Below, one piece after another: positions 1 through 64,000 of a stretch of DNA of 64,000 nt. The notes under the pieces were generated by a model, which was given only the letters and a program-made list of their open reading frames with translations, had not been told where the DNA came from and ran no database searches. The stretch lies in NCBI GenBank assembly GCA_037783415.1, contig JAZGTN010000011.1, forward strand, positions 1,054,001-1,118,000, given 5' to 3'. The position numbers were made by a program, and so were the translations under genes. This stretch comes from Leptasterias polaris. Lineage: Eukaryota; Echinodermata; Asteroidea; Forcipulatida; Asteriidae. How positions within the stretch are numbered: the stretch's first letter is position 1; each line of letters starts with the position of its first letter.

Positions 1-339
1 GAACCTTAATATGAAGACGGCACAGTTGTCATTACGTCATGATGACGTCATCAGGTGTCGAATTACAAGGTTTTTAAAGTGAAAAAATGACCATCTCAAC
101 GAATATGAAAGCTATGATGTTCAAACTTGGGCATCTGATAGGGCAAGAGTGGGGAAACATTTGAAAAGTTAACGCCAAAATCGTACGACCTTAGCTTCCG
201 GGTCGTTACCCTGGGTCGAAGTTCGCGCTCGGTTTTTTTCCTTCAAAAAACAACTTTCGAGCTTATCTACGGAATAACTCAAGATTGAGATTGATTTGAA
301 CGTTGAAACTCAACAGATAGCTGAACCTTAGTATCAAGA

Positions 340-1460
340 CGACACAAACCTAATGACGTCATTGGGCATCGTATTACAATAAATCAAAGTTTAATATTTG
401 TAAAAATCATAACTCATGAAACATCTTTCGGATTTTGACAATCTACACATCATCGGATAGGTCGTTAAGAGCTTGACAAATGCTACACAGATCCTTTACA
501 ACATTTGAGCTGACTTCCGGTTCAAACCGGAAGTTGGAAAATTCAAAATATGTTATCGTATTCATATCTTTAAAACTATTGATCATTTCAGCATACTTTT
601 TGTATCAGGGTGTAGATCTATAAGCCTGCTTAAACTTTTGCACAGAGGTGACAGCATCTTTACCTTTACATCTGGTCGAAAAAGGACAATAACACACACC
701 TATCAGTTGACCCGCATTGACGACGCACGATAGCGTATTAACGTGTAAACAACCTTGCCCTGGCCACTCAAAATTTAAATTATGTTTCTCAAGCGTATTC
801 TTTTAGAAGTAGGTTCATTTAGGAATATATTTCGCATTGCATCACAGAGGTGGTCCATCTAATATTTGAAAAATTCATAACTGCTGAACCACACATTTGA
901 TTTTAACAATTCATACATCATCTGAAAGGTCGTAATAAACCAATCATAAGCTACACATTATGTGACCCCGTTTGACCTTGACTTCCGGTTAAAGTCGGAA
1001 GTTGCTTTTCAATGTTTTAAAAATCATGAATCCTGAACCACTTATTCAATTTTTATCATCTATACGTCAACAGAAAGGACAACGGAGACTTCACCAATGC
1101 TACCAAGCGTGACCTCTATTGATTTTGACATCCGGTTCATACCGGAAGTTAAAATTTATTATTTGAAAAAAATCATAACTTCTGAACCACTCATTGGTTG
1201 CTTATTTTCTGTAAATCATCAGTTTAAACTTTTGTAACTTAACCAACGCTATAAAGTGTGACCTCGGTTGACCTCAACTTCCGGTTCAAACCGGAAGTTG
1301 AAACTTTATATTTCAAAATATCATAACTTCTGAACCACACCTTGGATTTTTTCAATCTATACATCATCTGAAAGGTCTTCATAAACTAATCAACATGTGA
1401 CCCTATTTGACTTCGAATTCCGGACCAAACCGGAAGTTCATGTTTAATTTTTGAAAATTT
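340..1460. repeat. Degenerate ~150-bp tandem array with CCGGAAGT palindromes
   Basis: About five units each contain ATCATAACTYCTGAACCAC, ATACATCATCTGAAAGGTC, a TGACCYCRTTTGACCT phrase and then the palindrome CTTCCGGTTCAAACCGGAAG (511-530, and variants near 985, 1130, 1280 and 1420). ATGACGTCATGATGACGTCA at 34-53 also occurs in the element at 10130. Confidence 0.65.
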
Positions 1461-1709
1461 TGATATAAAGGTATAATGACGTTACATATTCATTCAATCA
1501 CTCACCACGAACACCTTGTTTTTGTAGTAAACAAAAACTGAATCTCTAGTTTTCCTTACATCTGGTGAATTATTATGATACATGCCAGGGCTCACCGATG
1601 ACTTCGTCCAGATAATATGGTTTGAAAATGGCAAAAAAATACATTGAAGTTCGTCGTGCTTGGGGCCGCCATCTTATTTATGATTTGCTGCCTGTTGATC
1701 GTGAGAAAG

Positions 1710-1927
1710 TCAGGGCACCCGGCTGATCTGCTAAGTCATAAATATGTATGAGGTGACGCCGCGCGATATATTGTAGCTTGAGACTTGTCCATCTAATGAA
1801 TATGCAAGCACCCGTGACGTTGCATATAGCTTCACAAGTTGCATGTTCATTGGTTGAGTGACGTAAGTTACCGCGCGACGTCACCTTATGCATATTTATT
1901 ACTTGGCAGATCAGCCGGGCGCCCTGA
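1710..1927. mobile_element. MITE with 54-bp terminal inverted repeats
   Basis: The left arm (1712-1765, AGGGCACCCGGCTGATCTGC...) and right arm (1872-1925) match at 48 of 54 positions when reversed. The ends extend to TC...GA. AGAAAG flanks the element on both sides (1704-1709, 1928-1933), a 6-bp target duplication. No coding capacity. Confidence 0.75.
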
Positions 1928-2399
1928 AGAAAGACTGTTGGTTATCGTGGACGCTGCGCGTAGCATGATTTTTTGGTCGGTCTCTCAGCATGCAGGCCAA
2001 ATGTTGTGATCAATGGTGTGCGCAAAGCCACAATACGGTACAAACAGAACGGGACAAAATAAATTACGACACACGAAAAATTTTGTCAGATATTGTTAGG
2101 AATGGATACTAAAACAAAACCTGATGTATTTTGTTGTAAATACTGGAATTTATTGTTGGCTTCTGATGACAAAATAATTTAATATTCAGCATTTTGGTCG
2201 AATTTAGTGCCGGTCGGTAAAAGCTTTAGCAAGGCTTAGTCCCGGTCGGGTAGCTCCGAGTGCTGGCAGGTCCGACCGGCACCGACCGGCGTAGTGACAA
2301 CGCTGCTAGTTACCATAATGCATTGCACGCATAATTTAAGTGTGTGTATTGGTTAGAACAGTGGTCACGATGTTAACATTTCATAAACATTTAGGCAGT
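1928..2399. other. Intergenic or intronic DNA, no gene seen
   Basis: No coding potential. GTCCGACCGGCACCGACCGGC near 2270 is a GC-rich imperfect direct/inverted repeat that stands out from the AT-rich surroundings. Confidence 0.5.
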
Positions 2400-3800
2400 G
2401 CTACACTACTGCTCTTCTTTGGTTCAAGTCATTCTCTCTGATAGACCATGGAGGTAGACAAAGTCAGTTTTCCATTCATAACAACTACATACATGTATCT
2501 CTGATCCAGTGGAGTATGAACCACTGCAAGGGTCCATTTTAGGTCCCTTGAGATTTTGAATTTACACATCACTATAACATGGACCTTCATCTACATGTAC
2601 ATGTATGTATGCTGATAATACACAGCTGTATTGTTCCTTTGACTCTACAATACCTCAGTGCTTGGAAGTTGCCATGGAGAAGCTGCAGCTGTGTATTACT
2701 AATGTTCATAATTGGATGACTTGCAACAAGTTAAAGATAGTCCTACTCACATTCAAGGCACTACATGGTTTAGCTCCACCCTACATAGCAAATCTGTTGA
2801 CGCCCCGTACGACAAGACCAGGCCTGAGATCTATCAGCAATACGCTTTATGTTCCTCGAACTCGCCTGGCCAGTTACGGGGATAGGGCTTTTTCCAACAT
2901 AGCACCAAGACTTTGGAATTCACTTCCTGAAGACCTCAGACAAATGCACACCATCACTCTCTTCCAGCAGAAACTAAAAACACACTTGTTCACGCTTGCT
3001 TTCCCAACAATTTGATAAATACTTTAACTTAACTTAAGCTTCTTCTAGACCGGCGCCTTTGAATGGTTTTCAGGAAAGTGCGCCTTACAAATGCTGTTTT
3101 ATTATTATTATTATTATTATAAAAAATGAGTTCATTGTGCTTGGTACATGTACTCCCCAAAACCTTAAGAAACTGCAACCAGTATCTTTGCATATTGGTG
3201 ATGCATGCATTGACCCAAGGGATTCCGTCTGCAATTTAGGAATCATGTTTGATTCACATGACAATGAGCAAACAAGTTTCCAATCTCTGCCAATCAACCA
3301 ATTTTCAAGTACCAAATATAAGGAGAATCAAAAGGTACCATGACAAGGATACTCTCCATCATGTTGTAAGAGCTTCAGTCCTCTCTCATTTTGACTATGC
3401 CAATCTTCTTTTAGTTGATGTTACGTCATAATGAATCGGACAGAATTCAAAGACTACAATATAGTACAAATTGTTGGGTGTTTTCCACACTCTTGAGAAA
3501 ATAACCCCAGCAATCAAGAATTTTCATTGGTACTAATTACAATGAAGAAAATTTATTCATTTGAAACTTTCTCTTTAAGGCTTGAACAAAACTGCTCCAA
3601 GATATATTTTCAAATTACTGTCATATTGCACTCCTCCACATTTTCTACTTTGGCCCACACTCGACGTTAATCACTTGAATGTTCCCCCGTAGCAAACAAA
3701 GTTCTGAGTCATAAAGCTTCCAGATTAGCTGGACCAATTATTTGGAACAATCTTTCTCCTGTCCTTGACTCTTTCAATGCCAATATCGTACATGTACGAT
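2400..3800 (+). mobile_element. Degenerate CR1/L2-like LINE, interrupted by a second LINE
   Basis: Plus-strand frames decode broken RT: PLQGSILGPLRF near 2522, MYADNTQLYC at 2605 and HNWMTCNKLK to about 2740. The same protein resumes at about 3122 with NEFIVLGTCTPQNLKK, IDPRDSVCNLGIMFDS and IRRIKRYHDKDTLHHVVRAS. The gap is filled by another LINE tail. Frameshifts and stops show it is old. Confidence 0.75.
2741..3120 (+). mobile_element. LINE 3' fragment nested in the older LINE
   Basis: The segment encodes LTFKALHGLAPPYIANLLTP, RPGLRSISNTLYVPRTRLAS, RAFSNIAPRLWNSLPEDLRQ and KLKTHLF, followed by a 3' tail ending in about nine ATT triplets. It is a 5'-truncated insertion, because the host LINE's reading (NKLK ... 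KNEFIVLG) continues on either side of it. Confidence 0.75.
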
Positions 3801-4158
3801 CTATTTTTGTGTACTCAAAAAGTGTCATCAACCGTATTGCACATTTGTGACCCATAATATGTTATTACGAGAGGGCATTATCACTCAAGAAATAGTATTG
3901 ACTATGGGATGTACCAAGGCAGGAATCAGCAATATCGGTTTTGTTTGGTGATTTAATTTTTTTTTAACAGAATATCGAAAAACCTAAAAAAGCTTGGCAC
4001 TTTAGGTTCAAAACACGATAAGCGGGCACTGAAAGAGTCAAGGAATCTGTTAGTTTATCTCTATTTTGTAAAGCTCTTACATGTAAGACTCACCTCTATC
4101 CATGTTAATTTCCATCATGTGGGCTATGAGATTTATGCAATAGCGCCTTGTAAAATGT

Positions 4159-4869
4159 AATAGACTGTGCAAGTCTCGCGCGTATCCGAACGAGAAAACA
4201 CGTCAAACGAAGAACATTTTTATTTCTGAAATTAAATCTTTGTTTTAAATTATATCTCACGACAAAATCTGAACAAAAAAAATCAATCATTACAATTTTA
4301 TGAAAGGTTTTAGTTTTTGAAAAAACAAATCACAATAATGTGTATATTAGGTATTTTTGTAAAATAAAACTCTGGGACAAGGATGCTTATTTGATGTTAA
4401 CTTTTTAGAAACCCCTTACGCGGATTCGTGAAGGTCAAACGGGTCTTAAATGGACCCGTATCGCAGTTTAAAGAGGATGCTGACGCCTCAACAACCATAG
4501 ACTGCAATGAAAAGGGTTTGCTTTGCAATTACAGCATCTGGCGATTATAATTGCGCATCCAAAACAAGCGTTTACGTAAGTTTTATGATCGGAGGCGAGC
4601 ACAAAATTCTTAATTTTTTGCAATAACCGGAAGCTGAGGTCAAGTTTAATTCTTGGGTTTTCTTCGTTATATTGTTGAATTGGTTTTACTTTCATATTTT
4701 GTTATCACTTAGTATTACATTCCCAACAACATGTATACTTTTCTAGGTCATAACCTACGTTAAACTAAAATAATTGACGAAACAAAATCTCGCCCACGTA
4801 AAACTCCATATGGTTGGGACCACTATGGTCTCGGAAGTTCGAATGTGCGCGAGACTTGCACAGCCTATT
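4159..4869. mobile_element. DNA transposon-derived element, TIR family 1 (711 bp)
   Basis: Terminal repeats of 33 bp (left AATAGACTGTGCAAGTCTCG...) match at 29 positions. The interior is AT-rich without a credible protein. The same terminal sequence bounds a 149-bp element at 35703-35851. Confidence 0.65.
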
Positions 4870-6014
4870 GTCATGTTATGTTATGTTTGTGCCTGTCCAA
4901 TACCAGCTTCTACCATTTACAGAATGTTTGTTTGTTGAGCGTGAAAGTGCTTAGTGTGTACCATACATGTAGAACAAGGACCAGACTTGCTCTATGGTAT
5001 GATGTATACTGCATATAGCAGAATCTGGTCAGGTTTTTTAACTGATATTATTTGTACATCGTACCTGCCCGTTAAACCATATTCCCTATACTGTCTGGAT
5101 TAACAAATCAATAGCTCACTGTGCGAGATAATTGCTGAATAAAAATTGAATAAATTGCAGCTGTCACCACAGCTGTAGGGCTTGAGCCTGTTGGTCCATC
5201 CTCTATCTGTGCGCATGATGCACATTAACACGGATGGCTCTTTATTAAGGATCCATGTCTGTAAATCCAATATCCCAGTCTTCATCCACAATGTCTTAAC
5301 TTAGATTTCAAATGCAAATCACATCTTAGGTATCAGTAGTTCGGTTGAAAGTCTGTTTTCATAGGCACACCACCTGTGTTTTGGGTGGAAATCTTTTTCG
5401 GTCTTTCTCTCTTTTATCTGGAATTAGTTCCCCTGCAGAACGTGATAAGAAGGGAAAAATGTTAAGCATAAAGTCAAAGCATAGATGTTATCTTCAAGAG
5501 AATGTCTTTGTTTTGTTAGTTTCCACCTGAAAGTAATTTTATTTTAAAGTGAATGATACTACTAACAACCCTGCAGAGAAATAGTTCCATCTGAAATATT
5601 GTCAAAGACAAGTGATGGACTTTGAACATTAAAGACCCCAAATCACTATTGTCTGTTTTTATTGCCGCAGTCAAAATAAGTGCGCACAAAATTCCTGACA
5701 AAACATGCGCCATTTTGCGTTGTATTCACTCAAATGTGATAAAATTGAAATGTTCACAATATTATGAATTTCTGGTAATGAATTGGAACCAAGGATGCCT
5801 CATACATTTCATAAGTGAACTTACATGTGTATCACCAGCGTTCTCCCTTAACACTGGTCCACTGGCCAAATGCCAGTTAAAACATCTTAGAAATAGTCAA
5901 AATTCTCTTGTGGTGAAACGCATGCCAATTGAGTTTAAAGTACGAACTAGTAAAAAAGATGATGGACTTATTAGTGATATGCCAAGCTTACTGGCCCCGC
6001 TGGCTAGTCACTGA
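4870..6014. other. No gene seen
   Basis: Short frames on both strands (up to 130 codons at 5622-6014) have no recognisable protein. The right end holds SINE-flank sequence. Confidence 0.5.
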
Positions 6015-6330
6015 AAAGGTTAAGGGCAAACCCTGATCACTGTAGCTCACAAGCCTGAGGAGACCTGTAAACGAAGGTACTTGCATGTGAACTAGAAACA
6101 CCTGGTTCAACCCCCACTCTTCCATGATAAGTGTTCTGGGTTCTTTCCTGTGCACTACCAATTCTAGTACACAGGACCTACGGCTTAATGTCCCGTTCGA
6201 AGGACAAAGCAATACAGGGGTAAGTTGTCACAAGTGCCGTGACTGGGACTCGAACCCACACTCTGCTGATCATAAACACCGGAGCTTGAGTTCGGGGCTC
6301 TTAACCGCTAGGCCACACACGCTACAAAAA
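6015..6330 (-). mobile_element. tRNA-derived SINE, family A
   Basis: A reverse-oriented copy. The B box (GGACTCGAACCCACACTC on the plus strand) is at about 6245 and the A-box end at about 6300-6325. The body with GTGTTCTGGGTTCTTT is near 6130. The tail side is diverged. Confidence 0.65.
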
Positions 6331-6494
6331 ACATGTTGGTTGTAAGCTGTTATGATTTACAAACTAGAGGATGGGAATTAATTTACAATTTACTCCTCCA
6401 AAAACCAATAATGTTCTTTCCCTTAAATTGAAATGGACAGTAAAGCACACAAAATGTTTAATGCCTTTAAAAAAATAATAATAATAATAATCTC

Positions 6495-6582
6495 TGTGAA
6501 GGGTTACAGTGTTTTCCCTGTCGTACCATTTCCATTTCTGTGAAGGGTTACAGTGTTTTCCCTGTCATACCATTTCCCTTCT
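6495..6582. repeat. 43-bp tandem duplication
   Basis: CTGTGAAGGGTTACAGTGTT plus TTCCCTGTCRTACCATTTCC occurs twice in a row, followed by a CT-rich run. Confidence 0.75.
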
Positions 6583-6949
6583 CTGCTCCTTCTCATTTCT
6601 CTCCTACTTTCTCTCCATCTTGAGTGCATTCCGGTTATATTATTTTTTCTCCGCTTGTCCTTCAAAAAACCCTCTCTATAATTCATTATCATCAAAATGT
6701 TTGTCATGGTCTTCCCATGTTCTCATCTCGTGAATTGCTTGCACATGGCTACATGTTTGATTTCACTCTTCCCTCTATAAACAGTGAATTGCTGCACAAG
6801 TGCCAGTTGAAACAGCTTGATAGTCAAACTATTGGCTGTGAGTGTGAACTCAGGAGGCTATTTTCAGATGTGAAAATACTAAGTGACAGGAGAAATGGCG
6901 AGCTCATTTGATTTGGCGAGGGAAAGAAAAATGTATTTTAGCAAACACT

Positions 6950-7330
6950 GTAGATTCGTGGGCTGAGCCTATTAAAATCAGCCTGCTCACAAATATTTTA
7001 GGATGGTACTGGCTTCCTAATCATCAACCTATCATCTTCAAGTTGTTAGTAATATTGCGTATAAAATGCATGAGTAATAGCACTCCTTCTTTATCTCACT
7101 GAAAGCTTGTTACAACTTGCCAGCCGAATGGCACACTTCGTCCCAGCTCTGATACCAGGATTCTCACAAAGCCTCAAACTAGGTTTTCTTCATCTGCCAA
7201 AGGTTTTGATGCAGCTTGCAGCTGCGAGAAACTGTTGGAATAATCCTCCTTATGAAATCCCTCTTGCCATATCTCTTACTGAATTCAAAACATCGTTCAA
7301 AACTCACCTTTTCTAGACTTACATGGTATA
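6950..7330 (+). mobile_element. LINE 3' fragment (CR1/L2-like)
   Basis: Broken plus-strand frames give GWYWLPNHQPIIFKLLVIL, PGFSQSLKLGFLHLP, AAARNCWNNPPYEIPLAISL and FKTSFKTHLF. These match the LHWLPVxxRIIFK, WNxLP and FKxxLKTHLF blocks of the intact copy at 21258-23126. Confidence 0.7.
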
Positions 7331-7987
7331 GTTTTACTTTTCTTCTGTTAACTTGTGTTTTGCCTTTAAGTAAAAAAAAAAAAAAAAGATTTTAATGTCA
7401 AATTTTCTTTAACGTTATTGAAATACCCAGTTGCTTTTAACTAAAAACTTGATTTCTGTATTTTTTACCTTTTTTTTAATTGTAAATTGTTGCAGTTCAT
7501 CATGTGGCTGTTCATGACAAGTTTGTAAATAAACCATTCTATATAATAAATACAAAGTGGGATGATACCTTTTGTGTAACACAATGCTATACATGTAAGT
7601 GCTTGGAGTATTATTTATTATTATTAAGCAAAGATACTTAATCCAGATGTCTGTGAAAAAAAAATCTTCCTTACAACATCAGAAAATCAACTTCAATCCA
7701 AGTTCAAATCTCCCGTACAGTAACGCCCTTCCTGTTCTCAAGAGCTTATTGTATGATGCTGTGAGCAAGGATGAAATAAGTTTGATTGATCAGTTAAACT
7801 GTCAAAAATAACTGACACTTTCTTGTTATCACACTATCAGCTTTAAGTTATTGAATTCATTTTCTGAGTTCATCGTTTGGTAGCTCTTTGGATCTGTGTC
7901 AGTGGGTCTTTGCTCCAATGTGGATCGGTTAACACGAATCAACATTGTTTGCCTTCCACATCAAATAATTTAACTTTTTTGAGAACC

Positions 7988-8395
7988 TGTGGCGTGTTGT
8001 AGCCAAGCGGTTAAGAGCACTTGACTCAAGCTCTGGTGGTTCTGACCAGCAGAGTGTGGGTTCGAGTCTTGGTCTTGACACTTATGTCCTTAGGCGAGGC
8101 ATTTGTCTATTATTGCTTTGTTCTTTGGATGGGACGTAATGCCATGGGTCCTGCACGTGAAAGAACCCAGTACACTTATCATTAAGAGAAGGGGGATCAC
8201 CCCTGTGTTTTCTGGTATGGTTGGCTGCAGAATGTGCCACAACACCTTGTAATCCTGTACAAGGCGCTATGTAAATAAATGGGTCGTACATGTACATTAC
8301 AAGCATAGCTCCAAATATTTTGTAGAAAAAATAAGACACCCTTGGATGTGATAAAATGCTACACAAGAACTGCATTCTATTGTTATTATTATTAT
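7988..8395 (+). mobile_element. tRNA-derived SINE, family A (near full length)
   Basis: The head has tRNA-like A and B boxes (GTAGCCAAGCGGTTAAGAGC and GGGTTCGAGTC). The body carries the conserved AAAGAACCCAGTACACTTAT and AGAAGGGGGATCACCCC blocks, and the 3' tail ends in TTATTATTATTA. The same body occurs at least six more times in this window. Confidence 0.75.
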
Positions 8396-8445
8396 TACTA
8401 CTACTATTTTATTATTATTATTATTTTATCATTGTTATTATTCTG
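8383..8445. repeat. ATT/ACT microsatellite
   Basis: TTGTTATTATTATTATTACT and following triplets mark the 3' tail of the SINE at 7988. Confidence 0.8.
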
Positions 8446-8560
8446 TGGTGGCTCTTTGGTTTTGTGTCTGGTGTTCTTTGCTGTAACATGTATGTGTGAT
8501 TGGTTTAAGTGATAGTTTAAATTTAGAGCTTTTTTTTTTTTCTTTTTTTTTTAATTACAG

Positions 8561-8862
8561 AAAATTGCTGACCTGGCCCATGATTCCCAAGCAGTGGGTA
8601 TCGATCGCCCACCCATGCACAAAGAAGCCCACAGCTTTGAGTTACCAGCTCACCAAGGGGCCTCGTTGAAGAACATACCTGGGAATTATGAACCGGACAT
8701 GCCCCCTCCCCGCGATGGACCAGGCGAGAATGGGGTACCGGTCAGAACCGGTCCAAGCGAGAAAGAGGCAGTCGAGAGGGGTATAAGGGAGTACGGTTTT
8801 AATCAATATGTCAGTGATAAGATATCATTGGACCGGAACATACCAGATCTAAGAAACGCCCA
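8561..8862 (+). CDS. GALNT7: GALNT7 exon a (stem region)
   Basis: The exon starts after a pyrimidine tract and ACAG at 8557-8560, in phase 0, and ends at donor CA|GTAAGT. It encodes 100 residues plus two bases of a split Gln codon. The segment is rich in Pro and Gly ([18 protein letters not shown]) and ends with [20 protein letters not shown], matching the end of the vertebrate GALNT7 stem (EFGFN, SLDRSV, DLR). The first Met in this segment is at 8615-8617, but the open frame reaches back to the acceptor, so translation should start in an upstream exon. A long inverted-repeat element begins about ten bases after the donor. Confidence 0.92.
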
Positions 8863-11800
8863 GTAAGTATTTCTTCATAAAGTGGAAGGGAAATGAACAA
8901 TTCAATTTTGTGATGTACTCATTTTCCAATAGAAAGAGTCCTTATGTGAGTGGGGGAAAAAATCACAAGCCTCTAACCCCATGTTAAAATGGTGTAAATT
9001 GTCATTGTATTTTATACCCTCCTGGTGCAAAATCTGACCACATCCAGAACATCTGATGACATCATGGGTCTGAACATTTTTGTATGGGGATGTTGTGGTT
9101 CATAAAAGACTTTTTCAGTGCGAAGTTTGAAACATGATGTCATTGGACTTCAACAACTAAAGAATGTTTACATTCCAAGGAGGAGTTGTTGGTTGGTCAA
9201 AATGTCAAATTCAATGCTGTTTTGATTAAATGTTATTGAAAGTCAGGAATGAACCAAAACATCCCCGTACAAAAATGTACAGACCCATTTTTCTCAGAAT
9301 GTTTTGGATGTTGACAAATTTTGCACTGGAAGAGTATCTGAATACAATGGCAATTTACACCATTTTAATGTGAGTTAAGAGACTTGTAATTTTTTCCCCA
9401 CTGACATGAAGACTCTATTTGTTGGAAAATGAGAACATCACAAAATTAAATTTGTCATTTCCCTTCCTCTTTAAGACAAGACATGTCAGTAGAAAGGAAC
9501 CGCAAAATTAAATGGGAAGAGGTCTCTGAGGAATTGTTGGGAAAATAACAGACACTGCACATCATGCATGAGATTTGATTTAAAGAGTGTTTGAAGTCCC
9601 CACACGTAAATTCTGCCTCCGGTGACGAAGCCCTTAATAACCGCCAGGGAAGTGAGAAAGAAAAACATTCTAACTGAATGGAAAACTTGCACAATTAATT
9701 CCCTCGTGCCTTTCATCAGTGTGCATGAGTAGAGATCCTATGGGTATTTGGAAACATGTTATATGTTTTGACAACTTAATACTCCTTCCTCTTCATCAGT
9801 GTCAGACATTTTATTGTGGCCTAAACTCCTTGACACCCCTTAGCAGTGTTTATGCATGAATTTCGTTTTTGAAGAAATAAGATACAGCTACTTTGTAGGT
9901 GTAAGGATGGAGCAGCTAGGAGGCCAGGGTGTAATAGTGTTTGGATAAGAAGGGTAACCTTATCCTGGCTGTGTGTCTCAATCTACAGCTAAATGTAATT
10001 GGCAGTTGAAAGATTACTTTTTTTACACGGTTGAGAGCTGTGCTACATTAAAGGTGAAATTGGGCAATTCCGCCTTGAACGCAGGTAACAGAAATCTCGC
10101 TCTCTGAATGGTAATCTTTTTTTATATTTAGCTGTTTCGCAGCAAGCGCAGCGAAACAGCTATTGTTTTTGTGTTAGTTTTTGTTTTTATTTTTTTTTAA
10201 ATTTGTCTGTTTCAGACTTCCGGAAGTCATTGAAATAACGCACAATTCGTTCTAAGCGGCCTTTTGCATAGTTCCTAAAGAGCAATTGCAATGAAACTTT
10301 CAGTGATGAAAGGCATTGGTGCAAGGACTGTCCTAAAACAAATTCGTCATGATGACGTCATCACCTGTCACGTGACGTCATCTTAAAGATCTACTTCAAC
10401 GATAATTGAGAAATAAAACAGATTTCTTAATCTCATACGTAATGTTATTAAGTATTCTGAATTTGTAGATTGGATTGTTTTACACCAATATTTTTTTCGT
10501 AATTTTAACTGAAAAAATTAAACCTTTCTTGGGGTTTTTAAAAACTCGCGCGCTTCCATGGCTCCCTCCATAGGCACTGTGCTTGTCCAATACTATAGCA
10601 CTTGCATTTACGCGCACCACAAACCCACTATAGGATACGTGCGTGAACCAGCGAATGATGACGTACTTGTTGGGACGGGAAACCAGGAAGTAGCGAGGTG
10701 TCGTGTGTTTACACGGTAACTATGTATGATGATCTCATTATTCGAAGACATTCACCAAGTTAAGACGAGATAATTTACCGTCCTGAACTCATGTGCTGTC
10801 GGTGGATGTACTCGGAACACAAATAAGAATCCAGATGTGAGTTTTTTACCGATTTCCAAGAGATCCTGTCCAGAGAAGGGGGTGGGTTTCGTGACCAACA
10901 CACGGAAAAACTTCACGTTGACAAAATGGACAATGATTTGTAGTGCCCATTTTACAGACGACTGTCGGGATTCAACATCGCAACTAAAACAACAGGCTTA
11001 CGCCAGGGTCAATTCCAACCATGAAAGCGCCAACTACAGTGCCATCACATGCTTCACAAACGGAGAGTCAGACTGGACAGGCACAGAAGCATCAAAACAT
11101 ATACTTCTGTAGTAGCATAATGTTTGTTGATAATAAATAGCCACAGGTTTCATTCAAACTGGTCATCACAATATCACATCAAGTTTGTGAAAAATGCAAA
11201 ATTAAACAAGTGGTATTCACACCATCAGCACTGGTGTTTTGTGGTAGCACTTTGATGGCTTCGATAATCTGCTCATAAACACAGGGTGTTTAGATAATCT
11301 TCCAAGTTAGCTGGTGGACAGTACAAACGAACTATTCAAACCTAATCTCCCCACTCCAAGCTGTGTACAATTGGGCTTTGTTAAGATCTCGTTTGTACTC
11401 TTAACCTTTTGAGGAATCCTAGATGTATTACAACTAGATCATTTAAATAAAAAACAGTGACTGCTTAATTGGCAGTTTGAATTTTCTAGATAAATGCTGT
11501 TTCCTACAGCGCCATTTCAAATGCTAATGGTACAAAGCCCAATTGTACACAGCTTGGAGTGGGGAGATTAGGTTTGAATAGTTCGTTTGTACTGTCCACC
11601 AGCTAACTTGGAAGATTATCTAAACGCCCTGTTACGTTGACGTTAATGGAAATATATAAGTTCGCGATCCTCTGCGGCCAGTGGCTCAAACCTACATGTA
11701 TATGGTTCGGCAACTCCCCCAGCTTCATCAACGCCCTCTTCGTCTTCGGAGGAGCTCCCTCAACCGTCAGAGCTATCCTCACTATCAATACTATCATATG

Positions 11801-14800
11801 TATTTACTAATTCTTCTTCGTCTACACTATGTTCCTCCCACGATCCGCTAGTGTCTGACATTTTGTTTTCGTAACCGTGAAAATAGCTATAGACGCGTAC
11901 AATAAACACACTCCGCTGCGCGGGGGGTAAACAAGCCGTTTCCACTCATGTACGTCATCAAAGTCTATGGTATATTTTCATCACGTGACACGCTGTTTCC
12001 AAAAATGACCCTTTTTTTAAATTACGCAACCACCGCTAAGGATTTTCTTTGAAATATACGTAATCATGAAACACAAATTGATTGGATTTCGGCAAAGTTT
12101 AAATTATCTTAGTGCCGTTGAAGTAGATCTTTAAAGGTTTCTATTTTTAATTTATTTTAGTTTTAAAAGCAAGCTCGCCCCAAAGAAGGGTAAGAGCCAT
12201 TCTTGGTAAGGGGCTACAAGAAGAAAATATTTAAGATGAAAGTAACTCAGGGGAGCTGAAGGTAGGAATTGATATTCCTCTTAAAACAGTCTAGATTGTA
12301 GGATGGAGGGAAACATGCACCAGGCAAGGAGTTCCAAAGAAATGCAGTTTGTGGACTAAAGCTGTTGGAATGGCTCTTTGTTCTCAACAAAGCAGGAGTG
12401 TGTGCTCTCACTTTCGATACCTTTACTTATGGAGACCAAGGACAAAACAAAATAAGGGAAAACAAAAGGTCTCCACTAGGAATTTCTAAAAACCGGGGTG
12501 CTCCACAAGGAAATTTGTGTACAAAGTCAATGGGAAACTGTTAAGTGCAGGGACGAAAGAACAAAAGAGTGCTCCACAAGGATGCATTTTTGAGAATGTG
12601 TGTGTGAGAAGAGGAGGAACCTGGTTAAACGCACTGGTTGCACATTTATCATGAAAATATCTGTAGAAAAGACAGAGGCCGATATTGATAGTAACAAATT
12701 TCATTACATGTATGTCAAGTCATTAAATTAAAGAAATTAAGAAAAACACATTTCTTATACCTGTGGCCAATATACATGTAATGTGAGTCACAATGGAGTC
12801 ACCCTAATGTGCATCCCTAGAGAAGTACTTCAATCAAACCATGGGTTTGATTCCCGGACCGGAGCCTCACATGTGGATGCGGTTTTCAGTCTTTGAAGTT
12901 GTTAACAATGCAATTCAATCTTCTTAAGAAATGTGTGAATTTATTATTATTATATCTTTTTGGCAATGAAACCACGGGAACCTCAAAAGTGACCCATTGG
13001 CCTGAAGATATGTGTGTAGAAGATACATTGAGAAGATCAAATTCAATCGCATGTAATTTTCCCTATTTAGGGTTTTCCTCCGACATCTAAAACTTACATT
13101 TCCTCACCTTCTTCTCAGTGCTAGTCACTTTTGAGGGTCCCTTTGTTTCATTACCAGAAATATAAAGTAAACTATTTAAACTATTTAACACAAATAAGTA
13201 TTCAATACCAGCTCATTGTACATGTAGATGGTACAAACATTCATGGTTACAGCTGTGTCAATCTCTGAGATATGAACCAGCTGCAAAAGCAGTCTTCTTT
13301 GGAAATTTTCTTGCAGAAAGAAGTAAATGGTTTGTTATGTGCAAAACAATTTAGCTCAAAGAGCAGAGACTTTCTCAAAGACCGCACAACACTGGTGGAC
13401 CAGAAGCAGTCAAGAAATGAGAAAGAAAAGAGAGAGCCAGAAAGTACACAGAAAAAGCAAGAGATGAACAATGAAGGAGACAAAGGGGGAGGGGGGTTTG
13501 AGGGAAGGGGCTGATTTAACAACAAGAGGTTGAGAACAAAAAAGAAAACACTTTGGGATGTGTTGAAGCACCTAAACATTCCCTGGGGCGTAAAGGGATT
13601 AACAGTCTCATTAGTGGGGGTGGGGGGGGGCGGCTTCTGCCCGGATAATGAAATCCCTGAGACTGGGTGGGCGTCTGTAGGTAACTATGGGCTCTTCCTG
13701 TACGGCACATTGAAGATGATCTGGTGGTAAAGTATGTGATGGTTAGAACTAGTTGTTTTACAAACGGGATGAAGTGAGGGGTGGAAAGTGACAACAGAGG
13801 AAACCTTCCCTGTGAAACTTTGTTGTTGCTTGGGTCCTTTGGCAAGTACCAACTCCCTAGGTTGAGCCTTGACTTTCTGGATCGTTCGAAGGACTGCTAG
13901 GGAGTTGTTTCTTAAGTTCCTGTGAGTGGTGGATAAAATCAGAATCATTAGAATCGTTAGAACAGATCAGTCGGAGTATGAGGGCCTGACTGTAGGCTAT
14001 GCTTGTTTTACAGTGTCGGGGTGACAGCTTGTGGAGTGGAAGTTATTGATATTTATCTGTGGGTTTAACAAAGAGATCTGTGATTAAGCCATCATCCGTC
14101 TGTAGAACCTTGACAACCAGTTGGTTGGGTAGTCAGTCATGAATTCGATGGTCCGTGTGGAAGGAATTCATGTGGCTAATGAACACTGTGAGGCTTGCTT
14201 CATCACTGGTCCAATGCTCGCTTCATCACTGTAATGAACACTGTGAGGCTTGCTTCATCACTGGTCCAACGCTCGCTTCATCACTGGTCCAATGCTCGCT
14301 TCATCACTGGTCCAATGCTTGCTTCATCACTGGTCCAATGCTCGCTTCATCACTGTAATGAACACTGTGAGGCTTGCTTCATCACTGGTCCAACGCTCGC
14401 TTCATCACTGGTCCAATGCTCGCTTCATCACTGGTCCAATGCTTGCTTCATCACTGGTCCAATGCTCGCTTCATCACTGTAATGAACACTGTGAGGCTTG
14501 CTTCATCACTGGTCCAACGCTCGCTTCATCACTGGTCCAATGCTCGCTTCATCACTGGTCCAATGCTTGCTTCATCACTGGTCCAATGCTCGCTTCATCA
14601 CTGTAATGAACACTGTGAGGCTTGCTTCATCACTGGTCCAATGCTTGCTTCATCACTGGTCCAATGCTCGCTTCATCACTGGTCCAATGCTTGCTTCATC
14701 ACTGGTCCAATGCTCGCTTCATCACTGTAATGAACACTGTGAGGCTTGCTTCATCACTGGTCCAATGCTTGCTTCATCACTGGTCCAATGCTCGCTTCAT

Positions 14801-17800
14801 CACTGGTCCAACGCTCGCTTCATCACTGGTCCAACGCTCGCTTCATCACTGGTCCAACGCTCGCTTCATCACTGGTCCAATGCTTGCTTCATCACTGGTC
14901 CAACGCTCGCTTCATCACTGGTTGTTATTTGCTACAAATGCTGACTTTAGAAATTAGAACAAAAATAATGCAGTTTTCTGGTACAGTTTGCCTGCAAATT
15001 GCACCATAGCACCTGGAAATTTTCGTTAAATTAAATCACTGTCAGGTTGTGTGTCCCTGGTTGGGGCATAATTGCCCTTAAACAAGACACTTGATCGTAC
15101 AGGCTTCCTCTCTCAGATGAGACATAAAACTGTACATGTAAGTTCTGTGTGTTGTGTATTTATTAATGCACGGTAACAAATCTGTATGGAGACTTGCCAA
15201 GATTGAGTGATAAGATCAGGGAACGAGGAATGGGATTTGCTGGGCACTGTAGTAGGAGCGAGGAGCATTTAGTTCCTCCTAACTGAGTTTTCTGTTGGTC
15301 CCTTCACCTTTTGTTTTTTCGCTTCCTTTGTTACAGCGCCTTGAGCACCTTTGGTGGATATGTGCACTTTATAAGACTTTGTTATTATATTATTACATCA
15401 AAACTCATTCACTGGGAACCAAAACATGGACGCAGGAAACGTGGTAGACCAAAGTTGACCTAGTTAGATGTTTTGAAGAAAGACACCGGACTGGAGACAG
15501 CAGAGCTATGGAAAGCAATGCAGGACAGAACTCTATGGAGCCATCACAGTTCGAGGACACCACCCGAAATAAACTAAACTAAAACTAAAAAATCTAGCCG
15601 TAGGAAATACTGGGCCTTTAAACGCCGTTTCTTTCTGGCATAGTATTACACCATAGCTCACCTTGTAAGCCTAGCAAGGTGTGATGATAATGATAATATG
15701 ATAGTGGCTTCTTGTACAGCGCTCAAATCCGTCACTCAGTGACGCTCAAGGTGCTAAAACATTCAGTATTGTTCCTGCAAAGGTATGTGGTGCTACGTTT
15801 TGAAGTATGATACCTTTTCCCTTTACATAGCACCATATAATAGTTTACAAGATGCTGTGGCGCAATATATGCAGCCAATCAAATCAGTTGCACCAGGGTG
15901 GACCCCTTCTCTTTATGATAAGTGCACTGGGTTCTTTTATGTCGGCTCTTTAATGTGCATTACACAACACACAGGACCTACAGGGTTTTTAAAAGTTTTT
16001 TTTTAAAGTTTTTTTAATGAGAGATCGCCTTGGGCTAACCCAAATCAACTGTCACCAGGGAAACGTTGCCACCTACTCCTGGGGCTGAAACAGAGTTACC
16101 CCCTTCACAGTCCTTAATAGTGTCACGAACGGAACTCGAACCCACACTCTGCTGCTCAGAAACACCAGAGCCTGAGTCCGGTGCTCTTATTCGCTCAGCC
16201 ATGACACGCCACAATATACATAAGTATACATGGGTCACATGCAATAAAACACAATTTTAAAACAAATTTAACTTCTTTGAAGTGCCATGTATGTATCAAT
16301 TTATAAAATAATACTCAGGACTTAAATTTATTTTTTGTGATATTATAAAGTTCTGCTCTCTTTACTGTGTTGTGATGACCCAGATGCAAGTATTGGCACT
16401 ATCCTGAGAAGCTGCCAACCACCAGCGTCATTATAGTATTTCACAACGAGGGCTGGTCCACGCTACTCAGAACTGTACACAGTGTGCTCAATCGATCTCC
16501 ACCACAACTCCTTCATGAAATCATACTAGTAGATGATGCCAGCACAAAAGGTCAGTTTCCCTATCTGTAAAGGAGTGGATTTTCAACAAATGAAAATGGC
16601 TTGTATTGAAGAAAACTGTGTAAGAATATAGGCTACTGTCTGCATTTTCAAGTTGTAAATCTGTCCCCCCCCAAAAAAACAGAATTTGTAAATAATTTGG
16701 TGTACAACTTCTTTAAAGATTCGTTGCTCTTTTTATTTTCACAAACTTTCAGGATCCAACTTTACACTAATTGACATAAACAAGGGAATCACTAGCGCTT
16801 TTCAAAATTTAGATGGCCTCGACCACTTAAAGATGAAATTCCGGGTTTGTTCTTTAAGATGTTCATACATGTATAGACTTTGAGATTTTGTACTGGAAAA
16901 GTTCTTTGCAAAATAATAAAATCCTTGATGGCATAGATATGAGATTCCATGCCTGATCGATTACACACACAATGTGCAAACTCAAAGATGCGCAGGTATA
17001 TATACAAAAAAAATTGTTGTTATTATATCTAATTAATTTGTTTTGTGGGGAGGGACCTAGAAAACTTTGAACGATTTTGAACGAGTGTTTTATTTATTTT
17101 TGGATGAGACAGAGCATGTGAAAAAGAAGCTAGACGATTATGCCCTGTCTGCACGATTCAACGGTAAACTGAAAGTACTACGGAATGAGAAGCGTGAGGG
17201 GTTGATCCGGACACGCATCAATGGAGCCAAAGCCGCAACGGGGGACGTTCTGCTATGGTTGGATGCACACTGCGAGGTTGGAATTAACTGGTTAGCCCCG
17301 CTGCTCACCCCGATAGCACTGAATAGGTAAGAATACAACTCTCAAGTAGAATTAAAAAGGCAAAGTATACATTTGGTTTTCAAAACCGTTGAATTGTTTT
17401 AATCCTATATAAATGTAGATATATACAAAACCTGTGAAAAATTCATTTCAAAAGGTGGTTGGGTTTTTGAGATATCGCGCAGATGTCCACGCAGGAAGAA
17501 TAATCCCTAATAGGAATACACGATCTGAGAAACGTATCTGACAGTAATGTTTCTCAGATTAACATTTTGGGACATAAAAACTGGGGGTTTTTTTCTACAT
17601 AAACCTCATTTCTTCAAAGTGAAATGTTTACCAAAATGTTTTTACTATCAAATATTGGTTCACTTCTAACCAAAAGAGTGATTACCAAACGTATACCTTC
17701 CTTTTAAAGGGATTTCTTGGACCTGACTTTTGTGCTTACACTATGGAAATAAGTAGAATTTGAATATAAATAGATATTCAAATCTTAACCACTTTGAGAG

Positions 17801-20800
17801 TTGAAGAGTCTCTAAAAAGAATCAACGATCTCTCAGATTATCTTCAGTAGAAATTCTACTTGCATGTACATGTAGGAGTTTTTAAACAAAATAAACTGAT
17901 CATTGATTGAAAAATAATGTATGAAAAAGTGTAGCCAACAAGACAAACTTTTCAATTGTGATATCTTGTATTTGTAATGACACCCATTTCATGGTTTGTT
18001 CTATTGAGTAATAATCATATACAATGTACATGTGTATATGTACACTGTACAGTATGCTGTGTGTTACATCCACACATACTGTAGCTTCCCGCACTTGCTT
18101 AACCAAAACAGAATTATTTCATAGGAAAAAAATTGTTTTCCCCTGAGACTCCGGTATCAAAAAATCATATATAAATGGCCTTGTTATTGTTGTTTATTAA
18201 CCTCTGGCATTTCCCTCATACATCTTCATGTATACATGCATCTGCATATGAGCAGGTAAATGCCTCAAATTAAGTTTGTTCCTTTTCTGCCATGCATTTT
18301 ATGTGTACATTTCGTATGCAGTCACATGCACATGTAGCAGTAGTAATGCACAGTTACACCCGGACACAAAGTGAAATGAGTAGTTAATTATCTCCAGCAT
18401 GATATATACGTGTAACTCTGCAGTCTTCAATAAAGGTATCATGGAGTAGTGATAGCACTCCACACCGAAGGCGTCACTTTTTCGGCTGTCAGACAAACAT
18501 TCCACCAATTACGTGATCACCGCGTCATCGACACGCCAAACTGCACTAGAGTAGTAGTATAGTCAGCACACACGAGTAATATAGAACTTGGACATGTATG
18601 AATGCAAGTGAAATTTGACACATTTATCTGTGATCCAGGTACTTGGCTTCTATTTTTAACATTAGTGTAGAGCTGTGTCAGTCTGCTCAACACAAGTCAC
18701 ACCTGTATAAAAAGACAAATATTCACAGTTCTCGCTTTAGGGAAACGATTGCCACCTCTCAACAGATCTCTCGTCCTTGTTTGTGGGGAAAGCCATGCCA
18801 CAAGTAAATTTCTGCACCATTTAACATCGGCTGCGGATGCTCAAAGCTGGATAGCTGATTGTGTTTATGTAGCAACGGATGAGGTGGTTGACGGGTTAAG
18901 CACGAGGAGGAATCACAGACTAGAATAATCAAGCCGGGCTTTAAACTCGGGAGAGATGGGAGATATTGATTTTAAAGAGGCAGATTTCGGTCTCTTTACC
19001 ATTAGGAAATTGACTTCAATCAATAAAATGTTTAAGGGAATCAAATTGTTTTTCTCTTTCAATATAAATGTATGCAAAAACCAAAATCAAATGAGAGACA
19101 GAAAAACAAATAAAAAGGGAAGGTTTGAAATATTGTAAAGACTACATATTTTAAGTCAGTGTAGTGTAAATACCAATTATCTTAAGAAGTCTCATACTTC
19201 AAAATGACCTTGCAGGAGCTCCATGAGCCTCACTGAGTGACGGATTTGCAGGAGCGCCATGAGCCTCACTGAGTGACGGATTTGCAGGAGCGCCATGAGC
19301 CTCACTGAGTGACGGATTTGTGCGCTATATAAGAAGCCACTAGTATTATTATTAGTAGTAGTAGTAGTAGTATTGTTATTATTAGGGTTTCGGCGTGATA
19401 GCCGAAACTCCTAGTGTTTTCGTCAAGATTTGTTCCTTTTTTTTTCACTATTATTATTATTATTTTTCTTAATTATTATTATCCTCTATTATCCTCCCCC
19501 CCCCCCCCCCCGGCAGAGTTTAAAATAATTGTTTCACAATTGGTACACATAATAACCTTTATGCAGACAATATGTGTGGAATTGTAGATTGATGATGTTG
19601 ATGTAGATGTAGATTGATCATGTGTCAAGTGGTAGTGCCTTATGTAAAAGTCGTGTATCTACCAAAGCATTAGTCCAACTAGGTTGAAACCTTGTGTGTT
19701 ATTAGACAATGACATTGACTGCCAAAATTCACAGAAATGTCATGATGACTGTATTAAAAATATTGTTTACATTTTTTTTCTTTTTTCGATACATGCAAAG
19801 CAATAACAGCTTGTTTAAGTTTATTAATAAATACTAAACAGCTGTGAAACTTAACTAGAGGCTATCGCATCGCCTCATCAGTGGAGACAAAACCAACAAA
19901 AAACAAAACAAGACAGACAACAACAAAAACAAAGACAAACACTGAACAACAAAAAGGAACATGGAAATGCAAAGGTACAAGACAAAGCAAAACAATTCTG
20001 ACCAAATTTAAACTGTGGTGTCTTTTTGTCACGGCTAATTTGATGAAATCCACACAGGTTGTTTGAATTTTAATTTGTATTAAAAAGAAGTTACTCCTCC
20101 AACAACTACTGTATACCTTTAGTGGAGAAGGTGTACGTTATTCAAGTGTGAATGTCTGTGTAGAATGAAAGCACTGCCCCTGTAGGATTGGTGTTATTGG
20201 ATGAATTTAATATCAGCACCAAGGCGAAGAATTCTTAATAAAACATCATGTTAAGAGTGTTGCAGGTGTTGGCCACAGAGCTTGTTTTGCTTCTTAACAA
20301 AAACGTTGATGGAATGTTTTGTTTGGACAGTAATGTTGGAATATTAAAGGCCAGAGTGGAGTATTGATCTGTGTTTATGTTACAAACATCTAGGCCACCA
20401 CATCAAAGAAGCTTATGCTGAGACCAAGAACATGACCTTCACTGAATCTCACAATCTTGTCATAAATATTTAGGGCACACGATATGGGAATGATAAAGGG
20501 AAATTTAAGTTGTTGTTTTTTGACAGTAACTCCCCCCCCCCCCCCCAATTCCTTCTGGTGATAAAAATTTGATATTTCTTGAAAACAGTAATGTGCCAAC
20601 GTTTTTGTGCAGTTAAATTGTATCTAAAACATACATGTACATATGTATTTTCATATTTCATTCTTTTGTTTTTTGGGTTGTTTTAATGACTATAGTCTAA
20701 TTTTGAATTTTGCCAAATTTCATAAAACTAAAAACTTAAACAGAAAAGCACAATGTATCAAGAGGGGGACGGAGAGTGGGTGAAGGGGAGCAGCCCCAGC

Positions 20801-23800
20801 CCCCCCCCCCCCCCTTGAAAAATCATAATAATTAATTTTAAAAATAAACAAACAAATAAAATAAACAAATTAATTAATGAATTAATTTTTTTAAATATTA
20901 GAATGACAATTATTTCTTTGCCACCCACCCCCCCCCCCCCCGAAAAAGAAAATTTGGTTATGCCACTGGCACAATGGCATTTTATAACAGAACAAGAAGA
21001 CTCAGTTGTATGGACATGTTCACAATGGATTGGCGTTGTTCCATCTCTATTCCACCTGTCTACTAGCACAGCCAAATGAAATACTACCAGTGAACTTACT
21101 GTATAAGAAAACAAGAAATTTAGCTACTTATAGTTATGTAAGCAAGTAGGTCTTTATGAAGTCGTGGCCAAATATAATAATAATAGCGGGATTTATATAG
21201 CGCCATTCCATCTAGATCATGGCGCTAGCAAGCAAAGCAGATAAAGATAAATAATGGTCATACTGGAAACAGATGAGTTTTGATATATTTTTTAAAAGTC
21301 GAAACCGTGTCAAGTGTTCGGAGGTGCCGGGGTAAATTGTTCCAGAGCTTAGGACCAGAGATTGAGAAGGCTTTGTCGGAAAAGGAGTTTCTGGACCTAG
21401 ACACTGACAGCCATGTTTCGTCATAACACGAACGTAAACCAGAACGACCAGGTACATATGGACAGATGAAATGATTGAGGTATTGGGGAGCTGTGTTGTG
21501 AAGACATTTGAAGATGTGAAGAGCAATCTTAAAGATGATTCTTTGCCGGACAGGAAGCCAGTGTAGTTGGGAAAGAAGTGGCGAAGCCGATACACGCCTA
21601 TCGACGGAAAACAGAAGGCGAGCGGCACGGTTTTGCAGTCGTTGGAGTTTATCTAGATTTTGTTCAGTGACACCGTACAGAAGAGAGTTACCATAATCAA
21701 GACGCGACAAGACTAGCGCACGTATGACTTGATGACAGGATTCGAAGTCGAGAAATCTGCGGATACGTGAGATATTGCGAAGTTGAAAGTGAACACTACG
21801 ACTGAGGTTAATAATGTGGCTAGACATAGACATGCTCGCGTCGAAGAAAACTCCAAGATTCCGAACGGACTGTGAAGGTGTTATCTCGGCCTCACCAAGA
21901 TCCAGGGCAATAGGAGGTAATGTGCGAAGTGTGTGAGTGGAGGCTGCTATAAGAAATTCAGTCTTGGTGTTGTTCAGCTTGAGCTTATTTTGAGTCATCC
22001 AGCGTTTCAAATCCATAATGCAGGCAGATAACTTGTTGAGTGTAGCTTGTATTGAATCTGTGCTCTTGGGGTTAAAGGGGCAGTAGATTTGAGTGTCATC
22101 AGCGTATATATGAAAAAGAAGACCATGTTTGCGAATGATATCACCAATAGGCTTGATGTATATGGTGAATAATAGAGGACCAATGACAGATCCTTGGGGT
22201 ACCCCATAGTCAAGTGATTGTATGCGAGATAGCTCGCCGTCAATTGAAACTCTGCATGTTCTGTTGGTGAGGTAGCTGCTGAACCAGGAAATAGCATTTG
22301 TAGATAGGCCGATTGATTGGCTTAGCCTCTGTAAAAGAATGTGATGGTCCAAAGTATCAAAAGCGGCACTAAGATCCAGGAGAACAAGAAACACTCCTTT
22401 GCTTTCACTAAGTGCCAGCATTATATCATTTTTTATTGCAAGTAGGGCAGTCTCTGTGCTGTGACCAGATCTATATGCAGATTGGTGTGATTCCCATAGA
22501 TTATGATCATCCAAGTGTGATGTGATGCGAGATACAACTACCTTCTCAATAACTTTGGAAAGAAAAGGTAGATTGGATACTGGACGATAGTTAGCTAGTA
22601 CATTGTTGTCGAGCGAAGGCTTTTTAAGAACCGGTGTGATGATAGCGTGTTTAAGTGAGTCAGGAAACGTACCAGTACAAATCGAAGTGTTGACTAAATG
22701 GGTGATGACTGGGAGAAATGAGTCTACGGTGGCCTTTAAAAGCCATGTTGGAATAAGGTCAAGACTGCAAGATTTGTTAGCTGAAGAGCAGATGATATGA
22801 CGAATCTCATCCTCAGATGATTCTTCAAAGTCCAGAGCTGGGGCCGAAAATTCAATCACAGGAATGGGAAAATGATTGTGATCATCTTGGTCAATTTGGT
22901 TATCAAGATTGTTGCGGATCGTTGCTATTTTGTCATAGAAGAAGTCAGAGAAATTATTCGACAAAATCAAGTTGGATTCACATGTAGGACGAGGTTTTGT
23001 ATTCTTGTTGAGAAGAGTGCCAACGGTTCGAAAAACGCTCTTGGTGTTGGCATTATTCAGTTTATTGGCGAAGTAGGCACGTTTCGCGGCTTCAATGAGG
23101 TGATTGACGTGTTTCAGCTGGTCCATAAATGTTGTGAAGTCGAAATCAAGAACTTCTAGAAATATTACAGAAATGATCTTTGGATATCATATATCTTGTA
23201 CACCATGCACCATGAAATCCCCAGGGGTGTAATTTTAAAGGATTTTTCAGGATTTTTGGATTTTCTCAAAATGCCATGAGCATTAAAAATGTTTTGAAAG
23301 AAGTAAAGCAGTCACCAAAGGCAGAGATCACATTATGTCCAAACAGTGTGTTGTATTTCTAGGGATGCACAGAGTCTGTAAAACTGCAAGCCATTTTCAG
23401 GAATTTTCACAAACGTCAACGCTCATCCCTGAATCCTACTTACATGTATATCATAATTCGTACCTCGTTCTCTTTAACCTAATCCATCAGAAATTCATGA
23501 AACTGTTGCGACAGGTGTCAGCTTGATTGTGATCCATGCACAGCCTTTTGAGTCACGCTTTGCTAGAGGTCCGCAGGCAAAACTCATAAAGTCGTCTCTG
23601 GTCACAGCAGCAAATGTGCGGAGCAGAAATATGTCACCAGCTGATTCCAATTGGATGTGTTATTGTTGTTCCCTGTTAATTTGTGCAAATGTATTTTGTT
23701 GACTGATCATTTCTGCAAACGGCTATTTTACATTTGGTCACACAAAATAGAAATGAATTCAGGGCGGTTGACACTGGTAGGCTTGATAGCGGAAGTTCAG

Positions 23801-26800
23801 AACCTGGGCCCAATTTGCAAGTTGGATTTTGAATAATATCTGGTACAATGACTTGATTGGTTCACAAGTGAATTCTAAAATTGGATTCCCTGGAGTAAAG
23901 ACAATATTGCTATGTAAGATGGTTTCGGAGCAAGCTTCTGTTTAGCAACTTCCAAATGGGCAAAGCCAGTTACCATTGTGCAATACACATTTATTCAGAG
24001 TTGGGTATGGGTGTTTCTTGCTCTTACGTAGCTATCTAGAAGCTTGCCCCGAACAACGTGTTATAGCAACGCTCTCTTGTCGCGGGAATTGAAATTTAAG
24101 CGATAACTTGTGACTAAGCAAGTCATTGCACCAGACATTATTTAAATCTAACTCGCAATTGGCTTATTTCATAGAGCTGCTTAAGTGGAAAATTTGGCTC
24201 GATGACTTTATATGCTAAGCATATATTAGAAGTTAATCAGTCACAGACATTACATGTGGAGTAGTATTCTGGTGAGCAAAATTCTTTTGGGTTGAGGTAC
24301 ATTTTGTGCTTATGAGCAGCTCAACAATATTGGGCGCTACACATATCTCTGTTTTATTTGGATTTATTATTAAAGCTTCAGTTTTATTGTTATGAAACAG
24401 GCATCTCATCTTAAATGTTTTCATTTCAAACATTTACTATGTCAATTGTCAAGGTAACATTAGAATATTCATAAACAGGGTTTGTCAGAGTGTGAAATCC
24501 AAACTTGCACCTCATTAATATGTGACAACTTCATTGCAATTAATTCCATTTTAAGAACAACTGCATCGCCTGTGTCTACAATCGTTGATTCATTGACAAT
24601 ATTACACCTCAAAGTCACCTTTGTGTTTATTCACCGTTGGACCAAGCGTTTCATTCTCTTTGCTTCACAGGACAACAGCTGTGTGTCCCGTCATCGACGT
24701 TATCGACAACCAGAATTACAAAGTCTATCCACAGGGTACAGGAGACCAAGATCGAGGAGGGTTTGACTGGAGTCTGTACTGGAAACACTTTCCCATCCCA
24801 GAGTTTGAGCGAAAGAGAAGACGGTATGAGACAGAGCCATACAGGTGAGTTCAACACTTAATAACTAGTTCTTATATAGCGCATTTCACAATAACAAATC
24901 AATGCACTTTACATTAGTGCCCTGGTCATTGGGCCAATAACATTCCTTTAATCTTTCTCAGCTCCCTGGGGAGTATACAGCCCTGGGCTGCCGTGGCACT
25001 CCGAAGGCTTTTTCAAACACAAAATCAACCTCTACCCTTGCAGGTACCCATTTATACCCCTGGGTGAAGAGAAGCAAATATTATCTAAAGCAAAGTGTCT
25101 TTCTCAAGGACTTCTGAGCAGTCGTTTTCTCAGACCTTGAGCGAGTTCGAGTGCATACATTTAGTCGACCCATGGTTGACTACTGACTGGCAACGAACAT
25201 GCGCAGTGGCGTACATGTATTCACTCAAACGACTGGTTTGGAAGTCTAGTCAACCATCGGTACGGTATTCAAGTCGTTTTGCTACAGTGTCACTGGTTCC
25301 CTTCTGCACTTTACAAGGGGTTAGCATGAAACAAAGCTACTGGGACCAGGGAAGAAACCTGGGTCCTGAAGCTGGTTCCAAATGGTCAACCACAGTAGTC
25401 AACCAATGGTCGACCAGCCTTGTTTCGAGTCAAAATAGTTGACCTTTAGTTAACCATGGTGCGCACTCAAACTTGCTCCTTGTTTGTACTTTTCATGACT
25501 GGACTTCATTTGACTTTGCTGTAGAATACCAAAGTGAGGAAAACAAGTTTGTAGATGTTTTGATGTTGTTCGGCCTAAACACCACAGTAATAAATTAACC
25601 TTAAAGGTAGGGTCATATTGGTAAATACTCCAAATATGACTGACCATAAATACTTACTTGGTGAGAAGCACTGCAGCTGTTGATAGTAGAACTATGTTGA
25701 GAAAAGATTCCCTTTGAAGTAATATGGTTTGGATAATTGTTCACCTGAAAACAATTAATATGAGAAACGATTCATGCATAAATTGTTTATCAGATTTCTG
25801 AGGGTTAGTGTCCGTTCGTGAAAGAGAATGTTTGTTACAACTTTTGTGGATTTAAAAAAAAAGTGATAACGCTTGAAAGGTGAAATGGTTTTGCTTGGAT
25901 TATTACCCTATGGGCTTGCCAGTGCATACACAGATGTACCACACACAGAATGCTATTTGTGGCTATTTCCGGTGTGGAAGGAATTTTTAGATGTTTCACT
26001 GAAGCTGCTCAGAATGTACTGAGGCATGATACTCTTCCTTAAATTTGATTTCCAATTTTTTTCGGGGCCTTCAGAAAGATTAGCAAAATTGTTATGAAAT
26101 AGTCCGAAAAGTCTATTGAAGCCTATACCTTGTGTGTAATAAATAAATTTTCCAACTTTTTTCCAAGGGCCAAGTGTTATGCCTGTCAGAGCCAACTAAA
26201 TGCAAGAGATGTTACCATGTGGTTTTTGTGTGTTTTCTTTTTTTTGCAATCCCTCTCCTGATAGATTGCTATCAAGCTAAGTTTTAAACCCCTTTTTGTT
26301 GGTGTTTTGATATTATTGTTGCTTGAAATACCAATTTAATAATTTGCTGAAATTATGATTTTCAAATGTTATACTCTCAGATCACCAGCTATGGCCGGCG
26401 GTCTGTTTGCCATGGACAGAGAGTTTTTCTTTGAGCTTGGAGCCTACGATGATGGCCTGGAAATCTGGGGCGGGGAAAACTTTGAACTTTCTTTCAAGGT
26501 ATTGTAGACTCTATCGTCCTTAGAACCTGATAATGGCCCATTTGGTTTCTGTTAAAGGGCTTGCTCTCATAGTCTGGCTCAGAATTAGACCTTATGCACA
26601 TGACGTCATGTGAGTAGGGCGCCCTCATCAGGAGGTCAAAAGAAGGTTGCTCATGGGCCAATCTGGTGCACCGTGTGTACATAGATTAGGATTTCCATGT
26701 TTCATCATTGTTTTACCTTTAAGATGGTGGCTAGTGACGTCAATGCATAAGGTCCATTGCACCTACATGTATACTATTGCAAAAACGTGACCTACATGTG

Positions 26801-29800
26801 CATGCAATAGGTCACAGTGGTCAGGTGGTTAGACTGCAAGACCTACAATCGCAAGGTTGTGGGTTCGAATCCGGCCAAGCTAACTGCTGATTTCACAATG
26901 ACTAGAATAACTGGTAATGAATGGTTTATAGAATGCAGGCCTGATACTACACAATGGAGGCAATTGCCTCTATGCCCCTGATCATTGCCTTGGTGCTCCT
27001 TGAAATGTTAAAGCAGAATGTGTACATTTCTTTCATAGAGATGCCCTTAAAAATGAAGTAAAACTGCCTTGCCCTTGTAGGAACCAAGGATCAGGCATGT
27101 GAATGAGACTTGTTGGGTTACAAGGTGCTATGGTGAACGAGGCAACTTGATTACATTCATTACAGTCAGTATTTTAGTTAAATTCCTATCCCTCAGATCT
27201 GGATGTGTGGTGGATCCCTCATCTGGGTCCCTTGCTCCCGTGTGGGACATATCTATAGAATCCTCGGCAGGGTACCATACTCGGCTCCAAACGGAAACAT
27301 GGCAGTATTAAGTGAAATGGTAAGACACTTAATTCCTTAAAATCAGTGTGTAATCTAACCGTACTGTTGTTTTTTATCTTTGTTCATTGCGTGGCCTCAG
27401 CTGTGGATGTGTGGGGGCTCCCTACTGTGGATACCGTGTTCCCGTGTTGGTCACGTGTATCGGATTCATGGTAAGGTACCCTATTCAGCTCCTGGCGGAA
27501 GCATGATGGGGCTGAGCGAGAGGGTAAGATGGTTCCCACTCACTGTGGGTAGATTTCTCTCTCCTCTGGTGGATGGATTTCTCTAACCCTTCTCCTTTTT
27601 GGTTTAAGTTTTTCTGGAGTGTTTTCTTTTTGGATTTTTGTCATCTTTTTCCTGGATTTCTGCTTGATGTGCCATGAAGAATGATTATCTTATTCTGAAG
27701 ATTGTGCCTGACTTACTTTTTGTTATGCGGTGATTGTTTGGTTCAGATGTGAATCTGTTACACCCAGTCTTAATGGTTATTCAAACTATAATAACAATGT
27801 GGCCAAATCCCGCTGCCCCCCCCCCTCCTCCCCTCCCCCCACTCCCCTCCCCCCACTCCCCTGGTCCCTCCACCCCTACCCCTGGTTTCCCTCCCCAACT
27901 TTGTCAGTGTTGGCTCTCTTCTTGTGCGGTCTGTCCTTTTTTGACATTATCAACATTATGGGGGAGCGGGGGGACGGAGAGATTATGTTTTTGGTCAAAT
28001 GACCCAATAGTTTTGGTCACGGTTGTCTGAATTCAGGATTGAATTTTGGACAAACTTGAGAGTGGGGAACTTGGAGAGTGTGTTTATTGATACGTCCCCC
28101 CCACCTTAGGTTAAACCCATTGTTGGGGAAAGTTTAATGGGGGAAAGTCTCACTGGGTTGATTTTCTCGGTTTACGTAAATTCTGAGCATTGGCCGAAAG
28201 GATCATAACCTTGTCAGTCTGCAGCCACGTAGTATAAATATAAAAAAACTCTCTTTTGAACATTTCTAGTTTGCTCAAAAATTGTTTACAAAAATATCAG
28301 ACAGGCATGAGAATCTTCCGGTTTAAACCGGAATTCCATTTTTTTCCCTTTCAAATTTGTGGTCTTCGAGTTCAATGTGAATTTGATATAAAATTTGGGG
28401 GGTGAGTTGTTGGGGTATACATTTGGATCTCGCTAATCCCTCTTCTTGGTCTTATGAGAAATTGTAAGTTTACACGCTTCCGTTCGTAATAAATTGCCGC
28501 CCGGCAGCGGCCGGCCCAATATGCGTTGATTTGTTTCTTCCATGTGCATGCAGCGCGTTCAATTGATATCTGTAGACTTCTTTCAGTCTTTCCCCACTTC
28601 ATTCATGGTACGGTCCGGTTTGACCGTAATACATGTATGTTTACTGTTGCAGCAAAGGAACATTCGTGGAGACATTGAAAAGTCTACTGACAACAACGCG
28701 CGGTGTTTTGGATGCGCGCGCATCGTTATACGTTTTTTACCAGTCGTCATTACGCACCTTCATGGGCTTAAGTGCCGTTTCTTCGATACGTTAATGTGTT
28801 TTACGGCTGGAGATATTTTTACGCTTTGAACTATGACCTTGAAGAAACTTCTAGACAATGCATGAGTGTGCGACACACGTGCGGTGGGGAGATTCGTTGA
28901 TGTTTGCCGTCTCACATTATTTTTCCAAAATGCTATGGTTTATAAACTGTCGGGATCTTGGAGATACGAAAAGGTGTTTGAAGAACAAGTTTCAATGGCC
29001 AAAGGGGGGCAAAACTGAACACAAGTATAAGCCTTTTCGCAATCTCAGCGCGAAATGCATTGTGGTACTTTGGTCATAGGTCATTGGAGATAAACAAACA
29101 GTGTTGCCCCTAGCTACTCGTACTAGCGTGCACATTGTGAATAGCCAAATCGCATAATATTGACCTGATAGTATCGCTGAAAATGAAGTTTTTTCGCCGT
29201 TTTTTCACTCAATGGTGCATAGAAATGCATCTGAACTTACTTTCGAAGAGATTAGACTTTGGAATGAGGATGCTTTGAAGGATTTTCTTGGCAAACTGGA
29301 AATTACTGTTGGGCCCCAAATACAAAAAAAAACCATGACAATTTGGGGGTGTACATTTACTAGTTGGCCCTTGAAAAAGTAAATTTTTGCATGAATGAAA
29401 TTTTGATGGCCCAAAGTGGTGGCATTGGGCAAGCGAGCTTATTCTAAACATATTAAAAACGAGTGTGCTAATAGACTTGAAATGTTGCCTATCATGTTTA
29501 ACTATATTTGCAGTATTACGTTGTTTTTTAACATTTTTACTCATGGTAAACACTTGGTAAATACATTTCAAATTTTCAGAAATTCATATCATTTATTGTA
29601 ACATTTTCACAACTCTGTTCCTTTTTTTGCCAAACATACAACGTATCAAGCATTATGTACATGTAGTGCAATATTTGGTAAAATTTATTGTTTGCATATA
29701 ATGTTTAGATACAGTTAACTTGCAGCTGTTTGAAATAGTGCAGACCATATATTTTGAAATATTTCTTGTTTTTTGCAATAGTAAATTGGTGACATTGTGA

Positions 29801-32800
29801 TGATGTCAAGTGCTATTATTTTAGAACTAGGTAAGTAGCTGTCTCTCCGACATGAGCAAACCGATATCTTGATTTCATACACATTAAGTCTTGTTTATAT
29901 TTACTTTCTTCACAAACAATATCACTCATTACTAGCCGTCGTTACGCGATGCCGCGTATTGTTTATCTCCAGAAACTCGTCGACAGGCAATTCCCGCGCA
30001 TGCGCACTGAGATTGCGAAAAGGCTTATTCACTATCACAGGTAAAAAGACCCACCAAAAATCAAAATTGGTAACAATTAAAAGCATGACCGCTCCGTTCA
30101 TAATCATTTATTTTCGTGGAAGCAAGTTCCGAATATCATTTTATTTTGAGCTTAAGACAATATACGTCTAGCACTGTTATGATTTCATCTTTTTTTAAAG
30201 TATTTTCTTCCTATATATAAACAGGTCCTCGATCCCACACATGGTCCCCAAAACGCCATAGGGATTCACCCAGTGCGACGCTGACGCCTGGGTAAACTTG
30301 CCCAAATTCCGGACACGCAAAATATTCAGACTTTGCCCAAAATCTGGACATGCAATTTTTAGCGTTAAATTTTTCCGTTTTTTTTTTATCATCGCATATT
30401 CTCATGCCTGATCAGAGCAGCCTAGCATACACCATTCAAGTGATGGCGTTTGTTGATGAATTCTCACAAATGTTTATGCAGCGTGAATGGAAATGCCTGG
30501 CTGCTTCTGAGTGCTTCTGCTGTAAGGTGGGAAGTGCCAGCCATGCTTTTCCATGCCTACTGTGCATTGCTTGCTTGGTTTGTTTACATTGTATACCCAC
30601 TATGAGTATAGTGACTCTGGTCGCCGATTGTGTCTATTGCTGTCAATTCTGAACACTCCCTTGAGCATCTAGTGAGGTAAATTATTTTGTTTGCGATTTT
30701 CTTTTCTTTTTTTGTGTTGAATGACTGTTGCTAATTCTGTGCATTTGATTCCCGGTTAAACTGCAGAGCTTAAATGTCTCTATTTGAACCCTTACTGTTA
30801 CTTTCCCTCCGTTTTATTCTTTAAATAAACACAACTAGCTCGAAATCATTTTAAATTTATTTGGCTGTTATCAAATCTTACATTTTTGTGTGTGAATGGA
30901 AATTGTTATGGTGTTCTCATTTTTTCTTCCAAGACGTCGAAGCATGTATCCTATTTGTGAATAATTTTTGTATTTATGAACTGATCAAACTACAAATGTA
31001 CAAATGTAGAAGGTTTTCATCAACCTTGTTCTCAGAGGTGATTGGCTCCAGTGGGCTTAACCACTCGGCCACAACATGCCACCTTATGCATAACATGTAT
31101 ACATTATTTTGATATTACTTGCTGTCCTTTTTCAATGTGTAGTTTAGTTAATGCAAGATTGCAAGATTCTCTGGCATTAACACATGAGATCCCTTGGGCC
31201 TTTTTCAATGTGTAGCTAACACTTGAGATCTGGAGTTCCTTTTTCGCATTGTGCAGCTAACACATGAGATCTGAAGTTCCTTTTTCATTGTGTAGCTAAC
31301 ACATGAGATCTGAAGTTCCTTTTTCATTGTGCAGCTAACACATGAGATCTGGATTTCTTTTTTCATTGTGTAGCTAACACTTGAGATCTGGAGTTCCTTT
31401 TTCATTGTGTGGCTAACACATGAGATCTGAAGTTCCTTTTTCATTGTGTAGCTAACACATGAGATCTGAAGTTCCTTTTTCATTGTGTAGCTGACACATG
31501 AGATATGGAGTTGCTTTTTCATTCTGTTGCTAACACATGAGATATGGAGTTGCTTTTTCATTCTGTAGCTAATGCATGAGAGTTTGATTTCCTCTTTCAT
31601 TGTGTAGCTAACACATGAGATCTGGAGTTCCTTTTTCATTGTGTAGCTAACACATGAGATCTGGAGTTCCTTTTTCGCATTGTGCAGCTAACACATGAGA
31701 TCTGAAGTTCCTTTTTCATTGTGTAGCTGACACATGAGATATGGATTTCCTTTTTCATTCTGTTGCTAACACATGAGATATGGAGTTGCTTTTTCATTCT
31801 GTAGCTAATGCATGAGATTTTGAGTTCCTCTTTCATTGTGTAGCTAACACATGAGATCTGGAGTTCCTTTTTCATTGTGTAGTTAACACATGAGATCTGG
31901 AGTTCCTTTTTCATTGTGTGGCTAACACATAAGATGTGGAGTTCCTTTTTCATTGTGTAGTTAACGCATGAGATCTGGAGTTCCTTTTTCATTGTGTAGT
32001 TAACATATGCGATCTGCAGTTCCTGTTTCATTGTGTAGTTAACACATGAGATCTCAAGTTCTCGGTATCTCTCCTCTACATGTATGTTCTGCAACAGGAC
32101 TTCAAGGTGCAGTGTTGCCTTTGGACTAGTTCCCTTTCTCTGGTTTGGTCTTAAGTTTTGCGTATGTACACAACAGAACTGAATTTAAATGCTAGCTGCG
32201 CAAAAGTGAAGACTCCTTAGTCATGCAGGCACAGAAGTAAAACTTCCACGCATAAACATACATGTACACCAAAGATTATAGTGCACCAAAGGTGCAGGAT
32301 GGGAGAACTATTTATTGTTTGTACGTGCAATACGCATGGGTGCCATTTCAGCAAGCAAATGTTACATCATTGATAGCAATGATAGAGTTGCTTGCTGAAC
32401 GTCCAGTGCACATTTCAGCCAGAATACCCCATATTGCGCCATTGGTGCTCTGTAATCTTTGATGTGCACTTTCATAGGCTTAGAATGACTTTAGCTTACA
32501 GTATGCAACACTCAAACATTTTACCCTGGTGTAGGTCTCATGCACCATCCTCCAAGTCAAACATTTTACCCTGGTGTAGGTCTCATGCATCATCCTCCAA
32601 GTCAAACATTTTACCCTGGTGTAGGTCTCATGCATCATCCTCCAAGTCAAACATTTTACCCTGGTGTAGGTCTCATGCACCATCCTCCAAGTCTAAATCT
32701 CATTCTTGTCTTGAACACCCAAGTCTCAATTGCGTCATCAATTGAAACATGTCTCCTTTTTTTTCAGAATTTGAAGCGTGTTGTAGAAGTCTGGTTTGAC

Positions 32801-35800
32801 GAGTACAAAGAATATTTCTACCGCAGTAAACCAGAGGCCCTGCTGGTCTCTGCAGGAAACCTAGACAAACAGCTGGAGTTCCGTCGTCAGAAGAAGTGCC
32901 GATCGTTCTCTTGGTATATGAGTGAGATTGCGCCAGATATTGTGGATAAGTTTCCTCTACCTGCAGCCAATATACAGTGGGGCGAGGTGAGTGCAGACAC
33001 TCGTTAAATGCTTTTTAATTTGAGAAAAGATACAGTAGTGATTTGCAGTCAGTTCAAGGTATGTACAACTAACCTGGGGATAATGTTATCTAACATTTAT
33101 TAATACTCCATCAAAGGCAACCTCAATCCTCCAATATCCTTGTCTGTTATGTCACTCCACACTAAAATGTTTGAACATGACCTACAAATATTAATTCTAT
33201 CCACGTGTCATTCCACTCTGGAACATCCTACCAGTAGCAGCAGTTACAGCGCCAACACACCAAGGCTTCATTTCGGCAGCTCTACCAGCCATATAGGTGT
33301 CTGCCAACTGCTACATGTACCTCCAGTCATAGGTGGCAATCCATCTTGGGCTGATTCTTTTTAACCGCACCTTTTATATTCTCTCCTTTGTTCTTTTGTT
33401 CTTCCAATTTGTTGATCACCTTTATTGTAAATACTTGCACTTGGACCGCACTGCACCGCTAGACATCCGGGACAGCAAGTTTTGCATATAAGGATGAACA
33501 AGTATCAAGTATCAAGTATGCCTTGCCCAGTGTTAAACAAACTGTTAGTTTGGCCTACAGTCCTCAATCTTCCACAATCAGCCAACTTCCTGATGTTGGA
33601 GGATTTGGGAGGGTTGGGATCAATCTTGTCAACTACTTCCGCCAGGAAGTCTGAAAAAATATCTGGGCTCACCTGCAGGATTAGTTTTTTTAGAATATTT
33701 TTGGGGGAGAATATTATTGTCACAATGAAACCTTGACTTAAACCAAGTAAAGACAACTAGCGTTCTCATAAAATGTGCCAGGCCTTCTTTATTTCTTTCA
33801 AGAAAATGTGGCTTTTGTTCACCTTGAATTGTTGAATTGGGTGTCAGTTGATAAGGTATTATTGTAATCCACGTGGTTTTATGTATTCTGAAGAAATAAC
33901 TCAACTTTTGGAATTGTGTTTCAGGTGAGAGTAGTGGGAGGTCATGTGTGTGTGGATTCGATGGGTCAGAAGGATGGTGGTAAGGTCGGTATGTCGTACT
34001 GCCATGGTGCTGGTGGCAATCAGCTCTTTAGAGTCACACAAGACGGCCAGTTACGCATTCATGATCAATGTGCCTATAAATCTTCATCTGACGTCAGGTT
34101 ACGACGGTGCGACACTACGAGGTATCAGTGGGTTTATAACTCGGTGAGTTTGATCATAACAAATTTATAATCATAATCATAAATTAATCATACTCATTTC
34201 TGATTCATGCTTCCATCTTGATCCAGAGACTTCCAGTGGATTAAGAAAAGTGAGACTATAGGAGATGTAAAGGGATAGTTATTGAGACAAATATCAATGA
34301 GGGAATAAAAGAGTGGAGAAAATCTGCTAAACAGCCGTTTAAAACCCGCAGGGTTGGGTCTGTCCGATAAAGGACCGAGCCGAACACAAGGTCCTTTATT
34401 GCACGGCCACAACCCTGCAAGGTTTTAATCAGCCATTTAAGACGAAGTCACCACTCTTTTATTCCCATTCTTAAATACCTTTCTCTTAACAACCTTTACA
34501 AATTTAGAACAAATCTGATAGGTTAGCCTCAGCTCGCTTAGACTCTTTGCTGAATTTCTATTTATGTTGAGCGCTCTGTAGCTCTTTGCGCAAGTTTAAA
34601 ACTTGCATTCTTAAGTTTCAAACTATCGCATGTAAGTTTTTAAACTTACAAGGGCCAAGTATGCGACCTACCAACTTGGGCCGTGTATGCGACCTACCAA
34701 CTTGGGCCGTGTATGCGACCTACCAACTTGGGCCGTGTATGCGACCTACCAACTTGGGCCGTGTATGCGACCTACCAACTTGGGCCGTGTTTGCGACCTA
34801 CCAACTTGGGCCGTGTATGCGACCTACCAACTTGGGCCGTGTATGCGACCTACCAACTTGGGCCGTGTATGCGACCTACCAACTTGGGCCGTGTATGCGA
34901 CCTACCAACTTGGGCCGTGTATGCGACCTACCAACTTGGGCCGTGTATGCGACCTACCAACTTGGGCCGTGTATGCGACCTACCAACTTGGGCCGTGTAT
35001 GCGACCTACCAACTTGGGCCGTGTATGCGACCTACCAACTTGGGCCGTGTATGCGACCTACCAACTTGGGCCGTGTATGCGACCTACCAACTTGGGCCGT
35101 GTATGCGACCTACCAACTTGGGCCGTGTATGCGACCTACCAACTTGGGCCGTGTATGCGACCTACCAACTTGGGCCGTGTATGCGACCTACCAACTTGGG
35201 CCGTGTATGCGACCTACCAACTTGGGCCGTGTATGCGACCTACCAACTTGGGCCGTGTGTGCGACCTACCAACTTGGGCCGTGTATGCGACCTACCAACT
35301 TGGGCCGTGTATGCGACCTACCAATTGGGCCATGACATTTGCACGCTCCACAAAACCATCGTGTAGCGCCCTCTTTTTCTTCAGGCCATGTTTAAACACT
35401 TCTCACTGTGTTTATACTGTGTTTATATCATACATTTAAACATGGCCACGTGATCTCCTCTTGACCAATCAGAATGGATCAACTGTCCCAGGTACTTATG
35501 AATAAAGAGTATAATTAGTTGCTTCAGGTCCAATCAGGAAATGCTTAAATGCTTTACAATTCGAGGAGGCATTGGTGATAGATTAAGTAGTAACTTCATT
35601 CTACCCCTAGTGCACGCTTTCAAGTTGACAGAACATATTGCTGCCAATCTTTTGCTCGTTCTAGCCAATGCTCCCTCTTCACGACTGCATAATGTCTTTC
35701 GCTATAAATCGTGCAAGTCTCTCGCATAATCGAACATTGAGACCATTACAGTATGTGAGTTTGTCTCCTTCACACGCGTTAAAGCAATGTACGTGGGACC

Positions 35801-36861
35801 AAAGTGGGCCCAAAAGTGTTTGAATATACGCGAGACTTGCACGGTCTATTGCTGTCAACACTTTGCTAGTATCGTTTTTTGTTTTTGGATTTTTTGTGTG
35901 TGGGTTTTTTTTGGGGGGGGGGGGGGGGGTTCTTTACCATGTTTACAGTACTCAGTAAGTCTTTGAATACCCAAACTACAAACAGATCTCACACACAGTT
36001 GGTTGGCCTCGTTTTGCTTTGGCAATACATGGTTATGTTTTGGAAATCTGGTCAATGTAACACAACCATGGAAGTTGGCCCCATGCTTTACCTCTATACT
36101 CTGCCAACAGGACCATAACTTATTGTACTGACCCAACATTGGTTACTGAGCAATTCCTCACTCAACCAATTTTCAGTGTGAATTTAATGAAGTGAGGAAA
36201 TCAGAGGAAAACTGGAGATGGTTAGAGCTATACAGGCATCGATAAGTGAGGGACGTTGTCCTGTCCCCCCACCTTTAAGAAGGGTGGTGACTAGCATATA
36301 TGACTTCCCCCATTTGTGATTGCCCTTTTAAAATATGCTAAATACAATAACAAATACACAGCATTTCGGTGAAGGAGAATGTTTGTTGTGAACAAAACTT
36401 TAAGTGATAACGCTGGAATGGTGAAATGGGTTTGCTTGGATTATTACCCTATGGGCTTGCCAGTGCATACAAAGATGTACCACACACAGAATGCTATTTG
36501 TGGCTATTTCCAGTGTGGTAGGAAATTGTGTCTCCCGAAACCAACTCTCCAAGGAATGGGGTAACCCTCTCACAAACTTAACTAGATTGTTTCCCACCAT
36601 GCAAAGTTTCAAGTCTTGAAAACAAAGATCACTTGTGATCTTACTACCATTGATTGCTTGTACGTACATCATTATAAATACATTATTCTTGCATTTTTTT
36701 CTTTCCTTTCTTTTCAGAACACACAAACATTATACTTAGAAGATCTACATGAATGTCTAGATCACAGACCAGCCACAAAAGAGGTTTATATGACAGCGTG
36801 TGTGCCAGACAAAAGAACACAACAATGGGAAATATCGGCAAAGGGACTCAAACATCATTGA
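8561..36861 (+). CDS. GALNT7: Polypeptide N-acetylgalactosaminyltransferase 7, gene span (N-terminal exon missing)
   Basis: Nine spliced coding segments (one present as two alternative exons) give 1680 nt, that is 559 residues plus a stop. GALNT7 is a type II Golgi enzyme that transfers GalNAc from UDP-GalNAc to Ser/Thr, preferring peptides that already carry GalNAc. The order seen is: stem region; GT27 catalytic domain with the Mn-binding D-A-H triad (fragment residues 207-209), an IWGGENFE block (314-321) and a VGH histidine (343); then a C-terminal ricin-type lectin domain (about 440-559). Diagnostic GALNT7-like strings are CKYWHY at the exon 1/2 junction, [13 protein letters not shown], and [12 protein letters not shown]. 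Vertebrate GALNT7 is about 657 aa, so roughly 100 N-terminal residues (cytosolic tail, signal anchor, proximal stem) are missing. They may lie upstream of the window or be unrecognised within 1-8500. All junctions are GT-AG and keep frame. The introns are full of transposon remnants and minisatellites. Confidence 0.95.
8873..9476. mobile_element. Foldback/MITE element abutting GALNT7 exon a
   Basis: About 240-bp arms are inverted copies of one another (left GGAAGGGAAATGAACAATTC, right end GTCATTTCCCTTCC). They share TTAAAATGGTGTAAATTG and ACATTTTTGTATGGGGATG blocks. The element starts only about ten bases after the splice donor. A related half-element lies at 40435-40700. Confidence 0.7.
9477..10129. 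other. GALNT7 intron, no feature seen
   Basis: Unique-looking AT-rich sequence between the foldback element and the hairpin-ended repeat. Short overlapping minus-strand frames at 9455-9716 look spurious. Confidence 0.5.
10774..11112 (+). pseudogene. THAP-domain protein fragment (transposon-derived)
   Basis: From 10789 the frame reads [20 protein letters not shown], then [20 protein letters not shown]. CxxxxC, W and CxAHF are the C2CH zinc-site residues of a THAP DNA-binding domain, found in P-element and other transposases and their domesticated relatives. There is no ATG in frame before the zinc knuckle because a stop lies just upstream at 10771. The tail after the domain is short, ending in TAG at 11110. 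It is most likely a dead transposase piece rather than a gene. Confidence 0.6.
11282..11631. mobile_element. MITE with near-perfect 100-bp inverted repeats
   Basis: The left arm 11282-11381 (CAGGGTGTTTAGATAATCTT...) and right arm 11532-11631 are inverted copies at 99 of 100 positions, with a 150-bp AT-rich centre. The near identity of the arms indicates recent activity or gene conversion. It is nested in an older transposon remnant. Confidence 0.75.
11640..11945 (-). pseudogene. Acidic minus-strand frame, possible transposon protein N-terminus
   Basis: The minus strand from 11945 reads [12 protein letters not shown], later [30 protein letters not shown] and after a stop/frameshift [11 protein letters not shown] and [13 protein letters not shown] Ser/Asp/Glu-rich start followed by RFEPL looks like the beginning of transposon-associated proteins common in marine invertebrates. 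I cannot assign it firmly. It is broken. Confidence 0.35.
12405..12600 (+). repeat. Dispersed repeat family 6, copy 1
   Basis: CCGGGGTGCTCCACAAGGAA and AGAGTGCTCCACAAGGATGC recur in reverse orientation at 52425-52612, including the neighbouring GGAGACCAAGGACAAAACAA block. Confidence 0.65.
12601..14175. other. GALNT7 intron, no gene seen
   Basis: Contains a G-rich run near 13616 and several overlapping frames (for example 13247-13579 minus, rich in Ser/Phe/Pro) on both strands without family resemblance. Confidence 0.5.
14176..14922. repeat. Minisatellite with 124-bp higher-order unit (4 x 23 + 32)
   Basis: The 23-bp unit GCTTCATCACTGGTCCAATG+CTC is repeated four times and followed by a 32-bp variant containing TGTAATGAACACTGTGAGGC. 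The 124-bp set is repeated about five times, then the last part is 23-bp units only. The array leaves plus-strand frames open (up to 148 codons) but those are artefacts. Confidence 0.92.
15310..15395 (+). mobile_element. LINE/SINE 3' tail
   Basis: The sequence GCGCCTTGAGCACCTTTGG followed by a TGCACTTTATAAGACTTTG-type end and ATT repeats recurs near 61790 and 19321 and is the shared 3' terminus of retroposons in this genome. Confidence 0.55.
15396..15575 (+). mobile_element. Non-LTR retrotransposon C-terminal fragment
   Basis: One frame reads [20 protein letters not shown], stop, [20 protein letters not shown] and [17 protein letters not shown]. The GRPxxTWLDxLxxDTGL and ML/QDRxxWR pattern is the common C-terminus of RTE-like and related reverse transcriptases. 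It is a dead fragment with a stop. Confidence 0.7.
15690..16215 (-). mobile_element. tRNA-derived SINE, family A
   Basis: A reverse copy. The tail with GCGCTCAAATCCGTCACTCA is near 15720, the body with AAGTGCACTGGGTTCTTTTA at about 15920, and the tRNA-like head near 16130-16215 (GAACTCGAACCCACACTCTG). It lies just upstream of GALNT7 exon b. Confidence 0.68.
16384..16550 (+). CDS. GALNT7: GALNT7 exon b (catalytic domain start)
   Basis: The acceptor is CCAG at 16380-16383 and the donor is AAAAG|GTCAGT. The exon completes the Gln codon and continues [19 protein letters not shown], then [20 protein letters not shown] and [10 protein letters not shown]. This is the first beta-strand and the nucleotide-sugar-binding VDDxS region of the GT-A fold. 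The CKYWHY string distinguishes GALNT7 from most other GALNT paralogues. The exon ends with one base carried into the next. Confidence 0.95.
17113..17326 (+). CDS. GALNT7: GALNT7 exon c (DxH metal site)
   Basis: The acceptor is ACAG and the donor is AATAG|GTAAGA. The reading frame enters with one carried base and gives [30 protein letters not shown] and [14 protein letters not shown]. The D-A-H triad is the Mn2+/UDP-binding motif of GT27 enzymes. NEKREGLIR corresponds to the RxERxGLIxAR family motif. The exon leaves two bases (AG) that join with G to make Arg. Confidence 0.95.
17354..17710 (-). mobile_element. MITE family 2 (AAAGGNARGTATACGTTTGG ends)
   Basis: The reverse orientation of the element at 40094-40434. 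The ends read GTATACATTTGG and CCAAACGTATACCTTCC. Shared internal blocks are TCTGAGAAACATTA, GGGATTATTCTTCCTGC and CCACCTTTTGAAAT. Confidence 0.68.
17711..19200. other. GALNT7 intron, no gene seen
   Basis: Mostly AT-rich. A less AT-rich block at about 18730-18930 (GGGAAACGATTGCCACCTCT to GAATCACAGACTAG) has no clear frame and could be an old repeat or a conserved element. Confidence 0.45.
19213..19320. repeat. 36-bp tandem repeat (three copies)
   Basis: TTTGCAGGAGCGCCATGAGC plus CTCACTGAGTGACGGA is repeated three times, followed by a SINE-like TGTGCGCTATATAAG end and ATT/AGT microsatellite. It is probably an expanded SINE tail. Confidence 0.8.
19384..19412. repeat. Hairpin end of CCGGAAGT-type repeat
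   Basis: GTTTCGGC, loop GTGATA, GCCGAAAC, preceded by TTATTATTA and followed by TAGTGTTTTCGTCAAGATT. It is homologous in layout to the hairpins at 10130 and 49724. Confidence 0.5.
19496..20941. repeat. Cluster of poly(C) tracts
   Basis: Uninterrupted C runs of 14-16 bases lie at 19496-19511, 20532-20546, 20800-20814 and 20928-20941. Similar C or G runs occur at 35913-35929 (G), 52353-52370 (C, 18) and 59971-59991 (G, about 20). They are potential i-motif/G-quadruplex formers and error-prone for sequencing. Confidence 0.85.
21189..23180 (-). mobile_element. 5'-truncated LINE (CR1/L2-like) with reverse transcriptase
   Basis: A minus-strand frame from 23126 to 21258 encodes 622 residues of a non-LTR retrotransposon polyprotein. 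Visible RT blocks are [64 protein letters not shown] and the catalytic [10 protein letters not shown]. The C-terminal part ([53 protein letters not shown]) is typical of the CR1/L2 group. The frame is open upstream of the Met to a stop near 23175, so the apurinic endonuclease domain is missing. This is ordinary 5' truncation. The 3' end (about 21189) reads GCGCTATATAAATCCCGC followed by a short ATT repeat on the minus strand. With no internal stops it appears young. Confidence 0.93.
21258..23126 (-). CDS. LINE reverse transcriptase ORF (partial ORF2)
   Basis: An uninterrupted frame of 622 codons within the truncated LINE. It contains an intact RT palm with F/YADD, thumb and the C-terminal region. 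The N-terminal endonuclease is absent, so it cannot be autonomous. The native start codon is unknown, and the Met used here is merely the first in frame. Confidence 0.9.
   Translation of the reverse strand: MDQLKHVNHLIEAAKRAYFANKLNNANTKSVFRTVGTLLNKNTKPRPTCESNLILSNNFSDFFYDKIATIRNNLDNQIDQDDHNHFPIPVIEFSAPALDFEESSEDEIRHIICSSANKSCSLDLIPTWLLKATVDSFLPVITHLVNTSICTGTFPDSLKHAIITPVLKKPSLDNNVLANYRPVSNLPFLSKVIEKVVVSRITSHLDDHNLWESHQSAYRSGHSTETALLAIKNDIMLALSESKGVFLVLLDLSAAFDTLDHHILLQRLSQSIGLSTNAISWFSSYLTNRTCRVSIDGELSRIQSLDYGVPQGSVIGPLLFTIYIKPIGDIIRKHGLLFHIYADDTQIYCPFNPKSTDSIQATLNKLSACIMDLKRWMTQNKLKLNNTKTEFLIAASTHTLRTLPPIALDLGEAEITPSQSVRNLGVFFDASMSMSSHIINLSRSVHFQLRNISRIRRFLDFESCHQVIRALVLSRLDYGNSLLYGVTEQNLDKLQRLQNRAARLLFSVDRRVSASPLLSQLHWLPVRQRIIFKIALHIFKCLHNTAPQYLNHFICPYVPGRSGLRSCYDETWLSVSRSRNSFSDKAFSISGPKLWNNLPRHLRTLDTVSTFKKYIKTHLFPV
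23181..24670. other. GALNT7 intron, no gene seen
   Basis: Holds a diverged GGGCCCAATTT phrase (about 23808) and TTTCATAGAGCTGCTTAAG (about 24168) resembling MITE family 5 ends about 360 bp apart. The rest is unassigned. Confidence 0.45.
24671..24844 (+). CDS. GALNT7: GALNT7 exon d (catalytic core)
   Basis: The exon follows TTCACAG and ends TACAG|GTGAGT. It encodes [40 protein letters not shown] and [13 protein letters not shown]. It matches the GALNT7 segment with CPVIDVI and the FDWSLxW motif shared by all GalNAc-transferases. Other readings of this DNA in shifted frames are shadows. The two trailing bases (AG) combine with A of the next exon to give Arg. Confidence 0.94.
24865..25110 (-). 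mobile_element. SINE, body type B
   Basis: It starts about 20 nt after the GALNT7 exon d donor with TTCTTATATAGCGCATTTCA and continues with the block CAGCTCCCTGGGGAGTATAC. The reverse complement of the same block occurs in the plus-strand copy at 38330-38660. Confidence 0.6.
25138..25480. mobile_element. Inverted-repeat element (about 340 bp)
   Basis: GAGCGAGTTCGAGTGCAT on the left and GTGCGCACTCAAACTTGCTC on the right are inverted. CCATGGTTGACT and AGTTAACCATGG lie just inside. There is no protein, and one plus-strand frame of 115 codons here is spurious. Confidence 0.5.
25590..25830 (+). repeat. Dispersed repeat family 3 (copy 1)
   Basis: TAGGGTCATATTGGTAAATAC through ATTCCCTTTGAAGTAATAT to AGATTTCTGAGGGTTAGTGT. 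It is closely similar to 55309-55540. It runs into the 145-bp repeat that begins at about 25835. Confidence 0.6.
25835..25985 (+). repeat. 145-bp dispersed repeat, copy 1
   Basis: Almost identical to 36367-36527, sharing for example CTTGGATTATTACCCTATGG and TGTACCACACACAGAATGCT. Both copies lie in GALNT7 introns. Confidence 0.7.
26381..26498 (+). CDS. GALNT7: GALNT7 exon e (WGGEN catalytic motif)
   Basis: The acceptor is CTCTCAG and the donor is TTCAAG|GTATTG. It encodes [20 protein letters not shown] and then [19 protein letters not shown]. The GGLF and WGGEN(F/I)E motifs belong to the acceptor and UDP-GalNAc site of GT27. The exon ends in phase 0, so either of the two following 123-nt exons can be joined without changing frame. 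Confidence 0.95.
26585..26757. mobile_element. Small MITE (about 170 bp) with CRE-like ends
   Basis: GACCTTATGCACATGACGTCA (26588) and TGACGTCAATGCATAAGGTC (26735-26754) are inverted copies. Each contains a TGACGTCA octamer, the CREB/ATF consensus. It lies in the intron after GALNT7 exon e. Confidence 0.62.
26805..26885 (+). mobile_element. tRNA-like SINE head
   Basis: A-box-like GTGGTCAGGTGGTTAGAC and B-box GTGGGTTCGAATCCGG are separated by tRNA-like distance. There is no clear cloverleaf acceptor stem, so a retroposon head is more likely than a tRNA gene. Confidence 0.5.
27197..27319 (+). CDS. GALNT7: GALNT7 alternative exon f1 (active-site loop, version 1)
   Basis: This is a 123-nt, phase 0-0 exon: CTCAG acceptor, ATG|GTAAGA donor. 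It encodes 41 residues beginning [20 protein letters not shown] and ending with the [10 protein letters not shown] region. The His of VGHxYR corresponds to the third Mn ligand in GALNT structures, and the residues after it form the mobile loop over the active site. It is homologous to the next exon at 30 of 41 residues. The vertebrate GALNT7 segment here is also 41 residues with the same [15 protein letters not shown] skeleton. Only one of f1 and f2 is needed for a normal-length protein. Confidence 0.92.
27401..27523 (+). CDS. GALNT7: GALNT7 alternative exon f2 (active-site loop, version 2)
   Basis: This is a second 123-nt phase 0-0 exon: CCTCAG acceptor, AGG|GTAAGA donor. It lies 81 nt after exon f1. 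It encodes [20 protein letters not shown] followed by [13 protein letters not shown] and ends GLSER. Eleven of 41 residues differ from f1, and seven of the eleven fall after the Mn-binding His, in the loop. The frame is open with good splice sites on both sides, so it looks functional. The 81-nt spacer is short enough that splicing f1 to f2 may be sterically disfavoured, which fits mutually exclusive use. Because the length is divisible by three, inclusion of both would lengthen the protein without frameshift. Confidence 0.88.
27524..29027. other. GALNT7 intron after the alternative exons, no gene seen
   Basis: Contains the C-rich stretch, one ATCTTCCGGTTTAAACCGGA palindrome at about 28315 related to the 340-1460 array, and a GC-rich CCGGCAGCGGCCGGCC at about 28502. 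No coding exon was recognised. Confidence 0.5.
27815..27895 (+). repeat. C-rich polypyrimidine stretch
   Basis: CCCCCCCCTCCTCCCCTCCC-type sequence about 300 bp after GALNT7 exon f2. It could bind polypyrimidine-tract or poly(C) proteins, but that is only a guess. Frames reading PPPPLPP across it are spurious. Confidence 0.7.
29028..30027. mobile_element. DNA-transposon-like element, 1.0 kb
   Basis: TAAGCCTTTTCGCAATCTCA at 29028 is matched inverted by CTGAGATTGCGAAAAGGCTTA ending 30027. Further inside, GGAGATAAACAAACAGTG and its inverted partner TTGTTTATCTCC continue the arms. No transposase is visible. It lies in the intron after exon f2. Confidence 0.65.
30028..31196. other. GALNT7 intron, no gene seen
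   Basis: AT-rich. A fragment of a SINE head (GGGCTTAACCACTCGGCCAC) sits near 31050. The frame at 30350-30652 is Cys-rich but has no known match and no splice context. Confidence 0.45.
31197..32075. repeat. 39-bp minisatellite (about 22 copies)
   Basis: The unit TTCATTGTGTAGCTAACACA plus TGAGATCTGGAGTTCCTTT repeats with point variants. A block of several units is itself duplicated. Because 39 is divisible by three, the minus strand shows two long frames of 144 and 152 codons (repeat [13 protein letters not shown]) that I regard as artefacts. It is located in the intron before GALNT7 exon g. Confidence 0.9.
32511..32695. repeat. 45-bp minisatellite (four copies)
   Basis: CAAACATTTTACCCTGGTGT plus AGGTCTCATGCATCATCCTCCAAGT is repeated four times with a single C/T variant. 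It ends about 75 bases before GALNT7 exon g. Confidence 0.9.
32768..32986 (+). CDS. GALNT7: GALNT7 exon g (end of catalytic domain, linker)
   Basis: The 219-nt exon has a TTTTCAG acceptor and a GCGAG|GTGAGT donor, phase 0-0. It encodes [20 protein letters not shown], then [20 protein letters not shown] and ends IQWGE. EVWxDEYK-YFY closes the GT27 domain in every GALNT. The KCxSFxWYM segment and the PLP(A/P)xNxxWGE linker are GALNT7-like. A 45-bp minisatellite sits just upstream in the intron, and the 39-bp minisatellite lies further upstream. Confidence 0.95.
33090..33500 (+). mobile_element. LINE 3' fragment
   Basis: The frame around 33195-33300 gives [20 protein letters not shown] and [10 protein letters not shown], the FFPRxIxxWNxLP signature of LINE C-termini. 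The element ends with a short GTATCAA repeat near 33520. It lies in the GALNT7 intron between exons g and h. Confidence 0.65.
33925..34143 (+). CDS. GALNT7: GALNT7 exon h (lectin repeats alpha and beta)
   Basis: The 219-nt exon follows TTTCAG and ends AACTCG|GTGAGT, phase 0-0. It encodes the first two beta-trefoil repeats of the ricin-type lectin domain: [18 protein letters not shown] with the C-x-D sugar motif retained, then [12 protein letters not shown], then DQCAYKSS where the Asp of the CLD motif is absent. Vertebrate GALNT7 likewise has CIDSM in alpha and a degenerate beta motif. The lectin domain guides the enzyme to already glycosylated substrates. Confidence 0.94.
34658..35332. repeat. 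26-bp minisatellite (about 26 copies)
   Basis: GTATGCGACCTACCAACTTG plus GGCCGT is repeated almost without change. Only two copies differ (TTTGCG at about 34789, TGTGCG at about 35258). All three plus-strand frames stay open for up to 250 codons because the unit lacks stops. These are not genes. It lies between GALNT7 exons h and i. Confidence 0.95.
35383..35520 (+). repeat. Dispersed repeat family 8, copy 1
   Basis: GTTTAAACATGGCCACGTGATC and TTGACCAATCAGAATGGATC recur at 43345-43425 in the same orientation. An inverted GGCCATGTTTAAAC lies at its left edge. Confidence 0.55.
35703..35851. mobile_element. Short MITE, TIR family 1
   Basis: Ends carry CGTGCAAGTCTC on the left and the reverse complement CGCGAGACTTGCACGG on the right. 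The inner right part (GTGGGACCAAAGTGG) resembles the corresponding region of the 711-bp element, so it is probably a deletion derivative. Confidence 0.62.
36367..36527 (+). repeat. 145-bp dispersed repeat, copy 2
   Basis: The second copy, in the intron before the terminal exon, in the same orientation as copy 1 and about 10.5 kb away. Confidence 0.7.
36718..36861 (+). CDS. GALNT7: GALNT7 terminal coding exon i (lectin repeat gamma, stop)
   Basis: The acceptor is TTTTCAG and the exon is open to TGA at 36859-36861. It encodes 47 residues: [37 protein letters not shown] and a basic tail ending KHH. ECLD is an intact gamma-repeat CLD motif and QQWEIS is the closing QxW. The vertebrate protein ends at an equivalent point (KCLDRS, QKWEM). 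The 3' UTR follows directly. Confidence 0.94.
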   Translation, partial: NTQTLYLEDLHECLDHRPATKEVYMTACVPDKRTQQWEISAKGLKHH

Positions 36862-36999
36862 CATATCACCTTCAAATATTTTGCTTTTCTTAAATTGGTC
36901 TTAAATTTTCTATCCAAACCAAAGACATTTTGGAAGTAAACTTTTGTGCAAATATCACAAATAAACAGGACAGTGTTAAGGTTTGGGGACCAAAACCAA

Positions 37000-37193
37000 G
37001 GGCCCAATTTCATAGAGCTGCTTTGGCACAAAAAGTAGCTATGCACAACAAAGTTATGCTTACTAGAATAAGGTTACCAGCCAACATACCATTTCACATG
37101 TTCCATTGTGTGACTGGTATCCTGCTCATTCTTGCTTAGCAGCAAGTCGTTAAGCAATATTTACTGCTTAAGTAGCTTTGTAATATTGAGCCC
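37000..37193. mobile_element. MITE family 5 (GGGCCCAATTTCAT ends)
   Basis: Left GGGCCCAATTTCATAGAGCT, right AGTAGCTTTGTAATATTGAG then CCC, inverted with mismatches. It lies directly in the GALNT7 3' UTR. Confidence 0.58.
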
Positions 37194-37479
37194 AGTACTA
37201 AGACGTCCATTTTAAGTGCATTTTATTTTACACTTGAACATGCAATAAAAGAGATGAAACAGCATTAGTATTATTAACAGCAACAACAAAGTTTACGGCT
37301 CACTCATGCCCTTAAGGTGACTTGGGTGTGATACAATACAATACAATAAATACATTTATACAGCGTTCTTACTCATCAAAAGATGGTTACACAGCGCTGA
37401 ACAGAGTCTAGAGAAACCAAAGAAACAGTTAAACATGTAGGTCATTGTTCAAATAGTTTTTAGAGCCTTCTGTAAAAGC

Positions 37480-37730
37480 ATCCAAGGAAGGGGAGCAGCG
37501 GATGTACCTTTGAAGCTCATTCTAGAGTCGAGGAGCATGTGATCCCTGGCTAGATGGCAGTTACAAGTTGAATGGCTTCTGACTGGTACCCCGAACAAAG
37601 ATATTGTCAAAATAGGGAGACCACCAACATTAGGGCTAGATGGCTCAGTTGGCACGTTAGTCCGAAGGTTACAGGTTCAAATTGCGCTCAGTCTATTTTT
37701 CTTTGTTCAACCCAAAAATAAATGTAAAGT
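37480..37730 (+). mobile_element. tRNA-derived SINE, family C (internal deletion)
   Basis: Leader TCAAAATAGGGAGACCACCA, head GGGCTAGATGGCTCAGTTGG, and then GGTTCAAATTGCGCTCAG with the middle of the tRNA-like part lost. Confidence 0.55.
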
Positions 37731-38329
37731 TGGTAAATTTCTAGTCGCCCTGAAAATGTTTACCTTTTCATCTCTCTTGGAGCGGTCTAGCACATCGGAC
37801 TCAAGTTCTAATGGCTGAATGATCGAGTGTGTGGGTTAAATTCCCGGTCATGACATTTATGTCCTTGGATCATTATGCTGCAGTTTTTTGGACGGTTGTT
37901 ATTGTTGTTTTTGTTGTTTATTATTTTTCTTTATTATAAAAAAAGTTTTTTATACGGTTCCATCTTGAGACCAAGTCTAATCAAGTCAACACAAACACTA
38001 AATAAAATAAAAAATTCAACAAGGTAACTTTTAAAGTCATCATAACGATGAAAAAACATTTCATTTAAAATGAATGCAAACTTTGTATTGAATATATGAA
38101 CATTACTTTTGGTCGGTACCTGTACTTTTTTGTACAACTCGAAGTACAGACGTGCTCAGTAGTTAATACATATCAACATCAGTCAAGAGCAAACTAATAT
38201 CTCAATATAATAACAGCTTGCTATCATCTACTCTGGTAAGGTTTATGCAAACCTTACGGAAAACAATTTCTTTTATGAGTTGTGATGGTTCTGAAGAGCA
38301 ATTGGTGTAAAGACTCCTTAGAGTTATAA

Positions 38330-38660
38330 GAGAATTAGAGAGGGCACTCTAGAAATGTCATTGTCAAGCATTGTAGAGCATCGAATTCAAGTTCTGGTGG
38401 TCATCGGGGTATGGGTTCGAGTCCCGGTTATGACACTTGTGTCCTTGAGCAAGATTCTTTACTATAATTCTCTTTACCCAAGGGTATAAATCATTGGGTA
38501 CCTGTGAAGGTAGAGGTTGATATTTTGTTTTAAAAAAGCCTCTGGAGCACCATGGCAGTCAATGGCTGTATACTCCCCAGGGAGCTGAGAAAGATTAAAG
38601 GAATGTTATTGGCCAATTGACTGGGGCACTTATGTTATATAAGAGAATTAGAGGGGGCAC
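38330..38660 (+). mobile_element. tRNA-derived SINE, body type B
   Basis: The B box GGGTTCGAGTCCCGGTTATG is at about 38408, followed by TGTATACTCCCCAGGGAGCT and a short duplicated tail (TATATAAGAGAATTAGAGGG twice). It lies in the presumed GALNT7 3' flank. Confidence 0.6.
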
Positions 38661-39479
38661 TTATGTTATATAAGAGAATTAGAGGGGGCACTCATATGTT
38701 GATACATTGTTGCAAAATGTGCTATTTAAGAACTATTTATTATTATTACAAACATGTTACCGCGCTGTCCCACCATGGGGACAAATTCCTACTTCATACA
38801 GATTTCCACTTACAAAATGTTGGTTGTGTGAACTGTTACGCCCTTTGCTGTACGCTGGGACAGCTTCTTGTTGGGCCCCTGTCGCATGGTTTTGTATTCC
38901 CTCTAGATCTATTTTATAACTCTATAGAAGACTCCTTCTTAATAAATAGTGAAATTATTTCCATGGTATAATTTTAACTACATCTAGATTGTATCATTTT
39001 GAATCCTACTAACCTATCAGTTTTTGGGTTTTTTTCTCAGAAAAGTGTGAGAATCCATTATGGTTGAGCATTCTTTTAAACAATACACATGAGAGCTACA
39101 TGTATTTAAAAATCAAGATGTAATCTAGTTCGTTTTTTTTCTTCTATTTTATTTTGTTCTATTTTATCAACATACACAAGTAGAGATCCATCAAACACAG
39201 GATCAGAGTTAAATAAGAATATTCTATTTTTTATATATATAAAGATATTAGCTTTGGGAGGTAGTAAGTACAGTGTGCTAGTAAGTCAATTCATGGTTTG
39301 GAGTAAAGTCGGCCTACAGTAGGGAATTATTAGTTTGTTAAAAGAAATTTTTTGCATTTGGATAGGTCACAGAATAAGTCCATGTGGCAGACAAATTTGT
39401 CATTAGTTGTCAGAATTTGAAATGACTTTGTACATAGCTTGTAGATGCTTTATGACAATTTTCTGTAATAGCAGGCTAA

Positions 39480-39785
39480 AGTTCTTTTCAACTATTTCTA
39501 ACTTTGTAGATGGTAATGTCTCCTGATGATGACTAGAGCAAGCTAGTCGAAACGTTGAGACCAATTAAGAACTCACTCCACGGCAGTGAAGTTAATAAGG
39601 AGAAGTCCCCTCGATCCACTAAGTGAAAGTAGTAGTCCCGGGCTATTTCCTACCTTCCGCCCAGGTAGTAGTTAAAAAGCAGGACCGTTCTTTTCAGAAC
39701 TGAGAAGTCTCTTGAATTCCGAAAAAATCTACTCTGCGGCAGTAGAATAAGTACTAGTTAAGTAGCAAGACAAGTTCTCAAAAGA
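39480..39785 (+). repeat. Dispersed repeat family 7 with hammerhead-like core
   Basis: CTGATGA at 39523-39529, a 6-bp stem GACTAG/CTAGTC with loop AGCAAG, then GAAAC at 39549-39553. Downstream, AAGTAGTAGTCCCGG and TTCTTTTCAGAACT recur inverted at 58030-58255. Such cores occur in the terminal repeats of Penelope-like retroelements. Confidence 0.5.
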
Positions 39786-40093
39786 ACAATCTTCCCAGCA
39801 GGTAGATATACACATGGTGTTACCGCAAACCAAATATACATTGATACCTCACCATGCAATGCCTCAAATCCCATATAGATGGTAATGGATGACATCAATG
39901 TAAAAGTATCTTGTCTTGTATTTTCACTGCTGAAGCAATGCATTGAACACAGCAACATAAAGATGCTGTGGATTTCCTGATCATCAGTCAATGTAAATTA
40001 CTTAAGTGTTTGTTTTTTTTATGCAATGTGTAATGCAATGTCAAAGAGGGGCTCGAAGGTCAAATGTAGTTTTGTGATTTACAAAGGGAAGGT

Positions 40094-40434
40094 AAAGGGA
40101 AGGTATACGTTTGGTAATCACTCTTAAAAATACCGGCAATAACAACTTTTGATAGTATAAAGCATTTTGAGAAATATTTCACTTAGAAGTGATGTGGTTA
40201 TGGAAAAAGATGTAAGTTTTTATCCCCAAAATTTGCGTCTGAGAAACATTAGCAATTACGGATTATTCTTCCTGCATGGACATTAATCGCTACGGATTTT
40301 AGGCGATATCTAAAAAAATGCTACCACCTTTTGAAATAAAATTGTCCCAGGTTAGTTTTATTGTATATACCTACATTTTCATAGAAATAAAACATACGAA
40401 CGGTTCCAAAAGCCAAAGGTTTATGTTCCCTTTA
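40094..40434 (+). mobile_element. MITE family 2
   Basis: Begins AAAGGGAAGGTATACGTTTG and ends CCAAAGGTTTATGTTCCCTT, an inverted pair. It shares its interior with the copy at 17354-17710. A partial duplicate of the end (AAAGGGAAGGT) immediately precedes it. Confidence 0.68.
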
Positions 40435-40699
40435 AAAGTCTCTAAACTCGTATTAAAATGGTGTAAAATGCCACTGTGACGGTTTGATACCAAAATGTTC
40501 GATGACGTCACGTTTTAAATACATGATCTACATATTTGACAGATAATTTTAAATTTATTCCTTAACTTTGATATTCCTCTTTAGTATGTACAGACCCATT
40601 TTGTTTTTTATGTCCGATGACGTTGTTTTCAAATTTCGCTCTGAACACTCCTTCTTTTGGGAAAATGAGTGCATCACAAAGCTGAGTTAGACCTTTGAC

Positions 40700-42530
40700 C
40701 CCTCTTTGAGAACCACAGTATTTTATCTATAATGAAAGTTTAAAAAAGATAACTGTAAAATAGGACTTACTGTTGCTTAAAAAAAAATAATAGCAGGTTT
40801 GGAACAAACCCGCTTGTCCCCCAAGAAACTTTGATGTTCTATTACTTTGAATTCTTGTGGATGCAAAAAAGATATTGTCATTGAAATCTGAAATAGGGGG
40901 AATAATCTAAGGCCAGTAAATAATAACCAGAAAAAGAAAAAAACCAGTGTTGGATATTGCTCTTAAATTATCTTGTCCAGAATTTCTGCCATGTCCGAAT
41001 TGGCGGCTACGGCTGGAGCTTAATCATGGGTCATGTATTGAGGTATAGAATGTCCTTAGCAACACCCTTAGCAACAGTCATAGCTGTAGCTGGCAATTCA
41101 GAAACAGCCTTGGTAAGATCATGGCGAATCATGACGATGTAACCTGTGACCTCACATGTTTACAAAAGAGTCGCAGAGACCGACTTCCTGCAGGCAAGAT
41201 TTGTAAACAGCCCAAGGAAAGAAAGATCGTACACTCATGGAGATTGCACTGTCTGTGATTTATGTAACTCTTTAATTTATATCGAAATTATGGCACAAAA
41301 TGTAAAATTTCCAATATGACTAAGGGTGGGGTATCTTGCCTGCTTGGAATTGCCCTGAAATGTATAAAGTCACTCTGTAAACAAAAGCTTGCATTGTCTA
41401 TAGCTGTTATAGTTTTCGGGTTAGATCTGAAACCACAAAATAGTACATGACGCATGAAACTCTTGGATAAAAATGTGTAGTAATTCAGATACTGGTTATG
41501 GCTCTCAATGTGTGGAGTTTACCTTTGCTTGGATACTCTTTTGAAAGTTTTGTATAATTGTATACATTATTTATAGAAAGTGTAACATTACAATACTTTA
41601 AACAAACCACTGTGTAAATATTATCTTGGGAATGTTACATATACAGTGTATTTTATATACAGTGAAAGATGTTTTCTGCCACATATCATCTGTCAAAACG
41701 AAGTCTTTGTATTTTTAGTACATGTCAATTGCACAAAGAATTTTTTTTCAATTGAGCAATTGTGAATGATACATAACAATTGATTTAGTTCTACATTTGG
41801 TCTTTATACAGAAAGAAAGGCTGAAACTGAACTCAAATAAACTCCATAACAGAAAACAAGATTGCATTTTTAATAAATATTTATTTATTTTCACATACAT
41901 GTGTGTATAGAAGTTGAAGGAGGAGAGCCAAAAGAAAACTTAAAATGACAGGAAAATATATTTTTTACAAAGATCTAAATTAGTAATTGATACAAAATGT
42001 AATTTTGAGATGTTAATCCAAGTCTGTTGGTGAGCTCGCTTGCAAACAAAATCAAACCAGGAAAACTGCTTTGTAATAATCTCTTCCAAGACAAATTCTT
42101 GGTTCTGAGAAGAACCAACGGTGAGACGTGCCGTGACATTTGAAACCTTTAGCTCCGTTTATCTTCAAAATGAAATTCATAGGTGTAATTTTTGTTTTAC
42201 TGAAGTTACAATTTTTTATCAGTATATCTACAATGTATTTGGGTTTGTGGTAACACACAAAGGTGTGACACTGTTCTTTACTTCCAACATTTTTACCCCG
42301 ATACCTTTTTTATTCAGAGGCCACGCAGATTTTTCAAACATACTTCCTGCCATCGCTGAGGAAAAACCATCTGTTTGTATGCGCCGTGCACATTATTGTA
42401 AACTTACAATCAGCTAACAAATTACAGCAGGACCCAATACCATGAAACTGTTTACCAAGGAATTCCACTCGTACTACCCTGTGCAGGCTAGAGATTCATG
42501 CCCCTTACAGGGTGCCATAAGCATGAAATT
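40700..42530. other. GALNT7 3' flank, no gene seen
   Basis: AT-rich sequence with a candidate AATAAA at 41836. Short frames only. It separates GALNT7 from the convergent unrecognised gene. Confidence 0.45.
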
Positions 42531-42536
42531 CAGACC

Positions 42537-42737
42537 AGGGCCCAATTTCATGGCTCTGCGCTTGCAATCACTTACCGAGCAAGCGCCGAATTTCTGCACT
42601 AGCAGCTGTGTAAGTGTAGAATGCATAGTAATGAGGACTACGCAAGCACACAAGCAATTCCCTGCTACCCTGTGAAATACGCTTACGTAAGCGCCGATTC
42701 TTTGCTTACGGTAAACAGAGCCATGAAATTGGGCCCA
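42537..42737. mobile_element. MITE family 5
   Basis: Left GGGCCCAATTTCATGGCTCTG and right CAGAGCCATGAAATTGGGCCC are perfect inverted repeats of about 21 bp. The interior contains repeated GCTTACG/GCGC motifs. Confidence 0.65.
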
Positions 42738-43324
42738 GATGTGTTGACATTGTAAACATAATAGACCAAAACTGCACCATCACTTGCCTCCACATTAATG
42801 ATTATTCAAAAAATGATCAATTATCAAACTGAAGAATATAATTAGTACACAATTTATTATTTACAATGAAATATAAATTAATTTGTAACTAACTATTAAT
42901 TGTTTTAAAAATGTAAATGGTATGAAACTTGTCAGAGTAAAGGCGTTGAAGATTTGAACTAATGACCAATTTTGGGTGGGGTTGAATATGCAGGAGCTTC
43001 ACCTAAAGAGTCATGCACAACGGAACCCATGTCCCTTTTCAATTCAACTGTTTTACATGTACATCTGCATCCCTAATGTGTTTCATAAGACCCAAAAAGT
43101 TAAATTTATTCCTTGCTCTGTGATTTCAATTGATGGATCTATATGAATGGGATTTACAATACTTGCGGTTTCATGGGTTTCACTTAAGGCATGCCTAAAA
43201 ACTATCTCACATGCGACGCTCAACAGTTCTGCGCACATGTGCGTACTAATAGATTTTACATTGAGTACCAGTATGTAGTGATTGCATTAAGCATAAATTA
43301 GCGTCTACTTGCGCGCATGTTTCA

Positions 43325-43425
43325 TCACTTTTTATCATACTATACGTTTAAACACGGCCAAGTGATCTCATCTCGACCAATCAGAATGGATAAACTGTCT
43401 ATTTATGAATATCAATTAAGACACT
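43325..43425 (+). repeat. Dispersed repeat family 8, copy 2
   Basis: GTTTAAACACGGCCAAGTGATC and CGACCAATCAGAATGGATAA, downstream of the unrecognised minus-strand gene. Confidence 0.55.
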
Positions 43426-43594
43426 TAGGCCTGGAATTTCATCTTTAAGAAGGCAAGGCCATTTCCATTGAGGAAACCTTTAAGTCTATGGGAAACTTTT
43501 GAAGGGGCCATAGAGGCCATGGCCTCTGTGTAATTCCAGGCCTGGATTTTTGTGGTACTATGTTGATATATATTTACAGCGTTGGTCAGAATTC

Positions 43595-43717
43595 CTATAG
43601 AGCATCGATCTTCTCTACAAAGAGCTGCATGTGTTTCTCTATCTCTTTGGCCATTTCATCCTGAGATGCACGTGGGTTCTTCTGGACGTAGTCTACAATA
43701 GCCAATATGGTTTGTAC
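43595..43717 (-). CDS. Unrecognised gene, terminal exon
   Basis: The acceptor CCAG is followed by VQTILAIVDYVQKNPRASQD, EMAKEIEKHMQLFVEKIDAL and TAG at 43595-43597. The amphipathic character continues that of the previous exon. TTTATT (AATAAA on the minus strand) occurs at about 43105-43110, a possible poly(A) signal. Confidence 0.66.
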   Translation of the reverse strand, partial: VQTILAIVDYVQKNPRASQDEMAKEIEKHMQLFVEKIDAL

Positions 43718-46700
43718 CTGGTTTAAAATATAGAGACAGAAACAAACACTTCATTATTTACAAAATAACCACACCACATTTATCTTGTTCCTTTACGCTG
43801 GAATTTGACAGATTAATACTGCATTAGTTCATCAGGCATACCAATTTTAATCCGAGTATAGAGGGTAGACATTTGGGTCTCGAGTTACAAAAGTAAAGGA
43901 CAGGTATTTTGGTTCAAATCCTGCTCTAGTCAATTTGTCTTTGTTCAACCCAAAATCACTTAAAATTTACCCAGTCAGTTTCCCTTGTGGTTTATTATTT
44001 GAACAGGTATTTTGAAATACTGAAAAAATGTGTCTAACATTTACTTATACTGCTGTCATGTAAAAACCAGTAACTTTCTTGGCATTTTGACACTGGGACC
44101 TGCCTTGCACATGATTAAAATCAAATCGCTGACAAACTCCAAATCTAAACTAGCATACTCGGATGATTCAATCTCAAAGTGCTAAGATTCATCTCAAGAT
44201 GAACAAGGGTTGTCGCCATTGCCAAAGTAACATAATTATGACATCACATTTTGCTGAAACCAAGAGATGCCTCATAAGTGAACTTAGTCACAGTAGCTCG
44301 CAAGCCTGAGGAAACCTGTTACCACATATACTGCTATGTGAACCAGAAACACCGGTGTTAACCCCTACTCTCCCACGATAAGTGTTCTGGGTTCTTTAAC
44401 GTGCACTACCAATCCTGGTACACGGGACCTACAGCTTAATGTCCCCTACAGGATAAAGCAAACTATTGTAAGCTTGTAATTTTATTGTGCCCATTACTTC
44501 CCCTCAGTCTCACAAGCCATGCCCCATTGTCATTAATCAAATGCCCACCCAGACACTAGTGGTCGAGACTGGCTGTCTGGGACTTGACAAATTTATAGGT
44601 TTTCTTAATGACCTCCAGACCACCTTCACCTTGACCCTTCCCAGTGACCGATATATATAAGAGTTATTTTCCATGCTTATTCATTCTTCCTTTCCTGCTA
44701 CTTTTGAGTGGGACTACTCTTTGTAAAGCCATGATAAATAATAAACCCTGTATCTATAGCCCAAAGAGGAGCTGAATCTACACTTGAGTTTTATTAAGTA
44801 TTTGTCATCGGCCAGCTACATGTATCTATGTGACACCTTCATATTCTAGTGTTACACTATCTTGCTCAAGGACAAAAGTGCCATGACTGGGACTTGAACC
44901 CACACTCTGCTGATCAGAAACACCAGAGCTTGAGTTCAGCTCTTAAACGCTCAGCCACATTGTGCTACAAAGAAGTTAACATTGACCCATCTTAAGATGA
45001 CGCATAGGTTCTTGAAATCGATCCCTTGCTTGATGCCAAGCCATCACGATTTAACTTTACAGTTCAGAATCCAATCAAGTCGGGCAAACCAAGGTATCGA
45101 CTTGGTCGTGCAACGTAGTAAGCATATCAGCCGAGCTTAGCAAATCAATATTTTGCAAGTTTCACCCCAGTCAAAAAAAACAAAAACTATTTGGACTTGC
45201 CTTGGCTGCATCTATCTCCTCGGTGCTACTTATCCGTTGGTACATCTCATACCAGACTCTAGCTGTTGTTATCAACTTATAGAATTCTTCACCTCCTTCA
45301 GACTTGTTTATCCAAGCTAATAGTGCCATCTACAAGATATAATAATAATAATAATATGCAGTTCTTATATAGCACTTTTTACTCCCGATGGGTGTCTCAA
45401 AGCGCTCAGTATTTTTCCTACAAGGTATGTGGAGTTACGTGTTGAAGTATGAGACCTATTCCTTTACATAGCACCATGTAATGGTTTACAAGGTGCTGTG
45501 GCGCAATATGCAGCCAATCAAACCAGGAACACCGGGGCGAACCCCTTCTCTTACGATAAGTGCACTGGGTTCTTTTACGTGCATTACACAACACACGGGA
45601 CCTACGGCTTAACGTCCCATCCGAAGGATGAAGCTTGTGGTTAAGTGTCTTGCTTAAGGACACAAGTGTCACAACTGGGATTCGAACCCACACTCTGCTG
45701 ATCAGAGCTTGAGTTCGGTGCTCTTATCCGCTCGGCCACGAAACGCCACATATAGGGTGAGAATCAAGATTTGAGAGAAAACAAATCAACATTTATGTAC
45801 AACTGTGAGCACGTGTGTTATTTTTATGTTCAACCCAGGTTATTTTTAGTTTTACTTCTTTTAAAAGACACCCTTCCAATACACAGGTACCACCAATTGC
45901 CACAAAGTACCATACCATCTAGGCTAGTATTGGGTGCATCGATTTCTTCTGTTTTTACAGCTGGTATTATGTGGAATGGAATTCCAATGTCTTGTGCACT
46001 GTGGTTTTGATCTCCACAGTCCTGTGGTATTTTGTGGAAAGAGCCTGTTGGGCAGGAGAGTTTGTTTGTTTGTCACTGTAGTTGCAAATTGTTGCAATGA
46101 TCCTAACCTCCAATCTTAACCCTATATAAATAGGCTCTGGTCTCCCTCCAATTCCCGAGTTGCTGTAGCAAGCATGTGATTTTCATCTTTGACCATTTTC
46201 ATTTTATTGGAATATCTTAAAGTTTTGTAAACTTCATGTGCTTTATGGTTGTTTTGCTAATACTTATTGCTTGTATTTACTTAAATACTGATTTATTTAT
46301 TTATTTATTCATTCATTTTGTTACTTACTGACTGTTTGTATGTATTAAATGGCCAAATAAAGAATAAGAATAGAGGCTGTGGCCTCCGTGTAATTGCAGG
46401 ACTGTTCAGCACAAAGTAGTAACCTGTGCAAGCTTAAAACTGGTGCACACAAGATTTGAATTTAAACTTGCGTGATTTAAATTTGCGCTCAACATAGGCA
46501 CTAATTATGACTAAGTTTGAAGCTACTTTGATCAGAGACCTGTTAGGGTACACTGCATGCTGAGGTGAGGGTTACAATCATCGCGATTAACTTAATAAAC
46601 CTCCCGAGGACAATACAGAACACAGACAACCCTATTAAGTGCTATTAGACTACAGTGATTGGCACTTGAAATTGTTGTATTTTGTTCATACCTGCTGTAT

Positions 46701-46796
46701 CAGTTCTGGTGTTCCCAATCTCCATGATTCACTTTGTTGGTCACTCATTCTGACGACACCAAAAGAGTTTGTCTGATATTCTTGCAAGATTTGTTC
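43595..46796 (-). CDS. Unrecognised small helical protein, three 3' exons
   Basis: Three minus-strand exons (46796-46692, 45329-45201, 43717-43595) have lengths 105, 129 and 123 nt, all phase 0-0, and together encode 118 residues ending in TAG. I do not recognise the family. The predicted protein is hydrophilic and looks alpha-helical throughout, with no signal peptide, membrane segment or Cys/His cluster. It includes SESWRLGTPELIQQMALLAW, SEGGEEFYKLITTARVWYEM and QDEMAKEIEKHMQLFVEKID. The open frame continues upstream through the first exon's acceptor, so a 5' exon may exist. Alternatively the Met at codon 17 of that exon starts a 102-residue protein. No upstream exon was identified before PDCD2, and a shared divergent promoter around 48100-48680 is possible. 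Confidence 0.7.
43860..44010 (+). mobile_element. tRNA-derived SINE, family C (3' part)
   Basis: GGTTCAAATCCTGCTCTAGT followed by TTGTTCAACCCAAAATCACT and the tail block ACCCAGTCAGTTTCCCTTGT. It gives the order head, linker and tail for this family. Confidence 0.6.
44270..44965 (-). mobile_element. tRNA-derived SINE, family A, split by a solo LTR
   Basis: Body sequence (AAGTGTTCTGGGTTCTTTAA) runs to 44466 and resumes at 44857 with CTATCTTGCTCAAGGACA, then the tRNA-like head (GACTTGAACCCACACTCTGC, 44888-44965). The interruption is the LTR described separately. Confidence 0.7.
44467..44856. mobile_element. Solo LTR inserted in a SINE
   Basis: The 390-bp block starts TGTAAG and ends GTTACA, and is flanked on both sides by CTAT (44463-44466 and 44857-44860). 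It contains a TATATATAAG box and an AATAAA. The interrupted SINE reads continuously across the join when compared with the copy at 45345-45750. The 4-bp duplication and TG...CA ends suggest a Gypsy-type LTR left by recombination. No internal region is present. Confidence 0.7.
45201..45329 (-). CDS. Unrecognised gene, exon with GC donor
   Basis: CTTGTAG precedes 43 codons starting MALLAWINKSEGGEEFYKLI and ending STEEIDAAK. The only in-frame exit is AAG|GCAAGT, a GC-AG-type donor with otherwise ideal consensus, and no GT donor is available in the next bases. It joins in phase 0 to GTACAAACC at 43717. Confidence 0.68.
45345..45750 (-). mobile_element. tRNA-derived SINE, family A (full length)
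   Basis: Reverse orientation. The ATT-repeat tail and TATATAGCACTTTTTACTCC end lie at 45345-45390, the body with AAGGTATGTGGAGTTACG and GTGCACTGGGTTCTTTTACG follows, and the head ends near 45748. It lies upstream of the GC-donor exon of the unrecognised gene. Confidence 0.75.
45751..46691. other. Intron of the unrecognised gene, no feature seen
   Basis: Includes ATTTATTTATTTATTTATTC near 46285 and an AATAAAGAATAAGAA tail-like end near 46360 that may be an old retroposon. No exon was found. Confidence 0.4.
46692..46796 (-). CDS. Unrecognised gene, exon with WRLGTPE
   Basis: On the minus strand a pyrimidine-rich tract and TTCAG precede 35 open codons ending CAGCAG|GTATGA. The translation begins EQILQEYQTNSFGVVRMSDQ and continues QSESWRLGTPELIQQ. 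Both splice sites fit consensus. The internal ATG gives a plausible alternative start (MSDQQSESW). Confidence 0.62.
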
Positions 46797-47125
46797 CTGA
46801 AGGCAGAAGGACAGTGCAGCTACCATTACCAATCAATAAATTATAAATTAATAATAATAGCAGGTTCATTCAATCATGGAAGAAGGAAATACAAAAAGTC
46901 ATTAAGTTGCAATTATTTAATTTTATGCAGTGGATATTTAGCCGGCACCGACTTTCTTTTAATGTTAGTAAACATTCAAAAGCTGTAAAGACATTGAACA
47001 TGTGCAGTGACTGTTTGGGGAAAAATTATAATTTTTACCGTGACAAATGTTAGTCTGGTTCAGCATCAACATTGTCATAATGACTTTGAGTTCATGAGAT
47101 GGGATTCAGGCCAATTACAACTTTA

Positions 47126-47478
47126 GGGGCCATTCAGAAAAAGTCAATGTTACAAAATTTGAAATTGACTTGAAACACCCACCCACCCACCCCAAAGTAT
47201 AATCTTTATAGGATAATCTATTATAAACTGAAGAACAAAGATATTTTAGATCAAAGGTCTCCAACATCAGTAGTTTTCACTGGCTTTAACAATAACCTTG
47301 TAGTTTTATCAGGAATAAAATTGACGACCTTGGCCAACTGGGTACTTTGTCTTTTTCATTTTGTTGTTAATTTATGTACTTTTTTTAATAAAACAAAATT
47401 GAATTTCAATTTTCAGTTTTTTCTTTTGACCACCAACAATTTCGAACTTGTTTAACATTGACTGTTCTGAATGGCCCC
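47126..47478. mobile_element. MITE, PIF/Harbinger-like (TTA target site)
   Basis: GGGGCCATTCAGAAAAAGTC on the left and GACTGTTCTGAATGGCCCC on the right are inverted repeats, flanked by TTA at 47123-47125 and 47479-47481. A 3-bp TTA duplication with GC-rich ends is characteristic of PIF/Harbinger. Confidence 0.65.
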
Positions 47479-47846
47479 TTAGACTTTATTTCACTTTTTT
47501 TTTGTAATACTTGGGAGCCACAAATCAAAAAATGAAAGAAAAGGTAGTACTTTCCATTTACATGTACAGATCAATTTATAGTATTAAATTAAAGAAGAAT
47601 ATTCTTATTTTATTTTGGGGAATGGAAAATAAAATTCGGAGAAAACAGCGAGGCCCAATCTCGGCACGAAAAAGTTTAAAGGGGAGCGTTCTAGGTTACA
47701 CAGCAGTAGACAAATTTTCCGGTAAATTAAAATGCGATATAAATTATAATGTCGACTGCCTGTGTGTACGTGTATGTCAATAGGGCCCTACACGTTCTGC
47801 CAGTATTTTAATGCTTGCCAGCAAGACATCCAATCACTGATCAGTA

Positions 47847-48107
47847 CGGTGGCTCATACTTGCCAATTCCTAGAGAACCCATGTTTTTTTTACAGCGTTA
47901 TATCGCTGGTTTAATATTGCAATCGCCATACTTTTGTGTTATATCGCCGTACAATTTCGATATTACGCAATAAAATATGGCGATACAACGCAGTAAAATA
48001 TGGCGATATAACGCAGTAAATTACGGCGATATATCGCAATAGTACGGAGATATAACGGCATAAAAAAAACCATGGGTTCTCTAGGAATTGGCAAAAATGA
48101 GCCACCG
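47847..48107. mobile_element. MITE with 45-bp arms and TATATCGC repeats inside
   Basis: CGGTGGCTCATACTTGCCAA at 47847 and its inverted partner ending GAGCCACCG at 48107 give arms of about 45 bp. The centre repeats ATATGGCGATATAACGCAGT variants four to five times. It lies about 580 bp upstream of PDCD2. Confidence 0.68.
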
Positions 48108-48111
48108 AACC

Positions 48112-48682
48112 GTAGTAAGCCTAATTAGCTAGTCTCTGTCCTTTCTCTACAGCTCAGTAGTACTAGTAGGCAAGTAGGACTAGGAGTAGCTACTAATTAT
48201 CATGATTTACATGATTATGTTGCTGCATAAATTATTCAGATTCAGAAGAGGCAAGCCAGGAAAAACTCATCAAAATGAACAATTAATTAAATCATCTTAT
48301 CATTCTTTTATGTACTATTTATTAACGATCAAAAAACCTAAAAACACTCACGAAATTCACAGCCTAGCCACAGCAGTCAGTACGCCTATAATGTATTGTT
48401 ATCAAACAAACACACACACAACAATCCTGGCTAGAATTAGTCACTTTGCTCTATTGTCGATGAGGGCGCTCCCCAAAATATTTGTGCTTATCAAAAGAAC
48501 TTCTTAAAAAATATTTATTTTGTTAATTTTAATAGCAAATAAACAACATTTTATTTCCAATAGTAAATTTTAATACAAATTTCAATATAATTCCTTTGTT
48601 AAAATTTAAGAAAATATTAAATTATGATAGTTTTTTAGCACAAATTGAAGAATCTTTGTGGTTATGGTTCTCAGAGTTCAAG
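48112..48682 (+). promoter_or_regulatory. PDCD2 upstream region (possible divergent promoter)
   Basis: About 570 bases upstream of the PDCD2 ATG contain no coding sequence on either strand. The 100 bases before the start are AT-rich with no clear TATA box at a standard distance. Because an unrecognised gene runs leftwards from about 46.8 kb, the interval could serve both genes. Its left edge is bounded by a MITE. Confidence 0.3.
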
Positions 48683-49214
48683 ATGGCTGCGCCCATGGGA
48701 AACGTCAAAGTTACTTTGGGGTTCGTTGAAAAGGCTAGTGAAAGTTGGAGGCTTAATAGGAACTATTACCCTAGCAAAGTAGGTGGAAAGCCTGCCTGGC
48801 TATCGATGAAAGATATTCCAAATTCTGACAGTCTCAAGTGTCCAAATTGTGGTAAAGTGTGCATTTTTCTGATACAAGTTTACTGCCCAGTTGTTTCATT
48901 AGAAACGTGCTTTCATCGGACATTGTTTATTTTCGTCTGTAAAGATCCGCCTTGCCATTCCCAAGACACGGCAGCTTATGTGGTTTTGCGAAGCCAGCTC
49001 CAAAGAGCAAATGAGTTTTACGAATATGAACCACCTGACGAAGATAATCCAGTTGAAGACAGTGGGAGCGAAAGCCTCGTTGCCGGTCTGTGTGCAGTGT
49101 GCGGTTGTCATGGAGGAAAGAGATGCTCAAAATGTCATGTTAAAAGTTACTGTTGTCGAGAGCATCAGATAATCGATTGGAAAACGGGACATAAAGCAAA
49201 CTGTGCAGTGAAAG
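48683..49214 (+). CDS. PDCD2: PDCD2 exon 1 (zinc-binding N-terminal half and MYND finger)
   Basis: The exon encodes residues 1-177 and one base of the next codon, ending GCAGTGAAAG|GTATGA. It carries QVYCPV and FHRTLFIFVC typical of PDCD2, a C-x4-C pair (C86, C91), LRSQLQRANEFYEYEPPDED, and the whole MYND finger. In vertebrates this region is split into more exons, so here they are fused into one. Intron 1 (49215-52744) contains a large inverted-repeat transposon and a LINE fragment. Confidence 0.95.
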
Positions 49215-52200
49215 GTATGACCTGCTACAATCGTGAACCCTCCATCCTCCGTCCTTCATCTGGTCTGGAAGATGGATGGTTTATGATTTACACAACTACA
49301 TCCATGTATATTTATATAATGTGTTGTTAAAATGTGGGAACTTTTTAAAAAGCCATACACAAAGGGTGTCACTATTTACCGGAAAACACCGGAAAACACC
49401 GGAAAACACCGGAAAACTACCGGAAAACACCGGAAAACTACCGGAAAACACCAGAAATTACCGGAAAACACCTGAAAATACCGGACTCAGATAGAAGCAT
49501 TCCAGAAAAGCGTGAGTTTGAAATAGCACCGACACAAAAGACGGCGCGGCGGGCGTAGCTACACAGGAATACGTATACGAAGAACTGAGGAATAATTAAA
49601 CTTATCAAAGTCCTTCCTTTATCTTTCTCGATTATCAGTGCAGTTTATAAAACGTACAACTTTAATGTAAGAAGTTGCGTCGGCATTACTTTTTGTGTAC
49701 GTGTTAGTATTATTATTATTATTAGCTGTTCCGACCTTTCAGTCGGAACAGCTTTTGTTTCTGTCAAGATTAACCTTAGGTAACCATGACCCCATGTTGA
49801 CCTTTACTTCCGGGTCAACCGGAAGTGAGACCATATTTCAAGAACTACACAACCGATTTTCAAACGTTTTACAGTTATAGACTCCTTGGGCATTGGAGAT
49901 TAGCCTTGGGTAACTGTGACCCCATGTTGACCTTTACTTCCGGGTTAACCGGAAGTGGGACCCTATCTCAAAAAATTAACTGTTCTTTGTGTTCCATAGT
50001 CTACAGAGATAAGGTACAGGACTGTTTTTATACCGGTTAGTTTTGGAGCGAGGAATGGAGAGGTGATTACTGTTTCTTAATTTATGACTATGAGATTGTG
50101 TTCTTTGTTCAGGAAGCCAGCTACTAAATGTATCATCTTTAAGTAGGTTACACACAAATTTATAACAAAGTTCCTCTCTTCTATTAGCAAGGGTACAGAG
50201 TCCAAGTACAGTTAGTGATTGTTCATATCCCTTGTATTGAGATCCCTTGTATTGAGTAGCACTGCATGACTAAGGTCATTTCTCAAGGATGCACGCAATA
50301 AACAATCATATGGAAACCTTTGATAGTAAAAATCTGAAAAAAGATTTAGTCATTGGAGTAACATGTGTGCACACACTGGAAACACACACACAGTGAATAA
50401 ACAGCACTGACCTTCAGTGCGGGCCATTCCATTGTGTTAACTAGGTAATAAACAGTGACATTATACTGAGGGAACAAACACAACATCATCCAGTGGCATA
50501 CTTAACAGTATATTTATTGAATTACTGTCCTTTTATAACAACAATATATAGAATACAAAATAGAGGCAATATGTAAATGTTGAGGCTAAAATACAACTAT
50601 AAATTAGGTAACTAAATACAATAAAAAGGGAAAAATCATAGATGGCATAGATGGTTCTGGTACGGTAGGAAAATCGGTGAGAGAGACAGAAAGGAACAAA
50701 TAAAGGAAAACGCTAACCCACAAATCATTTTTATTTTATTTTCGTTTCCTATTTAAATCTCTAGACGTACGCTGAATAAAATTTGAAAAATGGGGTCTGT
50801 CAAGACAAAAACAAGTTTTTTATAGCCTTCAGTGTTGACAGTATAGTAGTTGACGAAGAGCCCGGTGTGAAGCCCGCCCTCTATCACTCTACTGACTGCC
50901 CGAAATATCACTCGACATTTAACGGTGCGGTTGCCGTCTGTTCTGTTGGTAGAAATACAGGTTGGAGACTACGGTGCGGGGGCAGCCCGTTACAATATGG
51001 TAGTCAAAGTTCGCCGCAAACACAGGTGGTGGCAGTCAGCTACTGACACAGTGTGTCATAGTGTAAGTGCATGCGGCTTGCAAGCACTATGACACACGTA
51101 CACGCGTTTCCATGTGTTTTCCGGTAGTTTCCATGTGTTTTCCGGTAGTTTCCATGTGTTTTCCGGTAGTTTCCATGTGTTTTCCGGTAGTTTACATGTG
51201 TTTTCCGGTAGAAAGATAAAGGAAGGACTTTGATAAGTTTAATTATTCCTCAGTTCTTCGTATACGTATTCCTGTGTAGCTACGCCAGCCGCGCCGTCTT
51301 GTGTCGGTGCTGTTTCAAACTCACGCTTTTCTGGAATGCTTCTACCTGAGTATTTTCCGGTGTTTTCCGGTAATTTCTGGTGTTTTCCGGTAGTTTTCCG
51401 GTAGTTTTCCGGTGTTTTCCGGTAGTTTTCCGGTGTTTTCCGGTGTTTTCCGGTAGTTTTCCGGTACTTTCTGGTGTTTTCCGGTAAATAGTGACACCGT
51501 ACACAAAGGCCCGAAGTAATAAAGTTTCATGTTTTGAACTTTCCTTTGGTGTCTAATAGTAGTTTTAGTTTGACTTGATGGTTTATTGAAAATTTTGTTT
51601 GAATTATGGCTTTTTACTAATATTAATAATACTAAAATTGTTTTGAAGAATGCACAAACTAGGTTCGTCTTTTGACCAAATATGGCACATGACCTTTAAG
51701 TACGACACGGCAGATTATCAGTGGTGTAACGCACTAGGGGCAGTGAGTGAACAGGCAAAGTAAAATAAATAACATGTTGCTCGTCCGGACTTTTAAAAAA
51801 GTTGGTGAGGGAGGTCCTTGTTATTTGTTATTTTCAAATTTTTTGTTATTTTTTTCAAGATGGCCACCATGTCTATGATGGCCGCCATATCGTATTTGAA
51901 GGTGGTTTTATGGTTCTGTATGTCCTCAAATTCTGTTTAAAGTTGCCATGTGTGTTTCTGTGTCCATTTCGATACATATTGTTATTCTTTCCAAGAGTTC
52001 TTCTTGCTTTTGCTCCAAAATTATTTTGTGTGTGGCATCACGTCCTGTGCAAAGATCTCGTACAAAAAAGAACTGTGGCAAAATGTTTCAAAGAAAATGT
52101 GGAGTTTCTCACGATTGCGTTGTGGAAATAGCATTTTTTGTAGGCCTACATGCAAGAAAGATGATGAAATTGCTCAATAAAAATGAAGGATACATTTAAA

Positions 52201-54788
52201 ATAGATCTCAATATGTAAATTGATTTCAAAGATTTAAAAAAAAAAAAAAAGTTATTTATTTTACTTGGCCTAATGGAAAATCCATAAATGTATGCTTTCA
52301 GTACATCTGATCATACCACCTTAATGTTTTCTCTTGGTAAAACATTTATGAGCCCCCCCCCCCCCCCCCCACAAGCACACACAGTCACACACAGTCACAC
52401 ACAGTCACACTAAGTACACACAGACGGAAAAATGCATCCTTGTGGAGCACTCTTTTGTTCTTTCCTTTGTCCCTGCACTTAACAGTTTCCCATAGACTTT
52501 GTACACAAATTTCCTTGTGGAGCACCCCGGTCTTTAGAAATTCCATGTGGAGTCCTTTTGTTTTCCCTTTTTTGTTTTGTCCTTGGTCTCCAGAAGGTAC
52601 CGAAAGTGAGAGCACATGAACTAGAATGAATATTTCTTTGCTCCAGCCCCTACCCAAAAAATAAACAAATTCAGCTTAATTATAGAAAAGGGGAATGTCT
52701 CATTATGCCATCGAGGATTATCTAAACCTTGCATTGTTCCACAGATTCTACAAGCAATGGTGACAATGACATCCTATTTCCCGAGTTTGAATTACTGACA
52801 GAACCAGAGGACTATGATCAGCTAGATGAGAAAGAGTCTGGTGCTACAGAGCACCAAGAAACCAAAGAGACAACAGAGGGTGATGAAGATCTTGATGTGG
52901 AAGAGTTGGAGAGCATGGCCTTGGCCGAGAGTCAAGATGACAGACAATTTGCTAAATTCCAGAAACGCATCCAACATGAGCCAGATCAGGTACAGTTCTT
53001 TATAGATCTGTGTAATTTATTATTACAGTCATAAATTTAGTCTCAAAAATATACAGTAGACAAAATGCATTATTAAAAATTTTCTTCTTTGGATTTCAGT
53101 AAAACAGTGACTTAATAAAACTTATGTAAGACAAATTTTAAAAGCTTATTCACTTAATTTAAAATAAATACAGCTAAAAAAATCATTTAACTATTCGTTT
53201 TACTTGAAATATTCCATGAAAGTTATTGTTTGGCATACTATCAATATTATATATTTCTGGTAATGAAACCAAGGATGCCGCATAAGTGAACTTAATCACT
53301 GTAGCTTACAAGCCTGAGGAAACCTGTAAACAATGTTTCATGATTACTACAAATTAAAATTTAGGCAAAAGGTCATCACAGATATCTCATACAGTAAACA
53401 CATTGCTCAAGCCCTTTCCACACTGTATCTCCCCCAGGAATACAGCCCTGGGGAGGCTTTGTACCCCATGGTTACCCCGGCGCCTTTTCACACTATCTGC
53501 TGAACGGCTGATTATCAGAAAATCAAATTGTAGTTCCTCTCTGGTTTTGTTCATGGAAACTTTCGCTCTAAACCAAAATGTTAATGTACATGTACAAAAC
53601 CAAAATTAAGAACTGTTTGCAGGGTTATTCATTTATAAATATCATTAACGTTTGCTTAATCTGTGTTGATTGTAGGTGATTCGATATGAACGTGGAGGAC
53701 ATCCACTTCTAATATCAAGAGAGAAGCGACCTCAGAAAAGCCAGATCCCATCGTGTGGCAACTGTGGCTCTGCAAGACAGTTTGAGTTTCAGGTAAAATC
53801 TACAGAGAATCTCTCTCACTCTGACTAGGTGTCGCTTGTCGGACATATCAAAAGTGGATCCCACTAAGCAGCAGCATACCGGCTGCAACATACTGACTCT
53901 TCAATCTCCAGATAAAGTAGCACTATTACCAAATTAAGAGTAAACCAACTCGATTCTTCTAATGAATACGTCCAATAATGTTTTATAAAATTCATAGTTA
54001 TTTACTCTTTAAAAACTCTATGGTTACTACATATCAGGCACTTTGTCAGCTAGCTGCCATTATTATAGCTATCGGGCTCGTCCTGAAGACCGGAGGGTTT
54101 AAATTTTCAACCTTTTCACACACAAAAATCAAATGTACCATTTCGGAAAAATTTTGAAAACAGTTCAACAATCTCCAGATAAAGCAGCACTATTATCAAA
54201 TTAAGAGTAAACCAACTCGATTCTTCTAATGAATACATCCAATAATTCAAACCCAGTGGTAGATACACTACTCACATAATGTTTTATAAAATTCATAGTT
54301 ATTTACTCTTTAAAAACCTTTATGGTTACTACATATCAGGCAGCTATAGATTATCGATCGCTTGGCCTGGATCCGGAGCCCAGAGGGTTTCAGTTTATAA
54401 CGTTTTTGCCCCAAAATTCAAATGTACAATTTTGAAAAAGGTTCAGAACAGCTTCTTAAGGATATCATGGCATATGAGCTTACCGGTGTGTACAATGTGG
54501 TTAAGAAAATGGAAATAATAACTGACAGCAGCCCTTAACTAGTTTAAGCAGTCATTCATAATAAGAGGATTCAAAATGGCTACATACATATAACATCCCC
54601 GTAATGCTTTTGTTTTGCTGGTCTAGGTTACGCCTCAACTACTCATTCATCTCGGTGTTGACAGTCTGGAGAACAGCATTGATTGGGGCACCCTCATCGT
54701 TTACACTTGCACCAAGAGTTGTGATGAAGGACCACCTTATAAGCAAGAATTCTTGTGGAAGCAGGACGTTGCAAAAAGCATAAAGTAA
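48683..54788 (+). CDS. PDCD2: Programmed cell death protein 2, complete gene span (4 exons)
   Basis: Exons at 48683-49214, 52745-52989, 53676-53792 and 54627-54788 join to 1056 nt, a 351-residue protein (human PDCD2 is 344). The N-terminal part contains LGFVEKA, PSKVGGKPAWL and the Cys pair C53/C56, the family's opening zinc-binding half. A MYND-type finger spans residues 137-174 (CAVCGC, CSKCH, YCCREHQ, GHKANC). Then comes an acidic linker and the PDCD2_C domain ending FLWKQDV. Family knowledge: PDCD2 proteins are cytosolic and nucleolar chaperones for ribosomal protein uS5 and support ribosome assembly. The start ATG at 48683 has A at -3 and G at +4, and its MAAPMG opening resembles the vertebrate MAA start. 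An in-frame ATG at 48596 is less likely because the added residues are lysine- and phenylalanine-rich and unlike the family. The gene is convergent with TRPT1. Confidence 0.95.
49724..49960. repeat. Hairpin-ended CCGGAAGT repeat inside the PDCD2 intron transposon
   Basis: AGCTGTTCCGAC, loop CTTTCA, GTCGGAACAGCT form a perfect 12-bp hairpin next to an ATT microsatellite. TTTTGTTTCTGTCAAGATT follows, then two copies of TTTACTTCCGGGT(C/T)AACCGGAAGTG about 122 bp apart. Confidence 0.65.
49976..50330 (-). mobile_element. LINE C-terminal fragment in PDCD2 intron 1
   Basis: On the minus strand the frame ends TAA at 49976. Upstream it reads GYEQSLTVLGLCTLANRREE, LCYKFVCNLLKDDTFSSWLP and NRYKNSPVPYLCRLWN. 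The YExxLxxLGLxTLxxRREELC pattern is a well-known retrotransposon C-terminal block. Confidence 0.7.
51106..51211. repeat. 21-bp tandem repeat (five copies)
   Basis: TTTCCATGTGTTTTCCGGTAG repeated with one C-to-A change in the last copy. The unit shares TTTTCCGGTA with the right arm of the surrounding transposon, so it probably arose from it. Confidence 0.75.
51501..52424. other. PDCD2 intron 1, right part
   Basis: No exon. Overlapping hydrophobic frames at 51802-52199 have no recognisable family. An 18-base C run and (ACAC/AGTC)n simple repeat close the stretch. Confidence 0.45.
52425..52612 (-). repeat. Dispersed repeat family 6, copy 2
   Basis: The reverse-complement copy just upstream of PDCD2 exon 2. 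It contains CTTGTGGAGCACTCTTTTGT and CCTTGTGGAGCACCCCGGTC. Confidence 0.65.
52745..52989 (+). CDS. PDCD2: PDCD2 exon 2 (acidic linker)
   Basis: The acceptor is CCACAG and the donor is GATCAG|GTACAG. It completes an Asp codon and encodes DILFPEFELLTEPEDYDQ, a long acidic stretch and ELESMALAESQDDRQFAKFQ. FPEFE matches the vertebrate linker before the C-terminal domain, and KFQKRIQHEPDQV matches the start of PDCD2_C. The exon ends in phase 0. Confidence 0.94.
53676..53792 (+). CDS. PDCD2: PDCD2 exon 3 (PDCD2_C domain)
   Basis: The 117-nt phase 0-0 exon follows TTGTAG and ends TTTCAG|GTAAAA. It encodes VIRYERGGHPLLISREKRPQ, then IPSCGNCGSARQFEFQ. The C-x2-C pair (CGNCG) and QFEFQ are hallmark residues of the C-terminal domain (vertebrate CPCGAKR, LEFQ). 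The following intron contains a tandem duplication of about 267 bp. Confidence 0.94.
53902..54460. repeat. Tandem duplication of about 267 bp in PDCD2 intron 3
   Basis: CAATCTCCAGATAAAG begins both halves (53902 and about 54171). Shared text includes CCAACTCGATTCTTCTAATG and GGTTACTACATATCAGGCA. The second half carries an extra 30-40 bp (CAAACCCAGTGGTAGATACA). Confidence 0.8.
54627..54788 (+). CDS. PDCD2: PDCD2 exon 4 (C-terminus, stop)
   Basis: The acceptor is GTCTAG and the stop TAA is at 54786-54788. It encodes VTPQLLIHLGVDSLENSIDW, GTLIVYTCTKSC and EFLWKQDVAKSIK. MPQLLxxL, SIDWG and EEFVWKQDV are conserved in PDCD2 from animals to yeast. A candidate AATAAA lies at 54909-54914, about 120 nt after the stop and at the edge of a SINE tail repeat. 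Confidence 0.95.
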   Translation, partial: VTPQLLIHLGVDSLENSIDWGTLIVYTCTKSCDEGPPYKQEFLWKQDVAKSIK

Positions 54789-54908
54789 TCCAAGATGTCA
54801 TCTCATCCACCAAAACCAACTGTTTTCAGTTTTAGAATAATTTTTAAAGCACATGTAAATGTGTGGTAGAATTTGAAATTTTTGGAGATTAATTCATTCA
54901 AATCATAT

Positions 54909-54914
54909 AATAAA
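54909..54914 (+). terminator. Candidate PDCD2 polyadenylation signal
   Basis: AATAAA 121 nt downstream of the PDCD2 stop. It coincides with the start of a dispersed SINE-tail sequence (AATAAACCACAAGGGAAACT), so the signal may have been supplied by the repeat. Confidence 0.4.
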
Positions 54915-54990
54915 CCACAAGGGAAACTGACTGGGTAATTTTTTTTTATATATTTACCCAGTCAGTTTTCCTTGTGGTTTATTATTTGAT
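54914..54990. repeat. Inverted pair of SINE family C tails
   Basis: CCACAAGGGAAACTGACTGG and its reverse complement CCAGTCAGTTTTCCTTGTGG flank a short AT-rich spacer, forming a palindrome at the end of PDCD2. It may be two tails inserted head to head. Confidence 0.55.
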
Positions 54991-55143
54991 AACTGATACA
55001 AAAAAAAGTTGCGGTTCCTTAAGGTGATCCCCTGGCTGCCACTTCTCTGGCTACACGGCAGTCTATGGTTACATGTAAATGGCTTCCGACTGGCATCCCC
55101 CCCCCCCCTGAACAAAGATATTGACAAACTAGGGAGACCACCA

Positions 55144-55216
55144 ATATAGGGCTAGATAGCTCAGTTGGTAGAGCGCCGGCACGTTAATCCGGAGGTCATT
55201 AGTTCAAATCCCGCTC
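55144..55216 (+). mobile_element. tRNA-Asn-like head of SINE family C
   Basis: GGCTAGA and TCTAGTC form a complete 7-bp acceptor stem around D arm, anticodon arm (loop ACGTTAA, anticodon GTT) and a TTCAAAT T-loop. The anticodon stem has one mismatch, position 33 is C not T, and the T stem does not pair. The same head with body occurs at 57207, 37631 and on the minus strand at 60475-60540, so I call it a SINE head rather than a functional tRNA gene. Confidence 0.6.
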
Positions 55217-55308
55217 TAGTCAATTTTTCTTTGCTTAACCCAAAATCATTCAAATCATCTACATGTTTTTCATGTAATAACATCAGATTTGTGTTTTATC
55301 TTAGACAG

Positions 55309-55540
55309 CATTAAAATGTAGGGTCATAGAGAGGTAATTACTCAAAAACTTAATGACCATAATTATTAACTTGGTGTGAAGCACTGCAGCATAATATAAA
55401 CTGTTTTGAGAAAGAATTCCCTTTGAAGTAATACAGTTTGGATAATATTTCACCCCAAAAAAAATTTGAATCTGAGAAGCCATTCATGCCTGAATAATTT
55501 TCTTAGATTTCTGAAGGTTGGTGTCTGTTCCAGAATGCTG
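55309..55540 (+). repeat. Dispersed repeat family 3 (copy 2)
   Basis: TAGGGTCATAGAGAGGTAAT, GAATTCCCTTTGAAGTAATA and AGATTTCTGAAGGTTGGTGT align with the copy in the GALNT7 intron. Confidence 0.6.
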
Positions 55541-55739
55541 CCGCCTGAGATGCAGTTGGTACCCGCTGTCACCTCGCTAAACGTGGATGTACTCGACATT
55601 CTTGAGAAAATATCATGACAGTTTTTTGCTATTTCAGCAAGTAGATACTTGTAGTCAGCTGAAATGTTCAGCAGTACGTTTACCCAAAAACAATCTATGA
55701 GCTGTTCAGTATTGTATACAAAGTATAAAAGTTGACATA

Positions 55740-56012
55740 TTCTTAAAGGGAGTGTACACTGTACACCTTTGGCAATTACTCCAAAAATTAATGACCATAA
55801 CAACTTACTTGGTAAAGAGCACTGGAGAGCTTTTGATATTATAAAACATTGTTAGAAACGACCTCCTTTGAAGTAATGTAATGTCATTTTTCACCCAAAA
55901 CTTCAATGACCAATTGAGCTCAAATTTGCACAGGTTCGTTATTTTATGCACAGGCCTATACCAATTTAGGATACTGGTCTTTGACAATTGCCAAAAGTGT
56001 ATTCTTGCCTTT
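55740..56012. mobile_element. MITE family 4
   Basis: Ends TTAAAGGGAGTGTACACTGT and GTGTATTCTTGCCTTTAA are imperfect inverted repeats. The interior has ACCTCCTTTGAAGTAATGTA and GACCAATTGAGCTCAAATTT. The second block recurs at 58820. Confidence 0.6.
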
Positions 56013-56919
56013 AATTTCGCATAATGATTTGTCGTATAATTTAAAACACTAATTTCTGAAACTCATGGTGATGCATTATGAATCCGATGTTACAAATATT
56101 GCTGTATCTCGTTAAACCTGAGAATTCCATAAAGAAACTTTAGTATCACCATACTAGATAGAGTCACACAGCTTTTCCATCGCTAAATATCAAACAACCT
56201 GAAATTGACAATAAAAAAAATGTGAAGAGTCAAACCTCAGTCTTAATAAAATAGCTCACTCTCTGACATGGTTCTACTTAGTAACGATGGTCTAAAAGAA
56301 ACTTGTGCTGTAGACCATGTGCCCTTTTTTTTACATCTACCGCCCTCTTTTGATATTCCTCAGGCAGTGTGCGTGCAACTCTTGTTTTGCATAAATTTGG
56401 TAATACGAGTGACATCAGAGGTTGAATAATTCAAAAAAGAATGCGTTGACATGTTTGTCTGAGATCCTGGTATTAAGCTTCTATTTAAGGTGCGGAGTGC
56501 TGTTATCACAAGGCCCTAGCCATTACTTGGTGACAATTTTTTATTTTCTCAGTAGAAGTGTAAGTTTTCCAATCTAGGTGCCTTTTATCGGAGAAACACT
56601 ACCTTGCCCTTACAAGAATGAAGTATCAGGCCAGGCAATGGAAATTATTTTCTTGTTTTTATAACCAAAACACTTTTTGATTGATATAAAAATGTGTATG
56701 TGGTCATTACAAATTCTGTTGTTTTTTTCTAAAACATCACATCTCTGACTCACACTTATGCCAAGTTCTTACCTATTCACAGATCATTCTTCTTAAGATT
56801 TATTATTACATAACGTGTAGCTCCTTTTAATAAGTTACTTTTTAGTGCACATGGAGACCAACCATTACAGTGAAAACTTCAAAATACCGTGGCAAAATAT
56901 ATATAAATGTTCAACTTAC

Positions 56920-57027
56920 GTGGACTTGTTTTAATGACGTGCTTGAAATACTGTGGATGTATAAAACCATTTGCATCCCCTGGACACAAAATCACTCCAT
57001 TTTTGGATACTTGAAATGAGAGCCCAT
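56920..57027 (-). CDS. TRPT1: TRPT1 exon (C-terminal end of KptA domain)
   Basis: The exon follows TTTGCAG and reads DGLSFQVSKNGVILCPGD, ANGFIHPQYFKHVIKTSP. It matches the vertebrate DGIPFFRSANGVILTPGN, DGFLLPKYFKEAL. The donor CAC|GTAAGT is strong, so a short C-terminal exon probably exists downstream. If the donor is ignored, the frame ends at TGA 56879-56881 after 13 more residues. Splicing to 46796 would add an 18-residue tail, but that exon fits another gene better. Confidence 0.85.
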
Positions 57028-60000
57028 CTGCAAACATACAAACCAACTATTAGGTTTTCAACTTTTATATTTTAAGTATCAAACCGCAAGGGAAACTGAC
57101 TGAGTATGTTTTGAATAATTTTAGGTGGAACATAGAAAAATTGACTTATGGGCTTCTGACTGGCAACACAAAAGATATTGACAAAATAGGGAGACCACCA
57201 ACATTAGGGCTAGATAGCTCAGTTGGTAGAGCGCTGGCACATTAATCTGGAGGTCGCAGGTTCAAGTCCCACTTTAGTCAATTTTTCTTTGCTGAACCTC
57301 CAATTTTTTTCAGAGTTTGCTTTGAATTGTTTAGCAAGCCTTGACCAACACTCTTTACTCGGGTTTGCATGCATTAGTACGACCATGCATCATTCATTAC
57401 AGTGGTATGGTGTACAGTAGACGAAGTGGCGAGGGTACACTACTCACTTAGACAATATGTACAAATGCGTTTATTAAACAAAGGGTAGGATTATCGATTG
57501 CACTGTTGGTTTTTTGTTGTATATCGAGCAATGATTACTCAGGTAATAACATCAAAAATAACATCAACTATTTCATCAGCCCTTTGGTGACACGAATACC
57601 TTGACACTGTAAAATCCGGTAAAACATAGCCATTTTGAGATATGATTGAGACACTACGATGGCACTGTTGGGTAAATCTGTCTGCACACCCAAACCCAAC
57701 AGTGCACTCCTTGTTATAGTGTCCAACATATCTCAAAAAGGCTAATTATGAGGACCCCATTGCATGCATGTTCTAAACGTTTAATGTTTATTTATTCTCA
57801 ACACAGAATGCTTTTTCTTACCACTTAATGCTTTTTCAAGATTCAAGAAGATCATCACTTCACAGGAGCGCCTCATCCCTAGAAAAGGAAAACAAATAAG
57901 TTGCTAACTGCTTGGTATAGTTGTGTGACTAGTTTCTGTCCCGACAGCTTTTGAATAAACCAACAGGTTGTAACCTGTATATTCATGCAGTTTGGGTAGC
58001 ACCATGTATATATCTACTTTGCTGTGTAGACTTGTTTTTTGAGAACTTGTCTTGCTAATTGTTCTACTGTCCCGGAGTAGATTTTGGAATTTGGGAGACT
58101 ACTTAGTTCTGAAAAGAACTCTCCTGCTTATTAACTATTACTTGGGCGGGAGCTAGGAGATCGACCGGGACTACTACTTTCAGTTAGTGGATTGAGGGGA
58201 CTTATCGTTATTAACTTCACTGCCGCAGAGTGAGTTGGTCTCAACATTTCAATGTTTCAATATCAAGGAGCTTGTACCAAAGTACCCATCCGGTGGAAAG
58301 ATTGGACCTTTCCTCCACTCAACTAAAAAGGTTTAGAAAAAGGTCAAGTCCTGAACTGACCTTTTCTAATGTTTTCCATGTCAACACGTTGTCTACATTT
58401 CAAAAACAGACAAAAATTTATATTTCATATCATTCTGATTATACAGAAATTAATGGTTCCTTCTTCAGGGTTAAATTCCCAAGATGTCATTCCCAATGGA
58501 CATTCAAATCTCCTGAGGGTAGCCCTTCTTACCAAAGAAACAAGTTGTCTTTCAAACAAAATATAATAATAATATTAATCTTAAAGGCCCTGTACACTAT
58601 TGGTAAGATCGAAAAACACAAATGTTCACAGATTCACACATAACTTACATGATTTAAAGTAAGTAATGGTAGAAAGGGTTCCTTAAAATATTTCTGCCTA
58701 AAATGCTATCGTTTCTGAGAAATTAGTAAAACAATAGTTTTTATCGCGCGCGATAATAAACTCGATGTTTGAAAAACAGAAAACACATAAGGTCTCTTTT
58801 CACTATTTTCTCGTGACCTCGATGACCAATTGAGCTCAAATTTTCACAGGTTTGTTATTTCATGTATGTGGTTGATTACACAAAACATGAACACTGTCTG
58901 TGATTATTTTGTCAGCTCTGCCAATCCTGTATAATACCTTTAAGGTAGGATTTCAAGTTTCCATAAGATTTTTAACAGTGTATTCTCTTTACTGATGTTC
59001 AGCTTAATTATTGGTAATAATTAAAGACTATTGGTAAATGTTTGAACTGATTCAATGTCATTGCTCTGTGACTTCTGGATAAAGCACCTTAGAAGAACCC
59101 AAATAATTTAATTCGTCTCGTCAAAGTTTTTAGGCAAAGCTTTCGTATGTCAAGTTTTATATTTCTTTTACAGATTGTACTCTAATATTTTAATCAATGG
59201 ACACTACTACAAACATAAATTGAACCGATTCTAACCAAAACATCTACACTTTAACCAAAGGTGATTCAATGAATCCAGCAAGACCTAAACGCTCACCACT
59301 TATCACATTACTTTCTCCAGGTTCACCCTGAGCAAAGTGAACATGCGTTCGATTCATTCGACTTAAGCCCTGCAAAAAAATAAAAACATAAAATTAACAT
59401 TTATTTAAATGTTATAGTAGATTATCATAAACTAAAATTTGTAAATAGAGTTTACTTAGATTGTTGGCCCCTACATTTTCACTACATATTGCCATCTGAA
59501 CTGTGCATAACTGGTTGAAAAGGTATGAATCTCTTGGAAGTGTTGCAGCTGCCCCAGCACTTTTTCACTTTGTAACTGAAGAATTTACACAACAGTCAGT
59601 CTTTGTCAGGTAAATCCTTTAACAGTCAGGACGACATCGTTAAGTCAATCGCTGCAAAAATATTTTACAAGTTGTCTTTGCAACAATTTTCATGTGTTGC
59701 ATTCTAACCTGTTTTTTTATGGAAGCCCAAAACTTGAGGTACGTGCCGTGAACCACCGTTGGATATTGAGATGCATCTGTGATAGGTGTCAGCTCCAAGT
59801 CCGGCAACTAAGATCAGAATTGGAAAGACAGATGTAAATGTGGATACAATTAGCGTATTAAAGTAATGTCACAATTGCATAGGGAAAGAGACCTCGGTGG
59901 GCCTAGTGGTTAAAACATCTGGTCATGGATTCCAAATCCACTCGAAATGGCTCTGGTATTTTTCAGTAGGAGGGGGGGGGGGGGGGGGGGGTGGGGGGTA

Positions 60001-60727
60001 AACAGTACTCAATCATACATCAGAGTAGAGCACAAACTAAAACTATACTAGAACAGAAAGTATACTAACTTAAGCCTTAACAGTACATCTGCCTCTCTTT
60101 GCCTGCATGTGACACTTTTTTAAGCATTACTCTATTAACTTACTTGAATAAACATTCAGCACAATTACCTTCTTTCTCTGTTATCGATGCCTGCGGTTGT
60201 CGGTCAACCAATCAAGATTAAAAATATTGCTGCAACCCAGGACTTCAACTCAATGTCAAATTTTAAAACTCATTTGCACTTTCCGTTCTCAAGAAATGAA
60301 AGCATTTAAATTAGTTTACTCCAATGACTATTAGCTTTGTACTGCATCAGCTGTGTAGTAATTTGATCAAAGAAGTGTTCTAATAGAAAAATAAATAGGT
60401 AATAAAACACAAGGGAAAATGACTGGGTAAATATAAATCAATTTTTGGGTGAACATTAAAAAATTACTATGCGGGATTTGAACTTACGAACTCTAGGTTG
60501 ACATACCAGTGCTGTACCAACTGAGCTAACTAGACCGCTCTAAATTGAGAGCGCACTCACCACAAAAGAATGCCCTTGATTGGCACATATTTGAAATTTT
60601 TCCGAGGGACATTTCCTTAATGAGAAGCGCTGCTTGTCGCTATTAGAAACCGCATCCTTGATGTCATCCTGAGTGTATTGACGAAACAAGGTATGTGAAA
60701 GGAGTTCATCTACATCAACGTAACCAC
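56920..60727 (-). CDS. TRPT1: tRNA 2'-phosphotransferase 1, gene span (first coding exon missing)
   Basis: Five minus-strand exons (60727-60561, 59807-59709, 59369-59297, 57878-57822, 57027-56920) join in frame over 504 nt. TRPT1 (Tpt1/KptA) removes the 2'-phosphate left at the splice junction of ligated tRNA by transferring it to NAD+, yielding ADP-ribose 1'',2''-cyclic phosphate. Visible family motifs are QRFSL, CANQGHSF (NAD-binding NQGHS), TVVHGTYLKFWASI (HGT), GLSRMNRTHVHFA, MRRSCEVMIFLNL, SKNGVILCPGDANGFIHPQY and FKHV. The first exon, expected to carry the RH(x)P/A motif before DG, was not found between 60728 and 64000. The C-terminus is uncertain. The last exon has a good donor (CAC|GTAAGT) but would also reach a stop at 56879 if unspliced. 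Confidence 0.9.
57140..57300 (+). mobile_element. tRNA-derived SINE, family C
   Basis: A plus-strand copy with AGATAGCTCAGTTGGTAGAG, anticodon loop ACATTAA and AGGTTCAAGTCCCACTTTAG, preceded by the shared leader GACAAAATAGGGAGACCACC. It sits between TRPT1 exons. Confidence 0.62.
57822..57878 (-). CDS. TRPT1: TRPT1 exon (MR-CEV block)
   Basis: A 57-nt exon with a TTTTCTAG acceptor and an AGTG|GTAAGA donor. It encodes MRRSCEVMIFLNLEKALS with one split codon at each end, matching vertebrate GMRSHCEIAVFIDGPLAL. It is the smallest exon in the window but keeps frame on both sides. Confidence 0.88.
58030..58255 (-). repeat. Dispersed repeat family 7, second copy
   Basis: The reverse complement matches 39560-39785 over about 220 bp (for example CTACTACTTTCAGTTAGTGG and AACTTCACTGCCGCAGAGTG). 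The CTGATGA core is not preserved here. Confidence 0.6.
58580..58945. mobile_element. MITE family 4 (diverged)
   Basis: Starts AAAGGCCCTGTACACTATTG and contains GATGACCAATTGAGCTCAAA and TTTTCACAGGTTTGTTATTT shared with 55740-56012. The right end near TACCTTTAAGGTAGG is weaker. Confidence 0.58.
59297..59369 (-). CDS. TRPT1: TRPT1 exon (GL-RT-H block)
   Basis: The 73-nt exon starts after TTTTTGCAG and ends ATAAGTG|GTGAGC. It encodes GLSRMNRTHVHFAQGEPGES and NVISG plus one base. GLxxxxRxHVHFA is the conserved KptA motif (vertebrate GLSCQGRTHIHLA), so the frame and boundaries are secure. Confidence 0.92.
59709..59807 (-). CDS. TRPT1: TRPT1 exon (HGT motif)
   Basis: The 99-nt phase 0-0 exon has a CTTAG acceptor and an AAACAG|GTTAGA donor. 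It encodes LPDLELTPITDASQYPTVVH, then GTYLKFWASIKKQ. HGT followed by an aromatic and W is the second NAD-contacting block of KptA enzymes (vertebrate LVHGTFWKHWPSI). Confidence 0.92.
60400..60542 (-). mobile_element. tRNA-derived SINE, family C, next to a TRPT1 donor
   Basis: A minus-strand copy. The head begins GAGCGGTCTAGTTAGCTCAG about 20 nt after the TRPT1 donor at 60561, and the tail (CACAAGGGAAAATGACTGGG on the plus strand) is at 60408. Confidence 0.62.
60561..60727 (-). CDS. TRPT1: TRPT1 exon (NQGHS motif)
   Basis: On the minus strand the exon follows TTGAATTCAG and ends TTTTGTG|GTGAGT. It enters with one base missing, giving GYVDVDELLSHTLFRQYTQD, then AVSNSDKQRFSLRKCPSEKF and ICANQGHSFV. 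This aligns with the vertebrate GFVPLGTLL, VDTNRKQRFAL, and RANQGHS. A tRNA-derived SINE begins within about 20 nt of the donor. Confidence 0.92.
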
Positions 60728-61344
60728 CTGAATTCAACAAAATTTTAAAAATATAAAATTGTGGTAGTGATTTTAGATGGGGTGTATTTTGTTTAACTGT
60801 ATTTTTAAAAAGCAGTGTACAAAATAACTTGTAAGGGTAACCACTTGAAGAGCAAAAGAGCTTTCCAAACTTTGTTTTACATTTCAAATGCTTTTTTTAT
60901 TTAGTTTAGAAACCAATATTTCCCCAGCTCAGAGCTTTTTCACTTGCATTTTTATATTCATTAAAAACAAAAGGGCCCTTAAAAATAAAAATATGCAAAT
61001 ATGCAAATGAATGTCTTCCAGACAAAATCTACATTTTGTTTTTGTAAACCATACACTCAGGGAAAGATTGTCACCAATAAACAGTGAAGGAGCTCCAAGT
61101 TATGCAAAACCAAAATTCCTACAAATTTATTTATTCTATTTATATTATTCCCGAATTCAGGCCATAACAAATTGGAAAGTATGTATCACACAAGCCCTTT
61201 TTACAACCAGACACTTCTTCTTCTCCTTCCATTACATTGAGCAAAATCGTACTGTGTAAGTGCCATTGGGTTGGCCCAAAAATGACGAGACATGAAGGCA
61301 AATGCAATAATTTACAGTGCAGTTTAAAAAAGAAAATGATGGGT

Positions 61345-61605
61345 GGAACTACATCAGCTGATTAGCCCTCAGAGCTGCCTTAAAGGTGTCGAGGGATGAG
61401 TACATAGCTGGATCCTTCTGTAGGTTGTTCCAATCCCGGATGGTGCGAGGGAAGAAGAAGTTAGTGTACGCTGATGAGCTGGTCTGTGGAATCCTAAAAG
61501 CTAGAGCTGTGACCTCTAGTTACAGATGATAGAGGAGTGAGGTAGAGGTCTTCATTGATGTCGACTAGGTTGTGATGGATTCTGTAAAGCCGTTGGTCCC
61601 GTGCG
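61345..61605 (-). mobile_element. LINE C-terminal fragment
   Basis: The minus strand reads RDQRLYRIHHNLVDINEDLY, then after a frameshift and stop RIPQTSSSAYTNFFFPRTIR, DWNNLQKDPAMYSSLDTFKA. FFPRTIRDWNxL and SLDTFKxxL are standard RT C-terminal motifs. It is not part of TRPT1. Confidence 0.7.
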
Positions 61606-61875
61606 TTGTGAATGCACGTAAAAGAACCCAGTGCACTTATCGAAAAGAGAAGGGGTTCGCCCCGGTGTTCCTGGTTGTGGCTGCTTAATGCGCCGTAGCA
61701 CCTTGTAAACCCTTATAAGGTGCTAAATAATTGGGTCTCAGATTTTCATCACTGCAATAACCTATCTTTCTGAAAGTATGTATATACTCAGCGCCTTGAG
61801 TACCTTGTTTGGTAGATACGTGCGCTATATAAGACTTCGATATTATTATTATTATTATTATTATTATTACATCAA
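61590..61875 (+). mobile_element. SINE family A body and tail
   Basis: Contains AAAGAACCCAGTGCACTTAT, AGAAGGGGTTCGCCCCGG, a GCGCCTTGAGTACCTTG tail and a nine-unit ATT microsatellite. The tRNA-like head is missing and is replaced by LINE sequence. Confidence 0.68.
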
Positions 61876-62002
61876 GGCCAGGCGACTCTGGTGACAAAAA
61901 TAGTGCGACCACTGCTAACATGAAAAAACAGACTAGTGAAAGCGGCAGGGGGTCAAGGAGCTTGCTAAAATTGCAGCTTCCCAGAAGGTAGGCCCCTATA
62001 TA

Positions 62003-62255
62003 GACTTGTGGACAAGTCGTTAAATGTCTGTCGCGGTGATAGCGGAACGGCTTTCTCGCAATATCCCGCGAGAGGGCTGATCTGTGCGAGATTACTGCTC
62101 TCAAGACTGGTCACATTTACCGACTTGTAGACTTGTGGACAAGTCGTTAAATGTCTGTCGCGGTGATAGCGGAACGGCTTTCTCGCAATATCCCGCGAGA
62201 GGGCTGCTCTGTGCGAGATTATTGCTCTCACGACTGGTCGCATTTACCGACTTGT
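62003..62255. repeat. Tandem duplication of about 124 bp, CpG-rich
   Basis: AGACTTGTGGACAAGTCGTT at 62003 and 62127 starts two nearly identical units that include TCTCGCAATATCCCGCGAGA, a CpG-containing palindrome. Minus-strand frames across it are repeat shadows. Confidence 0.8.
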
Positions 62256-62587
62256 GAAACCCGCTGGCGGTTTGTGCACGGCCTATGGCCACTTCAGCCG
62301 AATTCGTACGGACGCATCTGATTGGTCAATTTCGTTATATCTATGAATATTCAAACTGTAGATGAATATTAAACATCAAATCCTGTACTGGATGGAGTTT
62401 TATGTTGCTTTGATCATGCACGATCAAAACCAAACACTGAGTGGTGAGAGTGATTGTGTTCATGAATATTTTGACACAAGAAAATACGTATTCAAATCGA
62501 ACGTAAGATTTTATTTCAGTGTTTGACAGTGCACAGCGTGTGGGGACATGACGTAAAACACACGGGCAAATCGTGTAGCTGCATGCC

Positions 62588-62741
62588 ATGGCGCGCAGAG
62601 TTTCTCTCGGTGGGGCTCAGCATGACGGAAACCCCTACCCTAGCATGCCAAGAGATAGCTGTACCTGGAAGCTCATGAACATGTGGGAGGGGTTAGGGAG
62701 CCAGACCACCAACTACCTTGTCATTGCGGGTTTGTTAGTCG
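62588..62741 (+). CDS. Possible first exon of an unidentified plus-strand gene
   Basis: ATG at 62588 has G at -3 and G at +4 and opens a 55-codon frame to TGA at 62753. A donor-like G|GTAAAC at 62741/62742 would end the exon inside it. The peptide starts MARRVSLGGAQHDGNPYPSM and later has NMWEGLGSQTTNYLVIAGLL, the last part hydrophobic enough for a membrane segment. Local base composition is less AT-rich and more CpG-containing than the surroundings, as near a promoter. No homologue is recognised, and the rest would lie beyond the window. An overlapping upstream ATG at 62583 opens a different short frame. Confidence 0.28.
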
Positions 62742-62755
62742 GTAAACCTCGCTGA

Positions 62756-63139
62756 TCGAATCCGCTGTTTTAAAATCGTTACGTTTCAATGTTCGGTGTA
62801 CGTTCCTTTCCCCCGATTTGGAAATTAAATAAGATTTATGTCAATAAATAGGAAAACCACTCTTATATTGACGGTGCAATTAAGTTAAACAATTTGTGAG
62901 ACAAAAACGAGCCCCCCCCCAAAAAAAAACAACAACACACAAAACCAGAGCCCCTGAAGGAACAGGTGAAAAATAAATTACAAATTAAAATGTGAAAAAA
63001 AAATTCTCACTCTGAATTTCTTTTTCCACTCTCGACACACAAAATTCCAACAAAGTCATTTCGTTTCCTCAAAATATTATATAATTCAATCAAAATATAA
63101 TTTTGTCACATAAAATTCAATTTTTTTAAATTTGTAAAC
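62756..63139. other. No gene seen
   Basis: AT-rich sequence downstream of the possible first exon, with a C9-A9 run at about 62911. The missing TRPT1 first exon was looked for here on the minus strand and not found. Confidence 0.4.
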
Positions 63140-63720
63140 AAAGTTGTGTTTTTCTAGGTAGCAAAATAGATTTTTCCTAGAAAATACGTTTTTGTTCCCT
63201 CGAACACGCCTTCTCCACCCGAAATACGATTTTGTTACCCAGAAATACGCGTTTGTTCCCTGAAAGATACGCATTCGTTTCCTCGAAATATGATTTTGTT
63301 CGCACAAAATATAATTTTGTTCGCTCTAAATATGCTTTCGTTCAATAAAAATAATTTTTTCCACCGAAAGGAGATTTCTTTCCCTGAAAACAAGCTTTCG
63401 ATTCATCAAAATACGACTTTGAATTAGTTGCCCGAAACATACTTTCATTCGTCCGAAATATGCTTTCGTTCTATAAAAATATGAATTTTTTCCACCGAAA
63501 GGAGATTTCTTTCCCTAAAAACAAGCGTTTGTTTCATCAAAATACGACTTTGAATTAGTTGCCAGAAATATACGTTCATTCGTCCGAAATATGCTTTCGT
63601 TCCCTTAATATACGCTCTCGTTCCTTCGCAATGAGATTTTGTTCCCCAAAATTCCTCTTTCGTTCCCTTAAGATAGCTAGCTTTTGTTCCCTTAAGATAG
63701 CTTTCGAAGCCCTGTAGTCC
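63140..63720. repeat. Degenerate repeat of TTTCGTTCC units with a 130-bp duplication
   Basis: Roughly 25-30 bp phrases such as GAAATATGCTTTCGTTC recur many times. A longer block from TTTTTTCCACCGAAAGGAGA to GACTTTGAATTAGTTGCC occurs twice about 130 bp apart. A minus-strand 93-codon frame (repeat KGTKAY) is a by-product. Confidence 0.75.
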
Positions 63721-64000
63721 AATCACACAAATTTGTTAAATTCCCTTGTGAGGGGCGACTATGAGAGGGGACGAGTTTGTTGTCAGGGGGCGACTTTGCT
63801 AGGGGCGACTTTGTAGTTGGTGACTTTGTACATGTGTTTTTTGAAATTGGCGACTTTGCTAGGGGGGCGAGTTGACTGGTTTCCGTGTCTGTTGTTTATA
63901 CACACTTAATACACACAATCACTGTAGAACACATCGGGTTAAATGATTGGAGCGATCAGTAACTATTCACGGAAGGCATTATTTATTTTTATGAGGCAAA

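What the first reader, a model, noticed from the sequence alone, without database searches (positions are those of the whole stretch)
27197..27523. Tandem alternative exons swap the active-site loop of GALNT7
Two adjacent 123-nt phase 0-0 exons encode alternative versions of the same 41-residue segment (30 identical positions). Each has good splice sites, and only 81 nt separate them. The segment carries the His ligand of Mn2+ and the mobile loop that closes over UDP-GalNAc and peptide. Four of the eleven differences are conservative core positions (I/L, V/I), while seven fall in the loop (L/H, R/K, N/G, N/S, A/M, V/G, M/R). This looks like a built-in switch of peptide or glycopeptide specificity in one gene.
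Basis: partly seen in the sequence, partly recalled or inferred. Interest (0 to 1): 0.8.

Follow-up and report, generated by a model that had tools for sequence, protein, structure and literature searches.

The report
Swappable active-site exon in starfish GALNT7
A starfish gene for a sugar-attaching enzyme carries two neighbouring copies of the exon that shapes the mouth of its active site, and a related starfish is recorded as using one copy or the other, probably so that one gene can make two enzyme versions with different targets.

Summary
Exons f1 (27197-27319) and f2 (27401-27523) are 123 nt each, phase 0-0, 81 nt apart, 30/41 residues identical, in a ten-exon stretch of the GALNT7 gene of a sea star close to Asterias. 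Synonymous change between them is saturated (pS 0.87), non-synonymous change is not (pN 0.16). The decisive evidence is the related Asterias amurensis: its database isoforms X1, X2 and X3 carry f1 (41/41 identical), f2 (39/41) or neither; none listed carries both. So exon substitution looks old and real, though I saw no RNA reads. The differences spare the Mn-ligand His and loop Arg/Tyr and fall in the core, the flexible loop and the start of the next helix, one at the equivalent of peptide-contacting Ser373 of GalNAc-T2. A branch-point match 39 nt from the f1 donor, below the ~50 nt steric limit, could enforce exclusivity. The kind is known: Drosophila pgant5 swaps a segment starting at the equivalent residue and so changes substrate preference. 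Apparently new: the same segment is multiplied in amphioxus GALNT7 (five variants), while vertebrate GALNT7 has two versions of exon d, on the other side of the peptide groove. Altered peptide specificity is likely but untested.

The parts
8561..8862 (+). GALNT7 exon a (stem region; enters phase 0, ends phase 2)
   Evidence: matches Asterias amurensis P0007, splice sites AG/GTAAGT
16384..16550 (+). exon b (start of GT-A domain, SVIIVFHNE)
17113..17326 (+). exon c (LDAHCE, D-x-H metal motif)
24671..24844 (+). exon d (GGFDW, equivalent of GalNAc-T2 F280/W282 peptide contacts); single in this window, present in two alternative versions in vertebrate GALNT7
26381..26498 (+). exon e ([11 protein letters not shown]...[10 protein letters not shown]), common upstream exon
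27197..27319 (+). alternative exon f1 ([41 protein letters not shown])
   Evidence: 41/41 identical to A. amurensis isoform X1
27320..27400 (+). 81-nt intron between f1 and f2; best branch-point match ATCTAAC with A at 27358, 39 nt from the f1 donor and 43 nt from f2; weaker candidate at 27376 (57 nt from the donor)
   Evidence: approximate, recalled weights
27401..27523 (+). alternative exon f2 ([41 protein letters not shown])
   Evidence: 39/41 identical to A. amurensis and A. rubens isoforms X2
32768..32986 (+). exon g ([14 protein letters not shown]..., common downstream exon, end of catalytic domain and linker)
33925..34143 (+). exon h (first part of the lectin domain)
36718..36861 (+). 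exon i (end of lectin domain, stop codon)

Best explanation
This is a pair of tandem-duplicated, mutually substitutable exons in the GALNT7 gene of a sea star close to Asterias. Splicing joins exon e to f1 or to f2 and then to g. (Shown: two intact exons with splice sites, and sister-species isoform records with each. Inferred: that the window species uses both.) The result is two GalNAc-T7 enzymes identical except for 41 residues that carry the third Mn ligand (unchanged), the flexible loop that gates UDP-GalNAc and peptide, and the start of the following helix. Joining f1 to f2 would keep the reading frame, so frame does not enforce exclusivity. A strong branch-point match only 39 nt from the f1 donor probably makes f1-to-f2 splicing difficult by steric hindrance, as in OGDH and alpha-tropomyosin (inferred). 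The swap probably retunes acceptor peptide or glycopeptide preference while donor and metal chemistry stay the same, as shown for Drosophila PGANT5A/B (inferred here).
For: Exon anatomy, phase and frame. 30/41 aa and 83/123 nt identity, pS 0.87 against pN 0.16, no residual similarity in the flanking 60 nt (38% and 32%): an old duplication that kept its protein sequence. No Asterias form with both (about 650 aa) among the 49 hits or the 120 best of 6230 hits. The A. amurensis f1 and f2 isoforms are predicted with nearly the same secondary structure and the same mean confidence (85.8), the loop block being the least certain part of the folded domains (63 and 61); the best solved matches of the f1 model are human GalNAc-T7, 49-50% identical. 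f34 (N/S) aligns with GalNAc-T2 Ser373, which hydrogen-bonds peptide. PGANT5 precedent with kinetics. Branch-point match ATCTAAC scores highest of those within 150 nt upstream of the ten exons and lies 39 nt from the donor; reported limit about 50 nt.
Against: No RNA reads and no genomic DNA of another sea star could be examined; X1/X2/X3 are database records whose support I did not see. A. amurensis X3 skips both exons, so splicing is not strictly one-or-the-other. f2 is not unusually conserved: 2 of 41 residues differ from A. amurensis, against 4 of 224 in exons b-e and 17 of 559 over the whole f1 isoform. A weaker branch-point candidate lies 57 nt from the donor, above the limit, and 356 of 5000 shuffles of the intron's inner bases reach the same best score; the weights were recalled, not trained, and the ~50 nt limit comes from vertebrates. 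PGANT5's key residue (D/K419) aligns with f22, which is Ile in both f1 and f2, so the published mechanism does not transfer residue by residue. Most changes are modest.
Confidence: 0.75

Rival explanations
1. The exons are alternative, but the swap tunes overall activity, stability or loop dynamics (or, by skipping both, makes a catalytically dead form) rather than substrate choice.
For: A. amurensis X3 lacks the exon and with it the third Mn ligand. In PGANT5 the helix differences changed activity with similar effects on charged and neutral substrates (passage of section 9). Three of the seven outer differences here lie at the start of that helix.
Against: Four differences lie in the gating loop, one at a peptide-contact position; PGANT5 loop residues changed preference between peptides.
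Confidence: 0.25
2. Only one copy is used; the other is a decaying duplicate.
For: No expression data for the window species; f2 differs from A. amurensis f2 at 2 of 41 residues, more than its neighbours.
Against: Both have intact frame and splice sites, pN is far below pS, and both occur as separate isoform records in A. amurensis.
Confidence: 0.04
3. Both exons are always included together, giving an enzyme with a doubled segment.
For: Double inclusion keeps the frame; models with two copies of exon d exist in vertebrates and one with four f copies in Branchiostoma belcheri.
Against: No such Asterias isoform in the lists; it would repeat a core beta strand and the metal ligand; the intron has its best branch-point match very close to the donor.
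Confidence: 0.03
4. f2 (or f1) is an assembly artefact.
For: None beyond the tandem arrangement.
Against: The copies differ at 40 of 123 nt, 25 of them third codon positions, their flanks are unrelated, and f1 and f2 versions occur in A. amurensis records and f2 in A. rubens.
Confidence: 0.01

Closest known systems
Drosophila pgant5A/pgant5B (GalNAc-T1 orthologue; preprint PMC12776162: outline, abstract, passages and section 7 read)
   Same: Alternative splicing swaps the segment with the catalytic flexible loop and the helix-turn-helix after it. Its first residue (398) is equivalent to f residue 1 (T1 327, taking the numbering of the 559-residue chain 8v9q_A as that of GalNAc-T1). The swap changes peptide preference, and the A form predominates in salivary glands.
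   Different: T1-type, not T7-type, enzyme; the differing region is 60 residues, not 41; the deciding residue (D/K419) is not one of the f1/f2 differences. The main text does not use the word exon, so its gene anatomy was not checked.
Drosophila pgant9A/B (PMC6115407, passages read)
   Same: Splice switch in a GalNAc-transferase that changes substrate choice.
   Different: Swaps about 30 residues of the lectin domain (exon 8A/8B), not the catalytic loop.
Amphioxus (Branchiostoma) GALNT7 isoforms
   Same: Same gene, same 41-residue segment (40 in one variant); two isoform pairs compared differ only there.
   Different: Five variants: three seen in separate isoforms, two only in one model that strings four together (P0055). 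Chordate and echinoderm/hemichordate segments separate at support 100 and the five variants group at 84, so the duplication is independent of the sea star one. Seen as protein only; exon borders inferred.
Vertebrate GALNT7 alternative exon d
   Same: Same gene, equal-length isoforms that differ in one catalytic-domain segment; forms with both and with neither also exist.
   Different: A different exon, carrying the equivalent of GalNAc-T2 F280/W282 on the other side of the peptide groove. Seen as protein only.
Tandem duplicated exon substitution events, including GALNT13, Pgant5, gly-5 (PMC9741552, passages and section 17 read)
   Same: Same class of event and same enzyme family; the paper describes such events as arising convergently in vertebrates, arthropods and nematodes.
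   Different: Main text names GALNT13, not GALNT7, and no echinoderm or amphioxus; its supplement was not readable here.
OGDH exons 4a/4b (PMC7969005, passages read) and alpha-tropomyosin (recalled; cited in those passages)
   Same: Short intron between exclusive exons with branch points close to the 5' splice site (25-41 nt in human OGDH, 46 in a fish).
   Different: Branch points mapped by experiment there, only predicted here.

Membership tests
GALNT7 / GalNAc-T7 (ppGalNAc-T, GT27) | Closest overall relatives are GalNAc-T7 | tested here: met
   97% identical to A. amurensis 'N-acetylgalactosaminyltransferase 7-like' X1; best solved structures of the X1 model are GalNAc-T7, 49-50% identity
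GALNT7 / GalNAc-T7 (ppGalNAc-T, GT27) | Mn ligands D-x-H plus the third His; loop Arg | tested here: met
   LDAHCE in exon c; H and R of CSRVGH(I/V)YR in both f1 and f2; invariant columns D257, H259, H393, R396 in 35 aligned proteins
GALNT7 / GalNAc-T7 (ppGalNAc-T, GT27) | C-terminal ricin-type lectin domain | tested here: met
   exons h and i align over their length with the sea star homologue, which carries PF00652
GALNT7 / GalNAc-T7 (ppGalNAc-T, GT27) | Prefers partly glycosylated acceptor peptides (recalled; also the title of a reference seen) | not testable with these tools
   needs enzyme assays
Tandem duplicated exon substitution event | Adjacent homologous exons, same phase, interchangeable in frame | tested here: met
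Tandem duplicated exon substitution event | Each exon used in separate transcripts | tested here: inconclusive
   database isoforms X1, X2 and X3 of A. amurensis; no transcripts of the window species
Tandem duplicated exon substitution event | Mutual exclusivity | tested here: inconclusive
   no double-inclusion form in the lists, but a double-skip form exists (P0049); branch-point distance 39 nt, rival candidate at 57 nt
PGANT5-type catalytic-loop switch | Swapped segment begins at the residue equivalent to f1 residue 1 and covers the flexible loop | tested here: met
   f1 residue 1 aligns with residue 327 of the GalNAc-T1 chain 8v9q_A; PGANT5 398 = T1 327 from the S420/A349 equivalence
PGANT5-type catalytic-loop switch | Changes substrate preference | not testable with these tools
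   needs kinetics
PGANT5-type catalytic-loop switch | Charge change at the residue after the loop Arg | tested here: not met
   that residue (f22) is Ile in both f1 and f2

The most novel reading that the evidence does not exclude
The exon for the gating loop of GalNAc-transferases is a recurrent site of splice-coded specificity. Copies of it arose independently in sea star GALNT7 (two), amphioxus GALNT7 (at least five) and, with the same start point, a T1-type enzyme of flies. Vertebrate GALNT7 reached the same end by doubling the neighbouring exon d on the other wall of the peptide groove. GALNT7 would then be a gene whose substrate range is repeatedly set by splicing rather than by making more gene copies.
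Probability: 0.6. Interest if true: 0.65.

Novelty: new member of a known kind. Interest (0 to 1): 0.52.

Why it matters
How some twenty similar GalNAc-transferases choose their targets is an open problem. Here nature offers matched enzyme pairs that differ in 11 positions (sea star) or 6 and 14 (the two amphioxus pairs compared) around the gating loop, and other pairs that differ in exon d (vertebrates). These are ready-made swaps for testing which residues set peptide or glycopeptide choice. The recurrence in several lineages suggests that loop swapping is an easy and favoured route to new specificity. The human GALNT7 'exon 6' event reported in endometriosis (PMC13039441) may be the vertebrate exon d case; this is an inference, exon numbers were not matched here.

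Tried and rejected
Assembly duplication: rejected because the two copies differ mostly at third codon positions, their flanks are unrelated, and A. amurensis records hold both versions and A. rubens the f2 version.

A third f copy, or a second copy of exon d, in the window: searched in six frames, none above background.

Frame-based exclusivity (double inclusion giving a stop): rejected, all four splice combinations stay in frame.

RNA families in 26381-32986: none at the gathering threshold. tRNA genes in the window: none called. Counts of TGCATG and four other motifs gave nothing to build on.

Dating the duplication by an exon tree failed: f2 groups with Acanthaster at only 64; Acanthaster shares 35/41 residues with f1, 33/41 with the window's f2 and 35/41 with Asterias f2. 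The duplication is older than the split between the window species and Asterias; whether it is older than Acanthaster is open. The Acanthaster record is itself labelled isoform X1, and database clusters may hide further isoforms, so a single form fetched from another echinoderm is not evidence that it has one exon.

Literature: ten searches. Four showed their full hit list (1, 12: 17, 38: 8, 39: 3 papers); the other six showed the top 12-20 of 53 to 8,200. In what was listed I saw no paper on alternative catalytic exons of GALNT7 in echinoderms, amphioxus or vertebrates. The one listed paper that treats GALNT7 splicing is PMC13039441 (exon 6 skipping in human lesions; passages read). Main texts searched for GALNT: PMC4465641 (none), PMC9741552 (GALNT13 only), PMC5740500 (none), PMC7969005 (none). 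No supplement could be read.

The first two submissions of this report were not filed: one was sent back for the required check, one did not fit the form.

Full report
What is there. Exons f1 (27197-27319) and f2 (27401-27523) lie between exon e (26381-26498) and exon g (32768-32986) of a GALNT7 gene on the + strand. The rest of the gene was built from motif matches and then from the closest homologue: a 8561-8862, b 16384-16550, c 17113-17326, d 24671-24844, h 33925-34143, i 36718-36861 with the stop. The first coding exon was not found in the window. f1 and f2 are 123 nt each, both phase 0-0, separated by 81 nt; the other eight introns of this stretch measure 562 to 7521 nt.

More than chance, and old. 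f1 and f2 share 30 of 41 residues and 83 of 123 bases; 25 of the 40 base differences are at third codon positions; a Nei-Gojobori count gives pS 0.87 (saturated) and pN 0.16, and the 60-nt flanks are no longer alike (38% and 32%). The match scores 184 against a best background of 36 in the six frames of the window, and no third copy stands out there.

Both copies are recorded as used in a sister species. A protein search drawn on the f2 region found 49 proteins among 149 candidates. A. rubens X2 (P0001) also has f2; an A. rubens X1 was not in the lists. Over 559 aligned residues the window differs from A. amurensis X1 at 17 positions, so the window is a different but close sea star. In the same comparison exons b-e differ at 4 of 224 residues, f1 at 0 of 41 and f2 at 2 of 41: f2 is not slower than its neighbours. 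No Asterias form of about 650 aa with both exons appears among the 120 best of 6230 hits of a full-length search. These are database records; I saw no reads.

Direction of change. Against six other echinoderm sequences, one form fetched from each (Acanthaster, Amphiura, Strongylocentrotus, Diadema, Anneissia, Antedon; the unnamed P0008 was left out), f2 changed at positions 1 (I to L), 11 (V to I), 23 (L, or M in one, to H) and 32 (N to G); f1 changed at 34 (S to N), 36 (L/M to A) and 41 (R to M). Positions 9, 19, 25 and 37 are not polarised, though the window's G at 37 of f2 is in none of the six nor in Asterias f2 (M). Each copy has therefore moved away from the ancestor at its own sites. 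The exon tree does not resolve whether the duplication came before or after the split from Acanthaster.

Where the differences lie. The segment aligns with GalNAc-T2 residues 342 onward. The third Mn ligand (H359) and the loop Arg (R362) are the same in f1 and f2, and so is the Tyr aligned with Y367. Four differences are conservative core positions (1, 9, 11, 19). Four (23, 25, 32, 34) lie in the flexible loop that in GalNAc-T2 runs from Arg362 to Ser373 (PMC4432651, passages); position 23 falls in a two-residue insertion whose exact placing is uncertain. f34, N in f1 and S in f2, aligns with Ser373, which hydrogen-bonds peptide there. Three (36, 37, 41) are at the start of the next helix. AlphaFold models of A. 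amurensis X1 and X2 have the same mean confidence (85.8) and nearly the same secondary structure; the block of the loop (residues 401-410) is at 63 and 61, the lowest of the folded domains. The models were not superposed. The best solved matches to the X1 model are GalNAc-T7 structures 6iwr and 6iwq; the X2 model was not searched.

How exclusivity could be enforced. All four splice combinations keep the frame, so nonsense-mediated decay cannot do it. In the 81-nt intron the best branch-point match is ATCTAAC, with its A at 27358, 39 nt from the f1 donor and 43 nt from f2, inside an AG-free stretch of 54 nt. Its score, 6.5, is higher than any other within 150 nt upstream of the ten exons (next 5.9). 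Work on OGDH (PMC7969005, passages) and a survey of human exclusive exons (PMC5740500, passages) use about 50 nt as the steric limit. Against this: a weaker candidate (4.2) lies 57 nt from the donor, 356 of 5000 shuffles of the intron's inner bases reach 6.5, although only 14 of 26444 heptamers in the gene's introns do, and the weights were approximate and recalled. X3 of A. amurensis fits a system that fails towards skipping.

What it most likely does. Drosophila PGANT5A and PGANT5B differ by alternative splicing within residues 398-457, which hold the catalytic flexible loop and a helix-turn-helix; one loop residue changes kcat/KM on positively charged mucin peptides, and the A form, not the B form, partly rescues salivary granules (PMC12776162, abstract, passages and section 7). 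Residue 398 corresponds to GalNAc-T1 327 and hence to f residue 1 (chain numbering of 8v9q_A taken as that of GalNAc-T1), so the fly segment begins at the same place. The deciding fly residue corresponds to f22, Ile in both forms here, so the principle may carry over but not the exact residue. I rate altered acceptor preference as likely, and altered activity or loop dynamics alone as the main rival.

A wider pattern. That makes five distinct versions; three are seen in separate isoforms, two only in P0055. In the exon tree all chordate segments separate from the echinoderm and hemichordate ones at support 100, and the five amphioxus versions group at 84 (ultrafast bootstrap, 21 short sequences), so that expansion is independent of the sea star one. 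In the vertebrate proteins the f segment is of one kind, but equal-length isoforms of the same species differ only in exon d in four of the 14 pairs that I compared (P0102/P0109, P0130/P0142, P0122/P0156, P0098/P0138); a fifth same-species pair, P0096/P0112, differs in exon d and at the C-terminus. Among 242 fetched proteins 12 carry two d motifs, and several mammalian forms of 595-596 aa lack the motif. Exon d holds the GGFDW motif; in GalNAc-T2 F280 and W282 bind peptide. The hit lists are at most the best 120 of each search and the database is clustered, so these counts show presence, not frequency; exon borders in amphioxus and vertebrates are inferred from protein.

Verdict. Real, well supported and precedented: a new member of a known kind, with an interesting pattern of repeated invention around it. 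The specificity step and the regulation remain untested.

Noticed in passing
P0102/P0109, P0130/P0142, P0122/P0156, P0098/P0138, P0056-P0061, P0063: Vertebrate GALNT7 has two alternative versions of exon d; some models contain both, some mammalian forms lack the motif. The solved human GalNAc-T7 (6iwq) carries the second version.
   Followed up: partly
P0055, P0066, P0067, P0068, P0072: Amphioxus GALNT7 has at least five versions of segment f.
   Followed up: partly
window 21258-23186, - strand: 642-codon open frame with a reverse transcriptase domain (RVT_1, E 1.9e-34) in the intron between exons c and d; a retroelement.
   Followed up: no
window 48536-49330, + strand: Open frame with a MYND zinc finger, perhaps an exon of the next gene.
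   Followed up: no
window 31178-32061: 39-bp tandem repeat, 22.6 copies, in the f2-g intron; several copies contain CTAAC.
   Followed up: no
window 32512-32693: 45-bp tandem repeat, 4 copies at 98%, ending 74 nt before exon g.
   Followed up: no
window 34652-35331: 26-bp tandem repeat, 26 copies at 98%, in the h-i intron, open in all three + frames.
   Followed up: no
window 14193-14922: 124-bp higher-order tandem repeat made of 23-bp units.
   Followed up: no
window about 26815-26880 and about 8000-8070: By eye, tRNA-like boxes (GGTTCGAATCC, GGTTCGAGTC) that ARAGORN does not call; possibly tRNA-derived SINEs, one of them in the intron before f1.
   Followed up: no
P0053: Fasciola gigantica model of 888 aa with two CSRVGH segments and a repeated catalytic stretch; could be a misassembly or a fused tandem gene.
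   Followed up: no
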